This document shows, piece after piece, positions 1 through 64,000 of a DNA stretch of 64,000 bases. The stretch is from a virus. Made by a program: the position numbers and the translations under genes. Within the stretch, counting starts at the first letter, position 1. Each line of letters starts with the position of its first letter. Where the stretch lies: IMG/VR virus record IMGVR_UViG_3300008267_000027, positions 1-64,000 of that record; one strand, written 5' to 3'. A model generated the notes under the pieces. That model did no database searches, was not told the origin of the DNA, and saw nothing but the letters and a program-made list of their open reading frames with translations.

Positions 1-1
1 C

Positions 2-403
2 TTGAATTTTGGATATGCTTACACTAGCTATGTAATTCCATTCTTAGCTAATGTTCAGTTTGTTCTTAATCCTGCTTTTGATAATGTTCACACTAATGAC
101 ATTGAGAATCCAATCATTGATGGTTTCCCATTGAGTTCATATAATTTTATTATCTTTGATATCACTGATAACACTAACGACAACATCTTCTTGTTGAAGT
201 TGGGTTGGGATAACCAACTTAAGTGGTTCTATCAAAATGGTACTATGGACTATATGGGTCGTACACAAGGATTCCAATCATCTGGTAACTTCAATGGTTA
301 CAGAGTGTTTATGACGCAAACTATGCCTGCTATTTGGGTTAAAGATCCAACCAAAGTGTTGAAGATCGTTATGAGAAACCCAATTACTGGTGGATCATTC
401 TAA
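2..403 (+). CDS. Major capsid protein, C-terminal fragment (probable)
   Basis: The reading frame is already open at the window edge, so only the last 133 or so residues are present. The fragment is beta-rich (VQFVLNPAFDN, NGYRVFMTQTMPAIWVKDP) and ends with three consecutive TAA codons in frame. Its codon use is unlike most of the window: it has CGT and many C-ending codons where neighbours use AGA and T/A-ending codons, which suggests very high expression. A strong terminator follows. In crAss-like phages the major capsid gene sits just upstream of the small head and ring genes seen here. The identification rests on position, codon bias and general resemblance of the C-terminus; another abundant head protein is possible. 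Confidence 0.6.
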   Translation: MNFGYAYTSYVIPFLANVQFVLNPAFDNVHTNDIENPIIDGFPLSSYNFIIFDITDNTNDNIFLLKLGWDNQLKWFYQNGTMDYMGRTQGFQSSGNFNGYRVFMTQTMPAIWVKDPTKVLKIVMRNPITGGSF

Positions 404-418
404 TAATAAGTAACAGTA

Positions 419-458
419 CCTTAGTGCTTCCCGTAAGATCAGCACTAAGGTCTTTCTT
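419..458 (+). terminator. Rho-independent terminator after capsid gene
   Basis: A perfect 10-bp stem (CCTTAGTGCT at 419-428 with AGCACTAAGG at 441-450) encloses a 12-base loop and is followed by TCTTTCTT. It lies 16 bases after the stop codon of the capsid gene and would isolate that highly expressed transcript. Confidence 0.85.
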
Positions 459-492
459 ATAAAAGTTTAATCACTATTAAAAATAAAAAAAG

Positions 493-645
493 ATGGCTGG
501 TAATCCAAAAACAAAAAAGTCAGTTCCTATGAAAGGTGCTGAAAAATCTATGGCTAAAGGTGTTAAAGTAGGAATGAACCCTAAAGCTACTACTAGTTCT
601 ACTGCTGTAGTAAAAAAAGGCGGTATGAAAGGTAAGAAATATTAA
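493..645 (+). CDS. Small basic Lys/Gly-rich protein (50 aa)
   Basis: An ATG-started frame encodes a 50-residue, strongly basic protein, MAGNPKTKKSVPMKGAEKSM at its N-terminus and KKGGMKGKKY at its end. It shares the KKGG motif with the small proteins at 2289-3808. It lies between the capsid terminator and a cluster of hairpins. No function is recognised. Charge and location suggest a minor DNA-binding or head-associated virion protein, but this is inference. Confidence 0.55.
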   Translation: MAGNPKTKKSVPMKGAEKSMAKGVKVGMNPKATTSSTAVVKKGGMKGKKY

Positions 646-655
646 TACTACCCTC

Positions 656-731
656 TCTAAGGATAGCATCCTTAGATCCCCCACCTATTGTATGCATACC
701 ACCTTGATCAGGTGAAGAGTTTGCAACTCTT
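656..731 (+). other. Cluster of three adjacent RNA hairpins
   Basis: Within 76 bases there are three stems: a perfect 9-bp stem with a 3-base loop (TCTAAGGAT 656-664 with ATCCTTAGA 668-676); CACCT 700-704 with AGGTG 710-714; and AAGAG 715-719 with CTCTT 727-731 around the 7-base loop TTTGCAA. None has a U-tract, so they are not ordinary terminators. The last looks like a tRNA anticodon arm (TGC, Ala), but acceptor and T stems do not form. They sit in the leader of the 760-1209 gene and may be a processing or stability element. Confidence 0.4.
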
Positions 732-759
732 ATTAGGTTCAATTTAAAAAATTAAAACT

Positions 760-1209
760 ATGATATCCCTCAAAAGATTAATAATGAAACCCAGTTCTCC
801 TGATAAAGCTTTAAAACAAGCTTGGTCAGAGTCAGAAGCTTCTATTGCTAGATTAGCTCATGTTAATAGACTATCTAGAGACATAATGGATATCAAACTT
901 TATGAAGTTGATTTGGATGGTGCTAATTACGCTAACATTAAAATATCTTCTAAAAAAGGTATAGTAGATTTAGTTAATTTTGATGGAGATGCACAAGACA
1001 TGTACATATCTTTACAAAATCCTGAAATTACTCCGGAGAGAGAAAAATTTTATATACAGCTTACAGCATATGTAACAGGTACAGCTATTCCTGTGATCTT
1101 TGGAGTAGGAGCTGCACCAGATACTTTTAATATAAGAATCCATGATGTAGCAGATACTGACAACTGGGGTGAATTATATTTTTACTATGAGATTGTGAAA
1201 ATAGACTAA
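760..1209 (+). CDS. Hypothetical virion-associated protein (149 aa)
   Basis: The protein is 149 residues from the ATG at 760; an in-frame ATG at 784 (MKPSSPDKAL) is an alternative start. The first 45 residues look helical and the rest alternates short beta strands (YANIKISSKKGIVDLVNF, AYVTGTAIPVIFGVGAAP), which suggests a small beta-sandwich such as a head decoration or fibre-tip domain. There is no signal peptide or membrane segment. I do not recognise the family. Its place directly after the capsid and before other head genes supports a structural role. Confidence 0.6.
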   Translation: MISLKRLIMKPSSPDKALKQAWSESEASIARLAHVNRLSRDIMDIKLYEVDLDGANYANIKISSKKGIVDLVNFDGDAQDMYISLQNPEITPEREKFYIQLTAYVTGTAIPVIFGVGAAPDTFNIRIHDVADTDNWGELYFYYEIVKID

Positions 1210-1212
1210 GAT

Positions 1213-1231
1213 TATCGGACTATTTCCGATA
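1213..1231 (+). terminator. Weak intergenic hairpin
   Basis: A 7-bp stem, TATCGGA (1213-1219) with TCCGATA (1225-1231), has a 5-base loop and lies three bases after the stop of the preceding gene. It has no clear U-tract (TGTTATAT follows), so it is at best a partial terminator or mRNA 3'-end stabiliser. Confidence 0.35.
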
Positions 1232-1261
1232 TGTTATATATAAACCAACAAAAAAACCAAT

Positions 1262-2278
1262 ATGAGTAATGTAACTATTGTGGAGAAATACCCACAAAAC
1301 AAAAGATCTAGTATTGCAATAAGACCTTATTTTGAATCTAATAAAGATAATATGGGTCTTGAGAAGTATGGATTATCGCTCTTTGACGGTGCATTTCATG
1401 AAGAACAACTAGCTTGTTTAGAGATGAATGGTATCAAAAGGTATTTGACAGGGTTAAATGAATATTCTCCAGATATTAAGAATCTGGATCCTGAAGAAGC
1501 ATCTGCTAAAATTAAACAAATTAGAATTGTTATAGCACAGCTTGAGAAGGAACTTGCATCTAATATTATTGATCCAGAAGATAAAGAGTTCTGGAACAAA
1601 GTTAAACTACTCAAACCTGATAATGATGAGTTTTGGGGTAGAATTAAAATAGCATGTAGTAATGAACCTGTATTCTTAGAACCTGATAAAGATCCATATG
1701 ATCTTATTAAGTTATATGCAATAGAAGCTGGCGGTTTCTCAATAGTAGCTAGATCATTTGATGAAGCTAGACAAATGGCAGTTCCTCCTAAGTTTTACTT
1801 AGATAAACTAGAAGACACCATTTCTACTAAAACAGAAGTTAAGAAACTTAGAAATAAAGCTCTTGCTGAACTTCAAAAATTGTTTGATAAAAATACAAAT
1901 AAATTATTTTATGTCGCTAAAATAGTCGATATTAATAGTGTACAGTATAAGAAATCCACTCCTAATGATATCATCTATGATAATATGGATAAGTATATTA
2001 ATGGTGAATCAGTGGACAAGAATAAGAAGAAAACAGCAGAAAAGTTCTTAGAGATTACCAACCTTGATATGGAGACTCTAAAAATTAGAGCTCTTATCAA
2101 AGATGCAACTTTCCACAAGGTGATTGCAGTTAGAGGTGATGGTTTTATATATCATATGGAAAGTGGAACCATGATGGGTAAAACACCTGCTGATGCTACA
2201 GAATTCTTAAAGAACCCTCTTAATGAGCAAGTTCTTTTAGATATTCAAAGTAAGGTGGAGAAGACTTGGAATAAATAA
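1262..2278 (+). CDS. Probable head-associated structural protein (338 aa)
   Basis: This 338-residue protein follows an A/C-rich leader (AACCAACAAAAAACCAAT) of the kind that precedes many Bacteroidota genes in place of a Shine-Dalgarno. It is soluble and mainly helical with charged segments (residues about 70-120 and 185-205 look coiled-coil-like), then a shorter mixed C-terminal part. No enzymatic motif is visible. Position between the capsid gene and the small basic proteins suggests a head or internal scaffold-type protein conserved in crAss-like phages, but I cannot name the family. Confidence 0.6.
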   Translation: MSNVTIVEKYPQNKRSSIAIRPYFESNKDNMGLEKYGLSLFDGAFHEEQLACLEMNGIKRYLTGLNEYSPDIKNLDPEEASAKIKQIRIVIAQLEKELASNIIDPEDKEFWNKVKLLKPDNDEFWGRIKIACSNEPVFLEPDKDPYDLIKLYAIEAGGFSIVARSFDEARQMAVPPKFYLDKLEDTISTKTEVKKLRNKALAELQKLFDKNTNKLFYVAKIVDINSVQYKKSTPNDIIYDNMDKYINGESVDKNKKKTAEKFLEITNLDMETLKIRALIKDATFHKVIAVRGDGFIYHMESGTMMGKTPADATEFLKNPLNEQVLLDIQSKVEKTWNK

Positions 2279-2288
2279 CTATAGATAA

Positions 2289-2660
2289 ATGAAGAAGCGT
2301 AAGTTTAGTGGATCAGCTCCTATGAGTGCTATGAAAGGTAAAACTGGTAGACCATCAGCTAAACCTTCTGCAACATCTACTGGTCGTCCAGCTCCTTCTC
2401 CCTCAGTAACAGCAACATCAGGTCCTGCAGCAGGTGCTGCTTCAGGTACAGCTGGTGGAACTAGTGGTGGAGGATCATCAATGAAGAAAGGTGGTACAGT
2501 AAAAAAAGGAAAGTGGATACAAAAAGCTACAGCTTCAATTAAACGTAGAGGTACAGAAGGTGTTTGTACAGGACCTAAATTTGGAGGTCCTACATGTAGA
2601 CCTGGTACTAGAAGATATAACTTAGCTAAGACCTTTAGGGCAATGGCTAAAAAGAAATAA
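2289..2660 (+). CDS. Small basic phage protein with Ala/Gly/Ser-rich centre (123 aa)
   Basis: The N-terminus is basic (MKKRKFSGSAPMSAMKGKTG). Residues 20-65 form a low-complexity Pro/Ala/Gly/Ser stretch, then comes KKGGTVKKGKW. The C-terminal part contains GTEGVCTGPKFGGPTC and RRYNLAKTFRAMAKKK, a motif I recognise from small conserved proteins of Bacteroidota tailed phages with no assigned function. Two cysteines (C-x10-C) could bind metal or form a disulfide. It starts 10 bases after the previous stop, so it is co-transcribed with the head genes. A minor virion or DNA-condensing role is inferred from charge and context only. Confidence 0.65.
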   Translation: MKKRKFSGSAPMSAMKGKTGRPSAKPSATSTGRPAPSPSVTATSGPAAGAASGTAGGTSGGGSSMKKGGTVKKGKWIQKATASIKRRGTEGVCTGPKFGGPTCRPGTRRYNLAKTFRAMAKKK

Positions 2661-2678
2661 AATAAACAAATATAAAAA

Positions 2679-2813
2679 ATGAAAAAAGTTCTCTTAGTAT
2701 TAACAGTGGTATTTTTGGTTTCTTGTGGTGGTTCATCTTCTACAAAACCTGTAAGTTCTGATTCTTGTGCAGTAAAATGCGATAGTGTAAAAGTTGACAC
2801 TTTAAAAAAATAA
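2679..2813 (+). CDS. Small predicted lipoprotein (44 aa)
   Basis: The frame encodes 44 residues beginning MKKVLLVLTVVFLVSCGGSS. This is a textbook type II signal peptide: two lysines, a hydrophobic core of about 11 residues and a lipobox LVSC with the acceptor cysteine at position 16. The mature part would be only 29 residues, Ser/Asp-rich with two more cysteines (C30, C34). It is short but starts 18 bases after the preceding stop and ends three bases before the next start. It would be lipidated by the host and anchored in its envelope. A superinfection-exclusion or lysis-related role is possible but not shown by the sequence. Confidence 0.65.
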   Translation: MKKVLLVLTVVFLVSCGGSSSTKPVSSDSCAVKCDSVKVDTLKK

Positions 2814-2815
2814 GT

Positions 2816-2962
2816 ATGCCTAAAGAGATGATTAAAAGAAAAGATGGGTCATACTCTCAAAGAGGTCTTTGGGATAATATCAGAGCTAATAAAGGGTCTG
2901 GTAAAAAACCCACTGCTCAGATGCTTAAACAAGAAAAAAAGATAAGATCTAAAAGTAAATAA
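2816..2962 (+). CDS. Small conserved phage protein with GLWDNIRA motif (48 aa)
   Basis: This 48-residue basic protein contains SYSQRGLWDNIRANKGSGKK followed by PTAQM and a KEKK-type tail. The GLWDNI(R/H)A(K/N) segment with a downstream Lys/Gly stretch and PT is a pattern I recall from small phage proteins encoded near capsid genes; its function is not known to me. It begins three bases after the lipoprotein stop and ends one base before the next ATG, consistent with a translated operon gene rather than a chance frame. Confidence 0.6.
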   Translation: MPKEMIKRKDGSYSQRGLWDNIRANKGSGKKPTAQMLKQEKKIRSKSK

Positions 2963-2963
2963 T

Positions 2964-3554
2964 ATGGCAAAGTCTAAGAAACAACAAGCTGCTATTGCAA
3001 TGTCTATGAAAGCTGCTGGTAAGAAACCTAAAATGAAAGCTGGTGGTAGTTTAAAAGAAGTACCTTCTGGTAACAAAGGTCTTTCTAAACTTCCCACTGC
3101 AGTTAGAAACAAGATGGGTTATGCAAAAAATGGTGGTACTACTAAGATGAAAAAAGGTGGTATTGTAAAGAAGTCACTTAAGAAGTATGAATCAGGAAAT
3201 ACAGTGTCTGGCCCTGGTCCTGGTGATACATTGTCTAAACCAAGAATTCCTGCTGAGATGCTAGAAAAAATTAAAGGATATACAGATCCTAAAAATAGAA
3301 GATACGATAAAGGATTTGGAACAGGTATTACAGATAAAAGTAATGACAGAGGTTTTGATAGAGTACCAGTAGATAAGAGTAATGACAAAGGTTTTCGTAA
3401 ATATCCTGGTAGAACTATGGAATTTCGTTATGGTAGAGATAATGCAAATCCTGAAACAATGGAGTTTAATCCACGTAAACATAGCTCAAAATATGAATAC
3501 TTAAGTAATAAAAAAAGTGGTGGTATAGTTGGAAAGTCTAAAAAAAGAAAATAA
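2964..3554 (+). CDS. Basic Gly/Lys-rich protein with internal repeats (196 aa)
   Basis: The protein is 196 residues, very basic and probably disordered. It contains five GG motifs (MKAGGS, AKNGGT, MKKGGI, KSGGIV and similar) and an internal near-duplication around residues 115-145: TDKSNDRGF then VDKSNDKGF, preceded by a related DKGFGTG. There are no cysteines or membrane segments. It ends in KSKKRK. Its stop overlaps the next start by one base (TAATG at 3552-3556), indicating translational coupling. The role is unknown; head-internal or DNA-binding is the natural guess. Confidence 0.65.
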   Translation: MAKSKKQQAAIAMSMKAAGKKPKMKAGGSLKEVPSGNKGLSKLPTAVRNKMGYAKNGGTTKMKKGGIVKKSLKKYESGNTVSGPGPGDTLSKPRIPAEMLEKIKGYTDPKNRRYDKGFGTGITDKSNDRGFDRVPVDKSNDKGFRKYPGRTMEFRYGRDNANPETMEFNPRKHSSKYEYLSNKKSGGIVGKSKKRK

Positions 3555-3808
3555 TGGCAAAGTCTCCAGCATGGCAAAGAAAAGAAGGTAAAGCACCTAG
3601 TGGAGGTTTAAATGCTAAAGGTAGAGCTTCTTACAACAGAGCTAATCCTGGTAAACCTGGACTTAAAGCTCCTCAACCTGAAGGTGGCCCTAGAAAGAAA
3701 TCATTCTGTGCTAGGATGTCAGGTATGAAAAAGAAACTTACTAGCAGTAAGACAGCTAATGATCCTAATAGTAGGATTAACAAGTCACTTAGAAAATGGA
3801 AATGTTAA
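3554..3808 (+). CDS. Small conserved phage protein, DUF6321-like (84 aa)
   Basis: The sequence runs AWQRKEGKAPSGGLNAKGRA, then SYNRANPGKPGLKAP, then KSFCARMSGMKKKLT and a final LRKWKC. This linear set of motifs matches a small protein widespread in tailed phages that I associate, with some uncertainty about the number, with DUF6321; no function is known. It starts by a one-base TAATG overlap with the upstream gene and abuts the following ring-protein gene with no spacer, so expression with head and connector proteins is likely. Confidence 0.7.
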   Translation: MAKSPAWQRKEGKAPSGGLNAKGRASYNRANPGKPGLKAPQPEGGPRKKSFCARMSGMKKKLTSSKTANDPNSRINKSLRKWKC

Positions 3809-4507
3809 ATGAAAAACTCTCTATTAAGAATAAAGTTTCAACAAAGGCTAAACAAACTAGCAACATTTGATTATGATAATATTGAATGTTGGCAGATAGC
3901 TGAAGCTTTTAATAAAGCACAGAGAGAGTGGTACAGAAGACAAGTTCATGGTCTTAATCAAAAGAAAGAGGGGTCTGAACAATCTATTGCATCTATAGAT
4001 GACTTACAAAAATTTATTACAGTAGATGAGTTAACTGGGGAAAATAAGAAGTATTATTTTGACAGTTCTGAAATTCCAAATGATTATTCTTATTTTATTA
4101 AGGTGAGTGCTGTAGCTAAAAAAGATAAATGTACAGGTAGACAAATGACAGTCTATCTAGCAGAAGAGGCTAACTCAGATATCCTTATTGGAGACCCTTT
4201 TAAAGGACCTAGTTTTGAATGGGCTGAGACTTATGCTACAATGGATGGTAATAAATTTAAAATATACACTGATAATAAGTTTTCAGTAGAAAGCGCTACA
4301 CTATCTTATTATAGAAAACCATTAGATGTAACATTTGATGGTTGTATTAACCCAGCTACTGGTGTCATCAATGCAGAACAAGAGTGTGAGTTTAAAGATG
4401 ATATTACAGAATTGATAATAGATGAGGCAGTAGCAATTATAGCAGGAGATATTGAATCATTTAATCAATATCAAAGAGCTTTACAAAACGCACAAAAATC
4501 TAATTAA
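3809..4507 (+). CDS. crAss-like ring (tail connector) protein
   Basis: The 232-residue protein begins with a helical region containing RIKFQQRLNKLATFDYDNIE, then CWQIAEAFNKAQREWYRRQV, which I recognise as the N-terminal signature of a conserved crAss-like connector/ring protein. The rest is a beta-rich domain ending in a helix that includes ELIIDEAVAIIAGDIE. In the crAss-like virion such proteins stack as rings below the portal and join it to the tail barrel. The gene abuts the preceding stop. The family assignment is from memory of the motif; which ring it is cannot be decided here. Confidence 0.75.
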   Translation: MKNSLLRIKFQQRLNKLATFDYDNIECWQIAEAFNKAQREWYRRQVHGLNQKKEGSEQSIASIDDLQKFITVDELTGENKKYYFDSSEIPNDYSYFIKVSAVAKKDKCTGRQMTVYLAEEANSDILIGDPFKGPSFEWAETYATMDGNKFKIYTDNKFSVESATLSYYRKPLDVTFDGCINPATGVINAEQECEFKDDITELIIDEAVAIIAGDIESFNQYQRALQNAQKSN

Positions 4508-4509
4508 TA

Positions 4510-4983
4510 ATGATACAAAAACTATCTAGACCTAGTGTTTTTTCAAGTCCTTCTGTAAGCATGTCTCCTGGACATGTAGGATCAGAAAGTTCAGCTATGG
4601 GTCCTGTTTGCTCACAGTGCGCAGCTCTAGGAAATGAACTTATGAATGCAGCAACAAGTTTTCACAAGTTGCATTTAAAAGTAACAGGTATTGGATCTTA
4701 TGCTTCTCACAAGGCTCTTAATGAGCTTTATGATGCTCTTCCAGGTCATGCTGATGATCTTATTGAAGGTTATCAAGGTGCTGCTGAGAAGATACTAGAA
4801 CTTCCTAATACAATGCCTAGAACTTTAAATTCAGTAGAAGATGCTCTTAGTTATTTGAGAGAACTTTGTACACAAGTAGATTCATTACAAGCTGTAATGC
4901 CTTACAGTCAAATAGTTAATGATCTTGATAATGTTAAAAGTACTATAGATGGAGTGAAGTATAAACTTCTCTTCTTAAAATAA
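4510..4983 (+). CDS. Dps/ferritin-like protein with apparent ferroxidase residues
   Basis: After a roughly 35-residue Ser-rich leader, residues 38-157 look like a four-helix ferritin-like fold. The segment SFHKLHLKVTGIGSYASHKA, then LNELYDALPGHADDLIEGYQ, places H55, H67, D82 and E86 at spacings of 12, 15 and 4. These are the same spacings as the ferroxidase ligands H51, H63, D78 and E82 of E. coli Dps; the position equivalent to D67 is Asn71. Length (157 aa) is close to Dps (167 aa). Phage ferritin-like proteins of this type exist as uncharacterised families (possibly DUF5856). It lies two bases after a ring-protein gene and just upstream of an abundant structural gene, so it could be a virion component or protect phage DNA from iron and peroxide. 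Confidence 0.6.
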   Translation: MIQKLSRPSVFSSPSVSMSPGHVGSESSAMGPVCSQCAALGNELMNAATSFHKLHLKVTGIGSYASHKALNELYDALPGHADDLIEGYQGAAEKILELPNTMPRTLNSVEDALSYLRELCTQVDSLQAVMPYSQIVNDLDNVKSTIDGVKYKLLFLK

Positions 4984-5012
4984 TTTTTTTATAACCCTTA
5001 AACCCAATTATT

Positions 5013-6281
5013 ATGTATTTCAATCACGCCTTCCAAAAAGCTTTCCTTGCAAAAACTCCAGGAAATGCTTTCTCATTGCGCACTAGTGGTGACACAGCTG
5101 ATTTAACAGCAGGTCAAATTGGTCTTTTTGATGCAAAGACATTTACCGCTCTTAACCCAGCTTCTCTCCCAACCACTAACACCCCTTTTATCCTTGCTCA
5201 AGGAAGCTTCTTCACCAATGACAAAATTGGTCCTTACCATGGTGGTTACACTGAGTCTATTAAGTCTAAAGTGATTAACCCTAAGTACATTAACAAAGTG
5301 TTCACTGTAGCAGCTCATAGTCCTGCACAACACATTGTAACTGTAGGTTGGGATCTAAGTGAAGGTCCTGGTTTCCAATTTGAGTGTGGAAAAACCTATC
5401 GTATGCGTGTAGACCTTAAAGGTTCTCCAGCATTGCGTTTCTTGTCACACAACATTTACAACACAGTTGATGCATTCTCTGGATGCTGCACTGATGATTG
5501 TTCTGCTACTTGCACAGGTGCATTGGTAGATTCAACTTGTGTGCTTTTAGAATGGAAAGATAGAATTACCAAAAATCCTATCTTGAGTCAATTTATTCAA
5601 CCTCAAGTCTACATCAATGATGATGGAGATCCAGTAGAAGTATTCTCTGCATGGGATGAAGAAAGAGGTGCTGAAGACTTTACTTCAGTGTACGAATGTG
5701 TTACAGGTGAAGGTGCTGGTGACGTTGTTGCTGGTATTAAACTAACTGTAGCTTATGAAGACACTAAGTTTGGTAATTGTACTTTCCGTGTAACAGATCA
5801 CTACGAGTTACAACCATTGAGAATCTTGGTATCTATCACCGATGAGACTGGTGAACCATGTGCTATCAAACCTGTAGGTAATAGTTCAGGTTATGTTGCA
5901 ACTGGTCAGTCTAACTTGGTTACTGAATTCCAAGAACCAGCTCAAGCAGTTGGTGTAGGTGAGACTGTTATTCGTGATCTTATCTTGTCTGGTCGCTATC
6001 GTCAAGAAGCTTTCCCTGATGGAAACTTCACTGATAGCTTGAGGATGAGAGAGATTGAGGTTCCTTCTGAGTTGAGAAATCTTGATAGAACTGCTCTTTA
6101 TAAGTCTATCAACATCCTTCACAGTGTTCCTCGTTTGAATAATCCTACTGGAACATTTGATAATGATCAATATTTGTTAACCATCTGGTGTTTGAGCGGA
6201 GCTACTACAACTACTCTTACAACCGCTCTTCAAGACATTCTTGATCTTGCTGGAAATGGTTTGACAATTGAGAATTATTAA
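5013..6281 (+). CDS. Abundant virion structural protein (422 aa), role unassigned
   Basis: The 422-residue protein is beta-rich with a motif KIGPYHGGYTESIKSKVINP near residues 72-91 and a Cys-rich loop around residues 150-170 (GCCTDDCSATC). Its codon use (CGT/CGC, many C-ending codons) matches the capsid fragment and differs from neighbouring genes, and it is closed by the strongest terminator in the window. Both indicate high protein output, so it should be a major structural protein such as a tail-tube-like or head-shell component. I do not recognise a sheath or tube fold with certainty. Upstream is a short leader with an ATAACCCTTAAACCC stretch and no Shine-Dalgarno. Confidence 0.65.
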   Translation: MYFNHAFQKAFLAKTPGNAFSLRTSGDTADLTAGQIGLFDAKTFTALNPASLPTTNTPFILAQGSFFTNDKIGPYHGGYTESIKSKVINPKYINKVFTVAAHSPAQHIVTVGWDLSEGPGFQFECGKTYRMRVDLKGSPALRFLSHNIYNTVDAFSGCCTDDCSATCTGALVDSTCVLLEWKDRITKNPILSQFIQPQVYINDDGDPVEVFSAWDEERGAEDFTSVYECVTGEGAGDVVAGIKLTVAYEDTKFGNCTFRVTDHYELQPLRILVSITDETGEPCAIKPVGNSSGYVATGQSNLVTEFQEPAQAVGVGETVIRDLILSGRYRQEAFPDGNFTDSLRMREIEVPSELRNLDRTALYKSINILHSVPRLNNPTGTFDNDQYLLTIWCLSGATTTTLTTALQDILDLAGNGLTIENY

Positions 6282-6307
6282 TAATATTTCCTATGAGACT
6301 ATGAGAG

Positions 6308-6337
6308 AGGGGGACAAATTGTCCCCTTCTTTTTTTA
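6308..6337 (+). terminator. Strong rho-independent terminator
   Basis: An inverted repeat GGGGACAA (6310-6317) and TTGTCCCC (6319-6326), giving a GGGGAC/GTCCCC stem with a 5-base loop, is followed at once by TTCTTTTTTT. It lies 28 bases after the stop of the abundant structural gene. Confidence 0.92.
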
Positions 6338-6369
6338 TTTGGAAATTTTTGAAAAATATTGTATATTAA
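6338..6369 (+). promoter_or_regulatory. Candidate promoter: TTTGG, 20-base spacer, TATATTA
   Basis: TTTG (6338-6341, followed by GAAA) lies exactly 20 bases before TATATTAA (6362-6369), 43 bases upstream of the next ATG and immediately after a strong terminator. The same arrangement with the same spacer length precedes the gene at 7409. Bacteroidota primary promoters use a TTG-type -33 and a TA-rich -7 element with similar spacing. The -7 match is imperfect, so this could instead be a phage-specific promoter. Confidence 0.4.
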
Positions 6370-6404
6370 TATTGAGACACTGAACTCTCATAAATCCTAA
6401 TAAA

Positions 6405-6962
6405 ATGTCTATATACGGTCATCAACTCTTCTTAGAGATTCCTCATACTAATAACCCTCTTATTTTTAGAGTGGTGGACACATCTATATACACTGATTTA
6501 ATACCAGTGACCTGCCCTCTTGTTCAAATTACATCTCCAGGATTTAATACAAGTCAAGATATTCAACTAGAAGATGATACTAAAAATTTTAGTTTATCAT
6601 TAAACACTTGTGGATTAGGACTACAAGTTGCAGACTGTGGGTCGTCATCCCAAATTATTCCTGATGGGGTATATTACATTAGATTTTCAGTGAGTCCTAA
6701 TGATAAGGTGTATGTTGAATATGCTCATTTAAGAGTTACACAATTTATAAATAAATACAATCAAAAACTTTGTACTCTTGAGATGGCAGCATGCGATCCT
6801 CCAGCTGATGTTAAAGAACAACTTAAAGAATTAAGACTTATTAAATCTTTTGTAGATGCTGCTAAAGTAAAGGTGGAAGAGTGTCATCAAATTGATGAGG
6901 GTATGGAGCTTTTTCAGTATGCTCAAAAACGTCTATCTAAATTAGATGGTAACTACTGTTAA
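6405..6962 (+). CDS. Virion structural protein, probable tail/baseplate component (185 aa)
   Basis: Residues 1-125 form a beta-rich domain (SIYGHQLFLEIPHTNN, then IPDGVYYIRFSVSPNDKVYV) and the last 60 residues are helical with conserved-looking cysteines (C114, C122, C152 and the C-terminal C185). I recognise the general pattern of a recurring protein encoded upstream of phage fibre genes but cannot name its role. It is the first gene after a terminator and a candidate promoter, and starts the adhesin gene cluster. A fibre-attachment or assembly function is inferred from position. Confidence 0.6.
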   Translation: MSIYGHQLFLEIPHTNNPLIFRVVDTSIYTDLIPVTCPLVQITSPGFNTSQDIQLEDDTKNFSLSLNTCGLGLQVADCGSSSQIIPDGVYYIRFSVSPNDKVYVEYAHLRVTQFINKYNQKLCTLEMAACDPPADVKEQLKELRLIKSFVDAAKVKVEECHQIDEGMELFQYAQKRLSKLDGNYC

Positions 6963-6982
6963 AATAACCAAAAACCAAACAT

Positions 6983-7120
6983 ATGAATTGCTCTAATTGT
7001 AACACAAAACTTAGCTGTGGATGTCAAAAGAAAACTGCATCAGATGGTAAAGCGGTATGCTCATCATGTATAACAGCTTATGAAAACAAACTAAAATCTC
7101 AAAACACAGTAAGACGATGA
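6983..7120 (+). CDS. Small zinc-ribbon-like Cys-rich protein (45 aa)
   Basis: The 45 residues start MNCSNCNTKLSCGCQKKTAS and continue to AVCSSCITAYENK. The seven cysteines are arranged CxxC, CxC and CxxC, a pattern that could bind one or two zinc ions. The leader AACCAAAAACCAAACAT resembles those of other genes here. Its stop overlaps the next start as ATGA (7117-7120), indicating coupled translation. It may be a structural mini-domain or an RNA/protein-binding factor; the sequence does not decide. Confidence 0.6.
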   Translation: MNCSNCNTKLSCGCQKKTASDGKAVCSSCITAYENKLKSQNTVRR

Positions 7121-7320
7121 AGGATTACTTAGCAAAAAAGGATATTTATAATGTTAAATATGCTGATGCAATTATGACCATATATCGTAATTTGAAATAT
7201 GGTGTAGCATCTTGCTATGACCAAGAAAACATAGATCTTATAATGATGAGAAAAGAGTTAGCAGAATGGCAAGAAGGTGGTCTATACGGGGATGCTGAAG
7301 AGAGTTGCTCTACATGTTAA
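7117..7320 (+). CDS. Small hypothetical protein (67 aa)
   Basis: The 67-residue, mostly helical protein (MKDYLAKKDIYNVKYADAIM then TIYRNLKYG) ends with a CSTC motif. It is translationally coupled to the preceding Cys-rich protein by an ATGA overlap, which is the main support for both genes. No family is recognised. It may work with its partner in assembly of the Cys-rich fibre proteins encoded next. Confidence 0.55.
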   Translation: MKDYLAKKDIYNVKYADAIMTIYRNLKYGVASCYDQENIDLIMMRKELAEWQEGGLYGDAEESCSTC

Positions 7321-7327
7321 ATGTAAT

Positions 7328-7359
7328 TTTGGTAAACAGCTAAAATTTCATTATATTAT
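7328..7359 (+). promoter_or_regulatory. Candidate promoter: TTTGG, 20-base spacer, TATATTA
   Basis: TTTG (7328-7331, followed by GTAA) lies 20 bases before TATATTAT (7352-7359), in an 88-base gap upstream of the fibre gene starting at 7409. The element order and spacer length are the same as at 6338-6369. Downstream is a long leader of about 50 bases containing a short TTAGTCATACTAA inverted repeat (7374-7386). Confidence 0.4.
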
Positions 7360-7408
7360 ATTATAAGTGTGTGTTAGTCATACTAACATTATATAAACTT
7401 TTTTAATC

Positions 7409-8785
7409 ATGACTCCTATTAAATCTAACTTAAATAAGGATAATTGTTCTCCAATATCCTCTAATTGTGTCCTATGGCAAGGACCTGATATTTCATGTAT
7501 TGGTCTGTGTTCAGGTGATACAGTTTCTGAGGTGACGTATAAACTAGCTGTAGAAATATGTGCTATAAAAGAAGAACTAGGGCTGTCAGATTTAGATATC
7601 AAATGTTTAGTTGATAACTGTCTAACATGTCCAGATCCTGAAAAAACTTTAGGAGTGGTATTGCAGCTTTTAATTAATAAAGTTTGTAATATTCAAGAGA
7701 TTGTTGACCAGTTTGGAGCAGGGTCTGCTGATGAAGTGGAAGTTAGACTTGCTCAATGTTTTTTAGTTGACTTTACAGACAGCAATGGAGATATTACAAA
7801 CCCAGTTCCTGTATCGAGTTATGTTCAAAAAATAGCACAAAAAATCTGTTCAATTCTTACAAAACTAGATGACTTAGATGGTTCTATTGTAAGTTTAGGT
7901 GATGATATTACAAATCTAGAAACAAGAGTTGATACTCTTGAGAATGCTGGTGAATTAACTATTGTTCCTACATGTACGGGTACAGCAGTAGCTACAGCAA
8001 TTGATGTAGCTGTATTTAACTTAGAACAAAAGTTTTGCAATCTTCAAACTGTTACAGGTCTCCCTGAAGAACTTATTTTAGTATTAGATAAAGAATGCAA
8101 GTTTTCAACACCTCCAGGATATGTTGCTAGTTTAGCTACTCCAGGAACAAGCTTGTGGAATCCTAATGATTTATCTTCTACAATTGCTGATACACTTAAT
8201 AAAATGTGGTTAGCAATTTGTGACTTAAGAGGTGCTGTTAAATTTATACAAGATTCATGCTGTCAAATTAGTTGTGATGATCTAATTGTTGACTTTGATG
8301 TTAAACGTACAGTGGATGATCAAGGTAATCTTATTCTTAAATTGTTTTTCTTTCCTAAGACTAACATTCCAGGTACATGGTATGATTGTGATCAAACACC
8401 TAATGCAATTCAACCTTATGGATTCCAAGGAACTAAGTTTACAGTAACTGATACTTTTGGTAATCAATTTGTTCAATATGTACAGCTTAGAGATCAAACG
8501 CTTCAAACTGGTGTATTAAACGATCCTGCATACTATAATGATGGATATATATTTGAGATTAGCAATAGTGCATTAGATCAGTCTACAGACTTTAGTATTG
8601 ATTCTAATGTATGTATCACTGACGGAACTAATAAGTGTGTCAAGTGTTTAGTTAAAAATGTACCTTATGTTCCAGTTGCTTCAGGATGTTGTACAATTAC
8701 TGCTCTTGAAGATGAAGTGACAATTGTCTACAGATATTGTCCTGTACAGATTACAACAACTACAACCACTGTTTCAATAGGATAA
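7409..8785 (+). CDS. Fibre-like virion protein with Cys module and Thr tail (458 aa)
   Basis: The N-terminal 45 residues carry the recurring module NCVLWQGPDISCIGLCSGDT that is shared with the genes at 9879, 10112 and 12145. Residues 45-270 are a series of helical segments of the type L..vl..L..kvC.iq, which suggests a trimeric coiled stalk. A beta-rich C-terminal domain follows and the protein ends in a six-Thr run (QITTTTTTVSIG). No enzymatic motif is seen. It is most likely a head or tail fibre or the collar to which the Thr-rich adhesins attach. It is the first gene of the adhesin run and has its own candidate promoter. Confidence 0.6.
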   Translation: MTPIKSNLNKDNCSPISSNCVLWQGPDISCIGLCSGDTVSEVTYKLAVEICAIKEELGLSDLDIKCLVDNCLTCPDPEKTLGVVLQLLINKVCNIQEIVDQFGAGSADEVEVRLAQCFLVDFTDSNGDITNPVPVSSYVQKIAQKICSILTKLDDLDGSIVSLGDDITNLETRVDTLENAGELTIVPTCTGTAVATAIDVAVFNLEQKFCNLQTVTGLPEELILVLDKECKFSTPPGYVASLATPGTSLWNPNDLSSTIADTLNKMWLAICDLRGAVKFIQDSCCQISCDDLIVDFDVKRTVDDQGNLILKLFFFPKTNIPGTWYDCDQTPNAIQPYGFQGTKFTVTDTFGNQFVQYVQLRDQTLQTGVLNDPAYYNDGYIFEISNSALDQSTDFSIDSNVCITDGTNKCVKCLVKNVPYVPVASGCCTITALEDEVTIVYRYCPVQITTTTTTVSIG

Positions 8786-8804
8786 TAATAAAAAAATAAA
8801 TAAT

Positions 8805-9229
8805 ATGGCATCAACAATACCTTCCGTACCATGTGCTCCTGACAATTTGAAGAAAATGGAATTGGTCTTGGTAATCAGACTCAGCTTTATGAAAAAAATA
8901 ATAATTATATCAATGGTATAAAAATTAATGATATATATTATGGACTATCTCAAATAGATGGTAATACTGGTAATTTTACTCAAAGTAATTTACAAAGTGC
9001 TATAAATAATGCTGTTGGTGATGGTATAATTAATGTAATTGAAGTACTTTATGATGATGATGATGCTACCAATGCATGGCGAGGATGGACTTACAGAATA
9101 ACTATTCGTGTAGTTTCTTCAATAGGAGATAGCTTAGAGTTATGTGGATACACTTCTATAGTTGGTAGTAATTTTGAAGATACAGGTGGTAATTCAATAA
9201 ACTATTGTTTACCCACTATCAAAATATAA
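8805..9229 (+). pseudogene. Small fibre-cluster protein gene split by a one-base frameshift
   Basis: An ATG at 8805 opens MASTIPSVPCAPDN, then the frame drifts into an unrelated 24-residue tail and stops at 8921. From the TTT at 8846-8848 the -1 frame is open for 128 codons to TAA at 9229 and reads naturally (FEENGIGLGNQTQLY, then YYGLSQIDGNTGNFTQSNLQ). One extra T in the T-run would give a single protein of about 141 residues with two cysteines near its end. No canonical slippery heptamer is present. The alternatives are a true indel, an assembly or sequencing error, or unusual recoding. The restored protein has no recognised family; its neighbours make a fibre accessory likely. Confidence 0.6.
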
Positions 9230-9240
9230 AATAAATAAAT

Positions 9241-9873
9241 ATGGCAACTTGTTTAGTAACAGTAGGTGGTACATATGGGGAAGTGCTTATTAAGTATGTA
9301 GACTCAGGGTCTACACCACATTCTTTGATTAGTGGTCCTGGAACTTTCTATTTAGATGATACTGGTTCTGATTACACCTATAGTGTAGTTTATGGAGATG
9401 TTACTGTAACATCATTATGTATTACTTTTACAAATCTACCATATGTTTGCTATGTTATAAATTGGGGAAATAGTTTAGGTAAATCCTTACTATCTCAATT
9501 TAAAGTTCAATCTATCATTGCTGGTAGCTTAGAATATAGCTTGTATATACCAACAGACATGGTTTTGTCTAGTACTTTAGCACATGCTATAAATAATATT
9601 GGAGATTATAATATCACTTGTCAATCTTTTAAACACCCTAATCAAATTATAGTTAAAACACTTACGCCTGATGTTCCGTATATTAAACTTAGCGATAGTG
9701 CTACTAGTTTTAATATATATTTAAAAGGTCAAGCGGTTGCTAATTGTGTACCATCAGATTTTGAACAAATGGATGTATGGCCTAATATACCAGCAACTAC
9801 AACCACAACTAGCACTACTAGTACAACAACATCATCAACAACAACTACCACTACTGTGGTACCAATACCATAA
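9241..9873 (+). CDS. Adhesin/fibre protein with C-terminal Thr tract (210 aa)
   Basis: Residues 1-180 are beta-rich with alternating hydrophobic strands and three or four cysteines, with no signal peptide. Residues about 185-206 are a nearly pure Thr/Ser tract, followed by VVPIP. The start ATG at 9241 lies 11 bases after the frameshifted upstream frame. The Thr tract resembles linkers that, in the downstream genes, join separate domains; here it is terminal, so the gene could be a shortened relative of those proteins. A structural role in a fibre is inferred from context. Confidence 0.55.
   Translation: MATCLVTVGGTYGEVLIKYVDSGSTPHSLISGPGTFYLDDTGSDYTYSVVYGDVTVTSLCITFTNLPYVCYVINWGNSLGKSLLSQFKVQSIIAGSLEYSLYIPTDMVLSSTLAHAINNIGDYNITCQSFKHPNQIIVKTLTPDVPYIKLSDSATSFNIYLKGQAVANCVPSDFEQMDVWPNIPATTTTTSTTSTTTSSTTTTTTVVPIP
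9794..9855 (+). repeat. Thr/Ser-codon tract (low-complexity ACN repeat)
   Basis: About 62 bases made almost only of ACN and TCN codons, encoding the C-terminal Thr/Ser run of the 210-residue fibre protein. The reading frame on the opposite strand is open only because of this composition. Confidence 0.75.
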
Positions 9874-9878
9874 TAATT

Positions 9879-10112
9879 ATGTCTTGTACATGTATTAATC
9901 AATGCGGAGATCTTTGCACATGTTGTGTTCCAGATGGAGTTACAAACCTTCCTCAATGTGAACCATTAGAAGGTCCTTGTGCTGGTACAGAAATAGATAT
10001 CAATTGTATTGTTTATGATGGTCCAAGTTATGAATGTTTAGGAATACAAACTGGTGATAATTTACTAGATGTATTAATGATTATTTTTCACAGGTTAAAC
10101 CCTTTATGTTAA
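9879..10112 (+). CDS. Small Cys-rich protein with the shared GP-x-x-C module (77 aa)
   Basis: The N-terminus is Cys-rich (MSCTCINQCGDLCTCC) and is followed by INCIVYDGPSYECLGIQTGD plus a helix (LLDVLMIIFHRL). The second half is the same module seen near the start of the fibre genes at 7409, 10112 and 12145, here as a free-standing protein. It overlaps the next gene as TAATG. A small anchoring or capping subunit for the adhesins is a reasonable inference. Its start is supported by the closeness of the ATG (five bases) to the previous stop. Confidence 0.6.
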   Translation: MSCTCINQCGDLCTCCVPDGVTNLPQCEPLEGPCAGTEIDINCIVYDGPSYECLGIQTGDNLLDVLMIIFHRLNPLC

Positions 10113-12124
10113 TGTGTCCTATTTGCGGTTGTAATAGAAGTATAAATACATGTTCTTGTGCTTACCTTCCTTGCACAACAACTACTACTATAGGGTTTAC
10201 GCAATATGACTGTGATGGTTCTCCAGCAGACTTAGCTATAGATTCTGAGTGTGTTGTGTATAGCAGTCCTTCTCTACCTTGTTTTGGTATATTACAAGGA
10301 TCTAGTTTTACTGAAATCATTACAGAACTTGTAGGACAAGCTGGTAATTGTACACCAAATCCTCCAGGTGCTACAACAACAACCACACGTCCTCCTACAA
10401 CTACAACAACGACCACACTACCTCCTTGCGTTGTATATAAAGTAACTAATACAAATCTTTTTGGGTCAAGTACTATTAGATACACCCCTTGTAATACAAC
10501 AAGTAATAGACCAGTAACAGTTGGTGCAATTCCTATATATATTTGTCATAATACAAATTATCCTGTTACTACTATATCAGGAAGTGTTCAGTTACAAAAC
10601 AGAGGTGAATGTAATGATCCTGCTCCGACAACTACTACGTCAACTACAACAGCTGCACCTGAAACAATCTGTTTTAAATTAAGAAATACATTTAGAAATA
10701 CATCTGTAGAAGTTGACTTTATTAATTTGTTAGGGGTTGCTGATACATTATCATTAGATCCTCTTGAGATTAGACATAAGTGTGCATTAAGTGTTACACC
10801 TACATATGGTCTTTTAATAGAACAACTTGGAGATTGTTTGTCTGGATGTGTCACTCCAACAACTACCACAACTAGTACGTCTACAAGTACAACTACAACG
10901 TCTACATCTACCACTACATCTACTTCTACTACCACTACAACAACACTATGTTCTGAACCTGAGTGCGCACGCGTGATGTTATCTGGTTCAGTAAAAGCGT
11001 ACACCTATGATTTCTGTAGTAATCAAACACAAGAAGTTGCAATACCAAACTTTAGTAGCATTGTTAACCATGGTATAGCTGTTAATAATGAATATTTATG
11101 GTCTATAAGATCTGGTAAGTTTTCTAGATGGGAACTTGATTATCTTCCATTCTCTGCAACATATGATGCTGATGTATTATATCCAGCAGGATTTAATCCT
11201 ATAAATCCAACATTTAATAATGGTATTGTTGCTAAAACTAATACAGGTCATACACTTATAGGATGGAATAATACTGATTTAGAGTTTGTTGAAATAAATG
11301 CTTCAGGACCTACAGCATCAATTACAAGCAAATTTGACTTTGGTACACCTTCATCACCTAGTGATCAAAGATACCCTATTGGTAATCCTTTGTATACAAC
11401 AACTGGTAAATTTATAACATTAAGTAGGAAAGTTAATGGTAGATACCACTTCACTCAGTTTGATTATGATGGTGTTCCAGGAACAATTGAAAATGATATT
11501 GACATAACTATATCAAATAAGGTACCTATTGCATTATTACAACCTACATGTAGCTGTGAATGTTCAATATATGTTCTTTACTATTCATATTCTCCTACAG
11601 TTGGTGGTGAGTGGACTCCTATTGGAAATCGTCTTTTGTATTCATTAAATCTTACAACAGGAGCTCTTACATTAGTGCAAACTCAGTTTGTTCCTTCTAG
11701 TATATTAGTTAATGGAGGTGGTGCTCAATTACCTGCATGCATGTTGTGTGATGGAGAAATATTCCCCACCACTACCACAACAACTGCTGCCCCAACTACT
11801 ACTACTACATCTACTAGTACAAGTACAACTACGACCACAACAGCTGCTCCTGCATATTTCTATTTTGCAGATGTTTATAACTGTCAACTACCATTTCCTC
11901 AGAACTGTATGAAACAAGGGGAAGCTATTGTGATGGGTGAATTTGGTGGACCATTAAGTATAGGATTATTTTATAATGAAACTGGTTCTTCACCTGGTCT
12001 AGGTCTTATATATGAAATTAAAGGGGTGGCACCTAATCAACAATTTGCAGTACAAGTTAGTGAGTTATTTGGATCATCAAGTTGTTCAGAAGCTTGTAGT
12101 TTTGTTTCAGAACCTGAACCTTAA
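10112..12124 (+). CDS. Modular Thr-linked adhesin with beta-propeller-like domain (670 aa)
   Basis: From the ATG at 10112 (TAATG overlap; an ATG at 10106 is in the same frame) the protein starts MCPICGCNRSINTCSC, then a short Thr run and the shared module (SECVVYSSPSLPCFGILQGS). A Thr/Pro linker, two Cys-containing beta modules of about 65-75 residues, and a long Thr/Ser tract follow. Residues about 283-545 look like a beta-propeller (repeated Y/W-x-hydrophobic blades, ending GGGAQLPACM). A further Thr tract and a C-terminal domain (FADVYNCQLPFP to the end) complete it. There is no catalytic motif. The architecture indicates an extended, receptor-binding virion fibre. The Thr tracts are plausible O-glycosylation sites given the glycosyltransferase genes at 17624-20274. 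Confidence 0.65.
   Translation: MCPICGCNRSINTCSCAYLPCTTTTTIGFTQYDCDGSPADLAIDSECVVYSSPSLPCFGILQGSSFTEIITELVGQAGNCTPNPPGATTTTTRPPTTTTTTTLPPCVVYKVTNTNLFGSSTIRYTPCNTTSNRPVTVGAIPIYICHNTNYPVTTISGSVQLQNRGECNDPAPTTTTSTTTAAPETICFKLRNTFRNTSVEVDFINLLGVADTLSLDPLEIRHKCALSVTPTYGLLIEQLGDCLSGCVTPTTTTTSTSTSTTTTSTSTTTSTSTTTTTTLCSEPECARVMLSGSVKAYTYDFCSNQTQEVAIPNFSSIVNHGIAVNNEYLWSIRSGKFSRWELDYLPFSATYDADVLYPAGFNPINPTFNNGIVAKTNTGHTLIGWNNTDLEFVEINASGPTASITSKFDFGTPSSPSDQRYPIGNPLYTTTGKFITLSRKVNGRYHFTQFDYDGVPGTIENDIDITISNKVPIALLQPTCSCECSIYVLYYSYSPTVGGEWTPIGNRLLYSLNLTTGALTLVQTQFVPSSILVNGGGAQLPACMLCDGEIFPTTTTTTAAPTTTTTSTSTSTTTTTTAAPAYFYFADVYNCQLPFPQNCMKQGEAIVMGEFGGPLSIGLFYNETGSSPGLGLIYEIKGVAPNQQFAVQVSELFGSSSCSEACSFVSEPEP
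10854..10947 (+). repeat. Thr/Ser-codon tract linker
   Basis: A run of ACN/TCN codons of about 94 bases encodes a Thr/Ser linker between the beta modules and the propeller-like domain of the 670-residue adhesin. Similar shorter tracts occur at about 10369-10425 and 11769-11849 in the same gene. Confidence 0.75.
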
Positions 12125-12144
12125 TAATAAAAATAGTAATATAA

Positions 12145-15100
12145 ATGTCTTGTAATTGTAAAAATACATTCCCAAATCAAACTTGTTGTTGTCCTAAAAC
12201 ACCAACTACTACCACTACGTTATCTCCTGAAGATTTAGCTAATCAAGAGTGTACACAAGTGTTTGGGTCAAGTTCTATAATTTACAATAATACATTATAT
12301 ACTAATTTAGGTTTACCTGATTGTTTAGGTATACGTCCAAATCCTACTATTACAGAAATCATCACTGCTATTGTTGGTACATTTCCAGAGTGTATTCCTA
12401 CAACTACAACCACTACAACAAGACCTACAACTACTACAAGTACAACAAGACCTGCTACCACAACTAGTACCACTACACAGTTTCCTTGTGTGAGTGGGGT
12501 GTGCCCTTCTGGTTATATTTGTGTTGATGATATATGTGTACCTAACATTTGTGATACAACTATAGATTGTCCTTCAGGTTATGTCTGTATCAATGGTACA
12601 TGTTTGCCAGCATGTGAAGATGATGTAGATTGCCCAAGTGGATATGAGTGTATAGATGGAGCATGTCAAATTCCTTGTGATGATGAAAACTGTCCTATAG
12701 GTTTTACATGCATTAATGGGGTTTGTGAACCATCACTTTGTAGCATTGATATAGATTGTCCTATAGGATTTATATGTGTTAATGGTAATTGTCAACCTGA
12801 TGATTGTGATGAATATGGAAACTGTCCTCCTGGATATATTTGTGTAGACGGTAATTGTATATCAGATGATTGTGATAATACTGTGGATTGTCCATCTGGT
12901 TATATCTGTATAAATGGTAATTGTGTACCTAATGTATGTGAGACAACTGTTGACTGCCCAAGTGGATACATTTGTATTGATGGTGAATGTCAACCAAATG
13001 TGTGCAATGAAGAAGTAGAATGCCCTAGTGGATACACTTGTGTAAACGGAACTTGTGTTCTTCTTAATTCACCTTGTAATTCATATTCTGTAAATACATC
13101 TGCAAATTGTACATATCAAACATATAATAATTTAGGGTCTAGTACTGATTTTGAAGCTCCTGAACCTACATGTGGTAACTATTTAGGAAACTCTGTTTGG
13201 TTTACAGCAATTGCACCTCCTAGTGGTCAACTTGTAATAAGTCTTCAAGCTGGTACAATTACAGATGCTGCAGTAGCTGCTTACACAGGATCATGTACAC
13301 TGCTTACTCAAATAGGTTGTTCAGATGATCAAAGTCCGCAAGCAATGATGCCTGAGTTGGTGTTAACAGGTTTGACACCAGGAGCAACTATTTTTATTAG
13401 AGTGTGGAGTTATGGTAATCAACAATCTGGTACATTTGGATTGTGTGTAATAGATCCTACATTGAATCCTTGCTCTATAACAGGTATAGCATCTGGTATA
13501 TCTTGTATAACTACAACAACAACAGTTCCACCTCAAGTGGTACCATCTTGTGGAGTTTTATACAACTCTTATTACTACTATGAAGAGGATGGTATTAAAA
13601 GAGGATCTACATTATACTATTATAATTTTAATACCAATACAGCAACAGTTCTCCCTGTACCTGGAGCGACAGGTCCTAACACACCAACTTATCTTGATAT
13701 AGCTAGTACAGCAAATAAACTTTGGTTTGTAGATACAGTAGGTTCTAAATTTATTGAATATGATATTTCATTATCACCGTGGAATGCAATATTTAGTCAA
13801 AACATACCATTCCCTGCAGGATTTGTATCCTCTGGAGGATTGTTTGCGATTAATAATAACACTCTTTTAGTTGTTAATGAAAATACAGGAACTCCTATTG
13901 TTTCAGAGTTTAATGTTTCAACCAATGTTATTACGCCTAAGTTTGCACTACCATCTAATAGAAAGGTTGCAGGTGATATTTTATTAACAACAAATAATAA
14001 ACTTATTGTTACTACTGCTAGTAAAACTACTAGTGACAGATGGATCAGTCAGTATAATTATACCACTTACACATTAGAGTTTGATAAGTCTATAAACATT
14101 GCTATACCAGGTCCTGCTATATCAAATCCATGGGGATTGTTTGAAACTGGTGGTAACATCTATATAATGGATAAGTTGACAGGTGTTTATAGAATAAACA
14201 AAACATCTCCTTATGCTATTACATTCATAGGCGTACCTACAGGGTCAAGTGTTCATGACACTATAATGGGAGCTTCTCAAACACGTAGTTGTATTACAGA
14301 TTCATTCACACCAAATATTACTACCACTACTAGTACGTCTACATCAACTACTACCACTTCTACATCAACTACAACTACTACAACAGAGGCTCCTTTTGTA
14401 GAGCAATCTCGCTCTATGAATGATTGGGAAATATTTTCTACTTGTGGTATAAATCCATCTGGTGTATGGGATGACCCTCCTGTACCATATGATAAAATAT
14501 TTATAGGTACAAGTAGTGAGCCTTGTGGTGCTTGCTCATGCATTTCATTTGTACATGGTTCAGCACAAGGTGACGATCCTTTAATTAAATCAGTTTGGGA
14601 AGCTAACGGTAACTGTAATGGTGAATGTTTTGTAAACTGTGCAGATAATTGGACCACTGTTAACTTAAATACAGACAGATATGCAAATGGTGATTTGATA
14701 CCTCAAGTAACAAACCCTACTACATGGGCTAACTTAACTACAGGAGCATGGTGTTACTATGCTAATAGTACAGCAAATGGTACTATTTATGGTAAACTAT
14801 ATAATCGTTATGCTTTAACAGACCCTAGAGGATTGCAGTTACCAGCTGGGTATAGACTACCTACTACAGTAGATTGGACAAATTTAATAAATTGTGTAGG
14901 TGGTCATGGATATTATCTACAAAAAATAAATGATCCATTATGGATATTCATTGATGAAAATGATAGACCTTATGGTGCTGCTCGTACTACTTTTAATGCA
15001 CTACCTGGTGGTTATAGATCAAGTTCAGGAAACTTTGCTGACATTGGAGATTATGCTCGTTTTTGGACACTTGATGGATTTACACGTGTTAGTTTGAGAG

Positions 15101-15180
15101 GAAGAGTCCCAGAGGGAGTTCAAACAAATGGTGGAATAAATCCTAAAACAGGACTATCAGTTAGATTAATACAAATTTAA
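12145..15180 (+). CDS. Mosaic adhesin: EGF-like repeats, surface domain, propeller, FISUMP (1011 aa)
   Basis: Domain order: a Cys-rich start and the shared module (residues 1-80, DCLGIRPNPTITEIITAIVG); a Thr linker (about 83-112); nine EGF-like Cys repeats (115-304, typically DCPSGYICINGNC); a domain at about 309-442 (NSVWFTAIAPPSGQLVIS, GLTPGATIFIRVWSYGN) resembling adhesin domains of secreted Bacteroidota proteins; a beta-propeller-like region (about 466-718); a Thr/Ser linker (about 725-750); and a C-terminal FISUMP-type domain (834-1011: NGDLIPQV, WCYYANSTANGTIYGKLYNR, LPAGYRLPT, LPGGYRSSSGNF). No signal peptide is seen, as expected for a virion protein. The Bacteroidota-type domains suggest capture from host surface genes. 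Receptor binding is inferred. Confidence 0.75.
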   Translation: MSCNCKNTFPNQTCCCPKTPTTTTTLSPEDLANQECTQVFGSSSIIYNNTLYTNLGLPDCLGIRPNPTITEIITAIVGTFPECIPTTTTTTTRPTTTTSTTRPATTTSTTTQFPCVSGVCPSGYICVDDICVPNICDTTIDCPSGYVCINGTCLPACEDDVDCPSGYECIDGACQIPCDDENCPIGFTCINGVCEPSLCSIDIDCPIGFICVNGNCQPDDCDEYGNCPPGYICVDGNCISDDCDNTVDCPSGYICINGNCVPNVCETTVDCPSGYICIDGECQPNVCNEEVECPSGYTCVNGTCVLLNSPCNSYSVNTSANCTYQTYNNLGSSTDFEAPEPTCGNYLGNSVWFTAIAPPSGQLVISLQAGTITDAAVAAYTGSCTLLTQIGCSDDQSPQAMMPELVLTGLTPGATIFIRVWSYGNQQSGTFGLCVIDPTLNPCSITGIASGISCITTTTTVPPQVVPSCGVLYNSYYYYEEDGIKRGSTLYYYNFNTNTATVLPVPGATGPNTPTYLDIASTANKLWFVDTVGSKFIEYDISLSPWNAIFSQNIPFPAGFVSSGGLFAINNNTLLVVNENTGTPIVSEFNVSTNVITPKFALPSNRKVAGDILLTTNNKLIVTTASKTTSDRWISQYNYTTYTLEFDKSINIAIPGPAISNPWGLFETGGNIYIMDKLTGVYRINKTSPYAITFIGVPTGSSVHDTIMGASQTRSCITDSFTPNITTTTSTSTSTTTTSTSTTTTTTEAPFVEQSRSMNDWEIFSTCGINPSGVWDDPPVPYDKIFIGTSSEPCGACSCISFVHGSAQGDDPLIKSVWEANGNCNGECFVNCADNWTTVNLNTDRYANGDLIPQVTNPTTWANLTTGAWCYYANSTANGTIYGKLYNRYALTDPRGLQLPAGYRLPTTVDWTNLINCVGGHGYYLQKINDPLWIFIDENDRPYGAARTTFNALPGGYRSSSGNFADIGDYARFWTLDGFTRVSLRGRVPEGVQTNGGINPKTGLSVRLIQI
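12487..13056 (+). repeat. Nine tandem EGF-like Cys repeats (about 63 bp each)
   Basis: Nine units of about 21 residues follow the pattern C-x4-5-C-P-x-G-[YF]-x-C-[IV]-[ND]-[GD]-x-C. The first lacks part of the leading spacing and the fourth and sixth are slightly different in length or residues (CPIGF, CPPGY). DNA identity between units is moderate, so the array is not a very recent expansion. Confidence 0.85.
14317..14391 (+). repeat. Thr/Ser-codon tract linker before FISUMP part
   Basis: A run of ACN/TCN codons encodes a Thr/Ser linker (TTTSTSTSTTTTSTSTTTTT) between the propeller-like region and the C-terminal part of the 1011-residue adhesin. A comparable linker lies at about 12397-12478 before the EGF-like repeats. 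Confidence 0.75.
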
Positions 15181-15197
15181 AATTAAGATATATTTAA

Positions 15198-17576
15198 ATG
15201 TCAAAACAAATATTCATACAAGTATCTGCTCCTCCAGGATCTGGACCATTTAATTTATATACAAATTTAGATTATGTAACTCCTTTTGCTAATGTAATTC
15301 TACCTCAGTTGACAGGGGGTTACTATGCTACAGTTGCTGATAATGTTACAATCATTAAAATTGAACCCACTGGTACATGCACCACTCCAATATATGTATC
15401 TATTGTATGCGATGTAACAACTACAACAAGTACATCTAGTACTACAACTACAACCATACCACCGACTACTACAACATCTACATCTTCATCTACCACTACT
15501 ACAACTACACATCCTCCTTGTATGCGTTATAGTGTAAGTCTTACATCAGGAGATGAATTGACATATTCATATACAAATTGTTTAAATCAGGATCAAATTA
15601 GAATTCTTACTGATCCTATTGTTTATTTTTGCGCATACTATCCACCAATTATATTGGATGGTGTTGGTGTTGTTGCTTTAGTATCAGTGTGTGGTGCTAC
15701 AACAACTACGTCATCTACTAGTTCAACTACAACTACTACAATACCAGGTTTAACAACTACAACTACAATACCTGGAACAACTACTAGTACATCAACAAGC
15801 ACTAGCACATCAACTACAAGTACTAGTAGTACAACCACTTCTACTAGTTCTTCAACTACAACAACTACTAAACCTATATATACAACTAGTACAACTTTAC
15901 CTCCTACTACAACTACTACAATTCCTGTAGGTACAACAACTACTTCAACTATATCTGGTAGTACTACTACCACCACTATACCAGCAAGCACTACTACAAC
16001 TACTACATTTGGAGGCACAACAACCACCACTACTGTAAAACCTTTACCTACTACTACAACTACTACAATAGCAACATCTCCTTATGATTGTACATGCTAT
16101 ACATTAAGTAGTGAGTCATTAACTGGAGCTGGGTATACTGTATTTGAATATGTAGATTGTGCAACTAGTCTTTTGACATTAACAGATGAAATTTTTAACA
16201 ATAGCGTTAATATTTGTGCTCAAACAGGAACTGTTGGTATTGATTTTAATAGTAAAGATGCTGAATGGAATATTCAATATACAGGAGGAACAGCTGCAGA
16301 ATGTAGTGAAACTGTAGATTGTAATCCTGTATTAAGTTGTACATGTCATACTATTGGTGTACTTCAACCAGGTAGAGTTAATTTTATATTTACGGATTGT
16401 AATAGTGAAGAGCAGACTATTCAAATAAATGTTGTAGAAGATGAATTTTTAAATTGGATACCCGTCTTTAATAATATATGTGTTGCTTCAGGTACAAGTA
16501 TAATTATTGGTAAAGTTACTGGAGACCCTGATACTATTGTAACTAATAATAATGTACCTTGTACAAATGGTGTAGAAGGTGACACATGCCTAAAATCTCA
16601 ATGTTATACTTTATATAATATAGGAGAAATTCCTGAAACAGGTACTTCTACAGTTACTTATACTTATTGGGGTGTTGATGGTATTTTCTATACACAAATA
16701 TTAAACTATCAAGATGTATTAACAGTTTGTTCACAAACTTATCCAGAGTTTACAGAACAAGGATATGGGTTAGGTCAAATTCAAACTTCTGGAGAATATT
16801 GTGATGTGGAAATACCATGTGAACCTGTTAAATATTGTAATTGTGTAGTTGTAACAGTTAAAGGAGATCCTGTGTCTGTAACATATAAATCATGTGAAAC
16901 AGGTATTGATACTACTGTAACTCTTGGAAATGGGTATGATTCAGTATTAGCAGCGTGTATGAATGGTTATCCTACTATTGGTGCACATGGTATTGGTACT
17001 GAAGTTATTGTAGATGTATCAAAAGATTTGTGTTCTACAAATGCAGATTGTAATACATGCAACTGTGTTACAGTTACTCAGGCTAAACCTAGTACAGCAA
17101 TTGGAGTTTATTATAAAGAGTGTGGCACATTTGATAATGCTTATGGTTTAGTGCCAGAGCTTGCACTAAAAACTACATTTACAGCATGTATGTCTAACGC
17201 ATATGCTCCATTAATCTGGAATGAAACAGATAATGTAGAAGCAATAGAAAATGATGATTATGTTATAAGTACATCTGGTTCATGTCTTACTACTAATGAT
17301 TGTTTACCTACCACTACAACTACAACTAATGCTGAACAAACATATTATTACTATGAGGTAATACCATTTGATGGAGAAACCTGTGATAATATAGGTGAGA
17401 CAACTTACATAATGAGATCTACTACACCTATTTCATTTGCATTTGTCAATGCTGATGGTGGTTGTTATCGAATTATTGGTGTAGTTAGTGGTCCAACTTA
17501 TAGCCTAACATATAGCGGATCAGGTGGTAATGTTCCATGCTTCGGTTTTGGACCCATCCTTGACATGGTTTGTTAA
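15198..17576 (+). CDS. Thr-tract fibre protein with five Cys beta repeats (792 aa)
   Basis: A roughly 75-residue N-terminal beta domain is followed by a Thr/Ser linker (about 73-104) and a small Cys domain (about 105-165). A mucin-like region of about 125 residues (167-291) has Thr runs broken by IPG, LPPT and KPI. Residues about 298-704 contain five Cys-bounded beta repeats of roughly 75-85 residues, each opening with a CxC or QCY pair and containing a YxxC- or YxDC-type strand and a central C. A short distinct domain ends the protein. No catalytic motif is present. The two glycosyltransferase genes begin 47 bases downstream, so this protein is the closest candidate substrate. A long extended fibre or spike is the most likely role. 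Confidence 0.65.
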   Translation: MSKQIFIQVSAPPGSGPFNLYTNLDYVTPFANVILPQLTGGYYATVADNVTIIKIEPTGTCTTPIYVSIVCDVTTTTSTSSTTTTTIPPTTTTSTSSSTTTTTTHPPCMRYSVSLTSGDELTYSYTNCLNQDQIRILTDPIVYFCAYYPPIILDGVGVVALVSVCGATTTTSSTSSTTTTTIPGLTTTTTIPGTTTSTSTSTSTSTTSTSSTTTSTSSSTTTTTKPIYTTSTTLPPTTTTTIPVGTTTTSTISGSTTTTTIPASTTTTTTFGGTTTTTTVKPLPTTTTTTIATSPYDCTCYTLSSESLTGAGYTVFEYVDCATSLLTLTDEIFNNSVNICAQTGTVGIDFNSKDAEWNIQYTGGTAAECSETVDCNPVLSCTCHTIGVLQPGRVNFIFTDCNSEEQTIQINVVEDEFLNWIPVFNNICVASGTSIIIGKVTGDPDTIVTNNNVPCTNGVEGDTCLKSQCYTLYNIGEIPETGTSTVTYTYWGVDGIFYTQILNYQDVLTVCSQTYPEFTEQGYGLGQIQTSGEYCDVEIPCEPVKYCNCVVVTVKGDPVSVTYKSCETGIDTTVTLGNGYDSVLAACMNGYPTIGAHGIGTEVIVDVSKDLCSTNADCNTCNCVTVTQAKPSTAIGVYYKECGTFDNAYGLVPELALKTTFTACMSNAYAPLIWNETDNVEAIENDDYVISTSGSCLTTNDCLPTTTTTTNAEQTYYYYEVIPFDGETCDNIGETTYIMRSTTPISFAFVNADGGCYRIIGVVSGPTYSLTYSGSGGNVPCFGFGPILDMVC
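15415..15510 (+). repeat. Thr/Ser-codon tract
   Basis: Almost pure ACN/TCN codons encode the first Thr/Ser linker of the 792-residue fibre protein, interrupted by one isoleucine-proline-proline step. Confidence 0.7.
15698..16071 (+). repeat. Long mucin-like Thr tract (about 370 bp)
   Basis: This is the longest Thr/Ser-coding stretch in the window: about 125 codons, mostly ACT/ACA/ACC/ACG with TCN, punctuated by short motifs such as IPG, LPPT, KPI and ISG. The reverse strand is open here only because it reads Val-rich complement of Thr codons. Confidence 0.8.
16089..17310 (+). repeat. Five divergent Cys beta-domain repeats (about 220-260 bp each)
   Basis: Units start near 16089, 16338, 16602, 16836 and 17058, each with a CxC or CY opening, a conserved central C in an ICA- or ACM-like context, and a closing C before the next unit. 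Related single units occur in the adhesin gene at 10112 (openings CVVYKV and ICFKLR), so the module has spread between neighbouring genes. Confidence 0.6.
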
Positions 17577-17623
17577 AATTGATTAATTTATGTAACTTAG
17601 ATTATAAACCAAAAACCAACAAC

Positions 17624-18544
17624 ATGAAATTTATTTGTGCACAACCTGCCATAAACTACTATACATGGCAGGTGGAAGTGATGATTAACAACTTTATTAA
17701 AAATGGGATAAATCCTAATGACATACATATACTGTGTGCATATTGGGATGAGGTTCCTGAAAACTGGAGAGTAATTCAAAAAACTTACAATACAGTTGGA
17801 TTTTATTTTTATAAAGATACCAGACAAGACCAGTCTTATATTCCCTCTATATACTTTAATATTTTAAAGCAGCATATACAAGCTAATCCTGAATTAGAAA
17901 AGACTGCTTTATTTCTTCATGACTCTGATATTATATTTACAAAACCTGTAAATTTTAGTAGTATGGAGCATGATAAGATTTGGTATCTAAGTGATACTGT
18001 TGGGTATATAGGGACTCAATATATTCTAACAAAAGGTGAAGAAGTTTATAGAGGAATGTGTAATGTAATAGGAATAGACCCTTTGATTCCTAAACTATTA
18101 AATAGTAATTCTGGCGGTGCTCAACATATAGTAAAAAATACTACATATGAGTATTGGGATAAAGTTGAGAAAGACTCTATAAAACTTTATCAACACTTTA
18201 ATGATACAGAACCTGAGTGGAAGGGTGAAGGTTATCCTATTCAGAAATGGACAGCTGGTATGTGGAGTCTATTATGGAATGCATGGTTGTTTGGTCATGA
18301 AACTAAAGTGGATAAAAGACTAGATTTCTGTTGGGCTACAGATCCAATGCACAGATGGGATGAAGCACCTATATTTCATAATGCAGGTGTAACAGATGAT
18401 AGAAAAGATCTTTTCTTTAAGGGAGCTTATATAGATAAAAATCCTTATACAGAAGTTAAACTAGATATGTATAGTAAAGACAAGTGTTCTTATAATTATG
18501 CAAAAGAAATTATTGAGACGTCTAAAAAAACATGTCTGTTATGA
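17624..18544 (+). CDS. Putative glycosyltransferase, GT-A-like (306 aa)
   Basis: The chosen start is the ATG at 17624, preceded by AACCAAAAACCAACAAC; an upstream TTG in frame overlaps the fibre gene and is unlikely. The protein begins MKFICAQPAINYYTWQVEVM. The segment KTALFLHDSDIIFTKPVNF contains D100-S-D102, the DxD motif by which GT-A enzymes bind a metal and a nucleotide sugar. A late HNAG motif (residues about 262-265) may be the usual C-terminal His. There is no membrane segment, so it acts in the cytoplasm. It overlaps the next gene by an ATGA junction. Directly following Thr-rich adhesin genes, it is a good candidate for glycosylating them. Exact family and sugar are unknown. Confidence 0.7.
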   Translation: MKFICAQPAINYYTWQVEVMINNFIKNGINPNDIHILCAYWDEVPENWRVIQKTYNTVGFYFYKDTRQDQSYIPSIYFNILKQHIQANPELEKTALFLHDSDIIFTKPVNFSSMEHDKIWYLSDTVGYIGTQYILTKGEEVYRGMCNVIGIDPLIPKLLNSNSGGAQHIVKNTTYEYWDKVEKDSIKLYQHFNDTEPEWKGEGYPIQKWTAGMWSLLWNAWLFGHETKVDKRLDFCWATDPMHRWDEAPIFHNAGVTDDRKDLFFKGAYIDKNPYTEVKLDMYSKDKCSYNYAKEIIETSKKTCLL

Positions 18545-20274
18545 GTTTAGAAATACTAAGCGGTATTTATGGAAGTGCTAGAAATGGGTCTAAAGATGTA
18601 ACAGATATACTTAGATCGTATATTAAAAATGATAGTTTAAATCTTTATGTATCTAATGGGATTTTTGGTGATCCTTGTCCTGGACACTTTAAATCTTTAT
18701 ATCTTAAGTATAAAGAACACGGTGTGTATAAAGAAAATTCTTGGGAAGAAGAGTCTAGTCTTAGATTGAACTCATTTAAAAAGACATTTTCTGTAATAAT
18801 AGGGTTTAGAAATTCTATTCCAGATAGACTTAGAAATTTAGTATACACTATTAAATATTACAAAAAGCACTTACCAGATTGTACTGTTATAGTAGTTGAA
18901 CAAGATAGTAGGGCCGATTTAAGTGAGGTGTATGATTACATAGATAAGTATGTTCATATAAATACAGGAAATGATTTTTATTCAAGGTCTTTAGGTTTTA
19001 ATCAAGGTTTTAATGTAAGCAATAGTGATTATGTTATTTTAGCTGATGGGGATTGTTTATTAGATGTTAACTTTTTAAATAATATACACGACTATTATGC
19101 TGAGTTTGATAGCTTGTTTGTAATACCTTATGTAAATCCTGTGTATTATTTATCTAAAGAAGAGACTGAAAGTTTTATTTTAAATAATGAAGACAACACA
19201 GGAAGTAATAAACATAGAAAAACAAACGCTTTAACCAATGCTTCTGGTGGTGTTGGTATAATAAGTTCTGATAATTTTTATCGTGTAGGGGGGTTTGATC
19301 AAAGATTTAGAGGATGGGGTGTTGAAGATGACGCTTTTCACAATAAGTGTGTAATGTTTAATTTAACATCCATACGATTAGGTGGGCAAATGGTACATCT
19401 ACATCACGCTGATTCTTTTAAAGGAAATGATAACTATGGTAATAATGTATCTATTTATGATAATGACTACGGTAAAAATAACGCTATAGATATTGTAAAT
19501 AGAATAGGGTTTACACATTTATCAAAAAATGTTGATGTTAGTAGAATAAAAATAGTGACAAACTCTCAACATGACGAGTTGTTAGAACTATCAAAACAAT
19601 TTTATTCTGATTTACCTTTTGAAATTATAAATGTATCTGGTAAAACAGGAATGTATGGGTATCAGTTCTTTGACCATGTTATAAAAACATTTACAGATGT
19701 AGATTGGATAATCTATATTGATGAGGATTGTTTTATAACAAATAAGAGTGCATTAATGGATCTTTTATATTATCAAATTAGACATAATATAGGATTTTCA
19801 GGGATGCCTGATGGAGGGGTTATAAGTCATAGATTTCACAACCCTGTTTCTATAAATGCATTCTTTACTATAATTAACTTAAAAAAATTAAGAGAGGAGA
19901 CTTTGAATCTAAAAGGATACTCTCACTATGCTAAAGATTTAGATAAATTTATTCCATATAACTTAATTAAAAAAGGATATGAGAATACCCCTGTAACAGA
20001 AAAAATAATTAATGAAGGTAACATACCATATGGTGTATCATATGATAACTTTGAACCTTATTATTCTATATTTTTCTCAGCATTAAGAAAAGGATTAACG
20101 CCTTTATATTTAGATGCTTATGATTATTCTGGAGATGAATATAGCACAGTGTTAAAAAATCATTTAGGTGTTGAGTTTGCTTATCACTCATGGTTTTCTA
20201 GAGGTTGGAATGATCCATATCATAAAGAAAGAATTAAAAAACTGATTGACTATTGTTTAACAATAAAACAATAA
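18541..20274 (+). CDS. Two-domain glycosyltransferase (GT2/GT7C-like, 577 aa)
   Basis: The ATG at 18541 forms an ATGA overlap with the upstream stop; an in-frame ATG at 18532 would overlap by 13 bases. Domain 1 (about 75-310) is GT2-like: FSVIIGFRNS, DxD as LAD169-G-D171, then the GT7C-like GGVGIISSDNFYRVGGFDQR and GWGVEDD (258-264). Domain 2 (about 335-570) is a second GT-A-like domain with YID394-E-D396. Two catalytic modules in one protein suggest that two sugars are added in succession, or by different linkages. Together with the preceding gene it forms a small glycosylation cassette at the end of the adhesin run and just before a terminator. Confidence 0.8.
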   Translation: MSLEILSGIYGSARNGSKDVTDILRSYIKNDSLNLYVSNGIFGDPCPGHFKSLYLKYKEHGVYKENSWEEESSLRLNSFKKTFSVIIGFRNSIPDRLRNLVYTIKYYKKHLPDCTVIVVEQDSRADLSEVYDYIDKYVHINTGNDFYSRSLGFNQGFNVSNSDYVILADGDCLLDVNFLNNIHDYYAEFDSLFVIPYVNPVYYLSKEETESFILNNEDNTGSNKHRKTNALTNASGGVGIISSDNFYRVGGFDQRFRGWGVEDDAFHNKCVMFNLTSIRLGGQMVHLHHADSFKGNDNYGNNVSIYDNDYGKNNAIDIVNRIGFTHLSKNVDVSRIKIVTNSQHDELLELSKQFYSDLPFEIINVSGKTGMYGYQFFDHVIKTFTDVDWIIYIDEDCFITNKSALMDLLYYQIRHNIGFSGMPDGGVISHRFHNPVSINAFFTIINLKKLREETLNLKGYSHYAKDLDKFIPYNLIKKGYENTPVTEKIINEGNIPYGVSYDNFEPYYSIFFSALRKGLTPLYLDAYDYSGDEYSTVLKNHLGVEFAYHSWFSRGWNDPYHKERIKKLIDYCLTIKQ

Positions 20275-20286
20275 AACATATAAAAA

Positions 20287-20349
20287 GGAGGTTTGTTGGT
20301 TTCCTCCAATAACAATCCCCCCGATGTTTCTACATATAGGGGGTTTTTT
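20287..20349 (+). terminator. Double-hairpin terminator ending the adhesin-glycosylation run
   Basis: A first stem pairs GGAGG (20287-20291) with CCTCC (20303-20307). A second, stronger one pairs CCCCC (within 20317-20322) with GGGGG (20339-20343), with an inner ATGT/ACAT, and is followed by TTTTTT (20344-20349). The rest of the 164-base gap up to 20439 is AT-rich and may hold a promoter near TATATACT (20397), but no clear -33 element is seen. Confidence 0.85.
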
Positions 20350-20438
20350 ATAATAAAATGTGGATAAGTTTTTTATGAAATTACATCCACTCTTCATATA
20401 TACTCTAACTTTATTCTCCGTACATAAACCTATAAAAT

Positions 20439-21635
20439 ATGAATCTATTTGAACAAGTAAAAAAGTCTTTGAAGTGGAAACAATCTAATCACTTCTGTGC
20501 TTCAAAATTAGGTATTTCAGTTGACAAATACATTGAAATGAAAAAACTTGTCAATCTTCAAGGAACTGTAGGTGAAGTTAAAAACAAAGTTGTAGAAAGA
20601 AAAGAAAACCTTGAGAATGGTACAGCTGAAATAAAAGGGTTTGCTATCTCTGAACCTAGAACAGCTGAAGAGATTATAGAACTTTTAAAGATAGATACTA
20701 CTAAATGGAAACTATCTAGCTACTGGAATAAAGAAACACATAGTGGATGGATGGTTTCTGCTATGGTAACAGCTATTAAAAAAGAACAAACAGATATATT
20801 AGCTGAAGTGATAGCTAATTTAAATCCTATATGTCAGGTTGAAACTGACGCTCAGTATATAAATGATAGCTTTGAGAGTGATAATGTAGGAATTATATCT
20901 ACACAAGACCTTCATTTTGGTAAAGAAGATAATGAAGATATTACAGAAAATTTTAAAGCAGCTATTAGCAGTCTTGTACGTAGGGCTTATATGTCACACA
21001 AGATGGATAAGATAATCTATGTAATAGGAGGAGATCTTCTTAATATGGATTCATTCTCTGGTGCTACTACATCAGGTACTCCTGTAGACAATAGTATGAA
21101 AGCGCAGGATGCTTATAAACAAGCTTTTGATGCACTACTATGGTCTATCATCTTTATTAAGAAATACTGTGAAAACTTGCATGTAGTTTATGTTCCAGGT
21201 AATCATGATAGACTTAGTTCCTATCATATAGCTCATGCTCTATCTAAATGTTTTGACGCTGAAGATTATAGTATATACTTTGATGTAGAGTATGCAGAGA
21301 GAAAAGTTGTGGTATATGGTCATAACTTTTTTGCTTTTGAGCATGGTGATGTTACCAAAAAGAATACAGCTTTAGTATATGCTACAGAGTTCCCTAAATC
21401 TTGGGGAGGTACTAAGTATCGCACTTGTTATACAGGGCACTTTCATTCTAAGAAAACTATAGAATACACTACAGAGAATGAGTATAACGGATTCTCTATC
21501 AAGCACTTACCTAGTCTATGTTCTACAGACTACTGGCACTACCATAACAAATACGTTGGTTCTAAACGTCAAGCTATCATGGAGATACATGATATTGAGA
21601 AAGGGAAGGTTTCAGAGTTTATATATACCGTATAA
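20439..21635 (+). CDS. Calcineurin-like metallophosphoesterase (398 aa)
   Basis: All five metallophosphoesterase motifs are present: D157-L-H159, G197-G-D199-LLN, G254-N-H-D257, H302 in FEHGD, and G333-H-F-H336. These bind two metal ions. The first 130 residues include a helix-turn-helix-like stretch (SNHFCASKLGISVDKYIEMK) that could recognise nucleic acid or a partner. Family members cut DNA (SbcD/Mre11 type), nucleotides or phosphoproteins; the substrate cannot be told here. It is the first gene after a strong terminator, placed among virion genes, so it may be a packaged enzyme or a DNA-processing factor. Confidence 0.85.
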   Translation: MNLFEQVKKSLKWKQSNHFCASKLGISVDKYIEMKKLVNLQGTVGEVKNKVVERKENLENGTAEIKGFAISEPRTAEEIIELLKIDTTKWKLSSYWNKETHSGWMVSAMVTAIKKEQTDILAEVIANLNPICQVETDAQYINDSFESDNVGIISTQDLHFGKEDNEDITENFKAAISSLVRRAYMSHKMDKIIYVIGGDLLNMDSFSGATTSGTPVDNSMKAQDAYKQAFDALLWSIIFIKKYCENLHVVYVPGNHDRLSSYHIAHALSKCFDAEDYSIYFDVEYAERKVVVYGHNFFAFEHGDVTKKNTALVYATEFPKSWGGTKYRTCYTGHFHSKKTIEYTTENEYNGFSIKHLPSLCSTDYWHYHNKYVGSKRQAIMEIHDIEKGKVSEFIYTV

Positions 21636-21697
21636 ACTTTTAAAGTTTAAGTAGGAATCATCACATATTTTTCGTAAATTAATAATGTAGGAGTATT

Positions 21698-22282
21698 ATG
21701 AAACAGTTTAGAAAACCAGATCTAAATGCACCAAGATATAGAGCTCAGAGGTTAAATATTCTAAATAAAGAGTTCTATGATGCGTTTAGAGAAGCTCATC
21801 CTAAATATTCATATTTATCTGATAAGGATATAAAGAATATAGTTATGGATGTCAATGGTAAGATTTGGCAAACTGTTATAGATGAGAGGGATGGTGTTGA
21901 GCTTCCTGAACAATTAGGTTATATTTTTATAGGAAGTTGCCCACCACCAAAGAAGACAAATACTAATTATTATATATCTAAGCAATTAGAAAAGGAGATA
22001 CAACATAGGAACTGGGAGAGTGATCAATACTTAGCTAAGATAGTGTATACTAATTCAGCTACAAAATACAGATTTCAGTTTTCTAATTTGTGGGGATTAG
22101 CTCCTGTAAGACAATTCTCAAGAACAGTTGCTAAAACATATCCTGAGAATTATACAAAATATATAATAGTGAATGATTATAAACAGATAAACAATCTGTT
22201 TAGGATACTTAATAATAAAATTAAAACTATCAAAACTCAAGAAGAAATCTTAAAAGATTATGATGAGTTTGATTTAGAATAA
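21698..22282 (+). CDS. Conserved crAss-like phage protein of unknown role (194 aa)
   Basis: The N-terminus (MKQFRKPDLNAPRYRAQRLN, then ILNKEFYDAF) and the central LPEQLGYIFIGSCPPPKK match a small protein I recall next to ring-protein genes in crAss-like genomes; its function is not established to my knowledge. It is basic and soluble. A short palindrome (TAAACTTT/AAAGTTTA, 21633-21649) overlaps the preceding stop, and the leader contains GGAG (21691-21694) eight bases before the ATG, one of the few purine-rich Shine-Dalgarno-like sites here. A virion-assembly role is inferred from its neighbours. Confidence 0.6.
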   Translation: MKQFRKPDLNAPRYRAQRLNILNKEFYDAFREAHPKYSYLSDKDIKNIVMDVNGKIWQTVIDERDGVELPEQLGYIFIGSCPPPKKTNTNYYISKQLEKEIQHRNWESDQYLAKIVYTNSATKYRFQFSNLWGLAPVRQFSRTVAKTYPENYTKYIIVNDYKQINNLFRILNNKIKTIKTQEEILKDYDEFDLE

Positions 22283-22292
22283 AATATTCCCT

Positions 22293-22967
22293 ATGGCAAC
22301 TACTATTGGAGAAGTAATTTCTAGAATCCGTAACCAGCTTAAAGCTGTTAAACAAGATCCCTTCTTAACAGACAGATACATATACAGTCTTATATCTAAG
22401 CATGCTCATTGGTTGATGAAGAGAGAAGACTCTAAGAATAAACTGATGAAGTTTAGTTCTGTAATACAAACTCTTGGAAATATAGAACTAATTGAGATTG
22501 ATAAAGTGGAAGCATGCTGCACAAATGCAAAATCAAACTGCACAATTAAAAGAACTAAAGAGAAACTTCCTGCTTTCATGCAAGGATACTATGGACCTTT
22601 GATTAGGTCTGTTTCTTCTTTAGATGGTTCTCAGTTGGTTAAAGCAACCAACCCTAGTATTTATGTGTCAATGACCCACTCTACAAGTTTTAAATACAAC
22701 AAAACAAAATACTTTTGGTATTTGAATGACTATCTTTATTTTCCAGATTTAGACTGGGATGCTGTAAAGATAGAGGGTATATTTGAAGATGATATTACAT
22801 CTTTTAACTGTGATCCTAATGATGATTGTACAGTGAGACAAGAACAACTGTTTAATGTTCCTGAGTATCTACATGGAGAAATTGAAAGTAATGTAATTAA
22901 AGACTTCGGATTAACTCTTCAAATACCAGGTGATAAAACTTCTGATAAACAACATATACTAAGATAA
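22293..22967 (+). CDS. crAss-like ring (connector) protein (224 aa)
   Basis: The protein starts with a helical motif typical of connector proteins (TIGEVISRIRNQLKAVKQDP, FLTDRYIYSLISKHAHWLMK), followed by a beta-rich body with a C-C-x5-C cluster around residues 71-78 and a C-terminal helix. This layout of an N-terminal helix pair, a beta domain and a C-terminal helix matches ring proteins that stack under the portal in crAss-like virions. It is ten bases after the preceding gene and two bases before the next. Family assignment is by motif memory; the exact ring position is undetermined. Confidence 0.65.
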   Translation: MATTIGEVISRIRNQLKAVKQDPFLTDRYIYSLISKHAHWLMKREDSKNKLMKFSSVIQTLGNIELIEIDKVEACCTNAKSNCTIKRTKEKLPAFMQGYYGPLIRSVSSLDGSQLVKATNPSIYVSMTHSTSFKYNKTKYFWYLNDYLYFPDLDWDAVKIEGIFEDDITSFNCDPNDDCTVRQEQLFNVPEYLHGEIESNVIKDFGLTLQIPGDKTSDKQHILR

Positions 22968-22968
22968 A

Positions 22969-23199
22969 ATGGCAACAAATTACAAAACTTATATTATAAT
23001 TGACTTCACCCATGATGAGTATGGGTTCGTCAATAATAACTCTGATATCAAAAAGTTTTATGCTGATTTAAATATCAACATAGCAACTCTTCCTACAGAT
23101 AGCAATGGTTATCTGAGTCAAGCTATTTTGGTAAATCCTAAAACTAAAGAGGAGTCTAAAATATTATTTAAATATGGCACAGCATTGTGCATTAATTAA
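22969..23199 (+). CDS. Small hypothetical protein between ring genes (76 aa)
   Basis: The 76-residue protein (MATNYKTYIIIDFTHDEYGF at the start) has a beta-alpha-beta look and no cysteine clusters apart from the final CIN. It begins two bases after one ring gene and ends five bases before another, so it is almost certainly translated with them. No family is recognised. A small clamp or assembly factor for the connector is possible. Confidence 0.55.
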   Translation: MATNYKTYIIIDFTHDEYGFVNNNSDIKKFYADLNINIATLPTDSNGYLSQAILVNPKTKEESKILFKYGTALCIN

Positions 23200-23204
23200 T
23201 TACA

Positions 23205-24038
23205 ATGACTGAATTAAAATATAAAACATTTAATCAACTTTTAAGTGAGGTGTTAATTGATTTTTACACTTTTAACTTAGAGGGTATGATTGATCCAGCT
23301 CAGCTTATTAAAGTAACTTTAAGAGTTAACTATGAGTTGGGTCTTAGAATTCATAAATCTAAAGATGTCATACTAGAACTTGATCATGGTAAATGTAAAT
23401 TACCAGATGATTTTTATGTTTTAAATTATGCTAATCTTGTAGGTAAATATACTGTACAAGACCCAGTTATATCAGGTTCTCACGTAGAAGATGTTATTTT
23501 AGAGACAGTTCCTGAAAATGGTTCATGCTGTAAAGTGAATGCGTGCAAATCAAGTTGCGGTCAATATTATAACTTAGTTCAAAGTTTAAGATCTGAAGTA
23601 AGAACTTATGAGGAGTTTTATCCTTTACAAGTTGGTAAGGCTAAGGTAGTATCTGAAGATTGCCCAAATCTCCAAGTTAAGTCTACAAATCAAGCACAAA
23701 TTAGAGATGGTTTTATTTTTACTAATCTTAATGAAGGTAAAATCCATATGAACTATATAGGTAATATGGAAGATGATGAGGGTAATTTGTTAGTATTAGA
23801 TCACCCTTTGATTAATGAATTTTATGAGTATGCTCTAAAACAAAGAATTTTAGAAAACCTTTTAATCAATGGTGAAGATGTAACATCAAGAGTTCAACTT
23901 ATAGAACAAAGAATGAGAGCTGCTAGAAATAATGCACTATCTCTAGTAAACACTCCAGACTATGCTGAAATGCAAAAACTTTGGGAAACTAATAGAAAAG
24001 CAATGTATGGAAAATACTACAACATGTTTAAGCGATAA
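23205..24038 (+). CDS. crAss-like ring (connector) protein (277 aa)
   Basis: The start (MTELKYKTFNQLLSEVLIDF, then IDPAQLIKVTLRVNYELGLR) and the following KLPDDFYVLNYA match a second ring protein type that I recall directly upstream of the muzzle gene in crAss-like phages. The central region is beta-rich with a Cys cluster (C109, C110, C115, C119), and the C-terminal 80 residues are long helices. Its end overlaps the small metalloprotease frame that follows. It probably forms part of the connector between portal and tail barrel. Confidence 0.7.
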   Translation: MTELKYKTFNQLLSEVLIDFYTFNLEGMIDPAQLIKVTLRVNYELGLRIHKSKDVILELDHGKCKLPDDFYVLNYANLVGKYTVQDPVISGSHVEDVILETVPENGSCCKVNACKSSCGQYYNLVQSLRSEVRTYEEFYPLQVGKAKVVSEDCPNLQVKSTNQAQIRDGFIFTNLNEGKIHMNYIGNMEDDEGNLLVLDHPLINEFYEYALKQRILENLLINGEDVTSRVQLIEQRMRAARNNALSLVNTPDYAEMQKLWETNRKAMYGKYYNMFKR

Positions 24039-24408
24039 ACCTGCAAAATACTCTAAGAGTATAAAATTGCCAACATACAATTGTGAGCTTATGGTTATAA
24101 TTACCAGTAAGCTAAAAGATGATGCAACTAAGATATATAAAAAATATAAGATTAAAGATGATGATGAGGATGGTGAAAGTGAAGGAATAGTTATTAGTCC
24201 AGATATAGATAAGTATTTTTTAATGATTGATTTAAAATACCTATCTCATAATACACTAGCCCATGAGATATATCATGCTACAGTGAGAATAACAGAGGAT
24301 AGAGGTATTGTAGAAGAAGAAAGTCAAGCATGGTTATGTGGACATCTCACTGGTGTTATATATAAATTTTTAGATAAAAAGACATTGACAATTAAACATG
24401 GCGGATAA
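24007..24408 (+). CDS. Small zincin metalloprotease-like protein (133 aa)
   Basis: The motif LAHEIYHATVRI gives the zinc-binding H86-E87-x-x-H90, and the following EEESQAWLCGHLTG supplies a downstream Glu (probably E105) as third ligand, as in minimal phage zincins. The start is uncertain: ATG at 24007 overlaps the ring gene by 32 bases, while the conserved-looking part begins near KLPTYNCEL (residue 20). It also overlaps the muzzle gene by 11 bases at its end. Placed between ring and muzzle genes, it may mature a tail protein or be carried in the virion. The active-site motif is clear, the role is inferred. Confidence 0.7.
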   Translation: MENTTTCLSDKPAKYSKSIKLPTYNCELMVIITSKLKDDATKIYKKYKIKDDDEDGESEGIVISPDIDKYFLMIDLKYLSHNTLAHEIYHATVRITEDRGIVEEESQAWLCGHLTGVIYKFLDKKTLTIKHGG

Positions 24409-27400
24409 CACACAAAATACTAATACTAACACAACTAACAGTTTTAATAAAGGATTAATAAAAGATCCTGCTGATAGTTTTGTTGGAGAAGGTTTATGGA
24501 CACATGCAAGAAATGCTGTTAATAATTCTACAGAGGGTCAGCTAGGATTATTAGGTAATGAACCTGCTACCACTCTTTGTAAGTATGTACCTTATACAAT
24601 AATAGGTTCTATATATTTAGGTGGGGAAGACTGGATTATATTTTCAACAGACAACTTTAATTCAGAGATAGGTAAGTTTAATGAGAAAGATTGCACATAT
24701 TCTAAATTAGTAAACGCTCCTTGTTTAAACTTTAAAACTTCTAACTTAATAAAGGCTGCAGTAAAATCTAATTTTGATTGCACGAGTTCTGTATACTGGG
24801 ATGATGGTATAAACCCCACGAGAGTTTTAAATGTAGATAATATTCCATATAAAGAAAAACCTAGAAAGAATACAGGAACAGAATGTTATGTAGCAGAATA
24901 TACTACTGATTTAGATTGTGAAGCCTTAAGACTTGCACCATTATTAAAAACACCTTGCGTTAATCTTTCAAAGGGGAAGACTGGCGGTATAATGCCTAAT
25001 GGTTCATACCAAGTTGTAATAGCTTATTCTATTAACGGTATTAAAGTTACTGATTACTTTTTACCATCTAACATACAATCTTTGTTTAGTCACTCAGATG
25101 TGTCTGGATCATTAGAGGTTGAAATAGAAAGTATAGATGAAGATTTTGATGAGTTTGAACTTGTAGTTATTAGTTATGTAAAAGAGAATATTACAGCTAG
25201 AAAAGTTGGGAACTATTCAACAAGAACTAAAAAAATATTCATTGACAAACTGGATGCTGCAGCTGTTGTAGTAGGTGTAGATAGGATACCTTTAAGAACA
25301 CCTTCTTATGAAAAATCAGATGGACTATATGATTTAAATGATTACTTGATAAGAGTGGGTATATACACCAAACCTGATTTTAACTACCAACCTCAGGCTA
25401 ACAAGATAGAAGCAAAATGGGTTGCTGTAGAAGTTCCTTCAAATTATTATGTTAAAGGAGGTAATGAAGTATCTTATTTGAGAGATGAAGTGTATTCATT
25501 TTTTATTAGATGGGTGTATAACACTGGTGAAAAATCAGCAAGTTATCATATTCCAGGAAGAGCTTCTCAAGGTAGAGATACATCTAATGCAGGTGGTACT
25601 GATGCAATAGAAACAAGAGAGGGTGGTGGACTAGTTAAAAAATGGCAAGTAAGTGATACATCTAAAATTTTAAATAAGTCAACATCTACATTAGAAGGTG
25701 TTGGTACTATTGTAGCACAAGGTGAAATGGCTTACTGGGAAAGCACAGAAAGATACCCAGATAATAATCCTGCAATATGGGGTGATTTGTGTGGTAAACC
25801 TATTAGACATCATAAAATGCCTGATAACAGCACCACTCATATTTATAATCTTGAGAATGATGCTATAGTATTATTAGGTGTAAAGTTTGAGGGTATTACA
25901 CATCCATTAGATAATGATGATAATCCAATATCATCTATAGTAGGTTATGAAATACTAAGAGGATCTAGAGAAGGTAATAAAACTGTTATTGCTAAAGGAC
26001 TTCTTAGTAATATGGCAGAGTATGATATTGATCCTGATGTATCAAGTAGAAAAGGTTTATATGCAAACTATCCTTTTAATGATCTTTCTGCAGACCCTTT
26101 CCTATCTAAGAAACCTGTAAAGGGTGGTTGTGAAGGTAAAGGATATACATCAATGGGAAGTTTTAGAAATGACTTATTTAGCTTTCACTCCCCAGATACA
26201 CAGTTTAGAGATCCTTTCTTAAACCCATATGAATTAAAAATACATGGTGAAGTTTTTGGAACAGTGGAAGGTAGCTTTAGTCCTGTATATAGACATCCAC
26301 AACATAAACTCATAAAAGACTTTGCTGTATTTTGTGCAGCTATTATAGGTGTTGGTGTAGGTATACTATCTATTAAAGGTAGAACTACAACAGGAACAGC
26401 AAAAGATCCTAAAAGAAGTCTTGATACAGGTTTAACAATGACAATTGGTGGTTTTGCAAATGGTCAATTAGTTAATACTCCATTAGGAGGATCATTAGGT
26501 GAAGGTACAATTAATACTTCTCAGACAACTGAACAACTTGTACCTACTGAAAATAGAACTTTGATGGCAGCCCAAGCTGCATTCACTTTTACATACTTTA
26601 TGGGAGCTGGTATGGATGAGGCGTTAAGAACAATAAGATTTATGCTTCCTTATCAGCAGTATGCTTATCAATACAATGCTCATGGATTATATAATAACTA
26701 TATAACTCCTACTCCTGGAAATATTAGACGTAAAGTTGTAGATGCTCAATATATTAATCCATATATTCAAGATTTTGGACCTACTGAAAGAATTAATAAT
26801 CTATTTAGAAGTCGGTTTGTAGCTTTAAGAATAGAAGATACATTAGAGAACCCATCCACAAAAGACAACTCTAGAGTTACTATTGGTATGCTTTCTCAAT
26901 GGGATAATCCTACAAGACCTTTTTCAAGAACAACATCTTCACACTATAGTTCTCTTAAAATACAATTACCTAGTCAATATGGACAACTTGATGGTATAAT
27001 GCAAGTACCTGTTTCAGGATGCACATATTACACTTCTGGTGAAAAAGATATAAGATATACTTCTCCTGTATTGTTTGGAGGAGACACCTACATAAACAGA
27101 TATACTGAAAAAAATGCATTCTTTTTCTTTAATGACTGGTTGATGGGACAACCTGATGGTTTTACATATGACTATATGCAGTATGTAAATGTCCCCTATC
27201 CTAGATATTGGATGGATAGCAGTGATTATGATTCTTCTAGATTAATTGCTCCATTAGCTAAGATAGCAGTTGGTGTATTTGGAGGAGCTGCATTAGGACA
27301 ACTTATAGGAAATATAATTCAAAATGCAGCAAGTAGTGCAGCAGGAACTATTGGAGGAACTGCAGGTAATATTGTAGGAACAGCTACAACAATTGGTGGT

Positions 27401-29197
27401 GTGGTAGGTGGGTTAGCAATGGGTACTATTTCTTTAGCAGATTGGAAAAGTCAAGTGTTAGCTAATGACTATTTTCATTTAGACAGAAGAAAATCAGATT
27501 GTACAGGTAAAGTTGGATTCGGTGTTAGAGATGCATTCTTTTATGTATTTGCTAATGGTGTAAGAGATTTCTTTGTAGAAAGTGAAATTAACTTAGCACA
27601 GAGAGACTGGGATGAAGAAACAGCTAGACGTCACTATGATCAATATACCTATACAGATCTTAAATCATTATTTAGAAGTGATATTATAAAAGCAGGTAAC
27701 TACTATAAATATGATTATAGTTTGTCAGCTAATAGAATGTTTAACAACTTTATATCTTGGGGTAACTTGGTTCCTAGAGATTTTGATCCACTAGTCTCTG
27801 AAAAATGTTTTTCATACTATCCATCTAGAGCAATATACTCACTACCTACACAGGATGAATTAAAGAGAGATAATTGGAGATTCTTCTTAGCTAATAACTA
27901 TTATGATTTTGGTAGCACTGTTACCACAATAAAAGGAGTTAACCAGTCTGGTGCTTTAATTCTTTATGCTGATGCCTCTCCAAATCTATTTGCTGGTGTG
28001 GATCAACTACAAACTAATAATGGAATTAAAGTTACAATTGGTGATGGAGGTCTGTTTGGTACACCTATGCAAGCTACTAGTAATGCTGAACATCTTTATG
28101 AATATGGAGCTTGTCAATCAGTGTATGGAGTTATAAATACACCTGCTGGATTATTCTGGATAAGTCAGAATCAAGGTAAGGTGTTTCAGTATGGAGGTCA
28201 AGGAGCACTTAAAGAGATTTCTAGAAACGGTATGAAGTTTTGGTTTGCTAAGTATCTACCTTCACAACTACTACTTCAGTTCCCAGATTTTGAACTTAAA
28301 GATAATATTGCATCTGGTGTAGCTGCTTCATTGACATATGATAATGTAAATGACATTTTATATGTTTGTAAAAAAGACTACGTAGTTAGAGATGAGTATA
28401 AGGCAAATGTTGTATATGATGGTGGTAACAGATTTAGATATTTAAATCAACTTATATACTTAGGAGATAGTAGAATTTTTGAAGATGCAAGTTTTACAAT
28501 CAGTTATGATGTAAAAACAGAAGCATGGATAAGTTTCCATGACTGGCATCCTGATTTTGTAATCCCTTCTAAGAGACACTTCTTAACAGTTAAAGATAAA
28601 GGTATATATAGACATAATGATAGATGTGATTTATTCTGTAATTTCTATGGTGTAGATTATCCATTTGAAGTGGAGTTTGTATCTCAAACTGGTCAGACAG
28701 TAACTACAATGAAAAATGTAGAGTATCAGTTAGAGTGTTACAAATATGATAAGACATGTCAAGATAAAAACCATATACTAGACTATAATTTTGATAGGGC
28801 TGTTATACATAATACAGAGCAAAGTTCTGGTGATTTGAAGTTGGTCCTTAGACCTAAGAATGATCCAATGTCTATAATAGACTATCCTATTATTAAAGCT
28901 AATAATATTGACATTCTATATTCTAAAGAGGAGAATAAATATAGATTCAACCAGTTCTGGGATGCTACAAGAAACAGAGGTGAGTATAAAGAAAACTATA
29001 CACCTATGTGGCAAACAGCTGCAAATGGTTATGACAAAGTATTAAATGAAGCATATCACAATTATCAAAGATCATTAACCCAACATAAAAAAATAAGACA
29101 TTATTTAAATAAGATTTTGTTGAAGAGGATGAAGTGTGATGATGTTAAAATGTTATTTAGATTGTCTAATGCTAAAGTTACAAATTCATTTAGATAA
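24398..29197 (+). CDS. Muzzle-like tail protein of crAss-like phage (1599 aa)
   Basis: The N-terminal half opens with SFNKGLIKDPADSFVGEGLW and contains IIGSIYLGGEDWIIFSTDNF and a repeated beta pattern; this is the recognisable start of the large protein that forms the tail muzzle in crAss-like virions (a counterpart of P22 gp10-type needles/plugs). Two Gly-rich hydrophobic stretches stand out, near residues 645-660 (AIIGVGVGILSIKG) and about 952-1015 (GVFGGAALGQLIGNIIQNAA and onward), which look like glycine-zipper membrane segments. The C-terminus is again beta-rich and ends with basic helices. The gene overlaps the protease gene and its stop overlaps the next start (TAATG). Confidence 0.75.
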   Translation: MADNTQNTNTNTTNSFNKGLIKDPADSFVGEGLWTHARNAVNNSTEGQLGLLGNEPATTLCKYVPYTIIGSIYLGGEDWIIFSTDNFNSEIGKFNEKDCTYSKLVNAPCLNFKTSNLIKAAVKSNFDCTSSVYWDDGINPTRVLNVDNIPYKEKPRKNTGTECYVAEYTTDLDCEALRLAPLLKTPCVNLSKGKTGGIMPNGSYQVVIAYSINGIKVTDYFLPSNIQSLFSHSDVSGSLEVEIESIDEDFDEFELVVISYVKENITARKVGNYSTRTKKIFIDKLDAAAVVVGVDRIPLRTPSYEKSDGLYDLNDYLIRVGIYTKPDFNYQPQANKIEAKWVAVEVPSNYYVKGGNEVSYLRDEVYSFFIRWVYNTGEKSASYHIPGRASQGRDTSNAGGTDAIETREGGGLVKKWQVSDTSKILNKSTSTLEGVGTIVAQGEMAYWESTERYPDNNPAIWGDLCGKPIRHHKMPDNSTTHIYNLENDAIVLLGVKFEGITHPLDNDDNPISSIVGYEILRGSREGNKTVIAKGLLSNMAEYDIDPDVSSRKGLYANYPFNDLSADPFLSKKPVKGGCEGKGYTSMGSFRNDLFSFHSPDTQFRDPFLNPYELKIHGEVFGTVEGSFSPVYRHPQHKLIKDFAVFCAAIIGVGVGILSIKGRTTTGTAKDPKRSLDTGLTMTIGGFANGQLVNTPLGGSLGEGTINTSQTTEQLVPTENRTLMAAQAAFTFTYFMGAGMDEALRTIRFMLPYQQYAYQYNAHGLYNNYITPTPGNIRRKVVDAQYINPYIQDFGPTERINNLFRSRFVALRIEDTLENPSTKDNSRVTIGMLSQWDNPTRPFSRTTSSHYSSLKIQLPSQYGQLDGIMQVPVSGCTYYTSGEKDIRYTSPVLFGGDTYINRYTEKNAFFFFNDWLMGQPDGFTYDYMQYVNVPYPRYWMDSSDYDSSRLIAPLAKIAVGVFGGAALGQLIGNIIQNAASSAAGTIGGTAGNIVGTATTIGGVVGGLAMGTISLADWKSQVLANDYFHLDRRKSDCTGKVGFGVRDAFFYVFANGVRDFFVESEINLAQRDWDEETARRHYDQYTYTDLKSLFRSDIIKAGNYYKYDYSLSANRMFNNFISWGNLVPRDFDPLVSEKCFSYYPSRAIYSLPTQDELKRDNWRFFLANNYYDFGSTVTTIKGVNQSGALILYADASPNLFAGVDQLQTNNGIKVTIGDGGLFGTPMQATSNAEHLYEYGACQSVYGVINTPAGLFWISQNQGKVFQYGGQGALKEISRNGMKFWFAKYLPSQLLLQFPDFELKDNIASGVAASLTYDNVNDILYVCKKDYVVRDEYKANVVYDGGNRFRYLNQLIYLGDSRIFEDASFTISYDVKTEAWISFHDWHPDFVIPSKRHFLTVKDKGIYRHNDRCDLFCNFYGVDYPFEVEFVSQTGQTVTTMKNVEYQLECYKYDKTCQDKNHILDYNFDRAVIHNTEQSSGDLKLVLRPKNDPMSIIDYPIIKANNIDILYSKEENKYRFNQFWDATRNRGEYKENYTPMWQTAANGYDKVLNEAYHNYQRSLTQHKKIRHYLNKILLKRMKCDDVKMLFRLSNAKVTNSFR

Positions 29198-32130
29198 TGA
29201 GAAAAGACTCACCCTTATTAGCTTTTTATTATGATAGACTTCCATCTAAGAAAGAAGGTGGTCCTGGAGATGGAATATTTGATTCTGTAGTAAGTAAGTT
29301 AAATCCATTTAATTGGGGAGTAACAGACTATAGTAAATCTGGTTCATTTAAAAATGCTTATTCAGCAGCATTAAAGAATAATGAAAAGGAGTTCATGTAT
29401 AATAATAAAAGGTATAATACTAATTATAAAGGTACAGAACAGCAACAATTATCAGCTACAGGTATTACAAACAATCAAAGAATGAATCAAAATGTTTTTA
29501 GGAAAGCTCTTAGAAACATTGATCAAGGAAGTGGTAGTGAGGATGTTGATGAAGGTTATAATGGATATCCTAATCCTTTTAATGCTCTAGGAGATTTGCT
29601 TGCTGGTAAAAAATATAATACTCAAGATGATCCAGAGCAAACAGATATGCTTAATATTTATGCAGGTGCCCCACAAAAAAATAACACATTAGGTGTTAGT
29701 AGGTATAAACCAACTAAGATAAAAGAAAATAATGCATCAACCTACTATAGAGTCAATCCATTAAATAATAAAATGCCTAATCAATTGACTCAAGAGCAAT
29801 TTGATTATGTATTAAAGAATAAAGCTTTTAGTGATTATCTTCCAAATTTTAACAGTTATGTAGATGAGCAAGGAAAACCGCATAACAACTATAGAGGTCT
29901 TGGTACTTTTACTATTGATGCTGGAAAAGATGACAGGGGTGATTATATTTCATATTATGACAAATGGGATTTAAATCCATTTAGTTCTGGAAAAAATGCA
30001 CCTGATTTATCATTAGGTGTAGGTAAACCTTATGAAATTTATGATAGAATATATTATAAAGACTATGGAAATGGGGTTAAAAAAAGAATGTATTATAATG
30101 ATAGTGAACTAAGTAATTTAGATTTCAAATCTAAAAATTTTGATACTAAAGCCTTACAGAGAGAGTTGGCAAACAGAGGATATAATCTATCTAAATCTTT
30201 TATTAAAGATGATGAGGATTATGATGGGATACTTGGTGAAGAAACCAAAAAAGCATATTTAGATTGGAAGTCTAAATATCAAACTCCTAAAAAAGAATAT
30301 GGAGGTATTACAAAATACGGACCTGGTGGTATGACTAAAGATCCTAATAAACCTTATTCTAAATCTAATCCAGAGGGATATGTTAGTTTAAAAAATAATC
30401 GAGACTGGTTTGATAGTCATGCTAATTGGACTAACACTGGAAATCCTGAGTGGGATGCTAAAGTTAGACAACAGATACTAACAGGTAGATTTGGACTTGA
30501 TCCTAAATCAGGTGCATTAATAAAGCTTGATAAAAATGAATGGGTTAATGTTCCATCAGAATATAAAAGAGAAGCTACAGATACTAGACAATGGACACCT
30601 GAACAAAAACAACAATCTTGGGAAAAGAAAGTTAAACCTCAAATAGTACAAAGTACTAAAGACTTAATTACTAATCCAGTGATGATGGCACCTGGTGCTA
30701 TACTTACAGGAGGTATGGCTGCAGGTATTCCTGCTATATCTAGAACAGCAGCAGCTGTTGTGCCTGCTTTAGAAACATCAATAGGAGGTATACCAGGACT
30801 TACAGCAGGTAATCTTATTAATGCAGGGTTTGCATATCAAGGTGCTAAAAATTTACCTAATGTAGCAAGTGCATGGAAAGATGTAGCTAATAAACCTACG
30901 TGGGGTGGTGTAGGAAATGCTTTAGGTCAAACAGCACTTACAGCAATAGATATCTTACCTTTTGCTAGTACAGCTGCTAAAGGTATCCCTAGCGTAATGC
31001 AAGATGTCAATCAAGCCGGTAATTATTTAACAACACAAACTCCTTTAAAGAGTACATATAAATTAAATCCTTGGGCATTTAAACCTCAAGAAGGAATGAT
31101 GTATAGAGGTCTTGGACAAGAAGGAATGGAAGATGCTATTCAATCTGGTGTATTTAGACCTAAGCAACATGGTTATGCAGAAGGTAGATCTTTAGCAGAA
31201 AAGGTCACTACACCTAAACAGTTTGGTAGTACATTTTATGCTCCTGCTGAAAGATTTGGAGTGGTTGAAAATTATGGACCTAGTTACTTAGCAGAAGTTC
31301 CTTTTGAAGGTAATGAGTTTGCCAGAAGATATGGAAGAAAAGATTGGAGTTGGAGTACACCTAGACAAATACCTATTGAGGAAGGAAGAATACTACAAAA
31401 AAATTGGCTAAGAGGATATAAAGAAGTTCCTAAACCTACATCTTTAAGTTCTACTGTAGAAACACCTAGTAACTTAAGTACTATTAATTTAGAAAGGGGA
31501 AGTCCTAAATCTAAATCAAAAATGTATAAAGCTAGTGAAGTAGTTGATGACCCTCACTTTAACATTAAAAAAATATTTAGAGGGGATAAAGAAGTTCCAA
31601 AAGAGATTAAGATTGTCGGAAAATCTGGAGATTGGACAGTTAATAAATCTAAAGATGGAACCTATTATTTTAATGCTTCAATGTCTAATCCTTTAGAGTC
31701 AGGAAAAGCAATGTTAAAAATAAATGAGTTATTACCATCTAAATCTACGATATTAGAACCAAACAGTTTAAGTTTAGATTCATATAAAAATGTTTTAAAA
31801 CTAGGGAAAAGACCAGGTTGGAAAATGGAATTTGAAAATTATATACCCTTAAATCATAGTGCAATACATGATAAAAGTTTAGCTGATAAATTTGGGTTTA
31901 CTCCTGATGCATACACTGTTCCTTTTGAATCATTAGAAGATGCTAATAAAGCTTTAAAAGAAGTAAACGCAATGTTAAAAAAACAAGGAATTAATTATGA
32001 GGCTGATGTCTTTTCTAATGGTATTGGATTATATGGTATAAAAATACCAAATTTTAAATTAACTAGAGGCTATAAAAAGGGTGGTAAAGTAAATCCTTTA
32101 CAGCAATTCTATATGAGTAAAATTAGGTAG
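29197..32130 (+). CDS. Tail protein with peptidoglycan-binding and ART-like segments (977 aa)
   Basis: Residues about 313-361 (ALQRELANRGYNLSKSFIKD ... YDGILGEETKKAYLDWKSKY) fit a peptidoglycan-binding domain of the PG_binding_1 type. A Gly/Ala-rich hydrophobic region at about 490-600 (GAILTGGMAAGIPAIS and following) suggests membrane insertion. From residue 635, MMYRGLGQEGMEDAIQSGVF resembles the start of an ADP-ribosyltransferase-like fold, but key catalytic residues are not clear. GG motifs (KEYGGI, KKGGKV) recur. The stop is TAG, the only one found in the window; an in-frame TAA follows 12 codons later. It starts by TAATG coupling to the muzzle gene. It probably helps cross the cell wall during infection. 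Confidence 0.65.
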   Translation: MRKDSPLLAFYYDRLPSKKEGGPGDGIFDSVVSKLNPFNWGVTDYSKSGSFKNAYSAALKNNEKEFMYNNKRYNTNYKGTEQQQLSATGITNNQRMNQNVFRKALRNIDQGSGSEDVDEGYNGYPNPFNALGDLLAGKKYNTQDDPEQTDMLNIYAGAPQKNNTLGVSRYKPTKIKENNASTYYRVNPLNNKMPNQLTQEQFDYVLKNKAFSDYLPNFNSYVDEQGKPHNNYRGLGTFTIDAGKDDRGDYISYYDKWDLNPFSSGKNAPDLSLGVGKPYEIYDRIYYKDYGNGVKKRMYYNDSELSNLDFKSKNFDTKALQRELANRGYNLSKSFIKDDEDYDGILGEETKKAYLDWKSKYQTPKKEYGGITKYGPGGMTKDPNKPYSKSNPEGYVSLKNNRDWFDSHANWTNTGNPEWDAKVRQQILTGRFGLDPKSGALIKLDKNEWVNVPSEYKREATDTRQWTPEQKQQSWEKKVKPQIVQSTKDLITNPVMMAPGAILTGGMAAGIPAISRTAAAVVPALETSIGGIPGLTAGNLINAGFAYQGAKNLPNVASAWKDVANKPTWGGVGNALGQTALTAIDILPFASTAAKGIPSVMQDVNQAGNYLTTQTPLKSTYKLNPWAFKPQEGMMYRGLGQEGMEDAIQSGVFRPKQHGYAEGRSLAEKVTTPKQFGSTFYAPAERFGVVENYGPSYLAEVPFEGNEFARRYGRKDWSWSTPRQIPIEEGRILQKNWLRGYKEVPKPTSLSSTVETPSNLSTINLERGSPKSKSKMYKASEVVDDPHFNIKKIFRGDKEVPKEIKIVGKSGDWTVNKSKDGTYYFNASMSNPLESGKAMLKINELLPSKSTILEPNSLSLDSYKNVLKLGKRPGWKMEFENYIPLNHSAIHDKSLADKFGFTPDAYTVPFESLEDANKALKEVNAMLKKQGINYEADVFSNGIGLYGIKIPNFKLTRGYKKGGKVNPLQQFYMSKIR

Positions 32131-32176
32131 TCTGCTAAAAATTCAGTAAATTTAAATATAAGGTAAATAATAAATT

Positions 32177-34567
32177 ATGTATAGTTTTTTTGATTATCAA
32201 CCACAAATGGCTTATGGAGGATCTCCTCAAGGTCAAGATCAACAACAGCAGATTATGCAGGTTGTACAGGCATATGCTCAAGCTACAGGTACACCTGTTG
32301 AGCAGATTGTAGCTCAGTTACAGAAGATGCCTCCTAAACAACAACAAGTCACTCTTCAAAAGATGGTTGCATCTTTACAAGGTGCTGATAATCAATCTGA
32401 TATGCAACAACCACAACAGATGGGATATGCTGCTGAAGGTATTGAAGTTGAAGATGGTCCAGGTGATGGTGTATTTAGTACTCTTGCAAATGCAGCAGGT
32501 TCTGCTTGGAATAAAGCAAAGCAAGTTGCAGGTAATACATACAGAGGTTTTGCAAGTGGCGATTTTCCAACTATTGCAGGTACAGTGTTAGGTGGTCCAT
32601 TTGGAGCTATTGTTGGTTCTAATTTACCTAGTAATGTAAAAGGACTTACCAGAATGGCAGCTGCAAGTATGGGTTATCCTAATAATAATCCTTTTTTGCA
32701 AAAGTCTGACTTTACAAAAGCAGAATTAAAAGCAATGAGGGATGCTGCAATGCGTGCTAAAAAAAGAACAGGAGCATCTCATGGAGGTACAAGATATTCT
32801 GATTATGGAAAAGGTTATGGTAACCCATGGGGTGATAAAATGCGTTTGCTAACTGACCCAAAGAGAACAGCTCAAACATCTATTGGTAGGTTTACTTATG
32901 ATGTAAATGGTAATGATGTGAATCTATCAGATCAATATAATTTTTATGGTAAAGACCAAGGATCACTTCCTGCTAGATTTATTAACTCTTTAGATAAATT
33001 ACTTCCAGCAAATGACCCACGTAGAAATATAAATTTTAATATTACTTCTGAAGATGTTAAAAAAAATGGAGGTTTATATAAAGCTTATGAAGGTGTATCT
33101 GTTGTAGATTATTTAGCAGGTAGAGGTCAAGATTTTTCTAAAGAAGCTAGAAAAAAACTAGCAGCTGAAAAAGGTATTAAAGATTATGACTTTTCAACAG
33201 ATAAAAATTTAGAGTTGCTGCGTTTGCTACAGAGTGAAGAGTCTGGTACTCCAGCAGCACCTGTTAGAAAGATTACTAAAACAGGAAAAGCTCCAGAAGT
33301 TAGTCCAGCTAGTGGGAAGTTTGGAAGTTATAATCCAGCAAATAATAAAATACAATACTCTCCAGATGGAAATAGAGCAGTAGTAAGTGAGTCTAAAAAA
33401 CCAACTGTTACATCTACAATGACAGAAGGTCAAAGAACTGCTGCTATGGTTAAGGCTGGAGATATGTATACACCATCATGGAAAAAAACACCAGCAAAAT
33501 TACCTAGTAAAACAGCTGCTAAAAAAGAAGCTGTTGAAAAATCTAAGAATATATATACCACTCCTTATGGAGCAAACTATGTAGATTTACAACAAGCTTT
33601 TGGATTAGATCCTTTTAGTAAAGAAGGAATACTTAAAGCTCAAGAACTTACTAGAAGTAATCCTAAAACAAGGATAGTATGTACAGCTGCAGGATGTTCA
33701 GAAATAGCAGTTGATGCAGCAGAAGCTTTCGGGTATGATTTTAATAGAGGTAATGCATGGGACTTAGCTAATCAAAATAAAGTGTTAGCTCAAAATCCTA
33801 TTTATGCAAGTCAAATAGGTAAGGGTATACTACCTGATCCTAGATCATACACTTCTCCAGCATCTGTATATCAAAGACCTGGTTCTATTATAGGACTTAA
33901 TCGTATAAATAATAGAGCTGCTGGTGATAGAAATGATTCTTATGACTATGCTGATCAAACTGTATATCCAGGTTCTAGAGGATATGAACACGTAGGATAT
34001 ATGATAGATCAGAATACAATGCTTCATGGTACAGGAGCAGGTAAAGATCATCCTGCATATTATGTGATTGACCCTAGTGTAGCTAATGGTGTACAACTAC
34101 CAGGATATGGTAGTTACCAACCTGTTGAAGCTATCGCACCTAGTACAAAAAAAGGTTTTTGGTCATCTGCTAAAAATTTATTTGGTTTTCAAAATGGTGG
34201 TTACTATACTAACAAAGAAGGTAAGAAAGTTAAAGCTAAAGGTACAGGTACAAACCAAGGTAATGTTTACTTTAAACAAGGTGGTATGCCTTGCTATGAG
34301 TGTGGTGGTGCTTATGCATATGGAGGTGACATCATCCCTAACTATATGAAAGAAACATCTCCGATGTATAACTTTGGAGGATACTTTCCACAAGGTCCTA
34401 GATTTAATGATGGTGGACAGACTATGGATAATACTATGATGGGTATGATTAATGTATTCCAACATGGTGGTCAACATGGTGGAATAGTGGTTGGAGAAAC
34501 ATATGATGCTACACCAGAGCTGCTACAAAAATTATCAGAGGGTGGTTACACTTATGAACTTGTATAA
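32177..34567 (+). CDS. Tail protein with probable Cys peptidoglycan hydrolase domain (796 aa)
   Basis: The N-terminal 90 residues are Gln-rich and helical. A hydrophobic Gly/Ala stretch follows near 120-165. Residues about 455-660 look like a papain-fold peptidase or amidase: RIVCTAAGCSEIAVDAAEAF offers Cys502 or Cys507 as nucleophile, and EHVGYMID offers His605, with an aromatic/Asp-rich strand after it, as in NlpC/P60 and CHAP enzymes. The last 100 residues carry many GG motifs (FQNGGY, FKQGGM, AYGGD, NFGGY, NDGGQ, QHGGQHGG) and end LLQKLSEGGYTYELV, similar to the end of the next protein. Between two genes with wall-directed domains, a role in local peptidoglycan cleavage is likely. Confidence 0.6.
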   Translation: MYSFFDYQPQMAYGGSPQGQDQQQQIMQVVQAYAQATGTPVEQIVAQLQKMPPKQQQVTLQKMVASLQGADNQSDMQQPQQMGYAAEGIEVEDGPGDGVFSTLANAAGSAWNKAKQVAGNTYRGFASGDFPTIAGTVLGGPFGAIVGSNLPSNVKGLTRMAAASMGYPNNNPFLQKSDFTKAELKAMRDAAMRAKKRTGASHGGTRYSDYGKGYGNPWGDKMRLLTDPKRTAQTSIGRFTYDVNGNDVNLSDQYNFYGKDQGSLPARFINSLDKLLPANDPRRNINFNITSEDVKKNGGLYKAYEGVSVVDYLAGRGQDFSKEARKKLAAEKGIKDYDFSTDKNLELLRLLQSEESGTPAAPVRKITKTGKAPEVSPASGKFGSYNPANNKIQYSPDGNRAVVSESKKPTVTSTMTEGQRTAAMVKAGDMYTPSWKKTPAKLPSKTAAKKEAVEKSKNIYTTPYGANYVDLQQAFGLDPFSKEGILKAQELTRSNPKTRIVCTAAGCSEIAVDAAEAFGYDFNRGNAWDLANQNKVLAQNPIYASQIGKGILPDPRSYTSPASVYQRPGSIIGLNRINNRAAGDRNDSYDYADQTVYPGSRGYEHVGYMIDQNTMLHGTGAGKDHPAYYVIDPSVANGVQLPGYGSYQPVEAIAPSTKKGFWSSAKNLFGFQNGGYYTNKEGKKVKAKGTGTNQGNVYFKQGGMPCYECGGAYAYGGDIIPNYMKETSPMYNFGGYFPQGPRFNDGGQTMDNTMMGMINVFQHGGQHGGIVVGETYDATPELLQKLSEGGYTYELV

Positions 34568-34569
34568 AT

Positions 34570-36534
34570 ATGAAAATTAAAGTAACAGGTAGAAAGCAGT
34601 TTAGTTATAAGAATTCTATACCTAAAGCTATAGATGGACTTTTTGTAACTGATACAACAACTATCAATCCTACAGATATATCTAAAGAACCAACCACTCC
34701 AGGTAACTTTTATGTATATGGTCCTAATGGTGAAATCTTTGGTGAAAAAGATTCAAGTGGTAATATTGTAAAAAATTATTATCCTCAAGGTTATCCTGGA
34801 TACTGGGATGCTGAATCTCAACCAGCACAATCTTCTTTTTCTTCTGGTTTTGTAGGTATGCCTGAAACATCAGGGTCTTTAAGTTTTCCATCATTTAAAC
34901 AATCTATTGCTCAAAGTGCTCCAGGTAAATGTCCAGATGGACAAAAGAAAAATCCTTTGACAGGGATGTGTGAACCAGCTCCTAATTTTGGAGGTAGTAA
35001 TTTTCCTCAGATTAAAAGTAATTTAGGTCAAGGTTTTGTAAGAAATCCTGAAACAAATTTGTATGGAAAACCTGCTGATACATTTCCAAAAACAACTAAA
35101 ACTACAACATCTCCTGTAAAAAAACCTACTAATAAAAAAGAATATAATCCTCTTATAGGAATATCTAGAGCATCTATGGTAGTTGGTGGAATGGGTTTGG
35201 TTAATAACCTTATCCGAGAATCACAAGAACAGAGAGATTATAAAGATTACATGCGTAGATTAGGATCTACAGATGCTTCTAATCCTGTTGTAAAGAACGC
35301 TTATAGTAGAGGTAGAAATGTAATGAACACTCCAGCTGGTGCAGACTATGCTCCTAACATGATGACTCCTGTACAGTTTGCAGGAAGACCTGTATCAGAA
35401 TTTGCAGGGTATCCTGTATTTCCATATAACCAATATGGTAAAGATGGTTTATTAGTTGCAGCAGAAGGTGTAAATTTTGCAGAAGATGTTTTAGGTTTAC
35501 CATCTATGGTAGAAAATCCAGACATGTATAGAGAGGTTAATATACCAGAACTCAGTGCTCCTGAACTAGCACCTCCCTCAACTCCAAGTCAACAGCAAGC
35601 TGAATCTCCTGAATTAATATCTGAAGCACCTAGTGAAGTAGCTGCTGCTCCAGAATCAGGATATATGATGCCTGTTAAAAACTTTAAACTAACTAGTGGA
35701 TTTGGTTCTAGAAAAGCTCCAATCAAGGGTGCATCAAGTGATCATAATGGTGTTGATTTAGCAGTACCTTTTAACAGTGATGTATTTGCTCCAATGGATG
35801 GGGTAGTTCAAAAAATATACTTTAATGATAAAGGAGGCAAACAATTAATAATTAAACATTCTGATGGTACTACATCAGGATTTGCCCACTTAAATGATTA
35901 TAAAGTTAATATAGGCGACAGAGTTACTAAAGGTCAGATTGTAGCATTATCTGGTAACACAGGTAATTCAAGTGGACCACATTTACATTTTACATTTAGA
36001 AATGCAGATGGTAATATTGTAAACCCATTAGATTATTTTAATATTGATGGAGGAAATGCACAACATAAAGGGTTATCTAATTATGATCACAATAACCCAG
36101 GTAATATACATATAGGAGATTTTGCTAAAGGGTACGGTGGTACAAAAGGAAGAAAAGATGGTGATGGATATGTTGCTGTTTTTCCAAATCCTCAAGCTGG
36201 TATGAAAGCTATGGAGGATTTAATCTTTAGTCCTAGTTATGCTAACTTAACCATATCTCAAGCTAGAAATAAATGGGTTAATGGTAAACCTACAGTTTCT
36301 AGTTCTAGCACTCCTTATATTGTAAGTGCTTTAGGTGGTGATTATAGAGTTGCTGATTTAAGTCCAGCACAAAGAAAAAAACTTATTTCAGAATTTGTAA
36401 AGTGGGAAGATCGAAAAGTGTATAATAGATATAAAGAACAAGGATTAGTCTTTAAAGAAGGTGGTGAATATGAGTTGGATGATGATGAAATAAATTATAT
36501 ATTAGCAAACGGAGGTACTGTAGAGTATCTTTAA
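34570..36534 (+). CDS. M23 metalloendopeptidase with lysozyme-like C-terminal domain (654 aa)
   Basis: An intact M23 (LytM-type) domain lies at about 370-500: GFGSRKAPIKGASSDHNGVD gives H392 and D396, and GPHLHF gives H471 and H473, the four expected zinc and catalytic residues. It cuts peptide cross-links in peptidoglycan. A second domain (about 510-615: HNNPGNIHIGDFAKGYGG, FPNPQAGMKAMEDLIF) resembles lysozyme-like or cell-wall-acting domains found at the ends of tail proteins. The first 350 residues are Pro/Gly/Ser-rich and probably extended. It ends with the GG motif ILANGGTVEYL. Spacing of two and ten bases to its neighbours indicates an operon of tail enzymes. Confidence 0.85.
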   Translation: MKIKVTGRKQFSYKNSIPKAIDGLFVTDTTTINPTDISKEPTTPGNFYVYGPNGEIFGEKDSSGNIVKNYYPQGYPGYWDAESQPAQSSFSSGFVGMPETSGSLSFPSFKQSIAQSAPGKCPDGQKKNPLTGMCEPAPNFGGSNFPQIKSNLGQGFVRNPETNLYGKPADTFPKTTKTTTSPVKKPTNKKEYNPLIGISRASMVVGGMGLVNNLIRESQEQRDYKDYMRRLGSTDASNPVVKNAYSRGRNVMNTPAGADYAPNMMTPVQFAGRPVSEFAGYPVFPYNQYGKDGLLVAAEGVNFAEDVLGLPSMVENPDMYREVNIPELSAPELAPPSTPSQQQAESPELISEAPSEVAAAPESGYMMPVKNFKLTSGFGSRKAPIKGASSDHNGVDLAVPFNSDVFAPMDGVVQKIYFNDKGGKQLIIKHSDGTTSGFAHLNDYKVNIGDRVTKGQIVALSGNTGNSSGPHLHFTFRNADGNIVNPLDYFNIDGGNAQHKGLSNYDHNNPGNIHIGDFAKGYGGTKGRKDGDGYVAVFPNPQAGMKAMEDLIFSPSYANLTISQARNKWVNGKPTVSSSSTPYIVSALGGDYRVADLSPAQRKKLISEFVKWEDRKVYNRYKEQGLVFKEGGEYELDDDEINYILANGGTVEYL

Positions 36535-36544
36535 ATAGTAACAT

Positions 36545-38842
36545 ATGAAAAAAAGAGTAAAAATTATTAAAGCTCCAAGTGGTAAACCATCTGTAGGTGA
36601 TCAAATGGGATATGGATTATACAGAGGTCAAGGTGTAAGAGACTTTGAATCTTTTCCTACTGGAGATCCTGATTCTCAAATTAGAACTGTTTATCCTCAG
36701 TCACCGAGAAGTGAAGCTAATATAGAAGTTGAAGGTGGTGGTAAAGGTAAAAAAGGTGAGAAGATCATTGCAAAAGATGGTCTATCCATATTTGATATAG
36801 TTGGAAATAGACATAGTAAGGGAGGAGTTCCTGTTAAAGCAGAGCCTGGAAGTTATGTTGTTTCAGACTTTATTAAAGCTCCTAAAAGTATGCAGGCTGA
36901 AATGGGTTTTAATGTAAAATCTAATAAAGGAAAAGATAACACATGGGCTAGAGTTTTAGAATCTAAAGTTCCTACTAAAGATTATAACAGACTGTCTCAG
37001 ATATTAAAAGATGCAGCTGCTGGTAAACCTATTGATAAGTTTGAATTAGCTACAGCTAAAGCTAAGATGGGTGTATATCAGGATTATGTATCTAAAGCTG
37101 CACTTGGTAACGAACTTACTAAAGCACAACAGGGTAAAGATTTTAGTATTCCTCAAATAGGTATGCCTGCTTTACAAAAGATGTACCCAGAGATTGCTGA
37201 AAGAATGATGGGTGAACAAGACCAAGAAAGTCCTTCTGAAGATCAACAAGAAATGATGGAGTATGGTGGTTCTTACTATGGACTACCTAAAGCATTAGAA
37301 GGTCAAGATATTATTCCTTGGTTAAAGGGTAAAACTAAAGCTGGATCATTCACACCTACTAAACTATCTAATGCTTTTAATAGACCAGATTCATATATAC
37401 AAGATTGGGCTCAAATATTAGGTATGAATGTTGATGATTTGAGAGCAATGGATAATAAAGATGTACAATCATTAATATATGATTGGAGTCTTCAAAATAA
37501 TCCTGACGCTATTAATCAAATGTGGAGAAAGTATGGATTAACCAATCAAGGTAAAAAATATAAAGATTTAGTTGCATTAACTCAAAAAAATAAAAAAGGA
37601 AATCCTTTATATACTTTTGGTAAAGATTTGTCACCAACAGAATTAGCTGCTCTTAAAAAAGCTTACACTGATAATTTATTTGGAGCACGTCAATTGGATA
37701 TTCCAAGAGAAGAACCTATAATACCTATTAAACCACCATCTTTTACAGATGATATAACTCCTCCTGAGCAAGAACCAGAAACACCAACACCTCCAGCACA
37801 AGGTATGAAATGGTTTTGTAGTCCTGTGACAGGTCAAGCTACACCTGTACCAGCAGATTTAGCTGGAGGGTCTACAACCTATTATAATACTAAAGAGGAG
37901 GCTGAAGCAGCTTGTGGTAAAAAAGAACAATCTAATGATGGTGGTAAAGAAACTAAAAAAGAAGATCCTCAATTTGTTAAACAACAACTTAACAATATAG
38001 GATTATATCCTCAAGATGTTTTTAATACAGCTAACGCTCTTCTTAATCAGTATGCCTATCCTACAATAGGACCATTTGAAGGTAGATATAATCCTATTTA
38101 TATGGACCCTGCTTTTACTAGTACAGAGGCTGCTGATAGACTTATACAGTCACAGGGAAGGACTGCTATGGAAGATGCTAGTCTTTATGGCGCTAGTCCT
38201 CAAGCTCAGAATGCAAAACTCGCTCAGATAAATGCATCTGTTTTACCAGCAATGATTCAAAATAGAATGCAAACTAATGCTCAAAATGTACAAACAGATA
38301 TGGCGACTAGACAGTTTAATGCACAAGTGGCTAACCAAGCTGCTTTACAAGATGCTGCTAGGTCTACTAGTTTGTATGATAAAACAGCAAAACTAGCTAT
38401 GAATAAAGCTGAGGAAAAAGTTAAAGGTAGAACAAAAACTAAAGATGCTATTAATAAAACAATTACTAATTGGGGTAATGCAAAGTTAATGAGTCAACTT
38501 TTTCCACAGTATGCTTTTAATCCTTCAACATATGATGCATTTTTTAAAGGTGGTAAAGGATACAATGATGATGTATCAACATATGGAAGAACTGCTGGTA
38601 TGAACAATATGTCTGATTATGCTTCTTTATATAAACAAGGATTAGCTGCTGCTAGAGATCAAGCTGGTATAACAGATCCTAAAGAGGCTCATGAGGCAGC
38701 TATGAAATTTATCAGTCCATATTTTAGATCAACTGCAAGAAACTCTGATGATGATGATGCATCTACATTTATGAATGCTGCAATGAGAGTTAGTAAAGAT
38801 GGAGGAATGTTCATACCTATTTACCAACTAGGAGGTTGGTAA
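36545..38842 (+). CDS. Internal virion protein with HSKGGVP motif (765 aa)
   Basis: Residues about 55-120 contain EANIEVEGGGKGKKGEKIIA, then NRHSKGGVPVKAEPGSYVVS-D (H90), a motif set I recognise in large structural proteins of crAss-like and related Bacteroidota phages. A GG-rich patch (MMEYGGSYYGLPKALEG) and a Pro/Thr linker (about 395-425) follow. The last 250 residues are Ala/Gln-rich helices (QRTAMEDASL-type) as in ejected core or tape-measure-like proteins, ending in GGMFIPIYQLGGW. No catalytic residues are seen. It is closed by a perfect hairpin terminator. A role as cargo or ejection protein is inferred. Confidence 0.65.
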   Translation: MKKRVKIIKAPSGKPSVGDQMGYGLYRGQGVRDFESFPTGDPDSQIRTVYPQSPRSEANIEVEGGGKGKKGEKIIAKDGLSIFDIVGNRHSKGGVPVKAEPGSYVVSDFIKAPKSMQAEMGFNVKSNKGKDNTWARVLESKVPTKDYNRLSQILKDAAAGKPIDKFELATAKAKMGVYQDYVSKAALGNELTKAQQGKDFSIPQIGMPALQKMYPEIAERMMGEQDQESPSEDQQEMMEYGGSYYGLPKALEGQDIIPWLKGKTKAGSFTPTKLSNAFNRPDSYIQDWAQILGMNVDDLRAMDNKDVQSLIYDWSLQNNPDAINQMWRKYGLTNQGKKYKDLVALTQKNKKGNPLYTFGKDLSPTELAALKKAYTDNLFGARQLDIPREEPIIPIKPPSFTDDITPPEQEPETPTPPAQGMKWFCSPVTGQATPVPADLAGGSTTYYNTKEEAEAACGKKEQSNDGGKETKKEDPQFVKQQLNNIGLYPQDVFNTANALLNQYAYPTIGPFEGRYNPIYMDPAFTSTEAADRLIQSQGRTAMEDASLYGASPQAQNAKLAQINASVLPAMIQNRMQTNAQNVQTDMATRQFNAQVANQAALQDAARSTSLYDKTAKLAMNKAEEKVKGRTKTKDAINKTITNWGNAKLMSQLFPQYAFNPSTYDAFFKGGKGYNDDVSTYGRTAGMNNMSDYASLYKQGLAAARDQAGITDPKEAHEAAMKFISPYFRSTARNSDDDDASTFMNAAMRVSKDGGMFIPIYQLGGW

Positions 38843-38845
38843 ACC

Positions 38846-38879
38846 TTATAAGTTTAGTTTTAAACTTATAATATTTTTC
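38846..38879 (+). terminator. AT-rich hairpin terminator
   Basis: A perfect 11-bp stem, TTATAAGTTTA (38846-38856) with TAAACTTATAA (38861-38871), has a 4-base loop and is followed by TATTTTTC. It separates the tail-enzyme operon from the cargo/giant-protein genes. A TATATTATATTATAT element begins at 38882, 20 bases before the next ATG, and may mark a new transcript. Confidence 0.75.
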
Positions 38880-38901
38880 AGTATATTATATTATATCTAT
38901 T

Positions 38902-41844
38902 ATGGCAACATACTTACAAGACGGTGTTGGTTATTTTCCTGATGAACAATTGTTCACCCCAGATTATAACATTATTATGAGGGTTTTGCAAACAAAGCAA
39001 ACCCAATATGATTCAGCGTTTAACAAACTAAAAAGCATTCAGAATTCAATACTGAGTGCTGATTTATTAGCAGATGACACCAAAAAGAAAAGAGATGACA
39101 TTTTAAAAAATGCTGAAACTGCTCTTAAAGATTTACCTACTATTGACTTAAGTCTTCCTCAAAACTATACAGCAGCTAAAAATATTTTTCAACCTTTTTA
39201 TGATGATAAAGATATCTTAGCTGATATGCTTTATACAAAAGAATCAAAATCTAATCTTCAGTCTGGTATGGCATTGCAAAATGATGCTAAAGAAGAAAAC
39301 AGAAATAGATACTGGTCTCAAGGTGTTCAATACATATATGATGGTATGGAAGACTTTAAGAATGCTACACCTGAAGAAAGAAGAGGTATGCGAGCTAGAC
39401 GTTATGTAGCTAAACCTAATGTTGATGATGGTATTTTAAAAATGTTCCAGGAAGGTAAAATTAAAATGTCTGTTGATAATCTATCTGGGCAAGCTAAATA
39501 TACAGATGAAAATGGTAAACAACTTCAACTACCATTAATGAATCTTTATATGAGTATGGCTGAGAATGATCCTGAAGCTTTAGAAGGTTTTAAGGTGATG
39601 GGTTCTGTAGAAAGAAGTAGATATATAAGAGAAAATACTGATAGATTAGGTGGTCGTAAACAAGCTGCAGAAGACTTTGATAGAAAAATGGTATCTGATT
39701 ATAAAACTAATAAGCAGTTTGAAATAGATAAAATTAATGAATCTCTTTTGGTTTTAAATACTAAAGTAGATTCTTGGAAGAAAAAAGCTGACGCTGGACA
39801 ATTGTTAGCAGCTGATGCACAACAAGCTGCTGCAGATATTGCACAAAGAGATAGACTGCAGAATGGTCTCAATACATCACAGAGTCAATTTAATAATGCT
39901 GAGGAAAGAATTATGGGTAATCCTACAGCACACTTGGGAAATATATATTTAACTAAAAATGCTAAAGATTTAGCTACAGCTCTTTCACAATTTGGAAGTA
40001 GAAAGATTGATGTTAATCCTATATATGAAAAATTTGTTTTTCCTAAAGAACTAGAGCTATACAAGCATCAGTTAGCTAAGGATATGGAAAAAGTTAAAGC
40101 TGATGAGCAAATTAGAGTAAAAGGTGCTGAAGCTGATATTAAAAATGAATATGGTGGTGGAGGTTTTGGTGATGGTACATCATCTACTACAACAGGTGGT
40201 ACAACAGGTGGAGGAGCTGGTAGAAAACAATTAGACATACCATTTGCTGAAGATATTAAAAGCGGTGCAGGTATCCCTTATGTAGATAGTGCTGGGCAAG
40301 CTGATGCATATAAACAACAACAGAAAAAAACAGAAACTATTGTAAATGAGCTATCATTTAATAAGCTTAGATTTTTAGAGTCTGTTTTAAGTTCTAATGA
40401 ATTTGTTGATTCAAAAGGTAAACCTATTCCTTATAATAAAAGAAATACTCTTCTGCAAAACGGTACAGAGCTTGATGGTTTATATAAAAAAGCATTAACT
40501 AAATACAATACTTGGGTGGATACAAAAGACTCAAGAATGTATGGTGTTTTAGATTTAAAAGAAAAAGTTGAAAACTTAAATAATGTTTGGAGTGCATCTA
40601 TTGAATTTAGAAAACAAAAACTCACTGAAGTATCTAACATGATTGCTGGTGAGAAAGTTTCTGAAGATGGATATGTCTACAAAAGTATATTAAAAGATGG
40701 ATTACTTCCTGGGGAAAATCCTACAGATAAAAATGATTTCCTTAAAAGAATTCAATCTAGTAAAGAGTTTAATGCTAAAGTTACTGAAAGATACGCACAA
40801 GAATTAGCAGAGTATCAAAAGAATACTATGCTTGCTCCTGTTAATGCTATATATGGATTAAGAACTTTATTTAGCGGTGGTGTCCCTACAAAGGAAAAAG
40901 TAAGAACGGAAATGCTTTCTGATCTAGAAGATAATTATTCTAAGTATGTAAATGACGTTAAAATTAGATATAATAAATTTGGATATAATTACTATGCTGC
41001 ACAGACAGGACAAGAGGGTGGTGGTGCGTATGGTAGAATGATAACTTATCAAGGTAAGAATGAAGTTAAAGGTGAAAAGGCTGATGTTTATACTGAAGAT
41101 TTATTTACTAAAGTTATAAGTACTAATGAGGGGGATGATGAGGCTATTAAAGTTAGTACTCATACTACAGATGCTGATGCTGAGATTGAAAATGATGAAG
41201 ATATCAAATCTATTCTTACAGGAAGAATTAAACAAGATTTATTTACAGCAATAAGATCTGGTAAAGGTGCAGACTTAGGAGGATATAGTATAGGTTTTTC
41301 TGGCGTAGCTAATAGTGATCCATCTTTTCATAAGTACACTATAAAGTTTGATCAAGATTATATTAATAAACTTTCAGAAACAAAAACTAAAGTGGGGGCT
41401 GGCATAAGTAATGATCAAGCTAAAGCTTTAATAAATGGTATAGACATCTTTGTTAAATCTGATAAAGATAATTCATTAATGTCAAGAGAGTCTACACTAG
41501 GTGAGGTTGATATACTATTGGGAGTAAATGGTGTAATGAAAAAAGAAATTGTACCAGGATATGGTATTGATATTGAAAAACTTTCAACTGGAGGTTATAA
41601 AGTTACAACAAATTATAAAGTTGTTACAAAAGATAATTTAAGTGGAAATCCTACATCTCAAGAGCAAATAATACCAGAAGGTAGAGACATTACAAATATC
41701 TACTATGAGACTTTAAGAGGACTAAGATCATTGTTTGATAACACTCAAAAGAGAGTGGAAGAAATGCAGACAATTAGTAAAAATGATCCTAAGAATAAAC
41801 CTGTTACATATCAAGAACTTTTAGAAATGTCTAGAAGTTTTTAA
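38902..41844 (+). CDS. Large internal virion (cargo-like) protein (980 aa)
   Basis: The protein starts YLQDGVGYFPDEQLFTPDYN and continues with long charged helices that look like coiled coils (residues about 30-150 and 265-340). A Gly/Thr linker near 415-430 (FGDGTSSTTTGGTTGGGAGR) divides it into two halves; the second is mixed alpha/beta. There is no signal peptide, membrane span or catalytic motif. In crAss-like virions large helical proteins encoded next to the giant proteins are packed as cargo and ejected with DNA; position and composition fit this. It follows a hairpin terminator and an AT-rich possible promoter. Confidence 0.65.
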   Translation: MATYLQDGVGYFPDEQLFTPDYNIIMRVLQTKQTQYDSAFNKLKSIQNSILSADLLADDTKKKRDDILKNAETALKDLPTIDLSLPQNYTAAKNIFQPFYDDKDILADMLYTKESKSNLQSGMALQNDAKEENRNRYWSQGVQYIYDGMEDFKNATPEERRGMRARRYVAKPNVDDGILKMFQEGKIKMSVDNLSGQAKYTDENGKQLQLPLMNLYMSMAENDPEALEGFKVMGSVERSRYIRENTDRLGGRKQAAEDFDRKMVSDYKTNKQFEIDKINESLLVLNTKVDSWKKKADAGQLLAADAQQAAADIAQRDRLQNGLNTSQSQFNNAEERIMGNPTAHLGNIYLTKNAKDLATALSQFGSRKIDVNPIYEKFVFPKELELYKHQLAKDMEKVKADEQIRVKGAEADIKNEYGGGGFGDGTSSTTTGGTTGGGAGRKQLDIPFAEDIKSGAGIPYVDSAGQADAYKQQQKKTETIVNELSFNKLRFLESVLSSNEFVDSKGKPIPYNKRNTLLQNGTELDGLYKKALTKYNTWVDTKDSRMYGVLDLKEKVENLNNVWSASIEFRKQKLTEVSNMIAGEKVSEDGYVYKSILKDGLLPGENPTDKNDFLKRIQSSKEFNAKVTERYAQELAEYQKNTMLAPVNAIYGLRTLFSGGVPTKEKVRTEMLSDLEDNYSKYVNDVKIRYNKFGYNYYAAQTGQEGGGAYGRMITYQGKNEVKGEKADVYTEDLFTKVISTNEGDDEAIKVSTHTTDADAEIENDEDIKSILTGRIKQDLFTAIRSGKGADLGGYSIGFSGVANSDPSFHKYTIKFDQDYINKLSETKTKVGAGISNDQAKALINGIDIFVKSDKDNSLMSRESTLGEVDILLGVNGVMKKEIVPGYGIDIEKLSTGGYKVTTNYKVVTKDNLSGNPTSQEQIIPEGRDITNIYYETLRGLRSLFDNTQKRVEEMQTISKNDPKNKPVTYQELLEMSRSF

Positions 41845-41871
41845 TTAAAAATTTTCTTATCTTTATATTCT

Positions 41872-44800
41872 ATGGCAGATAATCAAAATCTAAGTGACAA
41901 TTTAGTACCTAGTACAGAATCAAGTCTTTTAAACTATGGACCTGATCTCCTACCTGTAAACGACCTACCTAAAGTTCCTTCTTATGAAACTCCTGCTATA
42001 TCAATGCAGGATGGGGCGGATCCTTTTGCTGATTTGTATACAGACTTTGATAAAAAGTTTAATCAGACTTTAGCTAAAACAGATTATGCTAAGCAGGGTG
42101 CTGTTACAGAATTCCCTGCAGAGAAAATGCAGTTTGAAAAATGGTACCAAAGTTGGGACTATTCTGATAAAGGATTTATTCCATGGAGGGATAACCAAGA
42201 TGTTTATGATTCTGATACTAACACTTTTAAAGAATTATATAGAGCAACTCACTATATGGGTCCTCTTTTTTTTGATGGTTTTATGTCTGGTTTAAGGACT
42301 ATCCCTGATTTAACAGAAGGATTATTTACTGGTAATTGGGATGCATTTTTTAATGTAGATGAAATAGGTGCAATTAAACAAGAAAGAGCTTATAGGATGG
42401 GTACATCTACAGCAGGTGGACTATCTACATTCGCTACTGGTTTAGGTATTGCTGCATCTAATATGGCAGGTACTCTTATTGAAGCTCAAGCTGAAACAGC
42501 ATTATTAGCATTTATTACAGCTGAATCAGGTGGTGCTACTGCAGAAGTTACTCTTCCTGCTATAGGTATGAAATGGACAAAAGTTGGTGCTACTATAGCT
42601 AATGGTTTTAAGAATATATCTAATGCTACAAAGATTTTTAAAGATGCTGATAAGATGAGAGATGCTTATAGATCTTTTAAACTTGGAGAGGCAACATGGA
42701 CAGCAACCAAAGGTTTAGGTAAGTTTTTAAACCCAGCTAGTAACATGGTTGAATATGGTGTTAAACTATATAAGGGTGAAGAAGCTTTTTCAGCAACTAA
42801 AGGTTTTGGTGCATTCTTTAGAGATTTTCAAGAAATGAAATTTGCGTTAGGCGAAGCAAAACTAGAGGGTGGTACAGGAGAATTACAATTAAGAGATGAG
42901 CTTGTAAATGATTACATGTCTAAAAATGATGGTAGACTTCCTGATTATGACACATCTATTAAAATAGGAGAAGTAGCAAAACTTAATGGAGATGCTATTA
43001 CAAAAACAAACCTACCTGTAATATACTATTCTAATAGAATAGGTTTTGGAAACTTATTTAAAGGTGTACCAGGATTAAACAAACTAATGGCTGAGTCAGA
43101 ATCATCCATGTTTAAGTATGTAGATTTTGACACATTTAAAGATGAGTTTGTAAAGAACATTGGTGGTACGAGCTTTAAAAAAGCTTACAGATCAGGGATT
43201 GCTGGGTTAGCTAATTACACAAAGGCTAACTTTATGGAAGGTATACAAGAATCACTTCAAGATGTAATATCATCATCTTCTACAGAATATTATAAAAAAC
43301 AATTCTTTAATCCTTCATACGGTGGATTACAGGTTATAAAAGGAGATATACTGAATGCTTTTGGTCAACAAGTAAGCGGTCAAGGTTTGTCTACATTCTT
43401 AGGTGGATTTGTAATGGGTGCTATTCCAGGTAGTGTAATGGGAGGTGCTGCAAGAGCTCAAGGACTATATTACAGACTTACCAATAAAGAAGGTTGGGCT
43501 GAATTTAAAGCTAAGAGAGAAGCAATGGTTGATGACTATGTAGCTCAACTTAATCAAGTGTATAAAGATCCTTTAAAGTTTTTTGACTTTGAAATGATTA
43601 ATGCAGGTCGTCAAGGAGAATTTGCAAAGTTCATGTCACAAGCTACACTAAATAAGAATGACAAAAGTTTTTATGATATAAAAAATGAACAGGCGTTTGA
43701 ACATCTGTATACAGTTTTAAGAAGTGGTAAACTAGAATTATTTAAAGATAGAATCAATACTATTAGTAAACTTAAAGATGAAGAACTTAAAGAAGCTTTA
43801 GGTTTTGATGTAGAAGACCCTAATGTTTTAAGACAGAGGATTCAAGACATCAATAAAAAGATAGACTATATACAAAAGAGATATGAGATTAGTCAGGAAA
43901 AACTAAAGAATCCTATAAATCTAAATGGTCTCAAAAAAGATACTCCTGAGTATGCTAATGCTGCATTACAGTTTATAGCTTTTGAAGATGCTAGAAAGCA
44001 AGCAATATTTGCTGGATATTCTTTTGATAGAAATGCTGAGAGAATGGCATCTATACTTAAAGATATAAATGATGTTAAAGTATTATCTAAAACAAGTTTC
44101 TTAGATTTTAATATTTTAACTAATCCTTCTTTCTATAATAAAGAAATTGAATTACTGCAAAAAGAGATTACTGAAAATAAAAAGTCAGATGACCCATCTA
44201 TTAAAGAATTAGCTAAACAAAAACAACTTAGACTAGATGCTTTAAAGAAATGGAAGTCTGCTATGATTTCTAAAGGTGCTTATCCTTTTATAACTAAAAA
44301 TGTTGTTGATCCTGTTACAGGTAAGAAAGTTAAACAACAAGAAGTTAATCCCCAACATGAAGCTTTTAGAACTAAAGCACAAGAAGCTTTTATAAATTAT
44401 GCTGAGAGAGAAGGTGAACTAGTAGATGACTCAGTGCTTAAAGATGGGGTTAATGAAGCTTTCACTAAGTTTATGGACTATCATGCTCTTTATCAAGAGC
44501 AACCTAATTTGATGAAGTCTGTTAATATCATGGCAGACCCTCAAAGCTTTTTAAACTTATATGAATCTCACTTAGATGAAATTAAAAAAATATATTCTGA
44601 TAGAGATAATATTCTAAGAGAGTCTATTCAGAAAGCTTTAAGTATTACAGATGAGAATAATCTAATAAACGAACTAGCTAAACTTGGGTTTGTAGTTGAT
44701 CCTAAAGATCCAAATAAATACTATAAAGTATCAGGTGATACATTTGAACTTGTAAAGAAAGGATCTAAAGAAGAAAAAACAATCAACACTTTTATAGAAG

Positions 44801-47800
44801 ACTATAAAAAAGCAACAGAGAAAAAAGCTAAGGAAAAGGAAGCTGCTAAGAAAAAGGATGAGGGTGAAAAGGGTAAAAAAGAAGAAGGTAAAAAACCTAC
44901 TCCTCCTGTAAAGAAAAAGACTGAAGAAGAAACTAAGGAAGAAGAACCTGAAGAAGAGGATCTACCAGAAGAGGAAACTGAAATGGTAGAAGAAGGTACT
45001 TATGACCCTGAAGCTACTTATATAAATGACTACTTTAAAATTCCTTTAAGAAAAATAAACTACAAGATTAAGTGGGCTGACAATGGTCAAATAGCATATG
45101 CTACATGGAGTTTTGTAGGTTCTAAAGAAGCACCTAATGTTGAAAGATCTGTAAATACAATACAAGACTTAGAAGAGATTCTCAGACTTAAAACTTTAAT
45201 GGATTACCTTACTAAAGTTCAAAAGGTTTATAAGGTTGAAATTACTGATACAGAGGTTTTAACTTATGGAAGACCTGGAAGTAAACAACAATCTAAAGAG
45301 TATAAATATACAGGTGTAATACCTGCTATATTTTCTAAAACAGAAGAAGTTCCATTCTTTTATGATTTACTATCAGAAGACGCTAAGTATGATTTTGATA
45401 ATGACTTTTTTACAGAAGAAATTACCGATTTAGAGGATAAAAATAAAAAAGATTTTGAGGAGATTAGAGTGTTAGTTAAAAGCGGAATTAATGATGTTCT
45501 TGATTCTGTTAGAAAAGCAATTGCTGATAAAACAGCAGCAATGAAAGAGGTGCGTACTGTAGATCAGAAGTTTATTACATCCTCTACTAATATGGTAAAA
45601 ATATTTACCATGAAAGATGAGACTAGAGAAAATATGCAAAAGGCTGTTTTCTCTATGAGCAAGGATGAGATAAAAAGTAAAATGACTGGTAAGATTGAAA
45701 AGATTAAACCAGGTGCACCAGAGGTAGTATTTGATAAAACTAGAAATAAGGTAAGACTAAGAGTATTACGTCAAAGTCCTGCTGTAGCTTCAACTATTTT
45801 AGTTGATGGTAAAGCTATAGGCTATCCTACATATCCTGATGTTTACACATTTGAAATTGATGGTGTTATAAAAACTGCAAATGAACTAACTAAAAAAGAG
45901 TTTTATTTGTTTGCACAAGATACAGTTAGCTATGAAGACTACATGGCAAACTATAATACCAGCATGTCTGTGTATAATGCGTTTGCTGATTTATTAGATG
46001 ATAATAAATCTGTTCAAGTTACTAATGAAGATCTTCAAAAAATATTTGATATCACTCCTGTATTTGGAGATTATGCTTTTACTAAGAATAAGATTACCCT
46101 ATCTAAGTTGGAGAAGAATGGTACTAAACTAATAGGAGTAATTGATAAAAATAATGTAGCTGAAGCTATTGTTCCTGGTAAGAGTCTTACTGAGGTTGCA
46201 AATAATCGTGCTATTATAAATAACTATATAAATACACTAGAGACAGATTCTGCAACTGGTGAAATAAAAAAGTTTACAAATCAAGGTAGATATATTGCAG
46301 TGTATACATTACCTAATGGTAAACCTGCATTTGTTGAAGTTACATCTGCTAACTTAGAAGAAGATGGTTTAGATACAGTGTTTTCTGATATAGCTGAGAG
46401 ACTTCAAAAAACATATAATGAAAATGTAGTAGCTGATAAGTCTGGTAAAATTGAAGAAGTAAAAAATAAAAACTTCAATCGTGGGTTTGATACCTTCACT
46501 GAAGAGAGTGGTAGAATGCCTTTCTATATTGCTATACCACAAAATCCTCAGAAACCAGATGCTCTATCTTATAATATAACTCTTACAGTGACAGCTAATG
46601 GATCGTTAGTTGTTCAGTTTGTTAACACACAAAGTAAAGATAAAGAATATCACAAAGCGTATGTTGAAGTTAAATATGATGAGAAGGGTAATCCTGACAT
46701 TGAAGACTTTAATGATATGCTTAGTAAGGTTAATGCAGAGATTGTTAATTATAATGGTGATAATAAAGAAGCAGATCTTCCAATATTAAAAGCTGAATAT
46801 TTTAAAGAGTCTATCCCTAAAGCTGCTAAGTTTAGTGATATGGCTGAACAAGTGACTAATGTTTCTGAGAATATTTTTCAGAACACTCACATGATATTCA
46901 CTCCTGCATCAGAACTTACACCAGATGTAGATGCTGCAAGCAGAAAGACTGGTAAGAAAACAACTATAAAAAGTTCTACTACTGAGGATCCTCTTTTACC
47001 AGTTTTAAGTATTGATGTCTTAAAAGATTTAAAACAAGCAATACTAGACGCTAAAAATATAACTGATTTAGAGGATATGTTTGAAGAAGCTATGACACCT
47101 TCTTCTGAGGCTGATTTTGAAGCATGGGTTAATGTAAAAGAAAATATTGAGTTTATTCAAAATGACCCAAGTATATTAGCTAAAATTCAATCTGCAAAGA
47201 GTCAAAAAGAATTACAAGAAATTTCTCTTAGATATTCTCTTTTAGCTTATTTAGATGCTAAGATAAAAGAGATTGAAGGTGCTCAACCTGCTGAACCCCC
47301 TAAAAAGAAAAGAGGTGGTCTTGGATTAAGTGGTATTAAAGTAGATAAAAATAAATTAAGACAACAAGCAGCTAGTGAAAATGTAGAGGATAAAGATACA
47401 GAAGAAGAAAAGAACTCTGGTAAGATTGCAACTACCTCTGATAATAAAACAGCTCAAGAGATTAATGATCAATACTTACAAGATAAAGCTGAGCTAGAAA
47501 GTAAGTTTGTTAAAAATAGTGTTGTTACAGATGCTGTAGAATATGATAAAGCTATTACAGAACTAGAGAAGCAATTTAAAAAGGACATTGAAAGTCTAAA
47601 ACCTAAGAGAGTACCCAGACTTAAAATAGTTGATAGAGCTGAATTTGATGATGTATCTGTAGAAGATATAGATAAGTTTAGGTTGTGGATGAAAAAAACA
47701 CTACCTACTATTGATGTAGATGCTGATATGGTAGCTGAGAATCTAGTAAACAATCGTGTTGTTGTTGGTAGATTTTTAGCATATGTAAAGATGACTGCTA

Positions 47801-50800
47801 ACGGACCAGAAATAAAAGGTAGTATTCAAACTAGTAAAGAGGCTGCTTTTAAATATCATGAAGCTTTCCACGCAGTATTTAATTTGTTCTTAACTGATGA
47901 ACAAATAGATAACCTATTAACTTTAGCTAAATATGAAGTTAATAAAAAACTAAAGAGTGAAGGTAAAGTGCTATCTGAGGAAGTTGAAAAAATGAGAGAT
48001 GAGCATCCTAGTTATGCTGAAATGTCTACTGAAGAATTAACAGACAGATATTTAGAAGAGTATTTAGCAGATGACTTTGATACATTTAAGATGGATCAAT
48101 CTGCTCCTGGGATACTTGGTAAGATTAAACAAGTGTTTGCTAAGCTACTAGACTTTATTAATTCATTATTAGGAAGACAATCTGAATTAAAAACTTTCTA
48201 TAAAGAAATTGACAAGGGTAAGTTTGCTAATGCTAATGTTCAAAGTAATAGATTTACTAAAGACTTAGCATTAAACAATAATCCTGTTATTGAGAAATAC
48301 AAAATTAAATATGGATATAAGGCTATAGAAACTCTTAATGGAGAAACTATAATGACTCCTCAATATGTTACTGAATCAGATTCACAAAGAATCATAGGAG
48401 CTGTAGTTAATTCATTCTTACATCGTACTGCTAAAATGCCTGAGTATAATAAAGCTAGAGTACTTGATGGTATTTTAGAAGATATGATGAAACTATACCA
48501 AATAGGTCCAAAGTATAATAATCTATCTATAGATAAACTTAATAGACTTAGAATGTTCAGAGATATCTTTACTAGCTCAGAAGCTAAAGAAGATATTAAA
48601 AAGAATGCAAACGTGTTCTTAGATTTAATGGGATACACTCAAGATTTAGAAGATGATACAGAATATGAAAATGCTTTAGAAGATGAGGGTGAAAGAGCTA
48701 CAACAGAAAAGTTTGGTGAAAAATTTGCTCAAGGTGGTTTTAAATCATTCTCTAAATATGCTAGACAATATATTCAATCAACCACTTATGAAAAACAAGA
48801 TGAGTTTGGTAATCAGTATTTAGATGAACAAACTCAAGAACCATTAGCATTTGGTGTTAATGCTGGCGTTATTTATAATGGTATGGTTAAGTTGATGAGT
48901 GGCGTTACTACAGAAGAGAAGTTTATACAAAGACTTATACATTTTAAAAATGCTGCTAGTGAACAAACTGTAGCGTTTATAAATAAATTCTTAGAAGATA
49001 CAGGAATAAATGAAGAGTCTGATTACACCCCTGTTAAAAATAAGAGATTATTTAATGCAATCTATAAACCATTTACATTATTTAATGTAAGCTATAGAAG
49101 TTATTTAATTGATCCTAAAACTGGTAAGTCTAAGAGTATCCGTGCTAATATGAGAGATGCTGCTAGTAATCAGTATAATCAATGGCAAAACAACTTTAAT
49201 AGCAACTACCAAGACCAGTGGACTGAGAAAAAACAGAAAAGGGTATTAGAGTTGATGACCAGTATTAATGATGGTTTAAAAGGAGAGTTTGCAATAACAG
49301 AAGAAGAGTTTTTAGAAAAAGCAAAAGAACTAAAAGAACTTGAAAGACTTAGTGGTATTAAAATAGTATTTGAATATTATAAGTATTCAGCTTTAGCTAC
49401 TCTTAGAGAAAACAGTAAAAGAACTGCATCACCATTAACTAAAGAACAAATAGACTTTGTTAAATCATTTGAAGGTGTTCCTGTATTACTTTCAGAAGAT
49501 ATATCTGAAATAATGATTACTTTAGGTAAAAAAGAAAGTCCTTTTATTACGTTTGACGATGTTGTTGTAGATAATACACCAGCTGGTCAAGAAGAAGATA
49601 ATAACTATGATTCAGATGAAGATGAACCAGATGAAGTAGTTAGTGATGAGGACAAAGCTGATGATGCTGTTAAGTATGAAAAGCAGATGAATAAAGGAAA
49701 CAGGAGTAGACTTATGCGTATAGCAGAAGGTAACTCTATGTTTGATGAAACTGTTCTATCATCTTCTTGGTTGAACTCTGAATTTGAAACAGTATCTTCC
49801 CACCAATTGCCTAACTTTCATTTAGCTTATTTAGAAGATACAATTAAAAATCCAGCAGCTTTAGAAAAAAAGATAATGGAGGATCCATTCTTAATGGATA
49901 GTTATATAGGTCAAGAAATTCTAAATAATGGTGAGTTTAGACAAATGCTAAACAGACTTCGTATTGATCGTATAGATGGTATCACTGCTAGAAAACTTAC
50001 AGAACTTCAAGATGGAACTGTATTAGCTAATACTAAATTACAAGTTAACAAACGTGATGGTATTACCTATGGTAAATTTCAAGATAGAGAATTCTTATTA
50101 ACAAACATGTTAATGTATCTTGAAGATAATGAAGTTATACGTAAAGCAGGTGGTGAAGAAATAGTAGCTAGTAGACATCTTATTCGTGTAATTGAATCTA
50201 AGAATACAGGGGATACTATTAACATGCCTGTTATCAGTGCAGTAGTTGGTAAAGGAAATAAACTAAGACTATCTGAAGAAGCAGAAAAAATTTGGATGCA
50301 AGAGTTTATGGCTGAGTTTAACAGAATAAACAGAGTGTGGAGTGAAAGAAATAATCCTGAAAGAGATATCATAGATAATTATAATGACTTTGATAATCCT
50401 AATAGTCAAATGAGAGGTGTTAAGTTTAGAACCTTTGAAGACTTTTTAGGACCTAAGATGGAGGAGTATAGAGCAATAGCTATGAGTGATAATCCTGTCT
50501 TAAATGCAAGACAGAAAGATCAGCTTGTAAAAATATTTAATGAATACTTATTAGGTGATGAAGAAAATGGTGGAATGGTTGATGAGTTTATTTATATGCT
50601 AGATGATGCTGGTATTATTAAAGTGATGCCTGGTGGTAAGATTATGAATAAAATGTTACCTGCAGAGATATACGGTGTAAAAATGAAGAACCCTACAGAT
50701 AGGATGAATAAACTGTTTTTAGGTACTGACTTCAAAGCTAATCTTGCTCAGATCTTTATTAATGATTATTTGAATACAATCTCAATTAATAAATTATACT

Positions 50801-53800
50801 ATGGTGATCAGGCAATGAGTCTTATTGATTTTGTTGACTCTGTTAAACGTGCTGCTGGTGCTGCAGGTTCTGGACACCATATGGCTACAAGTTTGATAGA
50901 TGAAAGTCTTGGTATAAATCATTCTCATCAGAATTCTCATGCTATCACTCATATTGATCCTATATATGAAGGAAAGTATTCTAAATCTAAAAAACAAAAG
51001 TGGTCAGATGGTCAAACTTGGAGTACTGTAAAAACAGCTAGGTATAATGCTTTTGGTTTAGGTAGACTTGATGAATACAAAGCTCAGATATTTGATAAGC
51101 TAGAAAGAGGTGTTCCTCTCACTGCAGAAGAAATCTTTGGTATAAATGGTACTATTGAAAACAATGCTCAGCTTAAGGTTGAGAAACTTGTATACTTTGA
51201 TGGTAAACAATATATCAAAACCTCTGTATTCTTCTTAACAAAAGAACTCACTTCTCAACTTAAACTATCTGCTAAAAGAAAAATTGATGCTTTATTAGCT
51301 AAAGCAGCTGAGAGTAAACTTACTGAGAAAGAGTATTTAGAAGAAGCATATGCTTTACAGAGAGATAACAATAACTGGATAGCTCGTCCTGGTCGTGAAA
51401 TACTTCATAACAAAAGAGTTGAGATGGAGAAGTTTCAGGATGAAAATGCTACCACTGTATATTCTTTCCCTGCGTCAGCTTCTAAAATGATGAAGAGAAA
51501 TGTCTCTCAGTCATTAGAAGACTTTGCTGTTTCACAAAAACAAGCTTATAAACTTGATAATAGATACATGCGTTTACAGTTGGAGAATACTACCAATAAG
51601 AAAGGTGGTATTAATGATTCTACTCAGATGCAAAATATCATTGATGCTGAACAAAACCCTAACACTAAAGTAACATATAAAGGTGAATCAGGAGTTAAGG
51701 TTAAAGATGTTATTAAAGATTACCAAGAAGCTCTAGCTCAAAAAGCTAAGGTATCATATCTCTTAGCTCGTAATAGTATTTTCTCTTTTGAAGATGCATC
51801 TAAAGAGTTTGAAGTTTCTGTAAAAGGTGGTGAGGTAACTCCTAAGCTTGCTAAGTTTCAGAAGAAGGCTATTGAAAACTTGAAAAAGAGTGGTGCATCT
51901 CAACAACTTCTTGAGTTCTTTGAACTGCAAAAAGATCCTGAAACAGGAGAAGAGACTCCATCATATGACCTTAATAGTCCATATACTAGAAAAAAGTATG
52001 AGCAGTTATTCTTAGCATACTTTAGAAAAGATGTTTTACAACAGCGTACTCCTGGTCAAGCCCTTACATTAACATCAGACTGGGGAGCTTACCCATTAAA
52101 GAGAGCTAAAAGAATTTTAGATGGTAAGGTGGTTGAATGGGAAGTTGTAAGAGTGGATCAACAAGAGGTTAGTGGTAAAGAGTACAGACCTATGTCTGAC
52201 AGAGAAAAACTAGAGAATAAAGTTAGTATAGAAGAAGGTCAACTTACTGATGAAGAAAGATATGAAATGTTTGTACGTGGAGAAAAAATTCCTAGTGGAG
52301 TAGATGACTATGAGTTTTTCCATAAGAGCATAGATGATGTTACAGAAGTTGGTCAACTGTTTACTGACAGATTACGTCACAACTGGCCTGTATATGATGA
52401 AGCAGGAAACGTCACAGGATATAAGAGTGAGTTTATGATGCCTCATCATTTTAAAGAGAGTATGGAAATTGGTCCAGATAATGAACTTCCTCAAGACATT
52501 CTTGAAGCATTTGCTGCTCGTATCCCAGGTCAGGATAAACACTCTGCTGCTAGTTTAGATCTTGTAGACTTCCTACCTGCACACTATGGTTCAATGACAA
52601 TGCTTCCTAGAGAAGTAGCAGAGATCTCAGGTGCGGATAATGACGTGGATAAGGCATATACACAGTTCTCTGATTTTTATGTAAAAAGAGACAGAGAAGG
52701 AAACCCTGAGTTTATAAAATATGGTACTGCAGTTGAAGATGCTGATAGATTTGTAGAGTTTTTCTTATGGAACATTGCTAATAATAAAAATCTAAACAGT
52801 GAAATTAGAGATATAAAAGAGGGTGATGAAAACTATAAGAAAATAAAAACTCTATTAGATAAACTCTATATAGCAAAAGAACACATCTTAAATTATAAAA
52901 AAGCTGGTCAAGAGTATTTAGAAGAGCTTCATCAAGTGGATAGAGCTATTACGTTTATGTCTAAAGTAGATAACTTAGATGAAACCTCTGATGCTTTAGA
53001 AGAAGATTATATACTAGCTGAATATAATAAAGTAAGAGGTCGTGCTGCTGAATTTGTTAAAGAAAGAATTTTAAAACTAGATGATTTAATTTCTGATATA
53101 ACAAGAGAAGTTAGAAGATCAGGTAGTAATATATCTGTGGTTAAAAACAGAATAAATGAGGTTAAGCGTGAAAAACTTTTAATAGAAAGAGTTATTCAGA
53201 TGGAAGCTATGGAGAATTTAAATCTTCCAACTGATGTTGAACAATTCTTAGACTTTGAAGATAACCTAAATGGTGAAGTTAATATTGGATCACTTAACAA
53301 TACTATACTTGAAGCTAAAAGAGTTCTACTTACTAATGATTACATGCAAGAAGATGACAGAGCATTTGAGGTAGCTGATCAGGGTGTTCTTGAAGATCTT
53401 GAAAAAGATAAAGATATTGCTCCATATACAACTCCAGATAGCACAATTGATAATGATAATTATGTAGGTAAAACTTTAGCACAGCGTAATAACAAAGAAG
53501 GTTCTAGAAACATTGGTTCTGTGGTAAATGGTCAGATGTCTAATTTATTCTTAATGAAGAATAATGTTAAATTTAGACGTAAAGATGCAGATAAAGCAAA
53601 TCAAGTTTACATACTTTCTATTGATGGTACTGAGTTTGATACCTATGCTAATGAGCGTAAAGCACTGATTACAGATGACTATGAAGTTGTACCTAACTTT
53701 AAGAGTAAGAAAACTAGACGTGTAATGAATGCTGGTTCTGGATATGTATCAGTAATGACGGATAATGCTAAAGATAGACGTTCTGCTAAGTTTAACCTTA

Positions 53801-56800
53801 ATATTAATGCAGCAGCTATAGCAATGGATTTAAATGGTAGAGGAATCCCTGATAAACTTATAGCAGCATTAATGTTGAATAGAAATGTTAAAGCATATTA
53901 TAATAAACTTAAGGATGAGAAGTATGCTATCAATCAAAGTGAACAAAGAACATCTAAGAAAAAGATAGCTGCTGAAATGATGGAGTCTTTAATTAAAAAA
54001 GCAGGTGGTGATAAAGCTGAGATTAAACCTTTAACAGCAAGGATGATTTTAGATGGTATTAGTAATCCTACGCCTGAAACAGACTTGTCTATATTTCATC
54101 ACTTTTTAAATATAGAAAAACAATCTAAAGCTCATGGTGTACTTGCTCAGATTCTTAAATTGACCAAAGGACCTACTGCTGATATGAATGATTGGGATAG
54201 TTTGATAGCTGATGCTTATACTTATCTAGGTGTGGGTATGACAAATGAACAGTTTGAAAAGTCTGATATACCATTTGATGTTAGAAAATTGGTATTAGAA
54301 TCAAGTCCTGTTATAGCAATGTATTGGAAGATTAATTCTCAAATACATGATGAAATAGGAAAAACTGTTTTGATATCACGATCTAAAATATTTAAGGCTG
54401 CTAAGAATGCAATATTAGGTCAGATGCGTATCCAGTATTCTTTAGCTGAAAAAGTGGAGTCAAAACTAGAGAACACTCTTATAATGTATTTTGCTTTAAG
54501 AGGTTATATAAAAACTCTTAGAACATATGATGATGAGCTTCTAACCGTATTAGATAACAATCTAGTGTATGGTACACACAAAGGTTCTGAAAATATAACA
54601 GATATAATTAAAGAAGCTAGAAGAAATAATCCTGATAACTACTTGATTAATAAGTATTTAAGATTAACACCTAAAACAGTAATGCAGGGTGGTAAAGAGA
54701 TTATTAATAAGGACAATAAGAAAAAGATTCATACACTTGAGCCTTCTACATATGGAGTGTTAGATGATTATATGATGCAAAAGATCCATGATAGTTTTAT
54801 GGATTTATATGAGAAGGATAGAAAAGCAGCACTCTCTATATTTGCTTATAGTATTATTAAAGATGCTACACTCTTTTCTCCTAATGGTATCATGCATATT
54901 TTCCCACCACACTTGTTTAAAGAATTGATGGGAGATGTAATGTTTAATGTAGGTACTATATTTAAGAAAGATAATCTTGAAGAGTATTTATCTCAGGGTA
55001 AAAAAGCTAGAGATTTTGCAAACTTATTTGATGGTACATTTAAAGAAGTTGTTGCAGACTTTATGGAAGGATACTTGAGACACGTTGAAACAAAATATCA
55101 TTTAAAGACTTTCAATGTGTCATCTCCTGAAGTAACCGATAAAAAAAATAAGAAGAAAGAAGAAGAAGAAAAAGATTTACCTATTAGATTTACTGTGGAT
55201 GAGGTTGGTAAGTTAGATAGAAATCAAATAATAGTTGATTTGTTTACTAATGTTAAACCTACAAAAGTTAAATATAAAAAGAAAGCTGAAGAAGATCCAG
55301 ATTCTGATGAAGAGTCAAATGTAGAAGAATCTTCAAAAGCAAAATATAAATTAGATGCTAAAGCTAAAAAACAGCTTGGAGATAATATCAAAGCTTTAAA
55401 AAAATTCCCTTATAGTTTATTTGTAACAAATGATGATCAGGGTAATATTGGTTTACAACTTCCTTATTCTTTTAAAGTAAAAACAAGAAAGGGATTTGAT
55501 GTTTATGTTCTTCAAAATATAACTAAGATATCAGATCAAGATAAGATGGAGAATGCAAGACTTGCTGATGTTCTTACAGATAATTTTAATATTGTTGCAC
55601 CAAGGGCTATATACAAACTTGTAGAAGCTGAAGGTGCATACGGTACCACTCCTATAGGTAGAGTTTTTGGTGAGGTTCCTACATACAGCAGTATTAATGA
55701 TCCAGAACTTATAGCAGCTGAAAAGAAAGCTCTAGAAGAAACTCCTACTGAAGAAGTAGAAGAAGATGATGAAGAGTCTGATTTAGATGTAAGTAGTCCT
55801 GATAAACCTTTAAAAAGACCATCTAATGTAGATGAAGAAGAAGAACCTATGGCTCAAAAAAGAGATATATCTTTTTTGAAATCTAAAGGAATATCAGTAT
55901 CTTTGAAAGGGGGTGAGTATATTTATAAAAAGAATGGTAAAGTTTATGAGTTTAACGGATCTCCTAGAGAACTTGCTGACTTTTTTGATGAAGATGGTAA
56001 ACTAAATGAAAAAATATCTGGTAAAAAAGTAGCAGGTGGAAAAGAACTAAAGTCTTCTAAGAAAAAGTTTTATGATCCTGCTTACTTTCCAGGTGGTAAA
56101 AAAGGTAAAAGAACTGGATACATTCCTACTGTAAGTAAATTACAAAAGATTGAAGATGATGAAATCACTCAAAAAATGGTTGATAAACTTTTAGAGCAAG
56201 ATGACATATCTACAATTACTCATTATGATGGTAAGAAGTTTGTTAAATACATTGGCAGTAAGTTCAATCAATATGGTATATATAAAACTAAGGTTGAGGG
56301 AATGAGTGCTATTAATTTAATCAGATCTGGTATTAAAACAGAAATTAATATTGGAGTTAAAGAACATATCAGAGATATTAATGAGCTGTTTGTTATGGAG
56401 GATACTGAGCAAAACTCACCTACATTTGGAGAACAAGTTCTTTTACGTGCAGTGACAGCTCCTTATAAATCAAATAAGAAAAGCTTTAATGCACATCAAG
56501 GTTGGGACAGCTCTGTATGGGAAAACAGAAAAGATATGATTAAAAAATACAATGAGCTTTCTTTTAGATTTGAATATGTTGGTGATATAGTTGATGGCGA
56601 ATTGGTATTACCTGAAGGAACTCCTGTAAAGACAAAAGAGAAAAAGACCACCACTCCTTCTAAAACTGAACAGACTAAAAAACCTGTACCAAGTGCATTT
56701 AAGAAAGATACATATGAACCAGAGGCTGGGTCTATTCAAGAGACTATCACAAACAGACTTGAAGAAACAATGTCTGAGTCAGCTAGAGAAGCAGGGTATC

Positions 56801-57396
56801 TTAAAAAAGAAGAGTATAAATCTAAAAGAGCTACACAGTTTATTGGTAAAGGTGCCTTTAATAAAAATGATGAACCTAGTAGTACAGAGAGATACCGTGA
56901 ATTGTATGCTGAATATGATTTAGCTAACACTGGAGATTATACATCTGATGATATAATTTGGGTTTCTGTTAATGGTAATAGAGCTGGTAGAGTTAAAGCT
57001 ATAGTAGATGGTAAGCTTCAGGGTGAGTATAAGAATATTGATACAGCAATGAAAGCAGGGGCTTCTATTATAATGGATACAGCTGAACACTTAGCATCTA
57101 ATAAGTATAACATTGGTGAAAAAGAAGTTTCAGAGTATCTTTCAGATAATGGATACACCAGAGATGATAAGACTGGAATATGGACTCCAAAGTCTAAAAT
57201 GAAAAAAACAGAAGAACCTCCAGCACCTGTTAAAAAATTCTCATTGGGTCTTGGTAAATTAAAGATTGATGTTAAAGCTTTAAGAGAGCAGGCAGCTACA
57301 GAGTTTGTTTCAGATGAAGAGCTTAATAAAGAAAAGTTTGAACCAGGTACTGAAGAAGAAGCTAGAAAAATAGATTGTAGTAAAAAGAAAAAATAA
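41872..57396 (+). CDS. Giant virion protein: zincin and crAss-like virion RNA polymerase (5174 aa)
   Basis: One uninterrupted frame of 5174 codons. Residues 120-230 and 498-527 contain hydrophobic Gly/Ala segments. Residues 979-1043 are a Lys/Glu-rich linker. A zincin lies at 1996-2000 (KYHEAFHAVF, HExxH) with a downstream EELTDRYLEEYLAD that supplies Glu. The RNA polymerase part has SDGQTW (3045-3050), RIPGQ from 3550 and the catalytic EISGADNDVDKAY with D3589, D3591 and D3593, the DxDxD of two-barrel polymerases described for crAss-like virion RNA polymerase. Residues about 4983-5103 (ATQFIGKGAF, NIGEKEVSEYL) form a further phage domain of unknown role. It would be packaged and ejected to transcribe early genes. 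A motif at 1811-1836 recurs at 5121-5144. Confidence 0.85.
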   Translation: MADNQNLSDNLVPSTESSLLNYGPDLLPVNDLPKVPSYETPAISMQDGADPFADLYTDFDKKFNQTLAKTDYAKQGAVTEFPAEKMQFEKWYQSWDYSDKGFIPWRDNQDVYDSDTNTFKELYRATHYMGPLFFDGFMSGLRTIPDLTEGLFTGNWDAFFNVDEIGAIKQERAYRMGTSTAGGLSTFATGLGIAASNMAGTLIEAQAETALLAFITAESGGATAEVTLPAIGMKWTKVGATIANGFKNISNATKIFKDADKMRDAYRSFKLGEATWTATKGLGKFLNPASNMVEYGVKLYKGEEAFSATKGFGAFFRDFQEMKFALGEAKLEGGTGELQLRDELVNDYMSKNDGRLPDYDTSIKIGEVAKLNGDAITKTNLPVIYYSNRIGFGNLFKGVPGLNKLMAESESSMFKYVDFDTFKDEFVKNIGGTSFKKAYRSGIAGLANYTKANFMEGIQESLQDVISSSSTEYYKKQFFNPSYGGLQVIKGDILNAFGQQVSGQGLSTFLGGFVMGAIPGSVMGGAARAQGLYYRLTNKEGWAEFKAKREAMVDDYVAQLNQVYKDPLKFFDFEMINAGRQGEFAKFMSQATLNKNDKSFYDIKNEQAFEHLYTVLRSGKLELFKDRINTISKLKDEELKEALGFDVEDPNVLRQRIQDINKKIDYIQKRYEISQEKLKNPINLNGLKKDTPEYANAALQFIAFEDARKQAIFAGYSFDRNAERMASILKDINDVKVLSKTSFLDFNILTNPSFYNKEIELLQKEITENKKSDDPSIKELAKQKQLRLDALKKWKSAMISKGAYPFITKNVVDPVTGKKVKQQEVNPQHEAFRTKAQEAFINYAEREGELVDDSVLKDGVNEAFTKFMDYHALYQEQPNLMKSVNIMADPQSFLNLYESHLDEIKKIYSDRDNILRESIQKALSITDENNLINELAKLGFVVDPKDPNKYYKVSGDTFELVKKGSKEEKTINTFIEDYKKATEKKAKEKEAAKKKDEGEKGKKEEGKKPTPPVKKKTEEETKEEEPEEEDLPEEETEMVEEGTYDPEATYINDYFKIPLRKINYKIKWADNGQIAYATWSFVGSKEAPNVERSVNTIQDLEEILRLKTLMDYLTKVQKVYKVEITDTEVLTYGRPGSKQQSKEYKYTGVIPAIFSKTEEVPFFYDLLSEDAKYDFDNDFFTEEITDLEDKNKKDFEEIRVLVKSGINDVLDSVRKAIADKTAAMKEVRTVDQKFITSSTNMVKIFTMKDETRENMQKAVFSMSKDEIKSKMTGKIEKIKPGAPEVVFDKTRNKVRLRVLRQSPAVASTILVDGKAIGYPTYPDVYTFEIDGVIKTANELTKKEFYLFAQDTVSYEDYMANYNTSMSVYNAFADLLDDNKSVQVTNEDLQKIFDITPVFGDYAFTKNKITLSKLEKNGTKLIGVIDKNNVAEAIVPGKSLTEVANNRAIINNYINTLETDSATGEIKKFTNQGRYIAVYTLPNGKPAFVEVTSANLEEDGLDTVFSDIAERLQKTYNENVVADKSGKIEEVKNKNFNRGFDTFTEESGRMPFYIAIPQNPQKPDALSYNITLTVTANGSLVVQFVNTQSKDKEYHKAYVEVKYDEKGNPDIEDFNDMLSKVNAEIVNYNGDNKEADLPILKAEYFKESIPKAAKFSDMAEQVTNVSENIFQNTHMIFTPASELTPDVDAASRKTGKKTTIKSSTTEDPLLPVLSIDVLKDLKQAILDAKNITDLEDMFEEAMTPSSEADFEAWVNVKENIEFIQNDPSILAKIQSAKSQKELQEISLRYSLLAYLDAKIKEIEGAQPAEPPKKKRGGLGLSGIKVDKNKLRQQAASENVEDKDTEEEKNSGKIATTSDNKTAQEINDQYLQDKAELESKFVKNSVVTDAVEYDKAITELEKQFKKDIESLKPKRVPRLKIVDRAEFDDVSVEDIDKFRLWMKKTLPTIDVDADMVAENLVNNRVVVGRFLAYVKMTANGPEIKGSIQTSKEAAFKYHEAFHAVFNLFLTDEQIDNLLTLAKYEVNKKLKSEGKVLSEEVEKMRDEHPSYAEMSTEELTDRYLEEYLADDFDTFKMDQSAPGILGKIKQVFAKLLDFINSLLGRQSELKTFYKEIDKGKFANANVQSNRFTKDLALNNNPVIEKYKIKYGYKAIETLNGETIMTPQYVTESDSQRIIGAVVNSFLHRTAKMPEYNKARVLDGILEDMMKLYQIGPKYNNLSIDKLNRLRMFRDIFTSSEAKEDIKKNANVFLDLMGYTQDLEDDTEYENALEDEGERATTEKFGEKFAQGGFKSFSKYARQYIQSTTYEKQDEFGNQYLDEQTQEPLAFGVNAGVIYNGMVKLMSGVTTEEKFIQRLIHFKNAASEQTVAFINKFLEDTGINEESDYTPVKNKRLFNAIYKPFTLFNVSYRSYLIDPKTGKSKSIRANMRDAASNQYNQWQNNFNSNYQDQWTEKKQKRVLELMTSINDGLKGEFAITEEEFLEKAKELKELERLSGIKIVFEYYKYSALATLRENSKRTASPLTKEQIDFVKSFEGVPVLLSEDISEIMITLGKKESPFITFDDVVVDNTPAGQEEDNNYDSDEDEPDEVVSDEDKADDAVKYEKQMNKGNRSRLMRIAEGNSMFDETVLSSSWLNSEFETVSSHQLPNFHLAYLEDTIKNPAALEKKIMEDPFLMDSYIGQEILNNGEFRQMLNRLRIDRIDGITARKLTELQDGTVLANTKLQVNKRDGITYGKFQDREFLLTNMLMYLEDNEVIRKAGGEEIVASRHLIRVIESKNTGDTINMPVISAVVGKGNKLRLSEEAEKIWMQEFMAEFNRINRVWSERNNPERDIIDNYNDFDNPNSQMRGVKFRTFEDFLGPKMEEYRAIAMSDNPVLNARQKDQLVKIFNEYLLGDEENGGMVDEFIYMLDDAGIIKVMPGGKIMNKMLPAEIYGVKMKNPTDRMNKLFLGTDFKANLAQIFINDYLNTISINKLYYGDQAMSLIDFVDSVKRAAGAAGSGHHMATSLIDESLGINHSHQNSHAITHIDPIYEGKYSKSKKQKWSDGQTWSTVKTARYNAFGLGRLDEYKAQIFDKLERGVPLTAEEIFGINGTIENNAQLKVEKLVYFDGKQYIKTSVFFLTKELTSQLKLSAKRKIDALLAKAAESKLTEKEYLEEAYALQRDNNNWIARPGREILHNKRVEMEKFQDENATTVYSFPASASKMMKRNVSQSLEDFAVSQKQAYKLDNRYMRLQLENTTNKKGGINDSTQMQNIIDAEQNPNTKVTYKGESGVKVKDVIKDYQEALAQKAKVSYLLARNSIFSFEDASKEFEVSVKGGEVTPKLAKFQKKAIENLKKSGASQQLLEFFELQKDPETGEETPSYDLNSPYTRKKYEQLFLAYFRKDVLQQRTPGQALTLTSDWGAYPLKRAKRILDGKVVEWEVVRVDQQEVSGKEYRPMSDREKLENKVSIEEGQLTDEERYEMFVRGEKIPSGVDDYEFFHKSIDDVTEVGQLFTDRLRHNWPVYDEAGNVTGYKSEFMMPHHFKESMEIGPDNELPQDILEAFAARIPGQDKHSAASLDLVDFLPAHYGSMTMLPREVAEISGADNDVDKAYTQFSDFYVKRDREGNPEFIKYGTAVEDADRFVEFFLWNIANNKNLNSEIRDIKEGDENYKKIKTLLDKLYIAKEHILNYKKAGQEYLEELHQVDRAITFMSKVDNLDETSDALEEDYILAEYNKVRGRAAEFVKERILKLDDLISDITREVRRSGSNISVVKNRINEVKREKLLIERVIQMEAMENLNLPTDVEQFLDFEDNLNGEVNIGSLNNTILEAKRVLLTNDYMQEDDRAFEVADQGVLEDLEKDKDIAPYTTPDSTIDNDNYVGKTLAQRNNKEGSRNIGSVVNGQMSNLFLMKNNVKFRRKDADKANQVYILSIDGTEFDTYANERKALITDDYEVVPNFKSKKTRRVMNAGSGYVSVMTDNAKDRRSAKFNLNINAAAIAMDLNGRGIPDKLIAALMLNRNVKAYYNKLKDEKYAINQSEQRTSKKKIAAEMMESLIKKAGGDKAEIKPLTARMILDGISNPTPETDLSIFHHFLNIEKQSKAHGVLAQILKLTKGPTADMNDWDSLIADAYTYLGVGMTNEQFEKSDIPFDVRKLVLESSPVIAMYWKINSQIHDEIGKTVLISRSKIFKAAKNAILGQMRIQYSLAEKVESKLENTLIMYFALRGYIKTLRTYDDELLTVLDNNLVYGTHKGSENITDIIKEARRNNPDNYLINKYLRLTPKTVMQGGKEIINKDNKKKIHTLEPSTYGVLDDYMMQKIHDSFMDLYEKDRKAALSIFAYSIIKDATLFSPNGIMHIFPPHLFKELMGDVMFNVGTIFKKDNLEEYLSQGKKARDFANLFDGTFKEVVADFMEGYLRHVETKYHLKTFNVSSPEVTDKKNKKKEEEEKDLPIRFTVDEVGKLDRNQIIVDLFTNVKPTKVKYKKKAEEDPDSDEESNVEESSKAKYKLDAKAKKQLGDNIKALKKFPYSLFVTNDDQGNIGLQLPYSFKVKTRKGFDVYVLQNITKISDQDKMENARLADVLTDNFNIVAPRAIYKLVEAEGAYGTTPIGRVFGEVPTYSSINDPELIAAEKKALEETPTEEVEEDDEESDLDVSSPDKPLKRPSNVDEEEEPMAQKRDISFLKSKGISVSLKGGEYIYKKNGKVYEFNGSPRELADFFDEDGKLNEKISGKKVAGGKELKSSKKKFYDPAYFPGGKKGKRTGYIPTVSKLQKIEDDEITQKMVDKLLEQDDISTITHYDGKKFVKYIGSKFNQYGIYKTKVEGMSAINLIRSGIKTEINIGVKEHIRDINELFVMEDTEQNSPTFGEQVLLRAVTAPYKSNKKSFNAHQGWDSSVWENRKDMIKKYNELSFRFEYVGDIVDGELVLPEGTPVKTKEKKTTTPSKTEQTKKPVPSAFKKDTYEPEAGSIQETITNRLEETMSESAREAGYLKKEEYKSKRATQFIGKGAFNKNDEPSSTERYRELYAEYDLANTGDYTSDDIIWVSVNGNRAGRVKAIVDGKLQGEYKNIDTAMKAGASIIMDTAEHLASNKYNIGEKEVSEYLSDNGYTRDDKTGIWTPKSKMKKTEEPPAPVKKFSLGLGKLKIDVKALREQAATEFVSDEELNKEKFEPGTEEEARKIDCSKKKK
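47302..47379 (+). repeat. First copy of repeated LGL...LRQQAA protein motif
   Basis: Encodes residues 1811-1836 of the giant protein, with core LGLSGIKVDKNKLRQQAASE after a Pro/Lys stretch (EPPKKKR). The second copy is at 57232-57303. It lies at the boundary between the N-terminal third and the zincin region. Confidence 0.75.
57232..57303 (+). repeat. Second copy of repeated LGL...LREQAA protein motif
   Basis: Encodes residues 5121-5144 of the giant protein, with core LGLGKLKIDVKALREQAATE after EEPPAPVKK. It matches the copy at 47302-47379 at 13 of 20 core positions. It lies 30 residues from the C-terminus. Confidence 0.75.
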
Positions 57397-57402
57397 TATA
57401 TA

Positions 57403-60400
57403 ATGAGTTGTCAAGTAATTAGAAATACAGATACTAATGAGATTGAAAAAGTGTTGGCTCCTAATGGTAAGGAGTCAATGCTATATAAAGATATCAATAA
57501 ATATATTACTAGTAAAGAAGAAGCACTTCTTGCTTACGCTCAGATATATACACCAAGTTTTAAAGAATGGTTTGGTGATTGGGAAGGTAAAGAAGAATCT
57601 AAATCTGATCTTTTACTAAATGCGTATAATAATGTAGACATTAGTAATGCAGAAAAAGATGACTATAAAATAGTAATTAATGATAATCTTTATCTTGATA
57701 ACTCTGAAGGTAAAGATTCTTATTATGGATACTGGATGCCTATAATGTCAGATGGTGAAGATATAGGTAGAATAAGATTTGAACAAAAATTAAATGTTAT
57801 TGAAAAGGAAGGTAAACCTGTAAAAACATTTAGTCCAAATATACAAATTTATGATAAAAGTAATCAAGGAAAAGGTATAGGTTCAAAAGTACATCTTGCA
57901 CTTTATAAGTATGTAAAATCTATACACCCTAATGTACCTTTTGTATCAGATGTTCAAAATACAGTAGCTGAAATGGCTTTACTAAAATCTTTTGAAAGAG
58001 AAGGAATAGTTAAGCAAATAAATCCTATTGGTGAAATTAGTGAAAAATATGGTAACTACTCTGTAGAAAATGCTCCATTTATATTTAATGATGAGTATTT
58101 TAAAAAAGAAACTAAAGAAACATCTGGTATATCACAAGTAGTAGATGAAAATGGTGAACCTAAACTTGTATTTCATTGGAGTCCTGTTCAAGGTATTGAA
58201 AGGTTTAATCTTGCAGGTATAGGGTCACACTTTGGAACCTTTGAGGCAGCTGATCAAGTGAATGAAGCTAAGTCTAAAACTAAGTTTACACTCGTTGATG
58301 AAGAGATGGGTACAGAGGAAGAAGTAGAAATTAAATCTGAACCTGGAGAATTTTACCCAGCATTCTTAAATCTCAGAAATATGTCTGAGATTACAGATAA
58401 GGGTCAACATACAGAAGAAAAAGATGGTCCTGAAGCAAAAACTTTATTAGATGAAGGTTATGATGGGTTCTTTTATACTAATCAGTATGAGGATATTGGA
58501 TCTACTTCTTATGTAGCTACTGAAGAATCTCAAATTAAATCTTTATATAATAAAGGTGCTTTCTCAAAAGAGTCTGGTAATATATACGCTAATGTAGAAC
58601 CTAACGGACAACTTAATGACCCTGTTACAGCTGCTGCTATAAAAGAATTACAAGATAAAGGTTTTTTATCTCAGACAGCAGATGGTAGAAGTGGGGCATA
58701 CTATATATCTAAACCTGGGTCTACAACAACTAAAACAGCTGACCTAATTGATGAGATAACAGAAATAGAAAGCTTATTAGAATCTAAGAACATTGAGTAT
58801 AAAAGAATAGGAGATACTATTAGGATATATGGTCTACCTAGGTATAATTATTCTTATAGTTTTGTAAGTTTAGATACAGAAGAAGATCAGATAAACAATA
58901 TAGATGATCTTAAAAAAGAATTAGGGATTAGTGGTAAATCACTTTCTGTAGCAGAATTTAAAGATGTTAACAGAAGTGTTAAAGCTTTTAATGAACAAAA
59001 AGATACAAATTATCTTATAGTATCCGATCAAAATACAGATGGTACAATTACTATTAGGAATATTGTAGAGGATAAAACATTAAATAGAAGCACTCTATCT
59101 GTGACACAAGAGTTGATGGATAGACTCCAGGCATTGTTTCCTGAGATTAAAGTGCAGTATATAAATCAAAATGAAATAAGTAAATATACTAATGGAAGGT
59201 TTACTAATAACGATCCTAGTCTAAACTCTTTTGTTAAAAATGGAGTAGTATATTTAATTAAAGATAGATTTACAGGAGATATTGTAGTTGAAGAATTCTT
59301 ACATCCTTTTGTATCATCTCTTATTGCAGATAATCCACAGCTTGCTGATTCTTTATATTCAGAAATATCTAATAAATATTCTGATATAATAGACATGGTT
59401 GAAGACACCTATGTTGATGGTTTAGGATTTACAGAAGAAGACCGTAGAAATGAAATCATAACTAAAGGTTTACAAAGAGCTTTTTCTGAAAGGCTCCATA
59501 AATCCTTCAAGTCTAAAGATAGGACTATGAAAGATTTGATTGAAACCTTTATGGATTGGGTTAGAGATTTAATTAGAACTATAACTGGTAGAAAGAAATT
59601 GTACACAGGGGAACTGTCTACAAAAATGTCTGTTGATGATATTATTAATATGTTGGATAGTAATATTCAGATAAAACTAGGAAATCTAAATCCTAATGTG
59701 TATGCCAATCTATCTCAAGAGAAAATTGATATTTTAAATTATTTAGTAAAGAATGCTACAGCAGAACAAAAACAGATTGTAGAAGCTTTATTTGATAATG
59801 GTATTGTTCATGATGAAGTGGACCACACTTATCAAAAAGTTATACTAGATGAGAACGGTGATATAGAAGAAGTAATAGATTATACATCTATGACAACTGC
59901 TATAAAAGGTCCATTTGAAGATACTGCGTATGAACTTAATAGAGATATTGGTACTGAGTTTGACTTCATAATGAACTCTGTAGTTATGGGTGAAGACTTT
60001 AATGTTATTCAACCTCAACTTAAAGTTGTTAATGAAGAAACTGCAGCTAAGTTCTATGACATGATTTCAAATGTTATAGTTGGTTTAAAATCATCAGGAG
60101 CTATTGTTGTTCCTCAAATAGTGGTTGGTTCAGATGCAGATGCTATTGCAGGTAAACTGGATTTACTTATTGTAGAGCCATCTGGTAAGATGAGAATTAT
60201 TGACTTAAAAACCAGTGCTACCAATGACGTTAAAAATAACCCTAAAAAGTATAATAAAAAGTATGAGATAGACAATGAACAGTCTATGTTAAATGGAGAA
60301 AATCTATCTAACAGAGACCTTCATGGTTTACAGCAACAGGGTTATAAAAGAATGATAGAGCTTGATGCTAGACTGACTGAATATGAAGTGGAGAGTGTTA

Positions 60401-63400
60401 AAACATTGCATTATAGATTTGAGATTAATGATGGTAAAGCTGTTAATATAATATATGATGATTTAGTAGATCATACAGATGGTCATTATGATGAATTGTT
60501 AAATAAAATTATTCCATCCCAACCTTTAGAAAGAAGTACAGGTCTTTCTTCTAGTCTTTCTGCAGAAGCTGCAAAACCTGAAAATAAAGAAACAGTTAGA
60601 GAAATAAGAGACTTGGTAAAAGATGCTTCTAACATGCTTCAAAAAAGAAGAGAGTTTTACCAAAAAATAAATGAGACTTCTAAAGGTAAGTTTATTGTTA
60701 GTAAAGAATATTTAACAGCATTAGATGAAATAATTGCTACTATTAATGAAGCGGTTTTAACTGGAAAACCATCCTCTGCATACTATCAATTAGTTAAATA
60801 TATCAATCAGGATGTCAAAGATAAGTCTAGAACTATTGGGCAGATGACTGATCGATCTGAAAGTCTTCAGTTTATGTTAGAGGCGGAAAAAGACCTTATG
60901 ACATATAAAGATCTATTACTACCTCCTAAATTATATTTAAATAATAAAGTGATTGATAAGCTTGCAAAAGATTCATTAAACACTATACAGCAAACTTTAG
61001 ATCTAATAGATAATCAAGTTCAACAGTTTACAGTAGATTTCGTTGCTAATAATACTAGTAGAAACTTAACAAGAGAGGAAGTAGAAGGTATTATAAAAGA
61101 AGCAGAGGATATTAGCATGCACCAAAGTTTATTTGGTGATCTTTCAACCAGTTCTGATACTATGCTATCAGTTTTAGATAAAGTTTATAAAAGAAAGCGT
61201 CAAGAAGTAATTGACTTTGTACAGAAGTTAGAAATTGAAATTAAAACTGCAGGTAATAAACTAGCATCTTTAACCACTGATAAAGATAAGATGTATGACT
61301 TTATGATTGGTACTGATGATCAAGGTAATCCTACAGGTTACACTGTAGATAAAATAGGAAAACAGTATTGGTCAAAGAAGAGAGAAATAAAAAATAAACT
61401 TATTGATCCTGAAACTAAACTTAGATATAAATATAGAGATGTAAGAAATCCTAAAACAGCATCAAAAGAAGATATAGAATTCAATATGAATTTGAAAAAA
61501 CTTAGAGATGAAGAAGCTGAGTTTAACAAAAAAGAATATTTAAATGCAAACGGTGAGCTAGTTGATGGTCCATATCATAAATATACACAAGAGTTTAAAG
61601 AAGCTAGAGCTAAAGTAATGAGACTTAAGATACGTAAAAACTCTTCTGGTGAAGCTACTGGTTTTGAATGGATACCTAAAAATGCTGAGTCAAAAGAATT
61701 TAAAGATTTTGAAAGAAAGTATTATAGTCAAGAGACCACTTATCTATCACCAAAATATGAGTATGATAAAGCATCAAAAACATATATATTTAAAGGTAGA
61801 ACAGAAGAGGCGTCTGGTAGATTTGTTAAGTCTGAATATGTAGAAGTTAGAGAAATTGCTGAGAATGGTGAGGATATGCGTGATGAAAAGTATGTAAATA
61901 TAATGAATGATAACTCTGAACTAGGAATAGCTAGAAGAGAATATTATCAAACTTGGAAAAGATTATATGGTGAACTTTTAGAAAAACTTCCTGATGGTGT
62001 AAAGATGAAAACTAGATTACCTGTTATATCTTCTGGAATGATTGCTAAAGCAAAGAAGATGGGAGGAGGTTCTAACTATTTTAAAAGTATTTTAAAAGGT
62101 GTTGGTAGGTCAATTAATCCGTTCTCTAAATCTACATTCCATCATTCTGTTATACTTGATGAAGATGGTAATGTTGTAAGTAATATCCCTGTCTTCTATA
62201 CAAGTGATTTAAAAAGTGAGTATGTTATAGATAAGGTTAAAGAAAAGATAAGAAACTTAAATGAGAGGTGGGCTAAAAAACTACCAGATGATGATGGTAG
62301 TATTTTAACTTATGATGAGTATAGACAAAAACTTGACAAGCTTACTAAATCATTAAAGATAGAACAAGGTAAAACATCAGCTAGTGAAATCAGTACTGAA
62401 ATGACTAACAATCTTGTTCAGTTTGCTGAGATGGCTGAAAACTTCCAGGTGATGAGTGCATTTGAGTCTACTGTTATTAGCGTACTAAGAACATTAAAAA
62501 ATAGAAAAGTTACAAAAAGAGATCCAGAAGGTAATTTTATAACAAATAGTTTAGATAAAGCTACTGCTAAGTTTAGAGGTGATGACTCATTAACAGAACA
62601 AAGACTTAGAAAATGGATGGATATGGTGCTCTACAACTCTAAAAATCCATATAGAAGTAGAATGGGTAACTTTGTTGCAAAGGTTAAACTGTTGATGTCT
62701 ATTAAAGGTGTGGGATTAAACCCTTTTGGTCAGCTTAATAACCTAAAAATGGGTAATATTAACAATATGGCTGAAGCTGCTGGGGGTACAATATACAATA
62801 AGAATGATTATAAAAAAGCTGTAAAGGCTTTTACTGTTGATTATCTACCTGCATTTTTATCTGCTAAAAAAGATTATATACTATCTAGAGGTAAAGATAA
62901 AAATGGAGACTATTACAGTATGCCTAAAAGTCTTACCAAATATGATGCGTTAGCTAATAAGTATAGAATGATGAGAGCTATGCAGAGTAAAGATGGTATT
63001 GAAGGGTATGAAGGTAAGACAATGGATATATTATTTATGATGCAGCATGGTGCTGAATTTTCTGTACAGACTAAGTCTGGAATAGCAATATTAAATAATA
63101 AAACATTTACTAATAAAGTTACTGGAGAAAAGATTAGTATATACGATGCTCACTCTTTTGATCAAAAAACAGGCGAGCTGTACTTAGATCCATCTTTATA
63201 TGAAGAGACAGATCAAGATAGATATGATATGACTAATCTTATTTATGAAACCAATAAGCGTTTACATGGTAACTACGCATGGGAAGATAGAATGGTTATT
63301 CAACAAAATCTCATAGGGGAGTTGGTAGCTCAGTTTCATAAGTGGGTGTATCCTTATTGGAGAAGATTCTGGGGTAAAGCATATCATGATGAAAATTTAG

Positions 63401-63993
63401 GTGAAACAGAAGGTATATTTAATTCATTCTATAAGCTTAACAAAGCAGTATATGATATGACCAAATTAGAAGGAGGCTTTTGGAAAGGTATTACTAAGAA
63501 AAAAACATTTACAGAAGCATGGGCGACTATGAGTGATTATCAAAAGGCTAATATGTCAAGATTGTTAGGATATATGGCATTTTATATGTTATCATTATTA
63601 ATGAAGCATTTGTGGAGCTTGCTTGCAGATGAACTTGCTGATGATGATACAGGTGAAGATCATCCAATAACTACTAAACTTGTTAACTTCATGGTGTATT
63701 TAGATGATAGAACTATGAGTGAGATATCAGTTGCTATTAACCCAACAGAGGTTGGTCAGTTCATCAAAAACCCAGTAGCTATTGTAGGTTTTGTAGGGGA
63801 TGTTTGGGATGCTCTTAGTGAAAGTGCTCACTTTATATTACCTCCTTATGGAGAAGAAGATGAGGTGTTCCAAAGAGGTGTTAATAAAGGAGAGTATAAA
63901 TGGAGAAAAGAGTGGGGAGATGTACTACCTTTCTTCAGCACTATTAATAAATGGGACAGTTTTGAAGAACTTAAAGATTTCTATATTAAATAA
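57403..63993 (+). CDS. Giant polyvalent protein: GNAT-, ART-like and RecB-type nuclease domains (2196 aa)
   Basis: Residues 53-60 carry FKEWFGDW, a hallmark of phage polyvalent proteins. A GNAT-like domain follows (about 85-205; N154QGKGIG160, the acetyl-CoA-binding loop pattern). An ADP-ribosyltransferase-like domain spans about 255-390 (VFHWSP at 256-261, SHFGTFEAAD, and YVATEESQIKSLYNKGAFS from 370). At 627-635, IVVEEFLHP looks like a zincin motif whose first His is Glu. A PD-(D/E)xK nuclease of RecB type is at about 830-1000: GKLD920, then RIID934-L-K936, and LQQQGYKRM. The rest is coiled-coil-rich with a hydrophobic segment near 2053-2075. It follows the RNA polymerase gene by six bases and is probably ejected too; whether the domains act on host DNA and proteins is inferred. 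Confidence 0.8.
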   Translation: MSCQVIRNTDTNEIEKVLAPNGKESMLYKDINKYITSKEEALLAYAQIYTPSFKEWFGDWEGKEESKSDLLLNAYNNVDISNAEKDDYKIVINDNLYLDNSEGKDSYYGYWMPIMSDGEDIGRIRFEQKLNVIEKEGKPVKTFSPNIQIYDKSNQGKGIGSKVHLALYKYVKSIHPNVPFVSDVQNTVAEMALLKSFEREGIVKQINPIGEISEKYGNYSVENAPFIFNDEYFKKETKETSGISQVVDENGEPKLVFHWSPVQGIERFNLAGIGSHFGTFEAADQVNEAKSKTKFTLVDEEMGTEEEVEIKSEPGEFYPAFLNLRNMSEITDKGQHTEEKDGPEAKTLLDEGYDGFFYTNQYEDIGSTSYVATEESQIKSLYNKGAFSKESGNIYANVEPNGQLNDPVTAAAIKELQDKGFLSQTADGRSGAYYISKPGSTTTKTADLIDEITEIESLLESKNIEYKRIGDTIRIYGLPRYNYSYSFVSLDTEEDQINNIDDLKKELGISGKSLSVAEFKDVNRSVKAFNEQKDTNYLIVSDQNTDGTITIRNIVEDKTLNRSTLSVTQELMDRLQALFPEIKVQYINQNEISKYTNGRFTNNDPSLNSFVKNGVVYLIKDRFTGDIVVEEFLHPFVSSLIADNPQLADSLYSEISNKYSDIIDMVEDTYVDGLGFTEEDRRNEIITKGLQRAFSERLHKSFKSKDRTMKDLIETFMDWVRDLIRTITGRKKLYTGELSTKMSVDDIINMLDSNIQIKLGNLNPNVYANLSQEKIDILNYLVKNATAEQKQIVEALFDNGIVHDEVDHTYQKVILDENGDIEEVIDYTSMTTAIKGPFEDTAYELNRDIGTEFDFIMNSVVMGEDFNVIQPQLKVVNEETAAKFYDMISNVIVGLKSSGAIVVPQIVVGSDADAIAGKLDLLIVEPSGKMRIIDLKTSATNDVKNNPKKYNKKYEIDNEQSMLNGENLSNRDLHGLQQQGYKRMIELDARLTEYEVESVKTLHYRFEINDGKAVNIIYDDLVDHTDGHYDELLNKIIPSQPLERSTGLSSSLSAEAAKPENKETVREIRDLVKDASNMLQKRREFYQKINETSKGKFIVSKEYLTALDEIIATINEAVLTGKPSSAYYQLVKYINQDVKDKSRTIGQMTDRSESLQFMLEAEKDLMTYKDLLLPPKLYLNNKVIDKLAKDSLNTIQQTLDLIDNQVQQFTVDFVANNTSRNLTREEVEGIIKEAEDISMHQSLFGDLSTSSDTMLSVLDKVYKRKRQEVIDFVQKLEIEIKTAGNKLASLTTDKDKMYDFMIGTDDQGNPTGYTVDKIGKQYWSKKREIKNKLIDPETKLRYKYRDVRNPKTASKEDIEFNMNLKKLRDEEAEFNKKEYLNANGELVDGPYHKYTQEFKEARAKVMRLKIRKNSSGEATGFEWIPKNAESKEFKDFERKYYSQETTYLSPKYEYDKASKTYIFKGRTEEASGRFVKSEYVEVREIAENGEDMRDEKYVNIMNDNSELGIARREYYQTWKRLYGELLEKLPDGVKMKTRLPVISSGMIAKAKKMGGGSNYFKSILKGVGRSINPFSKSTFHHSVILDEDGNVVSNIPVFYTSDLKSEYVIDKVKEKIRNLNERWAKKLPDDDGSILTYDEYRQKLDKLTKSLKIEQGKTSASEISTEMTNNLVQFAEMAENFQVMSAFESTVISVLRTLKNRKVTKRDPEGNFITNSLDKATAKFRGDDSLTEQRLRKWMDMVLYNSKNPYRSRMGNFVAKVKLLMSIKGVGLNPFGQLNNLKMGNINNMAEAAGGTIYNKNDYKKAVKAFTVDYLPAFLSAKKDYILSRGKDKNGDYYSMPKSLTKYDALANKYRMMRAMQSKDGIEGYEGKTMDILFMMQHGAEFSVQTKSGIAILNNKTFTNKVTGEKISIYDAHSFDQKTGELYLDPSLYEETDQDRYDMTNLIYETNKRLHGNYAWEDRMVIQQNLIGELVAQFHKWVYPYWRRFWGKAYHDENLGETEGIFNSFYKLNKAVYDMTKLEGGFWKGITKKKTFTEAWATMSDYQKANMSRLLGYMAFYMLSLLMKHLWSLLADELADDDTGEDHPITTKLVNFMVYLDDRTMSEISVAINPTEVGQFIKNPVAIVGFVGDVWDALSESAHFILPPYGEEDEVFQRGVNKGEYKWRKEWGDVLPFFSTINKWDSFEELKDFYIK

Positions 63994-64000
63994 AGAAAGG

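Follow-up and report, generated by a model that had tools for sequence, protein, structure and literature searches.

Glycosylation of virions has been described for mycobacteriophages. According to two reports, phage glycosyltransferases act on the C-termini of capsid and tail-tube proteins of Che8, Corndog, and Myrna, and the glycan protects the particle from antibodies (PMC12619734, PMC12363180). Here, we analyzed a phage locus encoding a putative glycosyltransferase, GT1, together with proteins carrying Thr/Ser tracts. The source study for mycobacteriophage virion glycosylation is reportedly that of Freeman et al. in 2023. Both systems have in common phage-encoded glycosyltransferases and capsid and tail-tube C-termini as targets, which in our case are predicted ones; by analogy, GT1 appears to belong to a system working like that of the mycobacteriophages, with a different enzyme family. 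The MCP and MTP of Che8 lack a poly-Thr tract, in contrast to GT1-positive phages, and the Che8 glycosyltransferase genes are located near the genome end, whereas GT1 lies among structural genes. Alignment of the GT1 profile with Che8 gp108, gp109, and gp110 using hhalign gave probabilities below 1%; the C-terminal half of gp108 resembles a methyltransferase as read from its sequence. Mucin-type O-glycoproteins also use dense Thr/Ser tracts as acceptor region, as predicted here; however, GT1 has no match to GT27 (ppGalNAc-T), is phage-encoded and cytoplasmic, and its acceptor is almost pure poly-Thr. A paper linking phage poly-Thr tracts to a glycosyltransferase was not found in the literature searched. 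We consider it probable, at roughly 85%, that GT1 attaches an O-linked sugar to the poly-Thr tracts of virion proteins and that variable partner enzymes elaborate this sugar.

The window, i.e., the whole stretch of DNA analyzed here, comprises positions 1-64,000 of the 87,174-b IMG/VR virus record IMGVR_UViG_3300008267_000027. Just downstream of the module studied (22293-29197), plus-strand genes encode the tail ring proteins CrAss_Ring_2 and CrAss_Ring_1 (22293..24038; E = 1e-21 and 2e-9, respectively) and the crAss muzzle protein crAss_MUZ (24398..29197; PF25731, E = 7.5e-26). Judged by these sequences, the phage belongs to Crassvirales and the module is part of the tail region. A weakly Ring_3/4-like protein, scoring under the curated cut-off, is encoded at 3809-4504; it is followed in order by four tract genes, GT1, a second enzyme designated GT2, and then rings 1/2 and muzzle. 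Upstream of the module, a terminator-like hairpin (6303..6333, plus strand) was found as well as a gene for a 458-aa protein (7409..8785, plus strand) with a short C-terminal tract, ITTTTTTVSIG, which is a possible minor acceptor.

Four consecutive genes with Thr/Ser tracts had been listed in the initial annotation; all of them are real open reading frames, located on the plus strand and spanning 9241-17576. The first encodes a 210-aa protein (9241..9873) with a 20-residue tract at its C-terminus (TTTTTSTTSTTTSSTTTTTT). It is followed by a 672-aa multidomain protein (10106..12124) with tracts between its domains, a 1011-aa multidomain protein (12145..15180), and a 792-aa protein (15198..17576) with the longest tract region. 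Counting runs of at least five, the Thr/Ser-run residues amount to 20, 76, 53, and 125 in gene order. A single tract of about 125 residues had been proposed; this number holds as a composite sum in the 792-aa protein, whose longest pure run is 31, and the densest stretch at about residues 168-290 is interrupted by IPG/KPIY-type spacers. In the rest of the 87,174-b record, tracts are limited to the 6-residue run of the 458-aa protein and a trivial TSSTTT. The 1011-aa protein contains Cys-rich CPSGYxCxxGxC repeats, which correspond to DUF7107, and has a Fib_succ_major domain at its C-terminus (E = 9e-27), an architecture fitting a surface adhesin. The earlier designation as fibre genes can be kept as a putative one, derived from the position in the tail-ring module and the adhesin-like domains.

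Within the tracts, Thr codons are mixed (ACT 97, ACA 96, ACC 24, ACG 8), and identical adjacent codons are slightly rarer than expected (0.22 observed vs. 0.27). With codons distributed in this way, the tracts look maintained at the protein level rather than being a simple DNA microsatellite, and codon mixing likewise disfavors DNA slippage as their origin. Domain shuffling among the four proteins was also considered, but no mutual protein similarity was reported. The Fib_succ_major protein was rejected as target of a diversity-generating retroelement (DGR): no template repeat matched its 3' end, and no repeat of 14781-15180 longer than 14 nt occurs in the whole record.

The GT-A-like enzyme noted behind the tract genes was confirmed as GT1 (17624..18544, plus strand; 306 aa), a predicted poly-Thr O-glycosyltransferase with a DxD and an HNAG...K motif; the TTG listed as its start at 17570 was replaced by the ATG at 17624, which is probably the true start because homologues begin at that point with MKFICAQ. 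GT1 matches phrog_4417 (E = 7.1e-79, profile 1-291 of 293), a family listed as of unknown function, whose copy in phage VPE25 is annotated as "prophage pi2 protein 34"; in the literature searched, no role was found for it. None of 17 GT1 members matched a Pfam glycosyltransferase family at E = 0.1, and no PDB chain matched GT1 by sequence at E = 1. An AlphaFold model based on an alignment with 50 relatives reached a pLDDT of 95, and Foldseek identified as nearest solved folds the UGGT catalytic domain, LARGE1, XXYLT1, alpha-1,3-galactosyltransferase, LgtC, and glycogenin, which are retaining enzymes of GT24, GT8, and GT6. According to this model, GT1 has a GT-A fold with a DxD metal/nucleotide motif and is GT8/GT24-like. 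It shares fold and motif with the GT8/GT24 enzymes LgtC, glycogenin, XXYLT1, LARGE1, and the UGGT catalytic domain, but differs from them by the missing Pfam match and an identity of only 7-13%; since the Foldseek TM is only about 0.5, donor and mechanism cannot be read from the structure match. Five residues, Asp100 and Asp102 of the DxD, His252, Gly255, and Lys266, do not vary over a range of phages extending from crAss-like ones to those of Enterococcus and Arcanobacterium; the last three of these residues are reminiscent of an HxxGxxKPW-type C-terminal motif.

GT2 (18541..20274, plus strand; about 577 aa), noted earlier as a two-domain GT2/GT7C-like enzyme, consists of an N-terminal GT2/GT7C-type domain and a C-terminal GT-A-like region with DEDC. 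The translational coupling suggested for both genes is plausible because the GT1 stop and a GT2 ATG overlap as ATGA at 18541-18544. Termination behind GT2 had also been proposed; a terminator-like hairpin with six U is present at about 20314-20345 on the plus strand (MFE -12.6 kcal/mol, z = -1.96), although none is listed there by the pattern scan. An AlphaFold model of GT2 obtained with two sequences had a pLDDT of 34 and was not used.

The proposal that the phage glycosylates its own virion proteins is well supported by the co-occurrence of GT1 with tracts and by the presence and absence of both in orthologous loci. A scan of IMG/VR yielded 163 contigs with GT1 relatives; loci from 80 of them were analyzed, and 67 loci with enough upstream sequence were evaluable. 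A tract gene was present in 60 of these 67 and located directly upstream of GT1 in 47. Tract-bearing genes accounted for 113 of 1323 genes in GT1 loci as compared to 0 of 931 in control loci, which were chosen with an equally specific poly-acidic pattern. Because a stricter 9-of-10 tract criterion overlooks tails that are split, as in TTTTTTRPTTTTTTT, results are given for more than one criterion. With a looser run criterion, tracts were found in 51 of 56 non-redundant GT1 loci and 4 of 80 control loci, confirming the predicted co-occurrence across genomes (Fisher P ~1e-26, a value which, like all formal P-values here, overstates independence because many loci share ancestry). Five non-redundant GT1 loci had no tract nearby; the record of L081 carries tracts elsewhere, and the remaining four (L021, L032, L052, and L063) are fragments.

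The opposite direction was analyzed with an unbiased sample of fifty contigs found solely by a poly-Thr DNA pattern. A convincing GT1 was present in 8 of 50 as compared to 0 of 50 poly-acidic contigs, with a ninth, weak match left uncounted. Hence, GT1 predicts tracts strongly, and tracts predict GT1 weakly. Tract phages without glycosyltransferase had been named in the initial annotation as a case against glycosylation. Such a case is partly seen, since 42 of the 50 contigs, most of which are fragments, lack a convincing GT1; however, GT2-family enzymes are enriched there, scoring above the Pfam cut-off in 7 of 17 GT1-negative tract contigs of ≥30 kb and in 0 of 21 controls (one-sided P ~0.0015). 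With few GT1 and enriched GT2-family enzymes, part of the tracts may be modified by enzymes other than GT1, and another part may carry no sugar.

In cultured phages, GT1 is located among head and tail genes. The MTP encoded immediately upstream of GT1 in Enterococcus phage phiFL2B ends in a Thr tail, and tract proteins were found beside or near GT1 in Lactobacillus phages Iacchus and iLp84, Staphylococcus phages PT94 and DH5, Arcanobacterium phage TPWB06, Enterococcus phages VPE25, 4995_1, and Planchet, and Chryseobacterium phage MA9V-3. GT1 is paired with tract proteins in prophages, too; a search of genome contigs with the window GT1 alone gave no match, whereas an alignment query succeeded. 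In the cultured phages of Gram-positive hosts, the tracts extend the C-termini of major capsid and tail-tube proteins as tails; the tailed proteins match phrog_840 and phrog_10, which are major head families, and the major tail families phrog_238 and phrog_14018. We infer that the tract acceptor is a virion protein, in the relatives by PHROG match and in the window from the ring and muzzle neighborhood.

Orthologous proteins were compared with respect to tail and GT1. The MTP of phiFL2B (phrog_238) has 14 relatives in IMG/VR, 64-86% identical to it, which were divided exactly: all three with GT1 are tailed, and all 11 without GT1 in the whole record are tailless and end soon after ...GETTGDY... 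(exact P = 1/364, assuming independence). No relatives had been found when viral sequences were scanned with an MTP alignment dominated by the tract pattern. Among Coetzeevirus phages, GT1-positive R3.3 carries tails on both MCP and MTP, that of the MTP reading VTTTTTTSHA, and Bassarid, phiJL-1, and ATCC8014 have neither GT1 nor these tails; Streptococcus phage Javan47 and Bacillus phage 049ML001 also lack both. In total, none of 16 GT1-negative relatives is tailed. Loci of the Lacticaseibacillus type fetched by MCP all contain GT1, and all have the MCP tail except L395, which is apparently frame-disrupted. Such joint presence and absence is expected if the tail is the GT1 acceptor and hard to explain otherwise.

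These data bear on the possibility that the tracts are merely flexible or recombination-prone linkers and that GT1 and GT2 alter surface glycans of the host, leading to superinfection exclusion or a changed capsule. Tracts are indeed located between domains, and glycosyltransferases of temperate phages modify the host serotype (PMC12619734). However, this explanation does not account for capsid and tail-tube tails seen only with GT1, the tract codons are mixed, and most of the phages inspected have GT1 within or next to their structural genes; we therefore regard it as improbable, even if it survives best among the alternatives.

The genes behind GT1 point to modification of a glycan. Among 58 such genes, one or two behind each GT1, at least 10 encode methyltransferases and at least seven GT2-family enzymes; matches to FkbM, Fringe-like, GT11, GT34, and hexapeptide transferases also occur, whereas matched control genes a few places off in the same loci gave isolated glycan-tailoring cases only. 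Furthermore, GT1 is fused to a methyltransferase in L038, L046, and L047 and to a radical SAM/SPASM domain in L048, L056-L058, L062, L063, and L079; Pfam was run on L048, L038, and L046, and the other fusions were called from sequence similarity. The constancy of GT1 and the variability of its partners suggest that GT1 begins the glycan, which its partners then diversify. The window GT2, which has relatives only in L006, L005, and L011 among the loci examined, fits as one such variable partner and is predicted to extend the glycan. Alternatively, a host enzyme or a second phage enzyme might start the glycan and GT1 just extend it, or GT1 might target another residue of the same proteins. In agreement with this idea, other glycosyltransferases lie beside GT1 or beside tract genes lacking GT1, but GT1 is the constant element with neighbors variable or absent, and in phiFL2B, iLp84, and R3.3 no other annotated glycosyltransferase stands beside GT1 in the structural module; this alternative is hence marginally less probable still than a host-directed role. 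Glucosylation of phage DNA or another non-protein target, although a known role of phage glycosyltransferases (PMC12619734), is very improbable, as it leaves the association with poly-Thr tails unexplained and most annotated phages place GT1 with virion genes, not nucleotide metabolism.

For the preferred reading, O-glycosylation of the tracts by GT1, we infer catalysis, sugar identity, acceptor residue, enzyme order, and benefit. The module would make virion surface proteins and add sugars to them. As a GT-A enzyme of the cytoplasm, which is probably metal-dependent and retaining in the manner of GT8/GT24, GT1 would move a sugar from a host nucleotide-sugar onto Thr (and Ser) hydroxyls of the poly-Thr tracts, and GT2 would lengthen it. 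Acceptors in the window phage would be the tract linkers between domains of the four tail-associated adhesin-like proteins, and in other phages the C-terminal tails of major capsid and tail-tube proteins. The likely benefit is that glycosylated tracts serve as extended, protease-resistant stalks and that a variable glycan alters the particle surface; stiffening, a shield against proteases, and carbohydrate binding, put forward in the initial annotation, are putative purposes.

A broader idea, which we favor only slightly over its negation, is a glycosylation code: one conserved glycosyltransferase family would recognize Thr homopolymers wherever grafted (capsid, tail tube, or fibres), and exchangeable glycosyltransferases, O-methyltransferases, and fused radical SAM domains would diversify the glycan, with some phages setting tail stoichiometry by programmed frameshifting in the capsid gene. 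Unannotated phrog_4417, present in crAss-like as well as Enterococcus, Lactobacillus, and Staphylococcus phages, is thus provided with a testable function, and virion glycosylation would become predictable from sequence by a poly-Thr tail plus GT1, also for phages that can be cultivated. Sugars on capsids and tails would be relevant to particle stability, immune recognition, and adhesion; additionally, GT1 could serve as a simple tool to place a sugar on a short Thr tag.

A tree of GT1 sequences contains one well supported clade with GT1 from phages of Gram-positive hosts; a second clade comprises the window GT1, its IMG/VR relatives, and that of a Chryseobacterium phage. In the BFVD library, clearly similar models belong to an uncultured Caudovirales protein and Orf49 of phage LP65. 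In the LP65 record, Orf49 is noted for its similarity to prophage pi2 gene 34; two positions from it lies a gene marked as encoding a structural protein detected by 2-D/MS.

The 3' end of the gene encoding the major capsid protein (MCP) is overlapped in the -1 frame by a Thr tract of about 45 codons (PTTTTTTTVKPTTTT...) in Enterococcus phage VPE25 (locus L087, 6735-6880), and the same arrangement, again with a tract of about 45 codons, is present in Planchet (L406, 4765-4900). Planchet additionally carries a canonical CCCAAAA slippery site upstream of the MCP stop codon. These features suggest that a minority of the capsid subunits receive a Thr tail by programmed frameshifting. In Arcanobacterium phage TPWB06 (L090, 6700-6930), the C-terminus of the major tail-tube protein (MTP) is a short Thr tail, with a longer tract ORF overlapping in a different reading frame, as if two tail lengths could be produced by a frameshift. 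In loci L378-L394, an identical ending (TTTTTTSHA) was often found on both MCP and MTP of one prophage, as though it served as a transferable tag.

The predicted poly-Thr O-glycosyltransferase GT1 is fused to a radical SAM/SPASM enzyme in L048 (9992-11989; Pfam) and, as read from sequence similarity, in L056, L057, L058, L062, L063 and L079. This unusual pairing would combine glycosyltransfer with radical chemistry in one protein. Among the GT1-negative poly-Thr loci (alignment A8), one tract gene is adjoined by a PF11397 GlcNAc-type glycosyltransferase (E = 4.5e-36), another candidate family for tract modification.

Within the window, one phage protein, the product of the third tract gene (12145-15180), combines a Fib_succ_major domain with several Cys-rich repeats of the CPSGYxCxxGxC type (DUF7107/Dickkopf-like). 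Furthermore, a single ORF of 5174 aa (41872-57396) is followed by one of 2196 aa (57403-63993).
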